From the NCBI GenBank assembly GCA_017469935.1, contig JAFUFL010000025.1:1-37568 (forward strand): 37,568 nt of DNA. The letters run 5' to 3'. The DNA is from Lachnospiraceae bacterium (lineage in GTDB: Bacteria > Bacillota > Clostridia > Lachnospirales > Lachnospiraceae). This document shows positions 1 through 37,568 of the stretch, piece by piece. The position numbers and the translations under genes are program-made. The notes under the pieces were generated by a model. That model ran no database searches, was not told the origin of the DNA, and saw nothing but the letters and a program-made list of their open reading frames with translations. Numbering within the stretch: position 1 is the stretch's first letter; every line of letters begins with the position of its first letter.

Positions 1-500
1 AGCTTCTTCGAGTTTCCTATGACGCTGTGAATGATAAGTTCGTGTCGGAGGATCTGTCGGACGCGCTGGAGACAGCGCTGGGACCGGATCTTCGCACGGA
101 GTACGACAAGCAGAACGCCGGCGATGAGCCCGCGGAGCATTTCGCGATCGCGGGACTTAAGGATGGACTGGCGATCATCGGATCAGGTACGCTCGGTGAA
201 GATGTGCACATCATTTATAATGACAGCAATGAGGCAGTGCTCTATGAGAAGACGTCCTCTTACCACAAGGCGTTTGACCCGCTGGCAGTGTATTACAACG
301 GTGAGCTATATGTCATCGGCTATAACACGATTGAACCGGAGGTGATGTATTTCAGGTCCGATCCGGTCAAGGATAAGACACAGGCACCCGTGTCTCCGGA
401 GGAGACGGCCGGCCGCTCGCGTTATATGGGATTTGTGACGATCGGGCTGATCGCGGGCGTAGTGGTGGTGCTTGCTGTGGGGAAGAGGAGAAAAGAGTGA
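1..500 (+). CDS. C-terminal part of a membrane-anchored surface protein (5' truncated)
   Basis: The reading frame is open to the left edge; GTG at 27 is only an internal codon that could act as a start, so the gene is cut by the window. What remains is a soluble stretch rich in Gly, Tyr and Asp with Kelch/beta-propeller-like phrases (LYVIGYN, AVLYEKTSS), a Pro/Thr/Glu-rich linker, one hydrophobic segment (GFVTIGLIAGVVVVLAV) and a KRRKE end. This is a C-terminal membrane anchor with positively charged cytoplasmic tail, so the bulk of the protein is probably outside the cell. No LPXTG motif is seen. The stop overlaps the GTG start of the next gene, suggesting an operon. Function is not recognised; the beta-propeller reading is weak. 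Confidence 0.6.
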   Translation, partial: LLRVSYDAVNDKFVSEDLSDALETALGPDLRTEYDKQNAGDEPAEHFAIAGLKDGLAIIGSGTLGEDVHIIYNDSNEAVLYEKTSSYHKAFDPLAVYYNGELYVIGYNTIEPEVMYFRSDPVKDKTQAPVSPEETAGRSRYMGFVTIGLIAGVVVVLAVGKRRKE

Positions 501-979
501 TTATGGGAAAAATACAGCTGAATAATGAACTTAACTTTTCATATCCGGATGCATTTAAAGTGCTGACGGAAGAAGATCTCAAAAAGTATCAGTTTTTCGA
601 GGAAGCGCCCGGTTTCTGCATAAGTGACGCGCAGCGTCATATCATGATCTCCATTTCCTGGAGACAGGCCAATCCATTTGTGGCTATGCTGGCCGGGACG
701 GCAGATATTGCCAGGAATATGGAAGCCAAGATCCGGAAGCCGATGAGCAGGTATGGGTACAAGCTGGAGGGCTTTATGAACAGGCAGATCGGCGGGAAGA
801 GCGCCGACGGGTACAGATATACTTACAGTGTGCAGGATATCGGAATGCTGGGAGAAAGCCTGTCGGTCAAGAGCGGCAGCAATTTCTACTATATTCACTG
901 CTATCTGAGGGAAGCACTGCGGGAGGAGAGCCTGCGGGTGCTCGATGAGATCTTCGGTGCTGTGACCTGGGAGGGGTGA
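497..979 (+). CDS. Hypothetical protein, about 160 residues
   Basis: GTG at 497 lies 6 bases after GAGGAG (485-490); ATG at 503 is the alternative start with a longer spacing. It overlaps the stop of the preceding membrane-anchored gene by 4 bases, so the two are probably translated together. The product has no signal peptide or membrane segment. It is a mixed alpha/beta protein with many aromatic residues, and I do not recognise a family. The layout (a short N-terminal segment starting FSYPDAFKVL, a central region with DGYRYTYSVQD, a final helix REESLRVLDEIFGAV) resembles small lipid- or peptide-binding or immunity-type proteins, but this is only an impression. A hairpin terminator follows at 1012. 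Confidence 0.6.
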   Translation: MIMGKIQLNNELNFSYPDAFKVLTEEDLKKYQFFEEAPGFCISDAQRHIMISISWRQANPFVAMLAGTADIARNMEAKIRKPMSRYGYKLEGFMNRQIGGKSADGYRYTYSVQDIGMLGESLSVKSGSNFYYIHCYLREALREESLRVLDEIFGAVTWEG

Positions 980-1011
980 AGAACAAACCGATTTAAGGGT
1001 AATAATGAATC

Positions 1012-1047
1012 AAAAGGGGATTTCGCGAATATGCGAAGTCCCCTTTT
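1012..1047 (+). terminator. Hairpin terminator after the first operon
   Basis: AAAAGGGGATTTCGC pairs with GCGAAGTCCCCTTTT (one mismatch) around a 6-base loop. It has a 3' T-rich end and lies 33 bases after the stop at 979. The A-run on the other side would also allow function in the opposite direction. Confidence 0.7.
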
Positions 1048-1060
1048 AAATTTGAGAAAA

Positions 1061-1275
1061 TTGCTGTTCGTCGGTGTCCTGGGTTGCCTTGGGCCGGGTA
1101 TAAGCTGAGGACCCCCTACGGAATGGGAATAGCTTGTTATTCGTCGGTGGCCCCTTGCCCGGGGCAAGCCGTAACAAGCTAAGAACAGCCCTACGGAATG
1201 GACAAAGTTTGCTATTCGTCGGTGTCCCCCGGCTGTGACAAGCCGGCACAAGGCAACCACCCCCCGACGGTATAG
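1061..1275. repeat. Tandem repeat of about 74 bp, three copies
   Basis: The core TTCGTCGGTG starts at 1067, 1140 and 1215 (spacings 73 and 75), and CCCTACGGAATGG recurs at 1114 and 1189. Each unit also contains its own G/C-rich inverted repeat (for example CTTGCCCGGGGCAAG), so the array can fold into several hairpins. It lies between convergent genes. The stretch 1276-1348 shows nothing recognisable. Confidence 0.75.
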
Positions 1276-1348
1276 TGATATTTTGGCAACCGTTGGTCAC
1301 TCACAGCGCCACCGCCACGCCACACCGCCTCCACCCGCAAATATCCAC

Positions 1349-1379
1349 AAAAAAAGGCTCCCGGCCGAAGCCGGGAACC
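1349..1379 (-). terminator. Rho-independent terminator of the nucleoside transporter operon
   Basis: Read on the minus strand: GGTTCCCGGC, TTCG loop, GCCGGGAGCC, then seven T. It lies about 70 bases past the stop of the last permease gene. Confidence 0.9.
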
Positions 1380-1417
1380 AAAAGAGATCATAAATAATCC
1401 ATGTCGCAGATCAAAAA

Positions 1418-1446
1418 TGTGTCAGAAGATACGTCCCCGTGACACA
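1418..1446. repeat. REP-like small hairpin (TGTGTCA ... TGACACA)
   Basis: Inverted arms TGTGTCA (1418-1424) and TGACACA (1440-1446) flank a conserved-looking core that reads GGGGACGT on the minus strand. From memory, elements of this form (GTCACGGGGACG...) are very common between genes in Clostridia and resemble REP sequences mobilised by Y1-type transposases. Only one copy is in the window, so this rests on recollection rather than on repetition seen here. Confidence 0.4.
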
Positions 1447-1448
1447 AA

Positions 1449-2390
1449 TTACCTTCTGCTCTTGTCGTACGGGATACCTTCCGCCTTGGGAGCCCTGGAA
1501 TTCTTGGAAGTGAGTGCCAGGACGATCAGGGAGATCAGGTAGGGCATCATGTTGTAGATGGAGCCCGGGATCTTCAGAGCCGCCAGGAAGGGGAAGCCGC
1601 TGTAGACATTGGAAAGTGCGCGGAAGAAACCGAACAGCAGGGCTGCGCCCGCGATGTTCAGGGGCTTCCACTGGCCGAAGATCATAACCGCCAGAGCCAG
1701 GAAACCGAAGCCGGCGACGCCGGTCTCGAACTTCCACTCGGAGACGCCCGCCGTGATGTAGACGATGCCGCCCAGGCCGCCGAGGATACCGGAGATCAGG
1801 ACGCCCGCCCAGCGCATCTTTGCGACGCTGATACCGACGGAATCCGCTGCCGCCGGGTGCTCGCCGCAAGCCATGAGGCGAAGGCCGAAACGTGTCTTGT
1901 ACAGGATAAAGTGGGAGGCGAAGAGCAGGATCACGGCGACAAGCATGAACCAGTTGAACTGGAAGCCGGCGACGTTGACGATCAGTGCTTTTTTCGCCTG
2001 CACGTACTGGACCGTGGAGGAGACGTTGTCGGGATTCTCCGCGACGTTGATGGACTTAACGATGACCGTTGCGAGAGCAGCGGCAAGCATGTTCATGGCA
2101 GTGCCGACCAGTGTCTGGTCTGCGCTGAAATTAATGCCCGCGACGCCCAGAAGGGTCGAGTAAATGAGGCCCATGAGCATGGAGGCCAGGATTACCAGCA
2201 GGACGATCACGAAAGCGGAAGTGCCTGCCGGGAGATATTTCATGACCAGAGCGCCGCCAAGGGCTCCCATGACCATGATGCCTTCCAGGCCCAGGTTGAT
2301 AACGCCCGAGTGTTCGGAGAAGCAGCCGCCGAGTGCGACCAGCATCAGAACAGATGCAAACAGCAGTGTGTACTGAATAAGCAGGATCAT
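1449..2390 (-). CDS. Nucleoside/simple-sugar ABC transporter permease (NupQ-like)
   Basis: This is a 313-residue polytopic inner-membrane protein of the BPD_transp_2 permease family (RbsC/NupQ type). The N-terminus is a membrane segment followed by the family phrase SGVINLGLEGIMVMGALGG, and further segments alternate with loops containing GLRLMACGEHPAAADSVGI, the cytoplasmic coupling loop to the ATPase. The start overlaps the stop of the upstream permease gene by four bases (ATGA), so translation is coupled. It is last in the order lipoprotein, ATPase, permease, permease, the same as Bacillus nupN-nupO-nupP-nupQ. Import of nucleosides across the membrane is the likely role; the exact substrate is not shown by the sequence. 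Confidence 0.88.
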   Translation of the reverse strand: MILLIQYTLLFASVLMLVALGGCFSEHSGVINLGLEGIMVMGALGGALVMKYLPAGTSAFVIVLLVILASMLMGLIYSTLLGVAGINFSADQTLVGTAMNMLAAALATVIVKSINVAENPDNVSSTVQYVQAKKALIVNVAGFQFNWFMLVAVILLFASHFILYKTRFGLRLMACGEHPAAADSVGISVAKMRWAGVLISGILGGLGGIVYITAGVSEWKFETGVAGFGFLALAVMIFGQWKPLNIAGAALLFGFFRALSNVYSGFPFLAALKIPGSIYNMMPYLISLIVLALTSKNSRAPKAEGIPYDKSRR

Positions 2391-3583
2391 TTCTCGTCGC
2401 CTCCTTTCTTGCTGCCGTCCGCAGAGGCCGGCGTCTCAGTCTTGCCCGAAGCATGCGTCTCGATCGGAACGTCGTTGCTGTTGGCAGTGTTTTTGCTGCG
2501 CTTTGCGATCTGTGTATTGATGAAATACCGGAAGAACGCAACGAAGCCGCAGAGGTAAATGATGATCGCGGAGATCAGGTCGGAGATCTGCGCCGGATAA
2601 ACTGCTTTGTCCAGATAGGAACCGCCGCTCGTAATGTGCTGGATGAAGTACGAGGAGAAGATGGTTCCGATCGGGTGCAGGCCGCCCAGGAAGGTGGCCG
2701 CGATGCCGTTGAAGCCCATGCCGGGAACGGAGGACTGCGTGACGCTCCACTGCTCGAAGCCCGACAGGAAGAGGAACGAAGCTCCCAGGCCTGCCAGGGC
2801 GCCGCCGATGGCCAGTGTCAAAATAGTGTTGGTCTTCTCTTTCATTCCGCTGTATTTGGCGGCTTCTTTGTTGAGACCGGTGGCCCTGAGCTCATAGCCG
2901 AACACGGTCTTGTTGAGGACGACCCAGATCAGGACTGCGATCAGAACGGAAAGCGGGATCGCGATCGTGACGTATTTATTGTTGCTGAAGATGGCGCCGA
3001 GTCCCATTGTGGGAAGGAGCGCGGAAGGGTTTTCCGACGACAGCGCCAGTGTGTAAGGGCTCGCGGTTTCCTTGACCGGGGTGAGCGCCATATTGACGGT
3101 GTAGAGGCCGATCCAGTTGAGCATGATGCCCGAGATGACCTCATTGACGTTTCGGTAAGCCTTGAGAACGCCTACAGCCGCGCCGAAGACGGCACCTGCG
3201 ACCATGGAGAGGAGCAGGCATACCGGCCAGGGCATCTTCCATACCAGGGCGGCATAGAGGCAGAGGCCTGCGCCGGCCACGTACTGTCCGGCCGCGCCGA
3301 TATTGAACAGACCTGCGGAATAGCAGAACTGAACGGAGAGGGCGCACATCAGGAGAGGCGCTGTTTTGACAAGGGTGTTGCCAAAATATTTCATGGCCGC
3401 CTTGCCGCTTCCATAGGTGAGGAAGTTCTTGAGGATCGTGATAATGCCTTTCGTCGCCTGCGCGGGATTGATGATGAGCAGGACGATGTAGCCGATCAGA
3501 AGTCCCGCGACGATGCAGACAAGCGAGGCAAGGAGCGTCTGGAAGCTCTGATTGCTCAGAAGCGATTTGTTGTTCTTTTTCAT
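2387..3583 (-). CDS. Nucleoside/simple-sugar ABC transporter permease (NupP-like)
   Basis: This is a 398-residue permease of the same family as the next gene, and longer than it, with a hydrophilic C-terminal tail of about 35 residues (THASGKTETPASADG..., ending KKGGDEK). Family marks are the FNIGAAGQYVAGAG phrase, the coupling loop FGYELRATGLNKEAAKYSG, and roughly eight to ten hydrophobic segments. It overlaps the ATPase gene upstream and the NupQ-like gene downstream by four bases each. The two permeases would form the heterodimeric channel of a BmpA-dependent nucleoside importer. The family is clear; the substrate is inferred from gene order and from the nearby kinase. Confidence 0.88.
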   Translation of the reverse strand: MKKNNKSLLSNQSFQTLLASLVCIVAGLLIGYIVLLIINPAQATKGIITILKNFLTYGSGKAAMKYFGNTLVKTAPLLMCALSVQFCYSAGLFNIGAAGQYVAGAGLCLYAALVWKMPWPVCLLLSMVAGAVFGAAVGVLKAYRNVNEVISGIMLNWIGLYTVNMALTPVKETASPYTLALSSENPSALLPTMGLGAIFSNNKYVTIAIPLSVLIAVLIWVVLNKTVFGYELRATGLNKEAAKYSGMKEKTNTILTLAIGGALAGLGASFLFLSGFEQWSVTQSSVPGMGFNGIAATFLGGLHPIGTIFSSYFIQHITSGGSYLDKAVYPAQISDLISAIIIYLCGFVAFFRYFINTQIAKRSKNTANSNDVPIETHASGKTETPASADGSKKGGDEK

Positions 3584-5115
3584 GCCGTGTGTCCCTCCTT
3601 CCTTGCGCCTGCCATGTACAGACCGAGTTCTTCACGGGTGGTCTTGGCCGGGTCGAACTCGCCGACGATCTCGCCCTCGTACATTACAAGGATGCGGTCC
3701 GGGACGCCCAGGACCTCCTCGAGCTCGAGGGATACTAAAAGGACGGCCTTGCCGGCGTCTCTCTGGGCGATCAGCTGTCTGTGAATATATTCAATCGCAC
3801 CTACGTCAAGTCCGCGGGTGGGCTGAACCGCGATCAGAAGTTCGGGATTCTTCTCCAGCTCACGGGCGATGATGGCCTTCTGCTGGTTGCCGCCGGACAT
3901 GGAGCGGACGATCGTGACCGGGCCTTCGCCGCTTCGGACGTCGAACTGGTCGATCAGCTTCTCGGAGAAAGTGCGGATCTCGGGCTTTTTCAAAAAGCCG
4001 GCGGAGTTGCTGAAATCAGGAGAGAAATATCTCTGCAGGACCATGTTGTATTCCAGGGAATAGTCCAGGACCAGGCCGTGTTTGTGACGGTCCTCCGGGA
4101 TGTGGCTCAGGCCGCTGGTGGAGCGCTCGCGGATGGAGCAGTTTGTGATATCTTTTCCTTTGAGCGTTATCTTGCCGCCGGCAAGGGGCTCAAGGCCGGA
4201 GAGGCCGTAGACCAGCTCGGACTGGCCGTTTCCGTCGATACCGGCGATGCAGACAATCTCGCCCGCGCGAACGGTAAAGCTCACATTGTTGACGGCCATC
4301 TTGGAGCCTCTCTTGGAGGCGACGGACATGTTCTCCACGCGCAGGACTTCTTCGCCGGGGTGAGCTGGCGTCTTGTCGACCTTGAGGCTGACGTCGCGGC
4401 CGACCATCATGCGGCTCAGCTCTTCCTGGGAGGTGTCCTTGATGTTGACCGTTCCGATGTATTTGCCGCGGCGAAGTACGCTGCAGCGGTCCGCAACGGT
4501 CATGATCTCATTGAGCTTGTGGGAGATGAACAGGATCGATTTGCCTTCTTTCGAGAGGTTCTTCATGATCACCATGAGGTCGTCGATCTCGGCGGGCGTC
4601 AGCACGGCGGTGGGCTCGTCGAAGATGAGAATCTCGTTGTCTCTGTAGAGCATCTTGAGGATCTCGGTACGCTGCTGCATACCGACGGTGATATCCTCTA
4701 TTTTGGCATCCAGGTCGACCTTGAGGCCGTACTTCTCAGAGAGCTCCGTTACTTTCTTACGGGCCTCTTCTTTCTGCAGGACGCCGTATTTGGTGGTCTC
4801 GGCGCCGAGAATGATGTTGTCAAGAACGGTGAAGCACTGCACGAGCATGAAGTGCTGGTGGACCATTCCGATGCCCAGGTCGTTGGCATCGTTGGGATTG
4901 TTGATCTTTACTTCCTTGCCGTCCTTCTTGATTACGCCCTCTTCGGGCTGGTACATGCCGAACAGCACGGACATCAGTGTGGATTTACCGGCGCCGTTTT
5001 CCCCTAGCAGCGCGTGGATCTCGCCCTTCCTCAATTGCAGAGTGATATTGTCATTTGCAATGATTCCGGGAAATCGCTTTGTGATGTTCAGCATCTCAAT
5101 TGCGTATTCAGACAA
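3580..5115 (-). CDS. Nucleoside/simple-sugar ABC transporter ATPase, double ABC domain (NupO-like)
   Basis: Energises the importer from the cytoplasmic side. It has two tandem ABC domains. The first has a full Walker A (GENGAGKST) and Walker B (EILIFDEPTAVLTP). The second has a degenerate Walker A (GIDGNGQSELV, no Lys) but keeps the signature SGGNQQK, as is usual in the RbsA/NupO family. The frame continues upstream to 5196, but the best start is TTG at 5115 (LSEYAIEML...), 8 bases after the strong ribosome site AAGGGGGG; upstream ATG codons lack one. This gives 511 residues, typical for the family. A hairpin lies between this gene and the lipoprotein gene, probably reducing transcription of the transporter part relative to the binding protein. 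Confidence 0.9.
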   Translation of the reverse strand: MSEYAIEMLNITKRFPGIIANDNITLQLRKGEIHALLGENGAGKSTLMSVLFGMYQPEEGVIKKDGKEVKINNPNDANDLGIGMVHQHFMLVQCFTVLDNIILGAETTKYGVLQKEEARKKVTELSEKYGLKVDLDAKIEDITVGMQQRTEILKMLYRDNEILIFDEPTAVLTPAEIDDLMVIMKNLSKEGKSILFISHKLNEIMTVADRCSVLRRGKYIGTVNIKDTSQEELSRMMVGRDVSLKVDKTPAHPGEEVLRVENMSVASKRGSKMAVNNVSFTVRAGEIVCIAGIDGNGQSELVYGLSGLEPLAGGKITLKGKDITNCSIRERSTSGLSHIPEDRHKHGLVLDYSLEYNMVLQRYFSPDFSNSAGFLKKPEIRTFSEKLIDQFDVRSGEGPVTIVRSMSGGNQQKAIIARELEKNPELLIAVQPTRGLDVGAIEYIHRQLIAQRDAGKAVLLVSLELEEVLGVPDRILVMYEGEIVGEFDPAKTTREELGLYMAGARKEGHTA

Positions 5116-5225
5116 GATGGATTCCCCCCTTCCTCTCGGGAGTTTTACTCCCGTATGATTTGCTGTCATAGCGATCTTGTGTTTCACACAAAACATTACT
5201 TTTATTTTAACAAGTTACAAAAAGA

Positions 5226-5254
5226 AAGGGAACAACATTTATTGTTGTTCCCTT
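5226..5254 (-). terminator. Intra-operon hairpin between lipoprotein and ATPase genes
   Basis: Perfect 11-bp stem AAGGGAACAAC / GTTGTTCCCTT with a 7-base loop, followed on the minus strand by TTTCTTTTTG. Position after the binding-protein gene suggests partial termination or mRNA stabilisation, giving more binding protein than membrane parts. Confidence 0.75.
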
Positions 5255-5318
5255 AAATGATTATCGATGGGGAAGTCCCCCTTGTGACGAATCAGTCGGT
5301 GCCTTGTTCCGGCGTTGG

Positions 5319-6509
5319 TTACTTGATGTTGCCGAGGAATGTGACAGCGACAGTGTCAGCTGTGGGCTCTGCTGCGGATGCATCGACAGTGACCTTGACG
5401 CTTCCGTCTGCCAGAGACTTGACAAGTGCCTTGTAGTCATCCTGTGTGAAGCCGTCGTTCCAAACGGTGGACTCCATAGGAAGCTGTACATAGTTGAGAG
5501 TCGGATCGTCGCCGGAGACCATGCCCAGAGACTGGATCTGTCCCTTGTACTCATCCCACTTGCCGTCCTTGATGGCGGTGAGCAGAGTGTTGACGGTTGC
5601 GCCAAGACCCTTCATTGCGCTGGTGATGGTCATGCCTTCGCCGTACTGGCCGTCTACGAGAGCCTTCTGGTCGACGTCGACACCGATGAACTTGCCGCCT
5701 TCTTTGCCGGCTGCCTCAGCTGCGGAAGTGTAGATACCGCCGCCGCATGCGAAGACGACCTCTGTGCCGCCCTTATACCATGTGTCCATAGCCGCTGTGA
5801 TATCAGCGTCGCCGTAGAACTGGTTGCCGTATGCATAGTTGATGGTTACGTCTGTGAGACCGAGTTCCTTAGCTGCGTCGTTGGCGCCTGCCACGAAGCC
5901 GTAGCCGTAACGGATAACTGCGGGAACAGCCATGCCGCCGAGGAAGCCGAGCTTCTTATAGCCCATCTTGACGGCTGCGACGCCTGCCATGTAGCCGGAG
6001 ATCTCTTCCTGGTAAACTGCGCTGTACACGTTCTCCTGAGAGTAGGTGTCAGTGCCCGCTGCGGTGCACAGATCGTACTCGGATACGTCCAGAGCCACGA
6101 ACTTGACATCGGGATACATCTCGGCACCTTCAACAATCGCCTCTGCGAATGCGTAGCCGGGAAGTACCAGAACGTTGTAGCCGTCTGCAACGGCCTTGTC
6201 GATCATGGCTTCACGCTCTGCGGTGGAGTCACCTTCGGGCTTGTAGTATGTGAAGTCGATACCGTTGGCTTCTGTGAAAGCCTTGCAGGCCTCATAAGTG
6301 GTCTGGTTGAAAGACTGGTCGGTGATATCGCCGTAGTCGGTTACCATAGCGACCTTCATGTCGCTTGCCGCTGCCGCGTCGCCCGCCTCTTCGGTCTGTG
6401 CGCTTTCAGCCGGTGCGCTGTCAGAGCTTGCAGAAGTGGAGCCGCCGCAAGCCAGGAGCGATACTGCTGTTACTGCTGCTACAAGAACAGCTAACAATCT
6501 CTTTTTCAT
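5319..6509 (-). CDS. BMP-family substrate-binding lipoprotein (BmpA/NupN-like)
   Basis: This is a 396-residue extracellular lipoprotein of the Bmp/PnrA family, which delivers purine or other nucleosides to ABC importers. It has a signal peptide with lipobox LLAC (Cys at about residue 21), then a Ser/Ala/Glu linker, then the two-lobed periplasmic-binding fold beginning KVAMVTDYGDITDQSFNQ, whose DQSFNQ is a family hallmark. Other visible family phrases are GYNVLVLPGYAFAEA and VFACGGGIYTSA. ATG at 6509 follows AAGGAGG with good spacing. It is first in the transporter operon and is followed by a hairpin. It lies divergent from a PfkB kinase gene. Nucleoside as ligand is inferred from the family. 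Confidence 0.9.
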   Translation of the reverse strand: MKKRLLAVLVAAVTAVSLLACGGSTSASSDSAPAESAQTEEAGDAAAASDMKVAMVTDYGDITDQSFNQTTYEACKAFTEANGIDFTYYKPEGDSTAEREAMIDKAVADGYNVLVLPGYAFAEAIVEGAEMYPDVKFVALDVSEYDLCTAAGTDTYSQENVYSAVYQEEISGYMAGVAAVKMGYKKLGFLGGMAVPAVIRYGYGFVAGANDAAKELGLTDVTINYAYGNQFYGDADITAAMDTWYKGGTEVVFACGGGIYTSAAEAAGKEGGKFIGVDVDQKALVDGQYGEGMTITSAMKGLGATVNTLLTAIKDGKWDEYKGQIQSLGMVSGDDPTLNYVQLPMESTVWNDGFTQDDYKALVKSLADGSVKVTVDASAAEPTADTVAVTFLGNIK

Positions 6510-6526
6510 TAACTTGTTCCTCCTTA

Positions 6527-6606
6527 GTGTTCCATATGAATGTGAACTTTAAAGTTTCATCCCTATTATAGATGCTATTTTGCCAAAAGTCGAGAACATG
6601 GAACAC
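6527..6606. promoter_or_regulatory. Paired inverted arms and palindrome around the transporter promoter
   Basis: GTGTTCCAT (6527-6535) and ATGGAACAC (6598-6606) are perfect 9-base inverted copies flanking the putative -35/-10 region. In addition AACTTTAAAGTT (6545-6556) is a perfect 12-bp palindrome just downstream of the -10. Such an arrangement fits repressor binding or DNA looping. No dedicated regulator gene adjoins it. Confidence 0.45.
6565..6593 (-). promoter_or_regulatory. Putative sigma-A promoter of the nucleoside transporter operon
   Basis: On the minus strand TCGACT (6588-6593, four of six matches to TTGACA) is followed after 17 bases by a perfect TATAAT (6565-6570). The start codon is at 6509, giving a leader of roughly 50 bases. 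Confidence 0.6.
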
Positions 6607-6725
6607 GGTAAGGTATGATAAAATATAATTATTCAGCACCCCGGAAAAAAGATCAAAATAAGGGCCGGGGAGCTCGCTTGGCGGAACATTTTTGACCTAT
6701 TTTCGGACCGGTCATGGAGGTGAGG

Positions 6726-7688
6726 ATGGGAATCGTAGTAATAGGCGGGACATTTGTTGACATCAAGGGGTATCCGCTCGCGCAGTATATTCCGGGAGGC
6801 CGCAACGTGGGTCGGGTAGTGCAGGTGCACGGCGGCGTCGCGCGCAATGTCGTGGAAGACATCGCCAATGTGGAGCTTCGCCCGACATTTCTGAGCGTAG
6901 TGGATGATACTGGCCTTAGCGATGACGTGGTAAGGAACCTGATCCGTCACAAGGTGGAGATCCGCTACATCGCCCGAAGTCCCGAGGGGCTGGGCACATG
7001 GCTTGCAGTGTTTGACAATGACGGAGATGTGATCGCCTCCATTTCAAGGCGCCCCGATCTGAGTGCGATCGAGCAGGTGCTGATCGAACACGGAGACGAG
7101 ATCTTCAGCGCCGCGGACAGCATAGTCGTCGAGTTCGACGTTGAAGTGCCGATCCTCAAAAAGGCCCTGGATCTGGCGGAAAAACACGGCAAGGAGGTCT
7201 ATACCGTGATCTCCAACATGTCAATCGCTATGAAGCGCCGCGATCTGCTGCAGAGGACCTCGGTATTGGTCTGCAATGAGCAGGAGGCCGGAATGCTGTT
7301 CTCGGAGGACTATGCGGATATGCCGACAGATCTTTTGCAGAGCAGACTGGTCCAAAAAGTGAAGCAGTCGGGAATTCCGAGGATCATCGTGACACTGGGG
7401 GAGCGCGGGGCCGTCTACGCGGGTCAGTCGGGAGAATCCGGCTACTGCCCCGCAATGCGGGTAGATGTCGTGGATACGACGGGGGCAGGTGACGCTTTCT
7501 TTGCCGGTGTGGCGATCGGAATGACGTACGGGAAAACGATGGGGGAGTCCTGCGTGATCGGCACAAGGCTGGCGGCGTCGGTCATAGCGTCACAGGAAAA
7601 CGTCTGTCCCAGATTCAGACCGGAGGAATTCGGGATCGAATCACCTGCGGGAAACAGCAATAACAGACAGGAGGGTAACAGCAAATGA
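6726..7688 (+). CDS. PfkB-family kinase, probably nucleoside/pseudouridine type
   Basis: This is a cytoplasmic ribokinase-family kinase of 320 residues. The N-terminal VVIGGTFVDIKGYP and GGVARNVVEDIAN resemble the PsuK (pseudouridine kinase) branch. The C-terminal PfkB signature DTTGAGDAFFAGV carries the catalytic Asp and anion hole. ATG at 6726 is chosen because GGAGG (6716-6720) lies 5 bases ahead; the ATG at 6714 has no ribosome site. The gene is divergent from the nucleoside transporter and overlaps the next gene by four bases (ATGA). Phosphorylation of an imported nucleoside is a reasonable inference. Substrate assignment within PfkB from sequence alone is uncertain, and no psuG partner is visible. 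Confidence 0.8.
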   Translation: MGIVVIGGTFVDIKGYPLAQYIPGGRNVGRVVQVHGGVARNVVEDIANVELRPTFLSVVDDTGLSDDVVRNLIRHKVEIRYIARSPEGLGTWLAVFDNDGDVIASISRRPDLSAIEQVLIEHGDEIFSAADSIVVEFDVEVPILKKALDLAEKHGKEVYTVISNMSIAMKRRDLLQRTSVLVCNEQEAGMLFSEDYADMPTDLLQSRLVQKVKQSGIPRIIVTLGERGAVYAGQSGESGYCPAMRVDVVDTTGAGDAFFAGVAIGMTYGKTMGESCVIGTRLAASVIASQENVCPRFRPEEFGIESPAGNSNNRQEGNSK

Positions 7689-10489
7689 AAGACCAGAAAA
7701 ACAGAATGGTCAACGAAAGGGACTTTAAACAGGATCCCAATTACGTGGCGCCGGACAAGGAGAAGGAGAAACTGATCTTACAGCTTGGGACTATGATCAC
7801 GGACCGCTACCTTGTCAAGTATTCAAGGACCATGAAAACGGATGATCCGGAGTACTGGGCGCTCGACGAGGTTCTCACGAAGGAGGAGGCGAAGTTCCTC
7901 CTGAGCTTTGGGAAGACCCGCGTGCCTTACGACATCGAAGAACTCGCGAAGATGAATAAGATGTCTTACGAGAAGACGAAGAAGATGGTGGACCACCTGG
8001 TGTGGGTTGGCCTCATCGAGATGACCCGCGAGAACCCGGATCACCACAAGCAGTACAATGTGCCGATCTTCGTGCCCGGCTCCGCGGAGTTCATGATGAT
8101 GAACGACGAGCTGACGGCGCAGCATCCCAAACTGGCCACCTTCTTTAACCTGATGACTCAGATGCCTCTGGAGAATGTGACGCCCATGATCCCTCCGGGA
8201 GGCGCGGGAGTCGGCATGCATGTCATCCCCGTGGAGAAGGCCATCGAGAGCGAGAATATGTCCGCCAGCGTGGAGCACATCTCCCACTGGCTCAGCAAAT
8301 ACGACAAGTATTCCGTCGGACAATGTACCTGTAGAAAACAGCAGACCATGCGCGGCGAGGGCTCGGGCGAGATCAACGGGGAGTTCTGCATGGGCATGGG
8401 CGATATGGCGGAGTACTGCGTCGACAGAGGCATGGGCCGTTATATCTCTTATGAGGAGGCGCTGGAGATCCTACAGAGGGCGGAGCGCCACGGCTTTGTC
8501 CACCAGATCACCAATATCGACGGCAGTGAGAAAATAGTGGCGATCTGCAACTGCGCGCCCGGCGTCTGCAACGCGCTCAGGACCAGCCAGCTCTACAACA
8601 CACCCAACATGTCCAGGAGCGCCTATCGGGCGCATGTGGACAAGCTCAAGTGCGTCGCCTGCGGAAAGTGCGTGGAAGTATGTCCGGTGGGCGCGGCCAA
8701 GCTCGGCCAGAAGCTGTGCACCAAGAAGGGCGAAGTGAAGTATCCGCTCACTCTTTTGCCCGATGAGACGGCGTGGAGCGCGGACCACTGGAATATCCAT
8801 TACCGCGAAGACGCCAAGATCAACTGCTATGACACCGGCACGGCGCCCTGCAAGACGGCATGTCCCGCGCACCTGGCGGTGCAGGGCTATGTGAAGATGG
8901 CCGGAGAAGGCCGCTTCATGGACGCCTTAAAGCTCATCAAGCAGGACAACCCCTTCCCGGCGGTCTGCGGCGCGATCTGCAACAGGCGCTGCGAGGACGC
9001 CTGCACGAGAGGCACGGTGGACGATCCCATCGCCATCGACGAGATCAAAAAATTCATCGCCGATCAGGAACTGCACGCCGACAAGCGCTTCATCCCGATT
9101 TGCGAGAAGGACGACGGCGGCATGTGGGGACCCGACTACAAGATGGCGGTCATCGGCGCGGGCCCTGCCGGCATGACGGCGGCTTATTACCTGCGTACCC
9201 GCGGCTACGACGTCACCGTATTTGAGAAGGAGAGCCGTCCCGGCGGCATGCTGATGAACGGAATCCCGTCCTTCCGTCTGGAAAAGGACGTCATCGAGGC
9301 GGAGATCGACGTGCTTCGCGAGATGGGCGTCGAGTTCAAGTGCGGCGTGGAAGTCGGAAAAGATATCACGATCAAGGACCTCAAGAGAGAGGGCTATAAG
9401 GCCTTCTATCTGGCCATCGGCCTGCAGGGCGGCCGTAAGACCGGCGTGCCCGGCGAGGACGCGGAAGGCGTCGAGTCCGGCGTCAGCTTCCTGGCGAGGA
9501 CTAATCAGGATCACACGATCCGGCTGCAGGGCGACGTTGTCGTCATCGGCGGCGGAAACGTGGCCGTGGACGTGGCCCGCATGGCGGCCCGCGTCACGGA
9601 CGGCAAAGTCACCATGCTCTGTCTCGAGAGCGAGAGCGAGATGCCCGCGGCGCGCGACGAAGTGGAAGAGGCCATCGCGGAAGGCGTCACGGTCATGAAC
9701 GGCTGGGGTCCAAAGGAGATTCTGACAAAAGACGGCAAGGTGACGGGCATCGTCTTCAGAAAGTGCGTCTCCGTCTTTAATAAGGTCCATGTCTTTGAGC
9801 CCAAGTTCATGGAGGACAGCACGATCACCATCGAGTGCTCGAATGTCCTTGAGGCCATCGGCCAGTCCGCGCAGTGGGGTAAGCTTCTTGAAGGTATAAA
9901 TGTGAAGCGTCACCTCAACGGCACGGTCAAGCACGATCCGCTGACCTTCGAGACCGGCGAGCCCGGCATCTTTGTGGGCGGCGATATCGCGCACGGCGCG
10001 CGCTTTGCCATCGACGCGATCGCGGACGGCAAGAAGGCCTGCGAGAGCATGCACCGCTACGTGCATCCCGGACAGTCCCAGACCATCGCCCGCGACAAGC
10101 GCGAGTTCATCGAGCTGGACAAAGACAATATCGTCATTGAATCTTTTGACACCGCAAAGAGACAGGTGCCCGGCAGAAAGCCCGGCAATCCGGTCGGCAC
10201 TTTCGCGGACCTGCGCCTGCCCCTCACGGAAGAGCAGATCAAGACGGAAGCTTCCAGGTGCCTTGGCTGCGGCGCCACCGTCGTAGACCTCAACCGCTGC
10301 ATCGGCTGCGGTCTGTGCACGACGCGCTGCGAATTTGACGCGATCCACCTCAGCAGGGATATCCCCGAGGCCTCCAACATGGTGCGCTGCGAGGACAAGC
10401 TGCCCGTGGTGGCAAAATATGCAGCGGCCAGAGAGATGAAGATCATCAAAAAGAAACTGACGGCCCCGAAGGGGAAAAAGAGGCGCTGA
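7685..10489 (+). CDS. Large FAD/NAD(P) oxidoreductase with several 4Fe-4S clusters (copy 1)
   Basis: This is a 934-residue soluble protein of modular build. Residues about 55-135 look like a winged helix (DEVLTKEEAKFLLSFGKTR..., LVWVGLIEMT). Then comes a Cys-rich region with CTCRK (about 213) and CNCAPGVC, a 4Fe-4S motif CVACGKCVEVCP (about 322), a GltD/DPYD-type N-terminal cluster domain (CKTACPAHLAVQGY, CGAICNRRCEDACTRG, about 390-440), and an FAD fold (AVIGAGPAGMTAAYYLRTRG, about 488). An NAD(P) fold follows (VVIGGGNVAVDVARMA, about 618), and the C-terminus has ferredoxin-like clusters (CLGCG...CIGCGLCTTRC, about 858-886). It would shuttle electrons between NAD(P)H and an iron-sulfur partner. 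It is translationally coupled to the kinase gene (ATGA). A paralogue lies at 28934-31780. The physiological partner is unknown. Confidence 0.85.
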   Translation: MKDQKNRMVNERDFKQDPNYVAPDKEKEKLILQLGTMITDRYLVKYSRTMKTDDPEYWALDEVLTKEEAKFLLSFGKTRVPYDIEELAKMNKMSYEKTKKMVDHLVWVGLIEMTRENPDHHKQYNVPIFVPGSAEFMMMNDELTAQHPKLATFFNLMTQMPLENVTPMIPPGGAGVGMHVIPVEKAIESENMSASVEHISHWLSKYDKYSVGQCTCRKQQTMRGEGSGEINGEFCMGMGDMAEYCVDRGMGRYISYEEALEILQRAERHGFVHQITNIDGSEKIVAICNCAPGVCNALRTSQLYNTPNMSRSAYRAHVDKLKCVACGKCVEVCPVGAAKLGQKLCTKKGEVKYPLTLLPDETAWSADHWNIHYREDAKINCYDTGTAPCKTACPAHLAVQGYVKMAGEGRFMDALKLIKQDNPFPAVCGAICNRRCEDACTRGTVDDPIAIDEIKKFIADQELHADKRFIPICEKDDGGMWGPDYKMAVIGAGPAGMTAAYYLRTRGYDVTVFEKESRPGGMLMNGIPSFRLEKDVIEAEIDVLREMGVEFKCGVEVGKDITIKDLKREGYKAFYLAIGLQGGRKTGVPGEDAEGVESGVSFLARTNQDHTIRLQGDVVVIGGGNVAVDVARMAARVTDGKVTMLCLESESEMPAARDEVEEAIAEGVTVMNGWGPKEILTKDGKVTGIVFRKCVSVFNKVHVFEPKFMEDSTITIECSNVLEAIGQSAQWGKLLEGINVKRHLNGTVKHDPLTFETGEPGIFVGGDIAHGARFAIDAIADGKKACESMHRYVHPGQSQTIARDKREFIELDKDNIVIESFDTAKRQVPGRKPGNPVGTFADLRLPLTEEQIKTEASRCLGCGATVVDLNRCIGCGLCTTRCEFDAIHLSRDIPEASNMVRCEDKLPVVAKYAAAREMKIIKKKLTAPKGKKRR

Positions 10490-10544
10490 TTTCGACACCG
10501 AGGTCAAAAAAGAAGTACTGATTTCAATATATTGACGGGAAAGA

Positions 10545-10598
10545 CGGAAATTTCCACAGTATTAGGAGGGCATTCTTCCATGCTGTGGAAATTTTCCG
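10545..10598. promoter_or_regulatory. Long inverted repeat upstream of the PRD regulator
   Basis: CGGAAATTTCCACAG (10545-10559) and CTGTGGAAATTTTCCG (10583-10598) pair over about 15 bases around a 23-base loop. It may terminate the preceding operon, but there is no clear T-run. The right arm, extended to 10605, reads GGAAATTTTCCGTATTAAG and matches the motif GGAAATNNNCCGTAYTA that occurs twice upstream of the sorbitol operon (14965, 15000). An operator role for the PRD regulator is therefore possible. Confidence 0.5.
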
Positions 10599-10675
10599 TA
10601 TTAAGAGAAAACGGTATTTCGATATAATGAAAACAGGTATAAAAGGCGGACTTCTGACATGGGGGATACAGACAG

Positions 10676-12586
10676 GTGAAGAAGCAGTTTACAGATAACA
10701 GAGCCGCAGACATCCTGCTTATTTTGGGGCATAAATCAGGCGTCACGGTCGCGTCCGTGGCCCAGAAGCTGGGCGTCAGCGAGCGGACTATAAGAAACGA
10801 TATCCGTCAGCTCAACGAGGATCTGCGGGGCAGCGCCGTGATCGAGGGCAATCAAGGGCGGTACAGTCTGCGGATTTTTGACCCGGATAAGTACAGGAAA
10901 GCTTTTGACAAAATATGCAATATCGACGGGGCTTTCGGCACGCCCAGAGGACGCCAGAACTATGTGTTCGGGGAACTCATGCGGGCGGACGCGCCGATCC
11001 TCACGGATGAGCTCGCCTATGAGATGAATGTCGGCAGGACTACGCTGATCAGCGACCTTAAGAAACTCAGGGAGGAGATCGAGCCGTATGGCCTGAGCAT
11101 TGTCGGAAAGACCAGCAAGGGAATGATTCTCCACGGGAAAGAACTGGATATCCGGACTTATATATTGGAGCAGTGTTTTGACGCTCTGTATGAGGATTAC
11201 CCTCTGGACCGGGATATCGAGGAACTGGTCAGGTCCGAAATAAAAAAGAAGGGATTTGAGAAGCAGGTGGGGAGACAGTTTGAGCGCTATCTGCTTCTGA
11301 TGGTCGACCGTTTTCTCACCGGACACTATGTCGGAAAGCTCACAGACGCCTATTACAACCTGACTGCCAACGGAGAGTTTTACAATGTGAACAGCCTGAT
11401 CGACAGGCTCGGCGGAATCATGCACGTGGACTTCCCGGTAGAAGAGAAATTGTTCGCTTTTTTGCCCATCGCGGGAATGCGCACGCCGGCTGACCTGGGG
11501 GCCGTGCAGGAGATGGAGCTCGACGCGACCATCGGACCGCTCTCCGAGAAGATCATGGCGCAGATCAAAGAAGAACTGGACATTTCCATTGATCCCAAAG
11601 ATTTTACGGAGGAATTTGCCTACCACCTCATGTTCATGCTCAACCGCCTCCGGTTCAAAATACACCAGCCGAACGCAATCTTGGAAGAATTAAAGACCAA
11701 ATATCCCCTGGCTTATGAGATGTCCGGCATTGCGGCCCGCGTCATTGAGAGGGAATACGGGCTGGAAGTGAATCAGGACGAGAGAGGACACCTCGCTTCC
11801 TATTTCGGCGTATTTCTGGAAGAAAACAATATCGGACAGCGCAGACCTTTCCGCATTGTTGTAATTTGCGGAACGGGGCGCGTCACGGCTAGGCTGATCA
11901 GTGTGCAGCTGAAGCGAATCGTGGACAGCCAGGTGCAGATCAAGACGATGTCGGATACGGCGGCTTCTCCGGAAGTGGTCGAGAATTACGACATCATCCT
12001 GACAACGGTCGAGCTGCCGTTCAAGACTGCAAGGCCGGTGATCCGGATCCGCGAGATCTTCGACGAGAAGGAACTCAAACAGAAGCTTGAAAAGGCGCGC
12101 TATTGGGACAGAGTAGAAATCCCGGTTCTGGACGGCAATCAGTATATCATGAGCAGCCTTCTGGACGAGAACAAAGTATTCTTCTTCGAAAAAGGACGCT
12201 CCTATGAAGACGCGCTGGCGGAAATGACAGAGATCCTTTCGGATGAAGGATACATCGACGAAGGCTTCGGAGAGCGCCTCGCAGAGCGCGAAGCGAAGGG
12301 AACGATGGTATTTGACAACGCGGTCGCGATCCCTCACGGAATCCAGACGGCCAATGACCGCATGCTGCTGGCGATGGGCATCTTCGAAGAAACCGTGCAG
12401 CACAAGGGACATGACGTCAGGATCATATTCTTCATGGCACTGCCGGAGCAGTCGGACGTGGACGACATGCTGATGATCCGTGTCTATGATGAGCTTCTGG
12501 AGATATCCAGAAATCGTGAAATGCTGGACGCGATCGCCCGGACGCGGGACTATCAGGAATTGCTGCGGGTGTTGTATAAGTCGTGA
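10676..12586 (+). CDS. PRD-containing, PTS-controlled transcriptional activator (GutR/MtlR/LicR type)
   Basis: This 636-residue regulator is built as follows. An HTH (ASVAQKLGVSERTIRNDIRQL, residues about 25-45) is followed by a second HTH-like segment (LTDELAYEMNVGRTTLISDL). Two PRD domains with candidate phospho-His (YEDY...LTGHYVG; EFAYHLMFMLNRL) come next, then an EIIB(Gat)-like domain (IVVICGTGRVTARL, Cys near 397) and an EIIA(Fru/Mtl)-like domain with the active-site phrase AVAIPHG (His near 553). Start is GTG at 10676, 10 bases after GGGGG. PTS phosphorylation of these domains normally tunes such activators to sugar supply and catabolite state. It is flanked by two sorbitol PTS loci, so control of them is inferred. 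Confidence 0.88.
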   Translation: MKKQFTDNRAADILLILGHKSGVTVASVAQKLGVSERTIRNDIRQLNEDLRGSAVIEGNQGRYSLRIFDPDKYRKAFDKICNIDGAFGTPRGRQNYVFGELMRADAPILTDELAYEMNVGRTTLISDLKKLREEIEPYGLSIVGKTSKGMILHGKELDIRTYILEQCFDALYEDYPLDRDIEELVRSEIKKKGFEKQVGRQFERYLLLMVDRFLTGHYVGKLTDAYYNLTANGEFYNVNSLIDRLGGIMHVDFPVEEKLFAFLPIAGMRTPADLGAVQEMELDATIGPLSEKIMAQIKEELDISIDPKDFTEEFAYHLMFMLNRLRFKIHQPNAILEELKTKYPLAYEMSGIAARVIEREYGLEVNQDERGHLASYFGVFLEENNIGQRRPFRIVVICGTGRVTARLISVQLKRIVDSQVQIKTMSDTAASPEVVENYDIILTTVELPFKTARPVIRIREIFDEKELKQKLEKARYWDRVEIPVLDGNQYIMSSLLDENKVFFFEKGRSYEDALAEMTEILSDEGYIDEGFGERLAEREAKGTMVFDNAVAIPHGIQTANDRMLLAMGIFEETVQHKGHDVRIIFFMALPEQSDVDDMLMIRVYDELLEISRNREMLDAIARTRDYQELLRVLYKS

Positions 12587-12608
12587 TGTGGCTGATTTTG
12601 AGACGTGA

Positions 12609-12636
12609 GTGGCGCCGGAGGTATCTCCGGCGCCAC
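12609..12636 (+). terminator. Hairpin terminator after the PRD regulator gene
   Basis: Perfect stem GTGGCGCCGGAG / CTCCGGCGCCAC with GTAT loop, then TATTGCGTTATT. It may also serve the minus-strand transporter gene that ends at 12691. Confidence 0.75.
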
Positions 12637-12690
12637 TATTGCGTTATTCTGCCTGAATTCTCTGATTTCTCCATTCCGGTTAAAAGATCT

Positions 12691-14526
12691 TCATTTGTAC
12701 AGTCCTATACTGAACACGATTGCAATCAGAATTCTGATCCAGCCGGTAATAAATCTTGAAATTGTGACAGCTGCAATTCCCACCTGTGTAGTCTCCGGCT
12801 TAGCCTCTGTCATTCCAAGCCCCACAGGGATGAAGTCGCAGGCACACTGGCAATTGATGGCAAATAGTGCGGGAAGCGCCATTGCGGGAGGAATACTCCC
12901 TGCTGCGATAAGCTCACCTATGACTGTGGAAAACATTTGTGCCGCCATTGCTCCCGCTCCGAGAATTGCACTAAGGCCGGGAATGGAACAAATTATTCCG
13001 AGTCCCATAAGGCCGGGAAGGCTTCCGCCCATCGGCTTTATCAGATCGGCCAGGAACTCTGTCAGGCCGGTGCCCTTACAAATTCCTATGAAGAGGGCTG
13101 CGAATCCCATGAAAGGAAGGATCATCTCAAGGCAAGTCCTGACAGCTTCTCTGGCAGACTGCTGAAAGAGGCTGATCACCTTACTGACCGTGAGTACCGG
13201 CTGCAGAATCTGTTCCAAGGGTCTTGCGGCATTGCATGTTTCCGCTTTCTTGCTGTTCGCGACAAAAGTGTCGCTGCCTGCTTTCATCTGCTTCGCGTTT
13301 GCGGCATAAGTGTCACTTCCTGCCACTTCCTCCGTGCTCGCGACAAAAGAGTTGCTACCTGCCTCCGCCTGCTTCGCATCCGCAGCAAGGGTGTTACTGT
13401 CTTCCTCCGCCTCCTCGTCACGAACTGCACCGTCCGCCTCAACCGCCGCCACACAAGCTGGTGTAACAGCAGAGACATACAGATCCGGTGTCATATATTT
13501 TGCCAGCGGACCGCTCTTTCCGGTCGCCAGGATGTTGACGGTAGGAATTCCCTTGCCGGGATAGATGCCGCATCGAAGCGTTCCGCCGCAGTCAATGATG
13601 GCTAGCGCCACTTCCTCATCCGGACAGGACTCAAGATTTCCGTTAACCGCCGTCATCCCGGAGAGCTCGACAATCCTGGCCAAAGGTTCGGGCTCCATGC
13701 CGCCGCCCGTCATGTACAGGACTTTGTGGCGTTCCTCTGTGGGCGTGACGGTCACAGGGCCTCCGTAGCCGCCGTCTCCCCGCGTGATCGTGATCGCATG
13801 ATAGCCGGGCTTGCTGCACGTGCCTTTAGGAGTGCCAACCCTGTTGCTGTCCGAGGCGCCGGAGGCGGCCGCCGAGGTCGTCACTGCATGCTCAGTCACT
13901 CTTTTCTCCGGAGGTTCCGCCATAGACCTCGCTGCAGGTTCCGGCGTCGCCTTTGACGCAGATTCCGCCGCTGCCTCTCCTTCTTTTTCTACCCACAGAT
14001 CCACCTTTCTGTCCAAGCGGATCCCCTGTTTCTTCTCTACGCGCCGGGTGACAAGCTCTGTCACATAGCCGGAAACAAAGTTGGCAAGTAGTCCCGCCGC
14101 CATGTAGCGGATCGCAAGAGGAAACAAATCGAGATCTTTTGCCATGACGCCGTTTGCGATTCCCAGCCACAGGAACAGCTCCGCCGGATTTATGTGCTGG
14201 AATACGCCGCTGTTGGTGTGGCAGTGGTAGCTCGCTGAGGCAAAATAAGCCGGCTTGCAGCGCTCCGGCAAATATCTTCCCATAGAGATCGCCATGGGGT
14301 TTCCAAGTACGATCGCCGACAAAAACGGAAGGAGCATATAGCGAAGGATGGCATTGGAGCCGCATTTCGCCGCAAGCCGCTCGACTCTTGCCCGCCCGAT
14401 CAGACTGGTCGCTGCATTGAGCATAATAAGGAAAAGAAATAATTCCGGCAAAAGCTCCGTGATCCATGTAACAAGCTGTCCCGCCCCCGATTTAACGATT
14501 TCCTGAATACCGTTTATCAAAATCAT
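12691..14526 (-). CDS. Fused glucitol/sorbitol PTS EIIC-EIIB transporter (SrlA-SrlE in one chain)
   Basis: This 611-residue membrane protein has an N-terminal half (to about 180) that matches SrlA/GutA (ILRYMLLPFLSAIVLGNPMA, YHCHTNSG). The remainder matches SrlE/GutE: an EIIB part with ITRGDGGYGGPVTVTPTEE and IIDCGGTLRCGIYPGKG (candidate phospho-Cys), then the second EIIC part (MILPFMGFAALFIGICKGTG, CACDFIPVGLGMTEA). Two low-complexity linkers join the parts; the second has about four units of 13-14 residues (AGSDTFVANSKKAE, AGSDTYAANAKQMK, AGSNSFVASTEEV). ATG at 14526 has AGGGAGG 6 bases ahead; the ATG at 14547 is inside a TATAAT sequence and is rejected. No EIIA adjoins it, so it probably uses that of the operon at 15173-18702. 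The fusion is unusual, since the two parts are normally separate genes. Confidence 0.85.
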   Translation of the reverse strand: MILINGIQEIVKSGAGQLVTWITELLPELFLFLIMLNAATSLIGRARVERLAAKCGSNAILRYMLLPFLSAIVLGNPMAISMGRYLPERCKPAYFASASYHCHTNSGVFQHINPAELFLWLGIANGVMAKDLDLFPLAIRYMAAGLLANFVSGYVTELVTRRVEKKQGIRLDRKVDLWVEKEGEAAAESASKATPEPAARSMAEPPEKRVTEHAVTTSAAASGASDSNRVGTPKGTCSKPGYHAITITRGDGGYGGPVTVTPTEERHKVLYMTGGGMEPEPLARIVELSGMTAVNGNLESCPDEEVALAIIDCGGTLRCGIYPGKGIPTVNILATGKSGPLAKYMTPDLYVSAVTPACVAAVEADGAVRDEEAEEDSNTLAADAKQAEAGSNSFVASTEEVAGSDTYAANAKQMKAGSDTFVANSKKAETCNAARPLEQILQPVLTVSKVISLFQQSAREAVRTCLEMILPFMGFAALFIGICKGTGLTEFLADLIKPMGGSLPGLMGLGIICSIPGLSAILGAGAMAAQMFSTVIGELIAAGSIPPAMALPALFAINCQCACDFIPVGLGMTEAKPETTQVGIAAVTISRFITGWIRILIAIVFSIGLYK

Positions 14527-14633
14527 GAAGAACCTCCCTGCCATCATTATAAAGCAGGGAGAGACGAAATATTTGATAAAAATGCAGTTTTCTTGTTTTA
14601 CGGAATTTACATTATGTGCAGGAAATTAGCCAC

Positions 14634-14905
14634 AATGCTGAACGAGTGATGTAGAAGGAAGCACCTGCGGCACTAGATTAGCAGAATCATCTCAAATCAG
14701 CCCTAATGCCGAAAGAGTGCCGGGGAAGGGATCACCTGCGGCACGAGATCAGCACACTCATCTCAAATCAGCCCTAATGCCGAAAGAGTGCCGGGGAAGG
14801 GATCACCTGCGGCACGAGATCAGCACACTCATCTCAAATCAGCCCTAATGCCGAAAGAGTGCCGGGGAAGAGATCACCTGCGGCACCAGAACAGCAGACT
14901 CACCA
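14634..14905. repeat. 71-bp tandem repeat, about four copies
   Basis: The unit start CTCAAATCAG recurs at 14691, 14762 and 14833, exactly 71 bp apart. AATGCYGAA recurs at 14634 (degenerate copy), 14705, 14776 and 14847. The two central copies are nearly identical, while the outer copies have diverged. Each unit has inverted ends TGCCG...CGGCA, able to form a hairpin. It lies in the intergenic region between the divergent sorbitol transporter genes. There is no protein-coding frame. Units are contiguous, so this is not a CRISPR array. Confidence 0.85.
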
Positions 14906-14953
14906 CCCCCAGAATCACCACCACACCCACTCACTCCTCTCAGTTCACCTTTT

Positions 14954-15038
14954 TTCCACCCCATGGAAATCCACCGTACTAGTCCCTTTTCCGCGCCGCG
15001 GAAATCCCCCGTACTAATCCATTTCCACCGTGGCGGAA
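14954..15038. promoter_or_regulatory. Three palindromic 35-bp repeats upstream of the sorbitol operon, candidate operators
   Basis: TTCCACCCCATGGAA (14954), TTCCGCGCCGCGGAA (14989) and TTCCACCGTGGCGGAA (15023) are small dyads 35 and 34 bp apart. The first two continue as GGAAATCCACCGTACTAGTCC-like and GGAAATCCCCCGTACTAATCC-like blocks (14965-14985, 15000-15020). The same motif GGAAATNNNCCGTAYTA is found upstream of the PRD regulator at 10587. Binding by that regulator is inferred. A weak promoter candidate (TTAAAG, 17 bases, TAAGAT) follows at about 15048-15076. An A-rich leader then runs to the ribosome site of the first gene. Confidence 0.5.
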
Positions 15039-15172
15039 TTCGCGGAATTAAAGCAGCCCTCTTTTTTTATTAAGATACAACCATCAAAGGAAACAACAAC
15101 ACGAAACAACACAAAACAATACGTAACAGTACAAAACGAAACAAGAACTTATAAAAAAGGAGGAAAAGCAAA

Positions 15173-15970
15173 ATGGCAAACTGGTTAAATCTTGAAGGCA
15201 AAGTTGTGGCGGTAACGGGCGGCGCTTCCGGAATCGGAAAGCACATCGCAAGCACACTCGTTGCGGCAGGAGCGGACACGGTGGTCATCGACATGAACGC
15301 CAAGACAGGCGAAGTCGTTGACGGCGCTTACCAGGTACAGTGCAATGTCACGGATCCTGAGAGCGTTAAGGCGATGATGGCAGAGATCCTTGCAAAGTAC
15401 GGACACATCGACGCGATCGTCAACAACGCGGGCATCAATCTTCCCCGTCTTCTGGTAGATGTCAAGGGCGAGAAGCCGCAGTACGAACTGGATGCCGCAT
15501 CTTTTGACAAGATGTTCGCAGTTAATGTAAAGGGACTTTTCCTCTGCGCACAGGCGGCAGCGAGAGAGATGGTAAAGCAGGGACACGGCGTTATCGTGAA
15601 CATGTCCTCCGAATCCGGCAAGGAAGGTTCCCAGGGACAGAGCGCATACTCCGCCACTAAGGGCGCGGTTGACAGCTTCACCCGCAGCTGGGCAAAGGAA
15701 CTTGGCAAATATAACATCCGCGTGGTCGCGGTAGCGCCCGGCATCATGGAAGCGACCGGACTTCGGACACCGGCATACAACGAGGCGCTTGCCTACACGA
15801 GAGGCGTAAAGCCTGAAGAGCTCTCTACTGATTACACCAAGGTCATTCCGATCGGCCGCGACGGCAAACTCGACGAAGTCGGCGATTTCGTAGCTTACCT
15901 CGTATCGGACAGAGCAAGCTACATCACCGGAACAACGCTTAACATTTCCGGCGGCAAGTCCAGAGGGTGA
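15173..15970 (+). CDS. srlD: Sorbitol-6-phosphate 2-dehydrogenase, short-chain dehydrogenase family
   Basis: Oxidises imported D-sorbitol 6-phosphate to fructose 6-phosphate with NAD+ in the cytoplasm. This 265-residue classical SDR has the cofactor motif TGGASGIGKH (residues about 15-24), the NNAG motif, a catalytic Ser region (VNMSSESG), active-site YSATK, and a C-terminal ITGTTLNISGG. It has a start with AGGAGG nearby (AAAAAAGGAGGAAAAGC). It is first in the operon followed by gutM and the three PTS sorbitol genes, which gives good support for the substrate. Other SDR enzymes look similar, so the function rests partly on context. Confidence 0.88.
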   Translation: MANWLNLEGKVVAVTGGASGIGKHIASTLVAAGADTVVIDMNAKTGEVVDGAYQVQCNVTDPESVKAMMAEILAKYGHIDAIVNNAGINLPRLLVDVKGEKPQYELDAASFDKMFAVNVKGLFLCAQAAAREMVKQGHGVIVNMSSESGKEGSQGQSAYSATKGAVDSFTRSWAKELGKYNIRVVAVAPGIMEATGLRTPAYNEALAYTRGVKPEELSTDYTKVIPIGRDGKLDEVGDFVAYLVSDRASYITGTTLNISGGKSRG

Positions 15971-16090
15971 TCTGCTAAGGCCCCGGGACAAAACCCTTCC
16001 GGGAATCGGATTCAAAACCGGGAAGGGAATCGGAACCCAAACCGGCAAGGAACCGGAACAAGAAATCATCAAACACTACGGAGGTGAGAT

Positions 16091-16558
16091 ATGCTGGCAA
16101 TCTTGATCGTCATGGGAATTGCTTTTTTGCTGCAGGGACTGTTCGGCTTCTTGCAGATGAAGCATCTGACAAATGAATTCCTGAAGCTCAGAAGAAAAGG
16201 AAAAGTTGCTTTCGGAAGAAAGTCGGGAGGCTTCAGGGCAGGAGCGGTCGTAATGTTCCGGGTCGATGACGACGGGATCGTACAGGAGGCAAAAAAGCTC
16301 GAAGGTACGACTGCTTTTGCAAGGGTAAAGCCCCTGGAAGGTTTTGAGGGCAGATATATAGGGAGCCTGACACAGGCGGACGGCCCCAATCGCCACAAAA
16401 ACCTCTGCAAAGCAATTGAAGATGCAGCGCTCACCTACCGGAAATATGCGGCAGGCGAAACAATAGATGAGACGCCGACGCCGGGTCTTCTTGCAAAGAC
16501 AGAACTCGCAGTCGGGAGCCTGCTGGATAAAACAAGAAAAAAAGCAGCAGTTCGATGA
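16091..16558 (+). CDS. gutM: GutM-type glucitol operon activator
   Basis: This 155-residue protein has an N-terminal hydrophobic segment (LAILIVMGIAFLLQGLFGFLQ) followed by the GutM family region (LRRKGKVAFGRKSGGFRAGAVVMFRVDDDGIVQEAKKLEG). In enteric bacteria GutM is an activator of the glucitol operon; how the membrane-anchored clostridial form acts is not settled. ATG at 16091 follows GGAGGTGA. It lies between the dehydrogenase and transporter genes, the usual place in Bacillota. The 120-base gap ahead of it holds a 24-bp direct repeat (GGGAATCGGA at 16001 and 16025). Confidence 0.85.
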   Translation: MLAILIVMGIAFLLQGLFGFLQMKHLTNEFLKLRRKGKVAFGRKSGGFRAGAVVMFRVDDDGIVQEAKKLEGTTAFARVKPLEGFEGRYIGSLTQADGPNRHKNLCKAIEDAALTYRKYAAGETIDETPTPGLLAKTELAVGSLLDKTRKKAAVR

Positions 16559-16598
16559 GAACACTTAAAACTTTGTTTATCAAGAAAGGCGGAACAAT

Positions 16599-17150
16599 AT
16601 GGATTTCTTAGTAAAATTTGCATCGGCATTCATGAGTGTATTCCAGGCAGGCGGAGAAAACTTCGTAAGCTGGGTAACCGGTATCATCCCTACGATCCTG
16701 ATGCTCCTGGTCATGATGAACGCGGTCATCGCCCTGATCGGAGATGAGAGGATCGAAGTCATCGCAAGAGTCTGCACCAGCAACCCGATCCTGCGCTACG
16801 CGGTACTTCCCTGGGTCAGCGCATTCATGCTCGGCAACCCGATGGCCCTCTCCATGGGCAAGTTCATGCCGGAGTTCTACAAGCCCAGCTACTACGCAGC
16901 GGCAAGTTACCACTGCCACACGAACAGCGGTATTTTCCCTCACATCAATCCTTCCGAGATCATGATCTACCTCGGAATCGCACAGGGACTTACCGCACTC
17001 GGACTAGATTCCACACCCCTGGCACTTCGCTACATGCTGGTCGGCTTCATCGCCAACTTCATCTCCGGCTGGGCGACAGACTTCACAACTGCTTTCGTTC
17101 AGAAGCAGCAGGGCATCAAGCTGAGCAAAGAGCTCAAGACAAGAGCATAA
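16599..17150 (+). CDS. srlA: PTS glucitol/sorbitol EIIC subunit
   Basis: This 183-residue membrane protein is the first membrane domain of the sorbitol phosphotransferase permease. It has about four hydrophobic segments, the family phrase NPILRYAVLPWVSAFMLGNP, YHCHTNSGIFPHINPSE, and a basic C-terminus. It works with SrlE (EIIB plus remaining membrane part) and SrlB (EIIA) to import sorbitol as the 6-phosphate. It aligns by eye with the N-terminal third of the fused protein encoded at 12691-14526. The order srlA-srlE-srlB matches known operons. Confidence 0.92.
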   Translation: MDFLVKFASAFMSVFQAGGENFVSWVTGIIPTILMLLVMMNAVIALIGDERIEVIARVCTSNPILRYAVLPWVSAFMLGNPMALSMGKFMPEFYKPSYYAAASYHCHTNSGIFPHINPSEIMIYLGIAQGLTALGLDSTPLALRYMLVGFIANFISGWATDFTTAFVQKQQGIKLSKELKTRA

Positions 17151-17175
17151 GAACAATATTTTGGCAAAAAAGAGA

Positions 17176-17235
17176 GAGCGCTGATTGAAAGAAAGAGCGC
17201 ATTAATCAAAACAGAGAGCACTTATTGAAACGAAA
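17176..17235. repeat. Three degenerate copies of a 20-bp unit in the srlA-srlE gap
   Basis: GAGCG/GAGCA followed by an ATTGAAA- or AATCAAA-like block recurs at 17176, 17195 and 17216. Its role is unknown; it fills the 119-base gap between the two PTS genes. Confidence 0.5.
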
Positions 17236-17269
17236 AAAGTACCTATCCAGACCAGAGGAGGAAAATAAA

Positions 17270-18295
17270 ATGGCAGAATATCGCGCAATTCGTGTAGAAA
17301 AAGGTTCAGGCGGTTTTGGAGGCCCTCTTACGATCCAGGGCACAGAGCAGAGAAATAAAGTTATGTATATCACAGGCGGCGGCGTTGCTCCCGAGATCCT
17401 TGAGAAGATCGTAGAGCTGTCCGGACTGGAGCCCGTAAACGGCTTCAAGACCAGCTGCCCCGAGGACCAGCTGGCCCTGGTGATCATCGACTGCGGCGGC
17501 ACACTTCGCTGCGGACTGTATCCCAAGAAGCGCATCCCCACCATCAACATCAACCCTGTAGGAAAGGCCGGCCCGCTTGCCCAGTTCATCAAGGAAGACA
17601 TCTACGTCTCCGGCGTCACAAACGCGAACATCAGCCTTGCGGACGCTTCCGCAGCTCCGGCTCAGGAAGCTCCGGCTCAGGAAGCCGAGGCACCCGCAGA
17701 GGAGAAGAAGGGAATCGACACCAGCAAGAAGCTCTCCGAGCAGATGGCTGAGTCCGGCAACGCAAGCGTTCTGGCAAAGATCGGCCTCGGCGCAGGTAAA
17801 GTCGTAGCGACCTTCAACCAGGCAGCCCGCGACGCGGTGCAGACCTGCATCGGCACACTGCTTCCTTTCATGGCATTCGTATCCATGCTGATCGGTATTA
17901 TCAACGGAACAGGCTTCGGCACATTCTTCTCAACCCTGCTGCAGCCCCTGCTCGGCAACATCTTCGGACTTCTGGTTCTCGGAATTGTGTGCTCGATCCC
18001 CGGCCTGTCCGCGATCCTTGGCCCCGGCGCCGTCATCTCCCAGATCCTCGGTTCCATCATGGGTGCTGAGATCGCAGCCGGAAGGATCTCCCCCAGCCTT
18101 GCACTGGTCGGCCTGTTCGCACTGAACTGCCACGCAGCCTGCGACTTCATCCCTGTAGGCCTCGGCCTTGCGGAAGCAGAGACAGAGACCGTTGAGGTCG
18201 GTGTAGTGTCCGTCATGTACTCCCGTTTCATCACAAGCTGGATACGCATCCTTCTCGCGATCGTGTTCAGCATCGGACTTTACGCAGCAGCATAA
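17270..18295 (+). CDS. srlE: PTS glucitol/sorbitol EIIB(C) subunit
   Basis: This 341-residue protein has a cytoplasmic EIIB domain first (IRVEKGSGGFGGPLTI, VIIDCGGTLRCGLYPKK with candidate phospho-Cys). A short Ala/Pro/Glu linker (APAQEAPAQEAEAPAEE) follows, and then a membrane domain (TLLPFMAFVSMLIGIINGTG, AACDFIPVGLGLAEAETE). ATG at 17270 is chosen over the frame's upstream start at 17225 because AGAGGAGG (17254-17261) lies 8 bases ahead. It transfers phosphate from SrlB to sorbitol during uptake. It aligns by eye with the C-terminal part of the fused protein at 12691-14526. Confidence 0.92.
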   Translation: MAEYRAIRVEKGSGGFGGPLTIQGTEQRNKVMYITGGGVAPEILEKIVELSGLEPVNGFKTSCPEDQLALVIIDCGGTLRCGLYPKKRIPTININPVGKAGPLAQFIKEDIYVSGVTNANISLADASAAPAQEAPAQEAEAPAEEKKGIDTSKKLSEQMAESGNASVLAKIGLGAGKVVATFNQAARDAVQTCIGTLLPFMAFVSMLIGIINGTGFGTFFSTLLQPLLGNIFGLLVLGIVCSIPGLSAILGPGAVISQILGSIMGAEIAAGRISPSLALVGLFALNCHAACDFIPVGLGLAEAETETVEVGVVSVMYSRFITSWIRILLAIVFSIGLYAAA

Positions 18296-18336
18296 TCAGA
18301 AATTCTAACCAAATCTAGCCATAGGAGGGTAATAAA

Positions 18337-18702
18337 ATGAAGGTCATTTATGAGAATAAGGTCAAAGCAAGCGGTATTGCGGTAGAAGAGTTTAAAGAGG
18401 CAGGAATGTTCATCATCTTCGGCGAGAATGCGCCCGAGGAGATCAAGGACTACTGCTACAGCGTAAGCGTCAATCCCATTAACGGCGAGATCGCCGCAGG
18501 CCAGTACGTTGACATCGACGGCCAGGAATATAAGATCACCTGCGTCGGCTATGAGGCGCCCATCACACTCAAAGGCCTTGGCCACTGCACATTCAACTTC
18601 AGCGGCGCGACGGAGGCGGAGCTTCCCGGCACCATCTATGTAGAGGCAAAGCCCATGCCGGAGATCGGGATCGGATCCGTGATCCGGATCATCGAGAAGT
18701 GA
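18337..18702 (+). CDS. srlB: PTS glucitol/sorbitol EIIA subunit
   Basis: This 121-residue cytoplasmic phosphocarrier accepts phosphate from HPr and passes it to SrlE. It matches the EIIA(Gut) family: VNPINGEIAAGQYVDIDGQ, ITCVGYEA, and a central GLGHCTFNFSGA containing a conserved-looking His. The length is normal. ATG at 18337 follows AGGAGGG. It is the last gene of the operon. The stop codon lies inside the first copy of a 36-bp tandem repeat, so the C-terminal codons are part of a repeat unit. Confidence 0.9.
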   Translation: MKVIYENKVKASGIAVEEFKEAGMFIIFGENAPEEIKDYCYSVSVNPINGEIAAGQYVDIDGQEYKITCVGYEAPITLKGLGHCTFNFSGATEAELPGTIYVEAKPMPEIGIGSVIRIIEK

Positions 18703-18800
18703 TCAGATACCTTAAAGGCTTCCCCCGCCGAGAAGTGATCTGACAGCTTAAAGGCATTCCCCGCCGAGAAGTGATCCGGACACCTTAAGGGACTCCCCCA
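18694..18800. repeat. 36-bp tandem repeat, three copies, spanning the srlB stop codon
   Basis: GAGAAGTGAT occurs at 18694, 18730 and 18766, exactly 36 bp apart, each followed by a CTTAA block and a CCCC-rich block. The first copy encodes the last Glu-Lys-stop of srlB, so the other two look like duplications of the gene end and its flank. Confidence 0.8.
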
Positions 18801-18847
18801 CTGTACAAGACCGTACATTTAAATGCATAAAGGAAATCAAGGAGTAA

Positions 18848-18894
18848 AAGGCTGCGGCAGCTGCTGATGGAAATTCAGCAGCTGCCGCAGCCTT
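18848..18894. terminator. Very stable 20-bp perfect hairpin after the sorbitol operon
   Basis: AAGGCTGCGGCAGCTGCTGA (18848-18867) is perfectly complementary to 18875-18894 around a 7-base loop. No clear T-run follows on the plus strand (TTGTTCGG). It probably ends the sorbitol operon or protects its mRNA. On the minus strand it follows the remnant gene at 18951, with TTTTACTCC after it. Confidence 0.6.
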
Positions 18895-18950
18895 GTTCGG
18901 GGCTGTTGAGCCGCCCCGGGCGCAGTATATTTTGCAAGATTGATTAATCC

Positions 18951-19136
18951 TTATTTGATCCTGACACCATTGCGGTCAAAGTAGAACCTCTTGCCGTTAA
19001 TCTTCTGCCAGCCGGTCACGATCCTGCCGTTGCTGTCGCAGTAGTAGAGCTTGCCGCCGACACTGACCCAGTTGTTCTTGCGTAGGGAGCCATCTCTGTT
19101 GAAGAAGAATTTCTTACTGATGTCAGTATACGGCAT
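18951..19136 (-). pseudogene. Remnant of a cell-wall-binding repeat protein
   Basis: The 61 residues consist almost wholly of choline-binding/CW_binding_1-type repeats (NNWVSVGGKLYYCDSNGR, TGWQKINGKRFYFDRNG). The same frame is open about 20 codons further upstream and includes HYFYSSEN, also repeat-like, then meets a TAA. No ribosome site or signal peptide precedes ATG at 19136. Intact members carry a secretion signal and a catalytic or adhesive domain, so this looks like the surviving C-terminal end of a surface protein or autolysin. An expressed mini-protein cannot be excluded. Confidence 0.6.
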
Positions 19137-19247
19137 CGGATTTTCGGAGCTGTAAAAGTAATGTCGGGTTAATAGGATGTGCGGAACATGGTATACTTAA
19201 GCGGGAATTCTGATGAGAGAGCACAGACCCGGAAAGGGTGAACCATT

Positions 19248-19649
19248 ATGCATGAGATGGGAATCATACTACATATTGCAAAGATGCTGGATGAGACGGC
19301 ACAGGAACAGAACATTAAGAAAATCGGGTCGGTGACTCTGGAGGTCGGCGAGGTGTCCGGAATTATGACGGACCTGTTCGTCGACTGCTGGAATTACTTT
19401 AAGGTCAGGCACCCGGTGCTTGCGGAGTCGGAACTGCGTCTTGTGACGATCCCGGCAGTGACCTTCTGCGGAAACTGCGGGAGGACTTACGAGACCGTCA
19501 GATACGGCAAGGAATGCCCGTACTGCGGCAGCGGTGAGACATGGCTGGTCGACGGAAACCAGTGCGTGATCAAGGAGATCGAAGCGGAGTGCGAGGAGTG
19601 TGAGGAGTTCGAGGAGAGTGAAGAGTTCGAGGAGTGCGAGGACGAATAA
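19248..19649 (+). CDS. hypA: HypA-type nickel metallochaperone with acidic Cys-containing tail
   Basis: This 133-residue protein is of the HypA/HybF family, which binds nickel through the N-terminal MHE and helps load [NiFe]-hydrogenase or urease. The start MHEMGIILHIAKML is canonical, and the zinc site is CGNCGRTY...CPYCGSG (two CxxC, about residues 75-100). After VIKEIEAE the chain continues with a tail of about 20 residues of nearly pure Glu plus Cys (CEECEEF, EECEDE), which is unusual and could bind metal. No other hyp or hydrogenase gene is in the window. ATG follows GGAAAGGGTGAA. A hairpin starts at the stop codon. Confidence 0.88.
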   Translation: MHEMGIILHIAKMLDETAQEQNIKKIGSVTLEVGEVSGIMTDLFVDCWNYFKVRHPVLAESELRLVTIPAVTFCGNCGRTYETVRYGKECPYCGSGETWLVDGNQCVIKEIEAECEECEEFEESEEFEECEDE

Positions 19650-19684
19650 AAAAGCGGCCGCGTGAGAAATTCTCAGCGGCCGCT
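19647..19684 (-). terminator. Terminator of the thioesterase operon
   Basis: On the minus strand AGCGGCCGC-TGAGAA pairs with TTCTCA-(C)GCGGCCGCT to give a long stem, followed by TTTTTT. It overlaps the end of hypA and lies between convergent genes, so it may act for both. Confidence 0.8.
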
Positions 19685-19699
19685 CTGCGAGCCTTGAAC

Positions 19700-20410
19700 T
19701 TATTCAAAAAGCATCTTCATTCTGAAAACCGTCTTTTCCTTCTCCCCGCAGAGGTAGAAGGAATTTTCCGATTCGGCAAAGCCCACATTCATCGTATCTC
19801 CGAGCCGTGCTTCGCCGATGTACTCGGAAGAGAGTTCACGCAGCTTTCGCCGGCGCAGCGCTTCGGGCATCAGATCCACTGCCAGGTCGTAGTACCTGGC
19901 ATTATTCATGTGCCCGTTGAGATCCACATAACTGTAGGGGACTTTGAACGGCTCCGCGGCGGAGATCTTTTCCGTGCGGATGCGCCCCGGCATGGGCAGC
20001 TCATTTCCGGTCACGGTCTCTTTGATAAAGATGTCATGGCTCTCCGGGAAAACGATCCCGCGGGTCTTACTGTCAATCAGGACCCATAGCGAGACGGCTT
20101 CGAACAGGACTTGCCCCTTGGTGTCCACAAGGCGGAAATATCTGGGAAAATACAGATGCATCGTTTTACCCGGCCAGGAGAGAAGCGTGACCTTCTCGTC
20201 ATATTCCGGAAGCCGGTGAAAGACCGCGCGGTACTGCGTAACAGCCCACAGAAGTCCCTGATCCAGCGTCTTGTCCCGGGGCACCCCCAGATCGATCGTG
20301 TGCGCGATCGCCGCCTCCTGAAGACGCGTGAACAGCGAGGACAGGCGCAGGGTGCGGGACATATCCACATCAGAGGAGAGGACCTGGAAATCCTGTCTGT
20401 ATACCTTCAT
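19700..20410 (-). CDS. Acyl-ACP thioesterase (FatA/FatB family)
   Basis: This is a 236-residue double-hotdog thioesterase that hydrolyses acyl-ACP to free fatty acid and ACP in the cytoplasm. The first hotdog contains LFTRLQEAAIAHTIDLG and GLLWAVTQYRAVFHRLP. The second contains YSYVDLNGHMNNARYYDLAVDLMP, whose D-x-N-x-H-x-N pattern is the family active-site region. ATG at 20410 is chosen because GGAGG lies 8 bases ahead. It begins 2 bases after the stop of the ACP gene, so the two are co-translated. Together with the ligase upstream it suggests loading and unloading of a dedicated carrier protein. Chain-length preference cannot be read from the sequence. Confidence 0.88.
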   Translation of the reverse strand: MKVYRQDFQVLSSDVDMSRTLRLSSLFTRLQEAAIAHTIDLGVPRDKTLDQGLLWAVTQYRAVFHRLPEYDEKVTLLSWPGKTMHLYFPRYFRLVDTKGQVLFEAVSLWVLIDSKTRGIVFPESHDIFIKETVTGNELPMPGRIRTEKISAAEPFKVPYSYVDLNGHMNNARYYDLAVDLMPEALRRRKLRELSSEYIGEARLGDTMNVGFAESENSFYLCGEKEKTVFRMKMLFE

Positions 20411-20412
20411 AA

Positions 20413-20667
20413 TCAAAACCTCCGGTTGATCCGCTTATCGAAGGCGTTCACCACATCGCCGAAGGTGGACATTTTAGACCACTGCCTCTGCGGGATCTTG
20501 ACATCGAATCTCGCCTCGAGCCGGCAGATGATCATAGTAAAGCCCATGGAGTCGATGGCTGTGTCTGTATTGATAACCGTATCCTCGTAGAGCGGCTGCC
20601 CTTCCATATCGGGGACGCACTCGTAGATTACTTCTCTGCAGGTTTCAACAATTTTGCTTCGATCCAT
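20413..20667 (-). CDS. Acyl carrier protein (dedicated, secondary)
   Basis: This 84-residue acidic helical protein has the phosphopantetheine attachment site DSMGFT (Ser about 40) in place of the usual DSLD/E. This divergence, and the location next to an acyl ligase and a thioesterase rather than in a fab cluster, suggests a specialised carrier instead of the housekeeping AcpP. The start has AAAGGA ahead of it. It would carry an acyl chain as a thioester to be modified by, or passed among, the neighbouring enzymes. Which enzymes bind it is inferred. Confidence 0.85.
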   Translation of the reverse strand: MDRSKIVETCREVIYECVPDMEGQPLYEDTVINTDTAIDSMGFTMIICRLEARFDVKIPQRQWSKMSTFGDVVNAFDKRINRRF

Positions 20668-20774
20668 GGCGCAGATATCCTTTCAGTTGCAAGTCAATAT
20701 GTGTCAGTTATTCATGCGGCATAATCATTATATCCGCAATCCGGAGTTCTGTCATGTATGCGCTGTCAACGGGA

Positions 20775-21998
20775 TCACTCCTGTATCGTGTAAGCGGAGA
20801 TATCGAACAGGGACTCATCCACTTCACCGTCAATAGATCCGACCGTATAGAGCGAATCGCCGACATAAGCGGCGGATTCGATCACCGGCGCCGCCGTGTA
20901 GCAGTACGCAAGGGATCCGTCTTCGGCAAAATAGAAAACGGTCTCGGGGCTGTATTCCGTCTGCGGATAGACCTCTGCCGGGAAAGAAGCGCCTTCAATC
21001 TCGCGGTCTTCTTCGACCTGGTCTGTCCTCACAGACGCCATCCGCATTTCGGAGAAGAGGTCATCCATCAGAAGGATGTTGTCATTTGTGACACTCAGAG
21101 GAAGATCCGTGACATAGTTTCCGGTCTTTTTGTCCGGATAGAGGTTGTACACTTTGCCGTCCTTGATAAAGGTGACTAAGGTGCTCTCCGCTCCGGCGAC
21201 TTTCGTCGTTCTGGCGGAGTAGTAAACGCCATCCTTAGCGTATACATCATAATCCTGTACTGTGTTAAGGGCGTCCAGACGGCGCTGGTAGCGGAGGTGA
21301 GCTCCGGCGACGGGATCGATGCCGTCCAAAATATTGTCGAGTTTGGTCTTGTTGGCTTCTTCGGCAGCCGCCATCTGTTCCTTAACTTCATCGATGGTGA
21401 GAAGCGTATAGCTTGAGGTGTCCGCCTTTTCCTGCGCGTAGATCAGCAGCATATCGCCGGTCCCGTAGATGTCCAGTTCTATGACGCCGCCCCTGGCATT
21501 GCCCCCGGTGACGGTTCCATCTGCCAGCGAGAGATTGAAGGCTCCATCTTCGGAAGACCAGGAAGTAATGTCGATGGTGTCGCCCATTAACGTTAAGGAG
21601 CCGGTCCCTTCTGCCAAAAGGCTCATGGTGGACTCGATCTCCATCTCCGTGGAACTCACGGTATAGCCTTCATTCCGCACGGCGAAGATAGTGTATTCAC
21701 CTTCAACGGGAAGATCCGATACAGTGTACTTATCGGCAATCTCTTCCGCCTGCGTGGGTTGTTCGGGAACAGCTACTTCGGCTTTCTGCGCTTCTCCGGA
21801 AACTTCCGGCTGTGCCGGATCTGCCGCGTCTGCATTCGCGTCCGCCGCTTCTGCCGGAGCGGCTTCCGCCTCCTGTTTGCTCTCCTCTGTAGTTACTTCA
21901 GCGGGCTTTTCCGGGCCCGTGGAGGAAGAATCTCCGCCGCAGCTGCATAGCGAAGCCGCGAGGACTGCTGCAAGTATCAGTGACATTAGTTTTCTCAT
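20775..21998 (-). CDS. Lipoprotein of unknown function
   Basis: ATG at 21998 begins a classical lipoprotein signal (MRKLMSLILAAVLAASLCSC, Cys about 20), preceded by GGGAGG. The same frame extends upstream to 22106 but without a ribosome site. A Ser/Pro/Glu/Ala-rich linker follows (residues 25-85), then a globular part of about 320 residues. That part holds a small beta domain (GEYTIFAVRNEGYTVSSTEM, repeated TGSLTLMGDTIDI and GVIELDIYGTGDM) and a C-terminal part resembling LolA/outer-lipid or DUF-type beta folds (YYSARTTKV, DGKVYNLYPDKKTG). No family is recognised. Its place between the acyl ligase and ACP genes suggests capture or sensing of a lipid substrate at the cell surface; this is inference only. 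Confidence 0.75.
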   Translation of the reverse strand: MRKLMSLILAAVLAASLCSCGGDSSSTGPEKPAEVTTEESKQEAEAAPAEAADANADAADPAQPEVSGEAQKAEVAVPEQPTQAEEIADKYTVSDLPVEGEYTIFAVRNEGYTVSSTEMEIESTMSLLAEGTGSLTLMGDTIDITSWSSEDGAFNLSLADGTVTGGNARGGVIELDIYGTGDMLLIYAQEKADTSSYTLLTIDEVKEQMAAAEEANKTKLDNILDGIDPVAGAHLRYQRRLDALNTVQDYDVYAKDGVYYSARTTKVAGAESTLVTFIKDGKVYNLYPDKKTGNYVTDLPLSVTNDNILLMDDLFSEMRMASVRTDQVEEDREIEGASFPAEVYPQTEYSPETVFYFAEDGSLAYCYTAAPVIESAAYVGDSLYTVGSIDGEVDESLFDISAYTIQE

Positions 21999-22116
21999 AA
22001 TCTCTGTGCCCTCCCTTTGCATCAGGACAGTGGCCGCAGCCACATATGAAAAACAACAAGTATGACTGACTATGCGAGCTGTATTTTGTAAAAGGCCCAT
22101 GTGCATATGGACCGGT

Positions 22117-23553
22117 TTACGGACAATGGATTTCCCAGCGCTTTACCTTGCCGGTCGCGGTGCGGGGGAGCGGCTGATCCGTGAACAGGATCTCACTGAG
22201 CTGCTGTCCGCGCGGAAGCTGCGACATGGCGCCGCGAAGTTCTTCCTGTACCATGGAGCGCGAAAGTTCCCGCATCTCTTCCGGCCATGTGGACGATTCC
22301 TTGTCGACGAGCAGAAGGACCGGCTTCCCGTCCCTCTCAAGAACTGTGAAATCGCGCCCGGGAAGAGCGGCCATAATACGCGCCTCGTACTCGGGAAGAA
22401 AGATCTTGGTGCCGTCGGCGAGTACAAGAATCTCCTTTTTTCTGCCGATGACATGGAGTCTGCCGTTTTCATCCCATTTCCCGACGTCGCCGGTGAAGAA
22501 AAGATTTCCTTTCAGGACTGCCGCGGTATCTTCCGGATGCTTGTAGTAACCCTTCATCATGCAGCTCGGAGACGAGATGAGGATCTCTCCGTCAGAGGCC
22601 AGCGCCACAGTATCTTCAGGGCAGACTTCCAATGCGAACGGGTCAAAAGAGGGACTGCCCGGCACGCTGATCGCGACGCCGGAGCTTGTCTCCGTCAGCC
22701 CGTAACCGAAACTGACCTGTACGCCCTGCTGTACCGCGCTGTTTAACAGCTGGGGAGAGCAGTCTCCGGCTCCCACGAGAACGAGACGGAGTTCGTTGTT
22801 CATCAGTTTGTGCTGCACGAGGAAACTCAGAAGAAGCGGAACGGCAGAGAGGACCGTCGGCTTGTAGAATTCGAAGTCCATGGTATAGTACCTTGCGCCC
22901 CGACCAAGGGCTACAGCCGCGCCGCATTCCATTCCCCACAGGAGGCCGCACACGAAGCCGAACACATGGTTCAGTGGAAGCATGCACAGCAGTGTGTCGT
23001 CCTGAGAGAGAGGAAGCATACAGCTCCCATTATAAGCAGCTGCCAAAAGACTCCGGTCTGTCAGGACGACAGCCTTGCTGCTCGCCGTGGTGCCGGAAGT
23101 AAAGAAGAGGATGTCGCTGCCCTCGACAGAAGGATCGGCGGCCTCTGCCCGCGGCGCGATCCCGTCAGTGAGATAAGGAGTCAGCTCTTCCACCAGATCC
23201 GGATCGCTGCTCCAGAGAATATCGATATCTGTCTGCCTGATCTGCTCCTGCAAAAGAGTGCCGTCGGCGTTCTCATCCAGAAGAACGGTCTGCAGTCCTG
23301 CGACGGCGGATGCGAAGATCGTCTCGACGCAGTCAAGGGAACCGTCGCACAGAACGCCCAGACAGGTCATTCCAAAAGCGCGCATCTCTTCGGCGCGCGC
23401 AAATACAGACGCCGCAAAATCGGCGCTGCTCTTCTTTACAGGCGCTCCGCCTTCTTCATAAACAAGAAGCGGCCGTTCAGGATCATTATGCGCGAAGAAT
23501 CTGAGAGCCTCCGCGAAACTATTAAATTTTGGAGGAAATACTTTAGTCTTCAT
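22117..23553 (-). CDS. AMP-forming acyl ligase (acyl-CoA/acyl-ACP synthetase type)
   Basis: This 478-residue ANL-superfamily enzyme activates a carboxylate as acyl-AMP and transfers it to a thiol, here probably the nearby ACP. Motifs seen are the phosphate loop FFTSGTTASSK (residues 150-160), GYGLTETS (about 287), TGDVGKWDENGRLHVIGRKK (about 367-386), and the C-terminal catalytic Lys in PRTATGKVKRW. It is rather short for long-chain acyl-CoA synthetases and close to ACP-loading ligases. ATG at 23553 has no ribosome site; the hexamer TATACT lies only 6 bases upstream, so the transcript may be leaderless or the real promoter lies elsewhere. It heads the minus-strand group and is divergent from the fatty acid isomerase-like gene. 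Confidence 0.85.
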   Translation of the reverse strand: MKTKVFPPKFNSFAEALRFFAHNDPERPLLVYEEGGAPVKKSSADFAASVFARAEEMRAFGMTCLGVLCDGSLDCVETIFASAVAGLQTVLLDENADGTLLQEQIRQTDIDILWSSDPDLVEELTPYLTDGIAPRAEAADPSVEGSDILFFTSGTTASSKAVVLTDRSLLAAAYNGSCMLPLSQDDTLLCMLPLNHVFGFVCGLLWGMECGAAVALGRGARYYTMDFEFYKPTVLSAVPLLLSFLVQHKLMNNELRLVLVGAGDCSPQLLNSAVQQGVQVSFGYGLTETSSGVAISVPGSPSFDPFALEVCPEDTVALASDGEILISSPSCMMKGYYKHPEDTAAVLKGNLFFTGDVGKWDENGRLHVIGRKKEILVLADGTKIFLPEYEARIMAALPGRDFTVLERDGKPVLLLVDKESSTWPEEMRELSRSMVQEELRGAMSQLPRGQQLSEILFTDQPLPRTATGKVKRWEIHCP

Positions 23554-23559
23554 AGGTTA

Positions 23560-23636
23560 AGTATAGCATTCTTTAACAAAGAATGTGTGAAATTACATCG
23601 AATGTTAATGAATATTTAACAATTTGGCGGTATACT
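23560..23636. promoter_or_regulatory. Divergent promoter region with two dyads (candidate fatty acid regulator sites)
   Basis: CATTCTTTAACAAAGAATG (23567-23585) is a perfect 8+8 palindrome next to TATACT (minus strand, 23560-23565). TGTTAATGAATATTTAACA (23603-23621) is a second dyad 9 bases from TATACT (plus strand, 23631-23636). Both dyads hold a TTAACA element. Good -35 boxes are not obvious, so the promoters may need activation. One regulator acting on both directions is a plausible reading; no regulator gene adjoins. Confidence 0.5.
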
Positions 23637-23697
23637 AATATTAATACGACTGCTTGGGAAGCAGAAAAACCAGTTTAATAATGAAAGGTAGAGCAAA

Positions 23698-25092
23698 ATG
23701 GACAAGAACATCAAGATCTGTATTATCGGCGGAGGCCCGGCAGGCCTCTCCGCAGGCATGTATCTGGAGCAGAAGGGTTACGAGAACTACACTATCCTCG
23801 AGAAGAACGACCGCGTCGGCGGAAAGTGCTGGTCTCCCTATTACAACGGACGCCGCTATGAGATGGGCGCGATCATGGGTGTTCCGTCCTACTACGCGGT
23901 ACACGATGTCGAGGAGTTCTGCGGCATCACCCACGACGGCCCGAAGCTCAACCGCAACTACAAGAACAGACTGGGCCAGGTCATAGAGCCCTTTGAGCCC
24001 AAGAAGAATATCAAGAAGATCCCGCGCCTTCTCAAGATGAAGAAGCAGCTTAAGAAATTCGGCGAGCTCCTTGAGACCAAATATAAGGGATATGATATCA
24101 ACGGCCACCGCGGCGTAGCGGAGGGACGCTACGAGGGATTCTCCGCAGCCAGTGCCAAAAGAGAGCCCGTCAGCGGCGTAAACCCCAACCTCAAGGACCT
24201 GGCGCTTCCTTTCAAGAAATTCTGCGAGATCAACGGCGTAGAGCTGGTGCAGGACATCTGGATCGGCCCCTTCACGTCTTTCGGCTATGGATATTTTGAC
24301 GAGATTCCCGCGGCTTATGTCCTGAAGTATCTGGATTTCCAGACCTGCATGAACTTCGTCAAGATCAACCTCTGGACATGGAAGAACGGAACGCAGTTCA
24401 TCTGGGAGTCCTTAAACGACCACCTCAAGAATCCGGCCAGACTTAACAGCAAGATCGACAAGGTCGAGAGAAAAGACGGCAAGGTCTATGTGACCGTGAA
24501 CGGCGAAGTCGAGGAATACGACAAGATCATCGTCACTTCTCCTCTCTATGTGCCTCGGAAAGAGAACAGAGACGACGGACTGGTCGGCATGGTGGACTAT
24601 TTTGACGCGCGCACGGACGAGAAGAAGCTCTTCTCCCAGATCGAGTACGAGCGCTATGACGTGCTGGCCGTCGAGACCAAGCCGGAAGACCATCCCGAGA
24701 TCTCCTACTATGTATTCGACAACATGGTCCCCAAGAGACTGGGCCATCTGATGGTTTACTACCGCCGCTGGAGAGACACGGTGGACCAGGTCATCACGAC
24801 CTATGCGCTCCGCAAACATAAGAAAATGGAAGAGGTTCCCTATGAAAAGTGCAGAGCCAGAGTTCTCAAGGACCTGGAGGTCATGGGCAACCCTGCTGCC
24901 AACGTCGTAAACGAGTGGAGCGTCTACTACTTCCCGCACGTGTTCACGAACGCTTACAGGGACGGCTGGTATGACAAAGTAGAGGCGATGCAGGGCAAGT
25001 ACGACACCTACTATGCGGGCGAGATCATGAGCTTCGGCGACATGGACGAGACCTGCGAGTACTCCCGCGAGCTGGTGGAGAGATTCTTCTGA
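23698..25092 (+). CDS. FAD-dependent polyunsaturated fatty acid isomerase homologue (PAI-like linoleate isomerase)
   Basis: This 464-residue flavoprotein of the amine-oxidase fold has an FAD motif GGGPAGLSAGMYLEQKG (Gly 11-13-16). I recognise a closely similar pattern to the linoleate isomerase (PAI) of Cutibacterium (Propionibacterium) acnes, which makes trans-10,cis-12 conjugated linoleic acid. The shared phrases are RRYEMGAIMGVPSY (about 54-67), LLETKYKGYDINGH, SFGYGYFDEIPAAYVLKYLDF, RLGHLMVYYRRW and YYAGEIMSFGDMDE near the end. Similarity runs along the whole length and the length is alike. No signal peptide or membrane segment is seen. It is first in an operon with two redox genes. Isomerisation of a free unsaturated fatty acid is the best guess; a desaturase/oxidase role or another lipid substrate remains possible. 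Confidence 0.82.
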   Translation: MDKNIKICIIGGGPAGLSAGMYLEQKGYENYTILEKNDRVGGKCWSPYYNGRRYEMGAIMGVPSYYAVHDVEEFCGITHDGPKLNRNYKNRLGQVIEPFEPKKNIKKIPRLLKMKKQLKKFGELLETKYKGYDINGHRGVAEGRYEGFSAASAKREPVSGVNPNLKDLALPFKKFCEINGVELVQDIWIGPFTSFGYGYFDEIPAAYVLKYLDFQTCMNFVKINLWTWKNGTQFIWESLNDHLKNPARLNSKIDKVERKDGKVYVTVNGEVEEYDKIIVTSPLYVPRKENRDDGLVGMVDYFDARTDEKKLFSQIEYERYDVLAVETKPEDHPEISYYVFDNMVPKRLGHLMVYYRRWRDTVDQVITTYALRKHKKMEEVPYEKCRARVLKDLEVMGNPAANVVNEWSVYYFPHVFTNAYRDGWYDKVEAMQGKYDTYYAGEIMSFGDMDETCEYSRELVERFF

Positions 25093-25156
25093 TTTGTCCC
25101 GGGCGGACCTGAGGAGACTCTTTCACAGTGAATGACATCACAGGAGACAATCGATT

Positions 25157-26689
25157 ATGAAATTTTACAAAGATCATTATGACGTGATCGTGATCGGAGG
25201 GGCCCTGGCGGGCCTCTCCTCCGCGCTCATGCTGGCCGATAAGGGGCTGGATGTGCTCGTGCTCGAGCGCCACAACCTGCCCGGCGGCATCGCCACGAGC
25301 TTTGTCCGCGGCGGTATAGAGATCGAGGCGGCGCTTCACGAGATGATGTCCATAGGTCCGAAGAACAATCGGCTCAAGGTAGGCAAGTTCTTCGACGACA
25401 TGGGCGTCGATATTGACTGGCTGCAGGTGCCGGAATGTTACCACGCCAGCCTTCCCGGCCTGGAAGTTACTTTGCACCCGGGCCTGGAGCGGTTTTCCCG
25501 CGAGATCGACGAGCAGGTGCCGGGCACCTATGACAAAGTATTGAAACTCCTGAAGCTCTGCGACACGGTCTTTAACAGCGTCAATGAGCTCTCCATTCAT
25601 CCCATGAGCAAGCCGCAGATGCTCCTTAAGCACGAGGCGTTCGTCAAGACGGCGGGCTATTCCACCAAGGAAGTGCTCGACACTTTTGACCTGCCGCAGA
25701 AGGCGCTGGATCTTCTGGCGCCCTACTGGATCTATGTCGGCAGCGGTTTCTCGGATCTTCCCTTCACCATCTATTCCGTCCTGATGGCGGATTACGTGGG
25801 CTACGGTTCCATGATCCCCAAGAAGCTCAGCCATGAGATGAGCCTGAAGATGGCGGAGCGCGCCGAAGAGATGGGCGTGCAGATCGAGTACCGCCAGCAT
25901 GTGGACAAGATCCTGGTGGAGAACGGGCGGGCCTACGGCGTGCGCACGGCGCGCGGCGACGAGATCCACGCGGACTACGTGATCTCCTCCGCTTATCCCA
26001 ACAAGGTATACACCAGCATGATCGAGCCTCTGCGTGAAGTGCCGGCAGAAGCCACCAAGATGGTCAACGGCAGGCGCCTGTCGCTGACTGCCTTCTCGGT
26101 CATCCTGATCCTGGACAAGCCGGCCGAGGAGCTGAATATTAAGGATTACAGCATCTTCCGCGGCGACACCATGGACACGGATGTGCTCTATGAGAACCTG
26201 GCGGGCCTTGGCCCTTACAGATATCTGACCTGCATCTGCCACAATTACGGCAATCCCGGCGTGACGCCGGAGGGCACCTGCTCCTTCAGCGTGACGGTGC
26301 TCCCGCGCGTGGACGGTTGGAAGACTGTCAAGGCGGAAGACTATGACCGCGTCAAGCACGAAGTGGCCAAGCAGCTGATCGACGACATGTCGGACTATTT
26401 TGGCGTAAATCTTCTGGACCATGTGCTGGAGTGCGTCATCGAGACGCCCATGACCATAGCCCACTACACAGGGGCCTGGAACGGCTGCATCTACGGCTAC
26501 GCGCACACCATGGAGGACCACATCGTCGCAAGGCTCCAGACGGCGGAAGCGGAGCGCTTTATAGAGGGGCTTGAGTTTGCGGGCGCCCACGCCATCTCCG
26601 GAGACGGCATGGGACCGGCGGTGACCAACGGAAGAAAAGCCGCCAAGAATATACTGGATGACATTGCGGCTAGAAAGGAGGCAAACTGA
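25157..26689 (+). CDS. CrtI/RetSat-like FAD oxidoreductase (candidate fatty acid or polyene saturase)
   Basis: This 510-residue flavoprotein of the phytoene desaturase family has an N-terminal dinucleotide motif VIVIGGALAGLSSALMLADKG (Gly 14, Ala 16, Gly 19; the middle Gly is replaced). It also has LPGGIATSFVRGGIEIEAALHEM and a C-terminal FAD-closing segment AISGDGMGPAVTNGRKAAKNIL. Relatives desaturate carotenoids or saturate retinol (RetSat), so double-bond oxidation or reduction is the likely chemistry. No other carotenoid gene is present. It lies 64 bases after the isomerase-like gene and touches the reductase gene that follows (TGATG), so the three are one operon. Reduction of the isomerised acid is inferred. 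Confidence 0.8.
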   Translation: MKFYKDHYDVIVIGGALAGLSSALMLADKGLDVLVLERHNLPGGIATSFVRGGIEIEAALHEMMSIGPKNNRLKVGKFFDDMGVDIDWLQVPECYHASLPGLEVTLHPGLERFSREIDEQVPGTYDKVLKLLKLCDTVFNSVNELSIHPMSKPQMLLKHEAFVKTAGYSTKEVLDTFDLPQKALDLLAPYWIYVGSGFSDLPFTIYSVLMADYVGYGSMIPKKLSHEMSLKMAERAEEMGVQIEYRQHVDKILVENGRAYGVRTARGDEIHADYVISSAYPNKVYTSMIEPLREVPAEATKMVNGRRLSLTAFSVILILDKPAEELNIKDYSIFRGDTMDTDVLYENLAGLGPYRYLTCICHNYGNPGVTPEGTCSFSVTVLPRVDGWKTVKAEDYDRVKHEVAKQLIDDMSDYFGVNLLDHVLECVIETPMTIAHYTGAWNGCIYGYAHTMEDHIVARLQTAEAERFIEGLEFAGAHAISGDGMGPAVTNGRKAAKNILDDIAARKEAN

Positions 26690-27879
26690 TGAAAGTCAAA
26701 AATTTCTTAGCGGACGTCAGCGGAGCCTCCCGCGTCACGGCGGCGCGCATGATGGCGTTTGACGCCGCTTCGCCCGCGCTCACGGACGTGGACCCGATCG
26801 GAAATGTCTCAAGAGAGTGGCACCCCGGCCCGATCGAACTTGTGGTAACCGGGATTAAGCCCGCCTGCAAGACGGCCAAGACCATCCGCTTCGAGCGCAC
26901 GGACGGCAAAAAATTGCCCTTCTTCTATGCGGGACAGTACATTGTGCTCGACTTCAAGATCGGCGAGAGCCTGATCTCCAGGCCCTATTCCATTTCTTCC
27001 GCGCCTTATGAGGCCAGGGCGGACAAGCCCTTCGTGGAGATCACGGTCAGAAGATCCAAGGGCGACGGCTTTATCTGCGACTATGTCAACGATGAGCTTA
27101 AAGTCGGCGATATTTTGACAGGGACCATGGGACTGGGGCAGTTCTACTACGAGCCGCTGCGCGATGCAAAGCATGTAGTGGCACTGGCCGGCGGCGTCGG
27201 CATCACGCCTTTCGCCTCCATGGCCAAGGAAGTGGTGAACGGGACGCTGGACATCGACCTGACGATCCTCTACGGATCGGCCTCCTCGGACGATATCGTC
27301 ATGAAGGAGGAGCTGGAAGCGCTGGACGGTGCCTGCGATAAGCTGCACATCGTGCATGTGCTCAGCGGCGACGAGCCCGGCTGGACCGGCGAGAAAGGGT
27401 TCCTGACGGCGGAACTCATCAAAAAGTATTCGGCGGAGGATACGACGTACTTTATCTGCGGGCCGCAGGTGATGTACACCTTCCTGCGCGGTGAAGTCGC
27501 AAAGCTGGACGTTCCCAAAAGGCGCGTGCGCTTTGAGGTCTTCGGGCAGGTCAAAGACATCGCTGTCTATGAGGGCTATCCCCGCGACCTGCGAGATGAG
27601 ACCTTCGAACTTACCGTGGTGCGCGGCATCAGCGAGGTAAAGATTCCCGCGAAAGCCTGCGAGAGCATTGTCGTGGCGCTTGAGCGCGCCGGCATCCGCA
27701 TCGAGACCGGCTGCCGCAGCGGCGAGTGCGGATTCTGCAGGACCAAGGTGCTGTCTGGCGACTACTTCGTCTGCCCGGAGGGCGATGGCAGGAGAGAGGC
27801 GGATAAGGACTTCAATTACGTGCATGCGTGCGCGGCGTATCCGCTGTCGGATATGAAGATCAAGATCCCGATTTTGTAA
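26689..27879 (+). CDS. FNR-type flavin reductase fused to a 2Fe-2S ferredoxin domain
   Basis: This 396-residue electron-transfer protein takes electrons from NAD(P)H to a flavin and a 2Fe-2S centre. After about 40 residues without clear similarity comes the FAD domain with RPYSISSAP (98-106), then the nucleotide domain with GGVGITPFASMAKE (from 168) and FICGPQVMYTFL. The plant-type ferredoxin follows with CRSGECGFC (342-350) and a fourth Cys in VHACAAYP (about 380). The start overlaps the previous stop (TGATG), so production is coupled to the CrtI/RetSat-like enzyme, which is its most likely partner. NADH or NADPH preference is not evident. A terminator follows closely. Confidence 0.87.
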   Translation: MKVKNFLADVSGASRVTAARMMAFDAASPALTDVDPIGNVSREWHPGPIELVVTGIKPACKTAKTIRFERTDGKKLPFFYAGQYIVLDFKIGESLISRPYSISSAPYEARADKPFVEITVRRSKGDGFICDYVNDELKVGDILTGTMGLGQFYYEPLRDAKHVVALAGGVGITPFASMAKEVVNGTLDIDLTILYGSASSDDIVMKEELEALDGACDKLHIVHVLSGDEPGWTGEKGFLTAELIKKYSAEDTTYFICGPQVMYTFLRGEVAKLDVPKRRVRFEVFGQVKDIAVYEGYPRDLRDETFELTVVRGISEVKIPAKACESIVVALERAGIRIETGCRSGECGFCRTKVLSGDYFVCPEGDGRREADKDFNYVHACAAYPLSDMKIKIPIL

Positions 27880-27885
27880 AATAAG

Positions 27886-27919
27886 AAACCCGGGCTCTTT
27901 GTATAGAGTCCGGGTTTTT
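27886..27919. terminator. Bidirectional terminator between convergent operons
   Basis: AAACCCGGGCTCT / AGAGTCCGGGTTT (one G-T pair) around TTGTAT, followed by TTTTTAAA on the plus strand. On the minus strand TTTCTTATTTT follows. Confidence 0.85.
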
Positions 27920-27939
27920 AAATCCTTGTGTTAAATGTG

Positions 27940-28908
27940 TCAGGCGGCAGTTTGCTGATATTCCCTGGCACTCTTCATAATGAGGTACGGGATCAGTGTG
28001 AGGCCGATGAACACCATGCCAAATCGGGAAATGAGGTTTCCCCAGTGTCCGCCAAGGGCGGGGATGATGGTGGCCTTCTCAAAGTATGCCTTCCAGATGA
28101 ATAAAAGCGCGACGGAGACGCCGGCCTGGATCGGAAGATTTTTGTATCCGACCGGGATCTCATAGTGGATGTAGTGGCGCTCCACATAACTTCCGAGAAG
28201 AAGGCCCAGGAAAGCTCCACAGGCTTTGAAGCAGTCGTTCATCATTTTCTGCGGGTCGACCAGAAGTTTACCGTCCACATAGTCCATCGGATAGGGCTTG
28301 ACCTGGACATAGATCAAAACAGCGACCACTACCAGGATGCCGACAAGTGTGAGGATATCGTAGGTTTTCTCGTTATCGCCGATCGCCTGGCTTGCCTTTC
28401 TCACGATAAGGATCATAACAATACCTTCTGTGAGGCCGACAAGGACGTCCTGCGGAGTGTGGACGCCGAGGAAGTTTCTTGAAAAACCGGTCAGCAGGAT
28501 ACAGATGATACAGATGACGGCGAGCCATCTTCGCTTACTCCATTGGTTCTCGACGACACTTCCATAGAGGGAAGAAGCCGATACGGTGTGTCCGCTCGGG
28601 AAAGAATAGCCGGTGGCGGCCACCTTAGAATCCCCTGCGGGCTCGATCAGGTCCGAGCGGATCCAGGGGCGGTAAGCACAAACCGTGAGTTTGACGACTC
28701 CGTTCAGGAGATCCGCGCCGAGATAGGAAGTAAGAATTCGATAGCCCCATTTCTTACTTACGCACAGAAAGATCAAAAAAGGGAGAAAGGGAAGGACGTC
28801 GACAGCGACCTTGCTCATCCCGTTAAAAAACTCATCAAAAATACCGCCTGTTGCCAATCTCAGGTTCTGCAGAAACAACAGGTATTGCAAATCAATTCCA
28901 ATTTCCAT
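27940..28908 (-). CDS. PAP2-family membrane phosphatase
   Basis: This 322-residue membrane enzyme dephosphorylates phospholipid- or isoprenoid-type pyrophosphates outside the membrane. The three family motifs are complete: KLTVCAYRP (73-81), PSGH (104-107) and SRNFLGVHTPQD (143-154, with catalytic His 150 and Asp 154). Several hydrophobic segments lie around them, and a C-terminal extension of about 130 residues has more membrane segments, longer than in simple PgpB/BcrC proteins. ATG has GGAG 6 bases ahead and starts 26 bases after the stop of the oxidoreductase, so they share an operon. The actual lipid substrate is unknown; a link to the fatty acid genes is only by position. Confidence 0.85.
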   Translation of the reverse strand: MEIGIDLQYLLFLQNLRLATGGIFDEFFNGMSKVAVDVLPFLPFLIFLCVSKKWGYRILTSYLGADLLNGVVKLTVCAYRPWIRSDLIEPAGDSKVAATGYSFPSGHTVSASSLYGSVVENQWSKRRWLAVICIICILLTGFSRNFLGVHTPQDVLVGLTEGIVMILIVRKASQAIGDNEKTYDILTLVGILVVVAVLIYVQVKPYPMDYVDGKLLVDPQKMMNDCFKACGAFLGLLLGSYVERHYIHYEIPVGYKNLPIQAGVSVALLFIWKAYFEKATIIPALGGHWGNLISRFGMVFIGLTLIPYLIMKSAREYQQTAA

Positions 28909-28933
28909 TATTTACTCCATTTTGTATTGTTTA

Positions 28934-31780
28934 TCAGTTTGTCTGTTCAGTCGGGTAATCGGATTTTCCGGTCACCTTTGTCTTGAGGATCTTGAATCCT
29001 CTCTTTAATGCATAGGGTGCTACGCATTTTTTCATTTCCTCCGCGGTGTGCATGTCTGCCGCATGAGGAATATCCCTGCTTAGATGGATCGCGTCAAATT
29101 CGCAGCGTGTAGTGCACAGGCCGCAGCCAATGCACTGGTTGAGGTCGACGACAGTCGCGCCGCACTTCAGGCAGCGGTTGGCCTCCGCTTTGACCTGCTC
29201 TTCGGTGAGAGGAAGCCTGAGATCGCGGAAGGTCTCTGCCGCTTTTCCGGGTTTTAAGCCGGGAGCCTGTCGGCCGGCGTTGTCATAGGATTCAACGCGG
29301 ATATCGGTGCGGTCGAGCTCGATGAATTCGCGCAGATCGCGGCCGATAGTCAAGGACTGGCCGGGGTGGACGAAGCGGTTGATGGAGACCATGCCTTCCT
29401 TGCCGTCTGCGATGGCGTCAATAGCGAACTTCGCGCCGTGATAGATATCGCCGCCGACGAATATGTCAGGCTCATTGGTCTGGTAAGTAGTCGGATTGGC
29501 CATTGCCGCTCCGTTCCCGCGAAGCTGTACGTTGGTGCCATCGAGCAGGCCGCCCCAGTCGGCGGACTGACCGATCGCCATCAAAATATTGCTGCAGGGA
29601 ACAGTGATGGTCTCATTCTCGTCGTAGACAGGTGCGAAGCGATGATTTCCGTCGAAGACGGAGACACATTTCTTGAAGACGATCGCCGTGACTTTGCCGT
29701 TCTCGGAGAGCACCTCTTTGGGCCCCCATCCGTTCATGATGGTGATGCCTTCTTCTTCCACTTCCGCGATCTCGTCTTCGGCCGCGGGCATTTCCTGTCT
29801 GGACTCGAGGCAGAGCATTGTGATTTTGCCATCTGTTACGCGAAGTGCCGTGCGAGCCACATCTGCCGCCACATTGCCGCCGCCGACCACTACGACATCG
29901 CCGCTAAGCCGCACGGAATTATCCTGATTGACACGGCGAAGGAAATCGACGCCTGTTACCACGCCTTCCGCGGATTCGCCGGGCACGCCGGCAAGTCTTC
30001 CGCTCTGAAGGCCGATGGCAATGTAGAAGGCCTTGAAACCTCGGTCACGCAGCTCCTGAATCGTTACGTCTTTACCGACTTCCACGCCGCACTCTATTTT
30101 GGCGCCCATGCGCTTAATGATCTCAATTTCTGCCTCCACGACGTCTTTTTCAAGGCGGAAGGAGGGAATGCCGTTCATGAGCATTCCGCCGGGACGGTTC
30201 TCGCGCTCGAAGACCGTGACAGGATATCCTTCAGTGCGCAGGTAATAAGCGGCACTGAGGCCTGCCGGGCCTGCCCCGATGACAGCAATGGGATAGTCAT
30301 CCCACTGTTTGCCTTCGCCGTTCTCGCAGACGGGCAGGTACTGCGCGAGTTCATCCGAAGCGGTTCCTTCCTTTACAAGTTCCAGCTCGCGAAGAGCGAG
30401 GAATTTCTTGATCTCATCGATGGCGACCGGCTGGTCAATAAGCCCGCGGGTGCAGCGGTCCTCGCAGCGGCGGTTGCAGATCGCTCCGCAGACTGCCGGG
30501 AAAGGATTATCCTGGCGGATGAGCCTGAGGGCTTCCTGATAGCGGCCCTCCGCAGCCATCTTTATATAGCCCTGGACTGCCAGGTGCGCGGGACATGCCG
30601 TCTTGCAGGGGGATGTGCCTGTGTCGTAGCAGTTGATCTTGTTGTGGTCGCGGTAATCGGGATCCCACTTGTCTTCGCCCCAGATGTGGTCATCGGGAAG
30701 TTCATGCATAGGGTAGACAACCTTGCTGCCGTCGGCCTTGCAGAGCTTCTGGCCCAGCCTTGCCGCGCCGGCGGGACATACTTCCACGCACTTGCCGCAG
30801 GCGACACATTTGGCCGGATCTACGTGTGCGCGGTATGCGCTGCGGGACATGTTGGGCGTATTGAAGAGCTGGGAGGTGCGCAGGCCGTAGCAGCTGCCCG
30901 GAGAGCAGTTGCAGATACCGACGATGCGGTTCGGGCCGTCCAGGTTGGTGATCTGATGGACGTAACCCTTGCGCTCGGCGCGCTCCAGGATCTCTTTAAC
31001 TTCTTCCCGTGTGACGTACTTGGCGTCCTTGCCGGAAGTGACGAGAAACTCCGCGATATCGCCTACACCGATGCACATGTGGCCCTCTATATCGCCTACG
31101 CCCTCGCCGCGGATGCGCTGAGCTTTGCGGCAAGCACATACCATTGTACAAAAAGTGTCATATTTGTCAAGCCAGTGGGAGAGGTGCTCCACGCTGACGG
31201 AGGTGGAAGCGGTGTCGATGGCCTTTTCCACCGGAATGACGTGCATACCGATGCCCGCGCCTCCGGGAGGGACGAGCTTGGCGGCCAGCTCCAGAGGCTC
31301 CTGGGGAGCCAGGTTGAACATGGTCGCGACTTCCGGATGCAGATCGGGGAGCGTCTTGTGCTCGACCATGTACTCGCCGGAGCCGACGACCCACTTGGGC
31401 ACCAGATACTGGATGTGATGGTCTTCGTTGTCGCGATTCTGCTCCAAAATACCGATCCACAACAGGTGGTCGATGATCTTCTGGGCTTTCTTAACGCTGA
31501 TGTGGTTGCGCTGCGCCAGTTCGGCGGTGGTCAGCCCCACGCGGCGCTTCTTGAAACTGAGCAGAAAAGCGACCTCACGCTTTGTAAGAAGCCGGTCCAG
31601 GATCCAGAAATCCATGTGGTTTTCGTGCATCCCGCCCGGGAGCTTCCTGGGGATATTATCGGTGATCATTCTCGCAAGCTTCATCACCATCTTGCGCTTG
31701 ACCGGGTCATCGCAGTGATGGTCTCTGATCGGATAATCTCTTTCATTGACATGTATTCTCGGATTTACCTCTTTGGGCAT
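28934..31780 (-). CDS. Large FAD/NAD(P) oxidoreductase with several 4Fe-4S clusters (copy 2)
   Basis: This 948-residue paralogue of the protein at 7685-10489 has the same modules in the same order. These are a winged-helix-like N-terminus (LTKREVAFLLSFKKRRVGLTT), Cys region CACRKAQRIRGEG and CNCSPGSC, CVACGKCVEVCPAG, the GltD-type domain (CKTACPAHLAVQGYIKMAAE, CGAICNRRCEDRCTRG), the FAD fold (AVIGAGPAGLSAAYYLRTEG), the NAD(P) fold (VVVGGGNVAADVARTA), and the C-terminal CLKCG...CIGCGLCTTRC. ATG follows AAGGAGG. It differs mainly at the N- and C-termini and in a longer linker before the FAD fold (ELELVKEGTASDELAQ). It lies next to the fatty acid locus and is followed by the PAP2 gene. An electron-supply role is likely; the partner is unknown. 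Confidence 0.85.
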   Translation of the reverse strand: MPKEVNPRIHVNERDYPIRDHHCDDPVKRKMVMKLARMITDNIPRKLPGGMHENHMDFWILDRLLTKREVAFLLSFKKRRVGLTTAELAQRNHISVKKAQKIIDHLLWIGILEQNRDNEDHHIQYLVPKWVVGSGEYMVEHKTLPDLHPEVATMFNLAPQEPLELAAKLVPPGGAGIGMHVIPVEKAIDTASTSVSVEHLSHWLDKYDTFCTMVCACRKAQRIRGEGVGDIEGHMCIGVGDIAEFLVTSGKDAKYVTREEVKEILERAERKGYVHQITNLDGPNRIVGICNCSPGSCYGLRTSQLFNTPNMSRSAYRAHVDPAKCVACGKCVEVCPAGAARLGQKLCKADGSKVVYPMHELPDDHIWGEDKWDPDYRDHNKINCYDTGTSPCKTACPAHLAVQGYIKMAAEGRYQEALRLIRQDNPFPAVCGAICNRRCEDRCTRGLIDQPVAIDEIKKFLALRELELVKEGTASDELAQYLPVCENGEGKQWDDYPIAVIGAGPAGLSAAYYLRTEGYPVTVFERENRPGGMLMNGIPSFRLEKDVVEAEIEIIKRMGAKIECGVEVGKDVTIQELRDRGFKAFYIAIGLQSGRLAGVPGESAEGVVTGVDFLRRVNQDNSVRLSGDVVVVGGGNVAADVARTALRVTDGKITMLCLESRQEMPAAEDEIAEVEEEGITIMNGWGPKEVLSENGKVTAIVFKKCVSVFDGNHRFAPVYDENETITVPCSNILMAIGQSADWGGLLDGTNVQLRGNGAAMANPTTYQTNEPDIFVGGDIYHGAKFAIDAIADGKEGMVSINRFVHPGQSLTIGRDLREFIELDRTDIRVESYDNAGRQAPGLKPGKAAETFRDLRLPLTEEQVKAEANRCLKCGATVVDLNQCIGCGLCTTRCEFDAIHLSRDIPHAADMHTAEEMKKCVAPYALKRGFKILKTKVTGKSDYPTEQTN

Positions 31781-32431
31781 TGCGGAACCTCCTTGTTATG
31801 ACTGAAGTTGTACATGTATTTATTGTACCAAATTGCGGTGTCGTAAGGAATTATTTTGCTGATTGACGGGAAAAAGCTTGCTTTCTTTGCGGGGGAAATC
31901 TGACGAATTGCTGATTTTTCCCATCCCGTTGGGCTGGGATCACACACAGCGCCAGGTAATTGACTGCGTTGGATTATTTGAACACTTTTGCATTCCCTGG
32001 CCTCCATCGCTTTTTCTGATTACCGGTATATAATAAAGAAATCAAGAGAAAATACCTCTGGGTTGGATTAATAGCAAGAACTTTTCCTCGATGGCCCCCA
32101 TAGCAGGCAGTTGTCAATGGTCCTTTATGGAGGCAGCGGCCTTTAAAATGAGCCTTGTGATCCAACGATTCGGAGAACGAGCCTGCTATTTACAGATTTT
32201 TAGCTTCTGCTCTTTTTCCCATGGAGGCAGATTGATCAAATTACCAACCTATAATCCAACTCGCCGGGGCACCACTCCGGCCAAAGAATTCCACCTTGGC
32301 ACAAAACAAGGCTTGTTGCATTAGGTATATTTTTCTGCTAATTTGAACAGTCTCTTTCAGAACAACAAGTAGAAGAAAGCGCGGAACATATGGTAAATTG
32401 AGTTAAGAATAAAGAACTTAGGAGACAGGCC
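31781..32431. other. 650-bp region without a recognised gene
   Basis: This stretch is visibly richer in A+T than its neighbours. It holds the upstream region of the minus-strand oxidoreductase (TACAAT at about 31822-31827 on the minus strand) and of the plus-strand gene at 32432. A TATAAT lies at 32029-32034 on the plus strand without a clear -35. Short frames exist on both strands but none has a ribosome site or family resemblance. It could be the decayed remains of a mobile element or hold a small RNA; I see no direct proof of either. Confidence 0.4.
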
Positions 32432-33547
32432 ATGAGAAATCGAGACTTGTTAATGTCATTATTACTCATACTGGCGGTAACCGTTGTACTCCCGGTCAGG
32501 GCTTCTGAAAAGGGAGAGGGGGCAGCCCAGACCGCAGAGCCCGACCCTTCATCAGCGCTCAAGGTCACGGCGATCGACTTCGGTGACGACGGCTGGGGCG
32601 ACGGCACGATGATCGAGAGCGGCGGGGAGTGTATGCTGATGGATACCTTTATGCCGGAATGCGAGGATGAGCTCAAAGAGTTTCTGATCGACAACGGATA
32701 TACGAAGTTTTCCATCTATCTTTCCCACTATCATGCGGATCACTTCTGCAACATCCGGCCCATCATGAGGGACGACCGCTTTACAGTTACCGCCGTCTAT
32801 CTGCCGGATGACGGATATCTGTGGCCTACCGACGAGGACTATGGAGCCGAGATCGGCTGGTTCATGAGCATAGACAGAGGGATCAGGGAGCTTGCCGCTG
32901 AGAAGAAGATCCCGCTGACGGTCCTTCATCCGGGGGACAGCTTTCAGGTCGGAGACGCCCTGGTGGAGATCCTGTACGGCACCACTTATGAAAATGAGGA
33001 CCATAATCCCGCCTATATAAATAACAATTCCCTGGTGGCGCGCATCACGGGAGGCGGGATCCGGTATCTGACCTGCGGCGATATAGAAGAAATCATGGAG
33101 AACGAGATTCTCGAGAAAGGAATTGACGTATCCGCCGACCTGTACAAGATGAGCCACCACGGCGGTCCCACCAGCAACACCTATAAATTTCTTGAGGCGG
33201 TCAATCCGTCCTTCGCTTTCTTTAACAGCACGGAGGATTCGCCGGACCATTTCGCCCGCGACTGGGCATCGGGACCGGCTGGGGACATGATGGACTTTGC
33301 CAATGTACACAGTTCCCGCTACAACGGAAATATCACTTATACGGCCAGGGACGGTGTGATCACGGTTCGCGCTGACAGGAATGTTGTTCCGAAGATAATG
33401 ATTAACAAGGTGCCCGGGGGGATCGGACTGTGCATGAGCTTTCAGCAGTTCAATGATCAGCAGGAGCCGAAAGAGACTGAGAAGATGCGAACGGCTGCAG
33501 AAGCAGCTGCCGAAAAGAGCGGATTATTGCCGGCTGTGTACCGGTGA
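32432..33547 (+). CDS. Secreted metallo-beta-lactamase-fold hydrolase (ComEC C-terminal-like)
   Basis: This 371-residue protein has an N-terminal signal peptide (MRNRDLLMSLLLILAVTVVL, cleavage probably after VRAS). The metallo-hydrolase fold follows, with metal motif HYHADHF (His 99, 101, Asp 103, His 104) and a later MSHHGG. The phrase pattern (VTAIDFGDDGWGDGTMIESGG, IRYLTCGDIEE, YKMSHHGGPTSNTY) is like the extracellular MBL domain of ComEC and related stand-alone proteins, which act on DNA or phosphodiesters. No ComEA or ComEC membrane part is nearby. ATG follows AGGAGA. Substrate is unknown. The last 40 residues are Glu/Lys/Ala-rich. It ends 53 bases before hsdM. Confidence 0.82.
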   Translation: MRNRDLLMSLLLILAVTVVLPVRASEKGEGAAQTAEPDPSSALKVTAIDFGDDGWGDGTMIESGGECMLMDTFMPECEDELKEFLIDNGYTKFSIYLSHYHADHFCNIRPIMRDDRFTVTAVYLPDDGYLWPTDEDYGAEIGWFMSIDRGIRELAAEKKIPLTVLHPGDSFQVGDALVEILYGTTYENEDHNPAYINNNSLVARITGGGIRYLTCGDIEEIMENEILEKGIDVSADLYKMSHHGGPTSNTYKFLEAVNPSFAFFNSTEDSPDHFARDWASGPAGDMMDFANVHSSRYNGNITYTARDGVITVRADRNVVPKIMINKVPGGIGLCMSFQQFNDQQEPKETEKMRTAAEAAAEKSGLLPAVYR

Positions 33548-33600
33548 AAAACGATGATATCATTCATAACTGTGGAGAATGAACAAAAGGAGCACTCATC

Positions 33601-35181
33601 ATGATTGACACCAAGAAAGAACAGGAACGAGACGAACTTCATCGCGCCATATGGGCGATCGCGGATGAGCTTCGCGGAGCCGTAGACGGATGGGATTTTA
33701 AAAATTACGTGCTCGGCACCATGTTCTACCGTTATATTTCGGAGAATCTGACCAACTATATCAACAATGGCGAAGCAGAAGCCGGCAACGAGGACTTTGA
33801 CTTTGCGCAGATGCCGGATGAGGAGGCCGAGGAGGCCAGAGAAGGGCTGGTGGAAGAAAAGGGCTTCTTTATATTACCGAGTGAACTCTTCTGCAATGTC
33901 CGTGTCAAGGCGCCGGAAGACGAAAACCTGAATGAAGCTCTGGAGAGGGTATTCCGGCATATCGAGGAGTCCGCGAAGGGGAGTTCTTCGGAAGGGCAGT
34001 TTGCAGGGCTGTTTGACGATTTCGATGTAAACAGCAATAAACTGGGAGCAACTGTTGCCAAGCGCAATGAAAAGCTGGTCAAGCTCCTGAACGGCGTTGC
34101 TGATATGAATCTGGGAGATGTGAAGCATCATGACATCGATGCGTTCGGGGATGCCTACGAATATCTGATGACCATGTACGCTTCCAATGCTGGGAAGTCC
34201 GGCGGCGAGTTCTTCACACCGGCGGACGTCTCTGAGCTGCTGACAAGACTTGGAACCGTCGGAAAGAAAGAGATCAACAAAGTATACGATCCGGCTTGCG
34301 GGTCCGGTTCTCTTCTTCTGAAGGCGGAAAAGATCCTGGGCCGGGATGCCATACGCAACGGGTTTTTCGGTCAGGAGATCAATATCACAACGTACAACCT
34401 CTGCAGGATCAATATGTTCCTGCATGATATCGAATTTGATAAGTTTGACATTGCTTGTGAAGACACCCTTACGGCACCGCAGCACTGGGACGACGAGCCG
34501 TTTGAACTGATCGTCTCAAATCCGCCCTATAGCATCAAATGGGCCGGAGATGAAAATCCTCTTCTGATCAACGATCCACGGTTTGCTCCTGCAGGGGTGC
34601 TTGCACCCAAGAGCAAGGCCGATCTGGCTTTTATCATGCATTCACTAAGCTGGCTCGCTCCGAACGGAACGGCAGCCATTGTCTGCTTTCCCGGCATAAT
34701 GTACCGCGGAGGAGCGGAGAAAAAGATCCGCAAGTACCTGGTCGACAACAACTTTGTGGACTGCGTGATACAGCTTCCGAGCAACCTGTTCTTCGGAACC
34801 AGTATCGCGACTTGCATCATGGTGTTGAAAAAGAGCAAGCCGGACAGCCGGGTTTTATTCATCGATGCCACGAATGAGTGCATTAAGGTCACAAACAATA
34901 ATAAGCTGACGCAGGAAAATATAGAAAAGATCGTGGACACCTTTGCCGGCCGCGAAGAGGTGAAGTACTTCGCTCATCTGGCATCCTATGATGAGATCGC
35001 GGAAAATGATTATAATCTCTCTGTCTCGACCTATGTGGAGGCCGAGGATACCCGGGAGAAAGTTGACATAGTCAAGCTGAACGCAGAAATCCAGGAGATT
35101 GTGGCCCGGGAGCAGGTGCTCCGGGAAGAGATTGATAAGATCATCGCCGAGATCGAGGGAGATAATACGGATGGGCAGTAA
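33601..35181 (+). CDS. hsdM: Type I restriction-modification DNA methyltransferase subunit
   Basis: This 526-residue N6-adenine methyltransferase has the HsdM N-terminal helical domain ([20 protein letters not shown]) and then the SAM-binding and catalytic domain with motif [11 protein letters not shown] (about 230) and motif IV NPPYSI (307-312). The partial phrase [13 protein letters not shown] is typical of the family. The C-terminus is helical and probably contacts HsdS. ATG follows AAAGGAG. The next gene overlaps its end by 11 bases. It methylates the target chosen by HsdS; with HsdR (not in the window, presumably beyond the right edge or absent) it would form the restriction complex. Confidence 0.93.
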
Positions 35182-36322
35182 ACTGATCAAAACCAATGAG
35201 ACTTACCGCGACTGGATCCGAGAAGTCAGCAGCCGGTTCCGCAGAAGCCAGATTAAGGCGGCTGTGAAAGTTAACGATGAGATGCTTCGGTTTTACTGGT
35301 CGCTTGGACGTGATATGGAGGCTCAGAAGGAAGCCTATGCCTGGGGCAGTCATTTTTATAAGACAATCAGCGAAGATCTGCGGACCGAACTACCGGACGT
35401 GAAATCCTTCTCACCCAGAAATCTTTTGTATATGCATCAATTCTACCGCCTGTTTCCGGAGGCTGGAATTGAACCCAAGATAGGCGCGCAATTGGATAAT
35501 AGCGTATTTACGAAACAACTTGTTTCGCAGTTGTCGGATGTTGGAATCGCGCAACAGGATGTTTCGCAAAGTCCTGCAGCAGATGAGGTGTTCCGGATCC
35601 CTTGGGGACATATGATTCAGATCATGAACAAGGCTAGAGGAGACAGGGAGAAAGCGTTATTCTATGTACGCAAAACAATGGAAAATAACTGGTCCAGAGC
35701 CGTTCTTTTGAACTTTCTGGATACGGATCTGTATGAACGCCAGGGCAAGGCCTTGACAAACTTCGCACGGACACTTCCGGCGGAGCAGAGTGATCTGGCG
35801 CAGGAGATCACAAAGGATCCCTACAGCTTTGACTTTCTGACGCTGCGGAAAGAATACGATGAGAAGGAACTGAAGGATGCTCTGATGGACCGGGTGCAGA
35901 ATTTCCTAATGGAGCTTGGGACAGGCTTTGCCTATATGGGCCGGGAAGTTCGCATTGAAATAGGTAACACAGAAAAATATCTGGATATGCTCTTTTACAA
36001 CACGCAGCGGCATTGTTATATCGTTGTGGAGGTAAAAGCGGGCAAATTTGATTCGTCATACGCCGGGCAGCTTGGGACCTATGTGGTCGCCGTAAACCAT
36101 CAGCTGAAAACGGAGCATGACAATCCTACCCTTGGTCTACTGGTCTGCAAAAATCTCGACACCGTGGAGGCACAATACGCTCTTGAATCCAGCAGTCAGC
36201 CGCTTGGGATATCCAGGTATGAGCTGACTAGACTGATCCCGGAAGATTTCAAGGGCAGCATGCCGACAATCGAGGAAATCGAGGCGGAACTCGCCGATCC
36301 GGAAGGAGGGCAGGAGGAATGA
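35171..36322 (+). CDS. DUF1016/YhcG-family protein with PDDEXK nuclease domain
   Basis: This 383-residue protein has an N-terminal DUF1016 helical domain ([47 protein letters not shown]) and a C-terminal PDDEXK fold whose active-site residues appear in [10 protein letters not shown] (Asp) and [11 protein letters not shown] (Glu-x-Lys, about 286). ATG at 35171 overlaps hsdM by 11 bases and follows GAGGGAG; an upstream in-frame start at 35099 lacks support. It overlaps the hsdS start by 4 bases. Members of this family are often found inside type I restriction loci and near mobile genes, but their role there is not settled. It may be an accessory nuclease or a regulator of the complex. Confidence 0.85.
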
Positions 36323-37568
36323 GCAGACTGGATGAACTGATTAGGGAGCTGTGTCCGGATGGGGTTTCTTGTGTAGCGTTGAGTACTATCGCAGAGTATC
36401 CAAAAGAGCGTATTGATGCTGTGAAAGTCGATGCAAATACATATGTCGGCGTTGATAATTTGCTTCCTGAAAAGAAGGGGAAAACGGTCTCGTCGTATGT
36501 TCCCAATGAAGGTAGATTAATTCATTTTCATGTGGGCGACATTTTAATCGGTAATATTCGTCCCTACTTAAAGAAAATATGGCTTGCGGATTCTGATGGC
36601 GGAACAAACGGTGATGTCTTGCCAATACACATTAAAGACAAAAATGTAGAACCGAAGTTTTTATATTATTGCCTCTCATCGGACAAGTTCTTTATGTATG
36701 ATATGCAGCATGCTAAGGGAGCAAAAATGCCTCGTGGCGATAAAGCAGCTGTAATGGAGTACAAAGTTCCCGTACCGCCACTGGAGGTACAACGTGAAAT
36801 TGTCCGCGTGTTAGACAAATTCACGCTCCTTTCAGCAGAACTTTCAGCAGAGCTCTCAGCAGAGCTTTCAGCTCGTAGAAAGCAATATGAATATTACAGT
36901 CAACAGCTTTTAGAAGGGCATATGAAAGAATCTCAAAAAGTTCCTATCTCTGCATTGGGAAAATGGCAAGGTGGGAAGACTCCTTCTATGCAGGAGAAAA
37001 GGTTCTGGGAAAACGGAACAATCCCTTGGATTTCCTCTAAAGACATGAAGTCATCAGTGTTGACGGATACAGAAGATCATATAACCGAGGTAGCACTGTC
37101 GGAAGCATCGATGAATTTGCTCCCGGAAGAGAGTGTTGCAATTGTAACCAGATCCGGAATATTGAAGCACACATTTCCTGTTGCGTACATTCCGTTTAGA
37201 ACCACTGTCAATCAGGATATAAAGGCATTAGCAGTTGCAAATGGAGTCTCTGCCAGATACGTGTCATTTGCTCTTCAAGTATACGGGGAAGATATTCGAA
37301 CTAAAACCAAGAAGCAAGGAGGGACCGTAGATTCCCTCGACTTTCAGAAGGTCTTGGATTACCAGATTCCTCTCCCTGACTATGATGTGCAGCTTCGAAT
37401 CGTAAATGTCCTAGAAAACTTCGAAGCGATATGTGATGACTTAAAAATCTGTCTGCCAGCCGAGAGCGAAGCGCGGCAAAAACAATATGAACATTATCGC
37501 GATTTGCTCTTGACATTCGCTGAGACCGGCAGCACACTCGCGACAGACAGACAGACAGACAGACAGAC
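36319..37568 (+). CDS. hsdS: Type I restriction-modification specificity subunit (3' end beyond window)
   Basis: The frame is open from ATG at 36319 (CAGGAGGA ahead) to the right edge, at least 416 residues. It has two target-recognition domains (about 15-155 and 205-375). Each is followed by a conserved helical region (VPPLEVQREIVRVLDKF; LPDYDVQLRIVNVLENF) and a repeat phrase (RRKQYEYYSQQLL; ARQKQYEHYRDLLLTF). The first central region carries LSAE repeats, and the tail carries a GACA tetranucleotide tract. The gene is visibly more A+T-rich than hsdM, as is common for exchanged specificity genes. It determines the DNA sequence methylated by HsdM. The normal end of such proteins is near LLLTF, so the tail beyond it is atypical. 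Confidence 0.92.
   Translation, partial: MSRLDELIRELCPDGVSCVALSTIAEYPKERIDAVKVDANTYVGVDNLLPEKKGKTVSSYVPNEGRLIHFHVGDILIGNIRPYLKKIWLADSDGGTNGDVLPIHIKDKNVEPKFLYYCLSSDKFFMYDMQHAKGAKMPRGDKAAVMEYKVPVPPLEVQREIVRVLDKFTLLSAELSAELSAELSARRKQYEYYSQQLLEGHMKESQKVPISALGKWQGGKTPSMQEKRFWENGTIPWISSKDMKSSVLTDTEDHITEVALSEASMNLLPEESVAIVTRSGILKHTFPVAYIPFRTTVNQDIKALAVANGVSARYVSFALQVYGEDIRTKTKKQGGTVDSLDFQKVLDYQIPLPDYDVQLRIVNVLENFEAICDDLKICLPAESEARQKQYEHYRDLLLTFAETGSTLATDRQTDRQ
36829..36876 (+). repeat. 12-bp in-frame repeats encoding LSAE in the hsdS spacer region
   Basis: CTTTCAGCAGAA, CTTTCAGCAGAG and CTCTCAGCAGAG followed by CTTTCAGCTCGT encode LSAE three times plus LSA (residues 171-186). They lie at the junction between the first target domain and the second half, as do the TAEL repeats of EcoR124I. 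Confidence 0.85.
37542..37568 (+). repeat. GACA tetranucleotide tract in the end of hsdS (runs off the window)
   Basis: At least 6.75 consecutive GACA units reach the right edge, encoding T-D-R-Q repeats in the present frame. The true copy number and the sequence after it are not visible. Confidence 0.9.

Follow-up and report, generated by a model that had tools for sequence, protein, structure and literature searches.

Why does a gene for a polyunsaturated fatty acid (PUFA) isomerase homologue (PAI) stand back to back with genes for an acyl ligase (LIG), an acyl carrier protein (ACP) and an acyl-ACP thioesterase (TE), and directly ahead of genes for a flavoprotein (CRT) and a reductase (FNR)? 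This question arises from the window, by which we mean the entire stretch of 37,568 nucleotides of Lachnospiraceae DNA that was analyzed. A sequence-only reading had described seven genes on two strands at 19700-27879, and all seven are open frames with the coordinates, strands and families given, six of them with family or motif support (Table 1). TE and ACP overlap by 4 bases and CRT and FNR by 1 base; the window contains no Rfam match at gathering scores. We consider it rather probable that the conserved genes, which lie in the order TE-ACP-LIG<->PAI-CRT-FNR as two divergent arms, constitute a horizontally spread cluster for PUFA isomerization and reduction (biohydrogenation/detoxification) in ruminant-gut Clostridia. 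The best reading of its type is trans-10-type biohydrogenation/detoxification.

Table 1. Features of the locus, with positions counted from the first nucleotide of the window.
Feature	Position	Strand	Assignment and matches
TE	19700..20416	-	FatA-type acyl-ACP thioesterase; PF01643 5.7e-23, PF20791 2.6e-9
ACP	20413..20667	-	divergent dedicated acyl carrier protein, 84 aa, DSMG phosphopantetheine-serine motif
Lipoprotein	20775..21998	-	start set by eye inside the 20775-22106 ORF; lipobox LCSC
LIG	22117..23553	-	AMP-forming acyl ligase, PAI-linked subfamily; PF00501 1.6e-33
Inverted repeat	23567..23585		8-bp, spacer 3, divergent promoter region
PAI	23698..25092	+	FAD-dependent polyunsaturated fatty acid isomerase homologue; PDB 2b9w, E 5.8e-132
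CRT	25157..26689	+	CrtI/CrtISO-superfamily flavoprotein; PF01593 1.6e-19
FNR	26689..27879	+	FAD/NAD(P) reductase, C-terminal 2Fe-2S domain; PF00970, PF00175, PF00111
gltD2	28934..31780	-	NfnA/GltD-like Fe-S flavoprotein; PF14691, PF07992; NfnA chain 9n5u 2.9e-80

Judging from its homology, PAI very likely isomerizes PUFA. As had been proposed from the sequence, the protein is a homologue of PAI from Cutibacterium acnes (PDB 2b9w; 47% identity over 462 residues), and the homology is full-length, with the phmmer alignment falling into two stretches. The glycines of the FAD dinucleotide motif (G11, G13 and G16 in the window) are invariant in 9/9 aligned rows, and so are R86, F195 and F220. These three align with R88, F168 and F193 of the C. 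acnes enzyme, which we take to line or gate the substrate channel. By analogy with C. acnes PAI, the window enzyme with its FAD would convert linoleic or linolenic acid to a conjugated form by moving a double bond, and the product may be the trans-10,cis-12 isomer. Since the identity to the tested enzyme is only 47%, the comparison does not fix the double-bond position or the chain-length preference. The window protein also differs from C. acnes PAI by insertions of ~24 and ~12 residues (at the first, the C. acnes row is short of four unaligned residues), and it is part of a six-gene cluster, whereas C. acnes PAI was compared as a protein alone.

In a PAI tree of 25 rows (midpoint root, with a long-branched C. 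acnes row), C. acnes PAI is sister to the PAI of locus L144 (63% identical, support 100/100), and this locus contains a complete TE-ACP-LIG/PAI-CRT-FNR cluster. The C. acnes enzyme thus groups with cluster PAI, within the part of the tree that holds the cluster-linked PAIs (96/95). A second clade comprises 5/25 rows (L038, L039, L040, L145 and L147). The stretches read at these loci contain no CRT, FNR, LIG, ACP or TE, and CRT at E <= 1e-40 was found in 0/5 genomes that have second-clade PAI only (G057, G037, G056, G557 and G616). This absence of the other cluster genes indicates that isomerization is independent of the rest.

Around cluster PAI, the prediction that the ligase and ACP group is conserved beside the isomerase was borne out. 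TE and ACP lie upstream of and divergent from PAI in 60/62 informative loci, and LIG adjoins them, with the trio in order upstream of PAI, in 58/62, a count that takes in loci whose called ORF overlaps PAI. In L100 and L101, LIG is present but lies farther upstream; in L050 the trio is ~6 kb away, and L103 has no trio in the locus. CRT and FNR stay with PAI, CRT downstream, in 69/69 informative loci, and in L149 the trio remains beside PAI although CRT-FNR is absent. Synteny is kept in L032-L035 even though LIG, ACP and TE are only 34-43% identical. The named loci are the best 80 matches to one PAI query, so that shared context is partly expected, but genomes from further families of the class also keep the order (G329, for instance, belongs to family f61 and not to f1), which points to more than chance. 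TE-ACP-LIG<->PAI-CRT-FNR evolves as a unit. A class-level sample of 391 genomes, with 3-4 first-look candidates scored per genome, contains PAI in two, the genome of the window and a second one, and the class-level co-occurrence rests on this pair. The LIG subfamily (E <= 1e-60) occurs in the identical pair and in no PAI-lacking genome among the 391; PAI-type CRT occurs in those two and in one genome with a PAI remnant.

Of the seven families described at first, the lipoprotein is the exception to this conservation. Its ORF (20775-22106) has no family match, and we rejected it as a cluster part because an HMM for it matched in 3/62 informative loci. With the lipoprotein not conserved and no cluster protein matching a transporter, the suggestion that the locus takes up PUFA found no support. 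The gene hypA (19248-19649) recurs beside gltD1 and was likewise left out of the core. The gltD2 gene, which lies just outside 19700-27879 and probably encodes an electron-transfer protein, often belongs to the unit: among 53 loci, a gltD2-like gene follows FNR on the same strand in 29, lies on the opposite strand in 4 and elsewhere in the locus in 7, and is not in the locus in 13. Of the additional gene families around the 80 loci, the 14 that recur most often were inspected by eye for a shared regulator, and none was seen; the largest is a HypB-like GTPase (13/80). In 67 intergenic regions, the only frequent items found in a search for a shared operator were -10-like TATAAT words and A/T runs. 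The inverted repeat at 23567..23585 is a possible, weak operator candidate; its 7-bp core with a spacer of 3 occurs in 4/67 of these regions, the window's included.

For 14 distant genome pairs (G488 left out), PAI is 82-94% identical where RpoB is 59-74% identical. Together with the patchy presence of PAI among relatives (20/99, 8/119 and 9/147), this observation suggests horizontal spread or loss; the high identity of PAI could alternatively reflect slow evolution. A search for plasmid carriage gave one 27.5% match for PAI, in a Photobacterium record, and zero matches for CRT. By title, the 80 best PAI loci appear to be uncultured genomes. Their titles name a ruminant animal in 31/80 cases, a RUG genome in 31/80 and no host in 18/80; a hand count found a host other than a ruminant in 0/80.

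How might the conjugated product be processed? CRT would saturate one of the two conjugated double bonds, probably leaving a trans monoene, with electrons from FNR and often also from the GltD/NfnA-like protein. CRT is probably a conjugated-fatty-acid reductase and FNR, whose FAD, NAD and 2Fe-2S domains all score above cut-off, is probably its electron donor. Reduction by this pair is a good inference, since the two genes are paired, the CRT clade is PAI-specific and the setting is ruminant, and we lean toward the view that CRT-FNR reduces the conjugated product. The CRTs linked to PAI form a clade of their own (100/100), apart from other CRT-FNR pairs. FNR comes after CRT even where PAI is absent, and such pairs without PAI occur in 14/391 class genomes, so that the substrate of CRT could be another compound.

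CRT shares PF01593 with the carotenoid isomerase/CrtI/RetSat superfamily and matches TIGR02730 and TIGR02734 weakly over the full length. Unlike members of that superfamily, it scores far under the curated cut-offs, has a fixed FNR-2Fe-2S partner gene and is linked to a fatty acid isomerase. Its best NCBIfam match is the carotenoid isomerase TIGR02730 (4e-31; 108.4 bits, below the cut-off of 586.9), ahead of the CrtI family model TIGR02734 (crtI_fam; 4.9e-29; 101.4 bits, below the cut-off of 238.1). This ranking would suit a scheme in which both PAI and CRT act as isomerases with no net redox change and make conjugated or trans fatty acids without hydrogenation, with FNR keeping the flavin of CRT reduced while CRT turns cis into trans geometry. 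The carotenoid isomerase CrtISO needs reduced FAD, and a reductase partner also befits a reduced-flavin isomerase. However, a dedicated NAD(P)H reductase, often accompanied by a GltD/NfnA-like protein, seems heavy equipment for a catalytic amount of reduced flavin, and the only solved relative that a sequence search gave for CRT at E <= 1e-8 (4rep, 1e-12) is named a desaturase. We consider the redox-neutral scheme improbable.

The assignment of the second arm follows from family and motif matches. TE exceeds the PF01643 cut-off (81.5 versus 23.7 bits) and matches the acyl-ACP thioesterases 2own and 2ess in the PDB; an N-x-H-x-N pattern is present in 59/68 cluster TEs. ACP has no Pfam match at 0.001, falls short of PF00550 (18.9 bits, cut-off 20.8) and stays below the cut-offs of the NCBIfam ACP models (best 5.8e-9). 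The attachment serine for phosphopantetheine is found as DS[ML] in 72/72 cluster ACPs, the window's included. This ACP differs from another ACP of the genome, whose gene is flanked by plsX-like and rnc-like genes. The adenylation motifs and the C-terminal lysine motif of LIG are invariant or nearly so (33 rows), and its best solved relatives are CoA ligases. LIG, ACP and TE likely handle the same fatty chain as PAI and CRT-FNR: to judge by the gene neighborhood, LIG would activate the acid onto the cluster ACP, TE would free the product, and loading on ACP would keep toxic PUFA off the CoA and main ACP pools.

Alternatively, PAI-CRT-FNR might biohydrogenate free PUFA while LIG-ACP-TE serves another acid, the two arms merely sharing a divergent promoter region. 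The much faster divergence of LIG, ACP and TE (LIG 34-67% identical in the same genome pairs in which PAI is 82-94% identical) would fit such a division, as would the distant trio of L050 and its absence from the L103 locus. This division of labor is nevertheless quite unlikely given the position of TE, ACP and LIG upstream of PAI in nearly all informative loci, LIG being farther off in L100 and L101, the persistence of the trio beside PAI in L149, and the restriction of the LIG subfamily, at E <= 1e-60 among the 391 genomes, to those with PAI.

We give equally little credence to the idea that the cluster serves the cell's own lipids, with LIG-ACP-TE, PAI and CRT turning endogenous chains, rather than dietary PUFA, into a particular fatty acid for the membrane or for secretion. 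ACP-tethered tailoring of fatty acids is known (JamABC type), and the cluster resembles it in pairing ligase and thioesterase with an ACP of its own that differs from the plsX-linked one. Yet by eye the 14 most recurrent further families include no gene for elongation, fatty-acid desaturation or acyl transfer, so that nothing in the cluster is seen to supply polyunsaturated chains, and the titles of the named records indicate ruminant guts, a setting rich in PUFA.

Within the preferred reading of isomerization and reduction of dietary PUFA, the substrate may be free or bound. The residues of PAI that bind the acid end of the substrate presumably suit a free acid, and the ACP trio would then have no obvious purpose. 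A bolder and rather unlikely version is that LIG loads dietary PUFA on ACP, PAI and CRT-FNR act while the chain is bound (or in direct exchange), and TE frees it. If so, rumen bacteria would saturate toxic fatty acids by a thiotemplated route with no drain on CoA, and horizontal transfer would have carried this route from family to family within the Clostridia.

Rumen biohydrogenation determines the amounts of PUFA, CLA and trans fat that pass into milk and meat. The cluster unites a member of a tested isomerase family, a probable reductase encoded by two genes and an acyl carrier of its own. It offers defined genes and a defined carrier, and it is a good candidate for rearranging and partly saturating toxic plant fats in ruminant gut bacteria. 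PAI homologues in rumen genomes were already published in 2023, when single-gene BLASTp placed the family in Lachnospiraceae and Oscillospiraceae (7/228 MAGs) and trans-10,cis-12 CLA was tied to low milk fat (PMC10019597). In its relevant parts, that paper mentions neither a gene cluster nor an ACP set, and its main text does not contain the term "reductase"; our literature search on TE-ACP-LIG<->PAI-CRT-FNR found no paper. By several accounts, the genes of biohydrogenation are poorly known: a 2018 genome study did not find a linoleate isomerase gene in Butyrivibrio (PMC6249431), and a 2015 study looked in vain for the fatty acid reductase in the common family databases (PMC4478896). Contrary to these accounts, a 2022 paper calls the biohydrogenation enzymes well characterized (PMC9533493).

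The CLA-HY/DH/DC/ER system of Lactobacillus plantarum resembles the proposed cluster in being, as described, a bacterial multi-gene route from linoleate via CLA to monoenes (PMC13365329). It employs a hydratase, a dehydrogenase, a decarboxylase-family enzyme and an enone reductase, none of which is among the Pfam matches of the cluster. The linoleate isomerase and CLA reductase of Butyrivibrio fibrisolvens, reportedly the work of Kepler, Hughes and Fukuda (the reductase in 2007), have the same two-step logic and habitat as the proposed cluster. This organism is described as isomerizing and then reducing the conjugated diene (PMC2654759, PMC4786556), with biohydrogenation serving as detoxification, and linoleate lowered most of its acyl-CoA pools by >96% (PMC2836310). 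The Butyrivibrio system yields cis-9,trans-11 CLA and then vaccenate, whereas the cluster described here is proposed to be of the trans-10 type.

The window corresponds to contig 31 in a draft genome of 3.55 Mb. The seven ORFs that the sequence-only reading had placed at 19700-27879 are present as it described, and family searches assign them to an acyl-ACP thioesterase (TE), a divergent acyl carrier protein (ACP), a lipoprotein, an AMP-forming ligase (LIG), a homologue of the polyunsaturated fatty acid isomerase of C. acnes (PAI), a CrtI/CrtISO-superfamily flavoprotein (CRT), and an FAD/NAD/2Fe-2S reductase (FNR). The window PAI is 47% identical over 462 residues to the solved C. acnes enzyme, the latter being represented in this comparison by two aligned segments joined together. 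Positions matching R88, F168, and F193 of 2b9w, which we take to be residues lining or gating the substrate channel, are invariant in all nine aligned rows. The best reading of the cluster is that it serves a detoxifying biohydrogenation: PAI would conjugate the diene, CRT and FNR would reduce the conjugated diene, and LIG, ACP, and TE would carry the chain. Elsewhere, the window encodes a glucitol PTS protein in which EII-GUT and EIIBC-GUT parts are fused, near separate gut genes and an SDR dehydrogenase. It also contains a type I N6 methylase (HsdM) ORF that overlaps an ORF for a YhcG-family nuclease; neither HsdR nor HsdS was found among the ORFs scanned in part of the window.

Coordinates of features at and around the PAI and CRT-FNR loci
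Feature	Location	Coordinates	Strand
PAI homologue	window	23698-25092	+
GltD/NfnA-like gene	window	28934-31780	
GltD1 and hypA near the main cluster	window	7685-10489 and 19248-19649	
Fused glucitol PTS protein	window	12691-14547	minus
SDR dehydrogenase	window	15173-15970	
Separate gut genes	window	16091-18702	
HsdM ORF and YhcG-family nuclease ORF	window	33601-36322	
Second-clade PAI with hypA and GltD1-like genes in place of CRT-FNR	locus L145	8259-13618	
Second-clade PAI with hypA and GltD1-like genes in place of CRT-FNR	locus L147	4558-9217	
PAI in two frames	locus L146	7304-8679	
CRT-FNR pairs without PAI	locus L157	5946-8721 and 12355-15101	
CRT-FNR pairs without PAI	loci L196-L209		
C-terminal PAI stub	locus L195	10958-11236	

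Wherever the flanks of a PAI of the main type are long enough, the arrangement of TE-ACP-LIG divergent from PAI-CRT-FNR is retained. This includes four loci (L032-L035) with PAIs 78-79% identical and LIG, ACP, and TE down to 34-43%, one of which (L034) lies on a stretch that stops before CRT. A scan of a species-genome collection gave at least 459 candidate PAI stretches, and the best 80 were analyzed by script. Conservation of the ligase/ACP group beside the isomerase, which had been named as a check, was borne out: among these best 80 of at least 459, TE and ACP lie upstream of PAI in 60 of the 62 loci whose upstream flank exceeds 4 kb, the adjacent order TE-ACP-LIG occurs in 58 of the 62, and CRT followed by FNR in all 69 loci with more than 3.5 kb downstream, although the loci are the closest matches to one query and mutually related, so that these counts are non-independent events. 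The four exceptions to the adjacent order have LIG further upstream (L100, L101), the trio about 6 kb away (L050), or none of it in the locus (L103). The lipoprotein, by contrast with its earlier listing as a cluster member, accompanies only 3 of the 62 loci from the same best 80 of at least 459. At one locus (L146), PAI is split over two frames by a frameshift, decay, or assembly error, with the rest of the cluster complete.

The window's genome has four places that match PF00550, the best of which is on another contig between plsX-like and rnc-like genes (by eye from translations). Distinct from it, the cluster ACP is a divergent carrier whose serine motif is retained (72/72). This genome also encodes a FatA-type thioesterase domain at one further place. 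LIG retains the adenylation motifs; since its closest solved relatives are CoA ligases, we infer acyl transfer to ACP from gene order only. At locus L149, the trio adjoins PAI and CRT-FNR is absent, an arrangement that connects the trio with the isomerase or with the substrate of the isomerase. The genome of this locus (G695) encodes two distinct PAIs on separate contigs (L148, L149), one with LIG-ACP-TE and one with no cluster genes nearby, and a high-scoring CRT (8.6e-226) on a third contig.

In a tree of 45 CRTs, the PAI-linked proteins and a copy from genome G136 form one clade (100/100) on a long branch away from 16 other CRTs. An FNR gene adjoins CRT in all 15 further loci that lack an intact PAI, directly following 15 of their 16 CRT genes; L199 has a second CRT after FNR, and the CRT of L197 contains an internal stop. 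Genome G486 carries two additional CRT-FNR pairs. With FNR beside CRT in loci without intact PAI and with these extra pairs, CRT and FNR appear to form a general two-gene redox module of Clostridia, one clade of which is joined to PAI. Pairs without PAI occur in 14 of the 391 class genomes, and a TetR- or GntR-looking gene adjoins CRT-FNR in about 7 of the 15 further loci (by eye). CRT scores under the curated cut-offs of both the CrtISO and the CrtI models. Its gene partner and its position are consistent with a conjugated-diene reductase, and it is possible that CRT is instead an isomerase working with reduced flavin, like CrtISO. G136 is a single-contig genome that keeps CRT and FNR of the PAI type and in which PAI is reduced to a C-terminal stub (L195; query residues 371-464); this organism could reduce intermediates made by other bacteria.

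In a tree of 25 PAIs, with a midpoint root only and a long-branched C. acnes row, the C. acnes enzyme pairs with the PAI of L144 (100/100; 63% identical). Because L144 has a complete cluster, the biochemically tested PAI is, on this tree, bracketed by cluster-linked relatives. A second clade (L038, L039, L040, L145, L147; 99/97) has a GltD1-like gene close by, joined in some members by hypA or a HypB-like gene (by eye). Within the stretches read, neither CRT, FNR, nor the trio stands beside these PAIs, and none of the five searched genomes with only a second-clade PAI encodes CRT at E ≤ 1e-40. Second-clade PAIs without CRT suggest that putative isomerization alone is sufficient for some bacteria. 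The GltD/NfnA-like protein is the only kind of partner seen with both PAI clades; in 29 of 53 loci, its gene lies after FNR in the same orientation. L145 also contains a HypB-like GTPase (by eye), and hypA and GltD1 recur near the main cluster; nickel-chaperone-like genes are linked with fatty acid isomerases.

PAI occurs in 20 of 99 genomes (the window's own counted): all 20 are among the 61 congeneric genomes, and the 38 others searched from the order gave no PAI. Taking the class searches as one draw of 391 genomes from their shared handles, with three to four first-look candidates scored per genome where shown, PAI (E ≤ 1e-60) and the LIG profile (E ≤ 1e-60) were each found in two, the window's genome (G000) and G329. 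The CRT profile (E ≤ 1e-70) was found in 17; a PAI-type CRT (E below 1e-250; next match 3.5e-138) is present in just three of these, G000, G329, and G136. Record titles of the best 80 of at least 459 loci name a ruminant animal in 31 cases, RUG genomes (presumably rumen) in 31, no host in 18, and any other host in none (hand count), against a class-wide background of 2/391 with the window's genome counted. Across 14 genome pairs, excluding the near pair G000/G492 and all pairs with G488, whose supposed RpoB was an incorrect ORF, PAI is 82-94% identical versus 59-74% for RpoB; between G487 and G491, PAI, CRT, and FNR are 94, 93, and 90% identical versus 74% for RpoB. PAI is also patchy in relatives (8 of 119 around G486, 9 of 147 around G487). 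Together, these identities and this patchiness speak for a probable horizontal movement of PAI cluster genes, and slow PAI evolution and gene loss could have contributed. Two loci titled Sphaerochaetaceae (L092, L095) contain the cluster with a PAI 84% identical, through mis-binning or inter-phylum transfer.

In the available text of the literature searched, which did not extend to bioRxiv preprints and most subscription journals, we recognized no description of this cluster. The PAI gene family was already known from the rumen: excerpts of an earlier study report that 7 of 228 MAGs carry PAI genes (PMC10019597). According to excerpts of another report, B. fibrisolvens escapes the bacteriostatic effect of PUFA through biohydrogenation, and linoleate lowers most of its acyl-CoA pools by >96% (PMC2836310). 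Under such a loss of acyl-CoA, a dedicated carrier would be useful.
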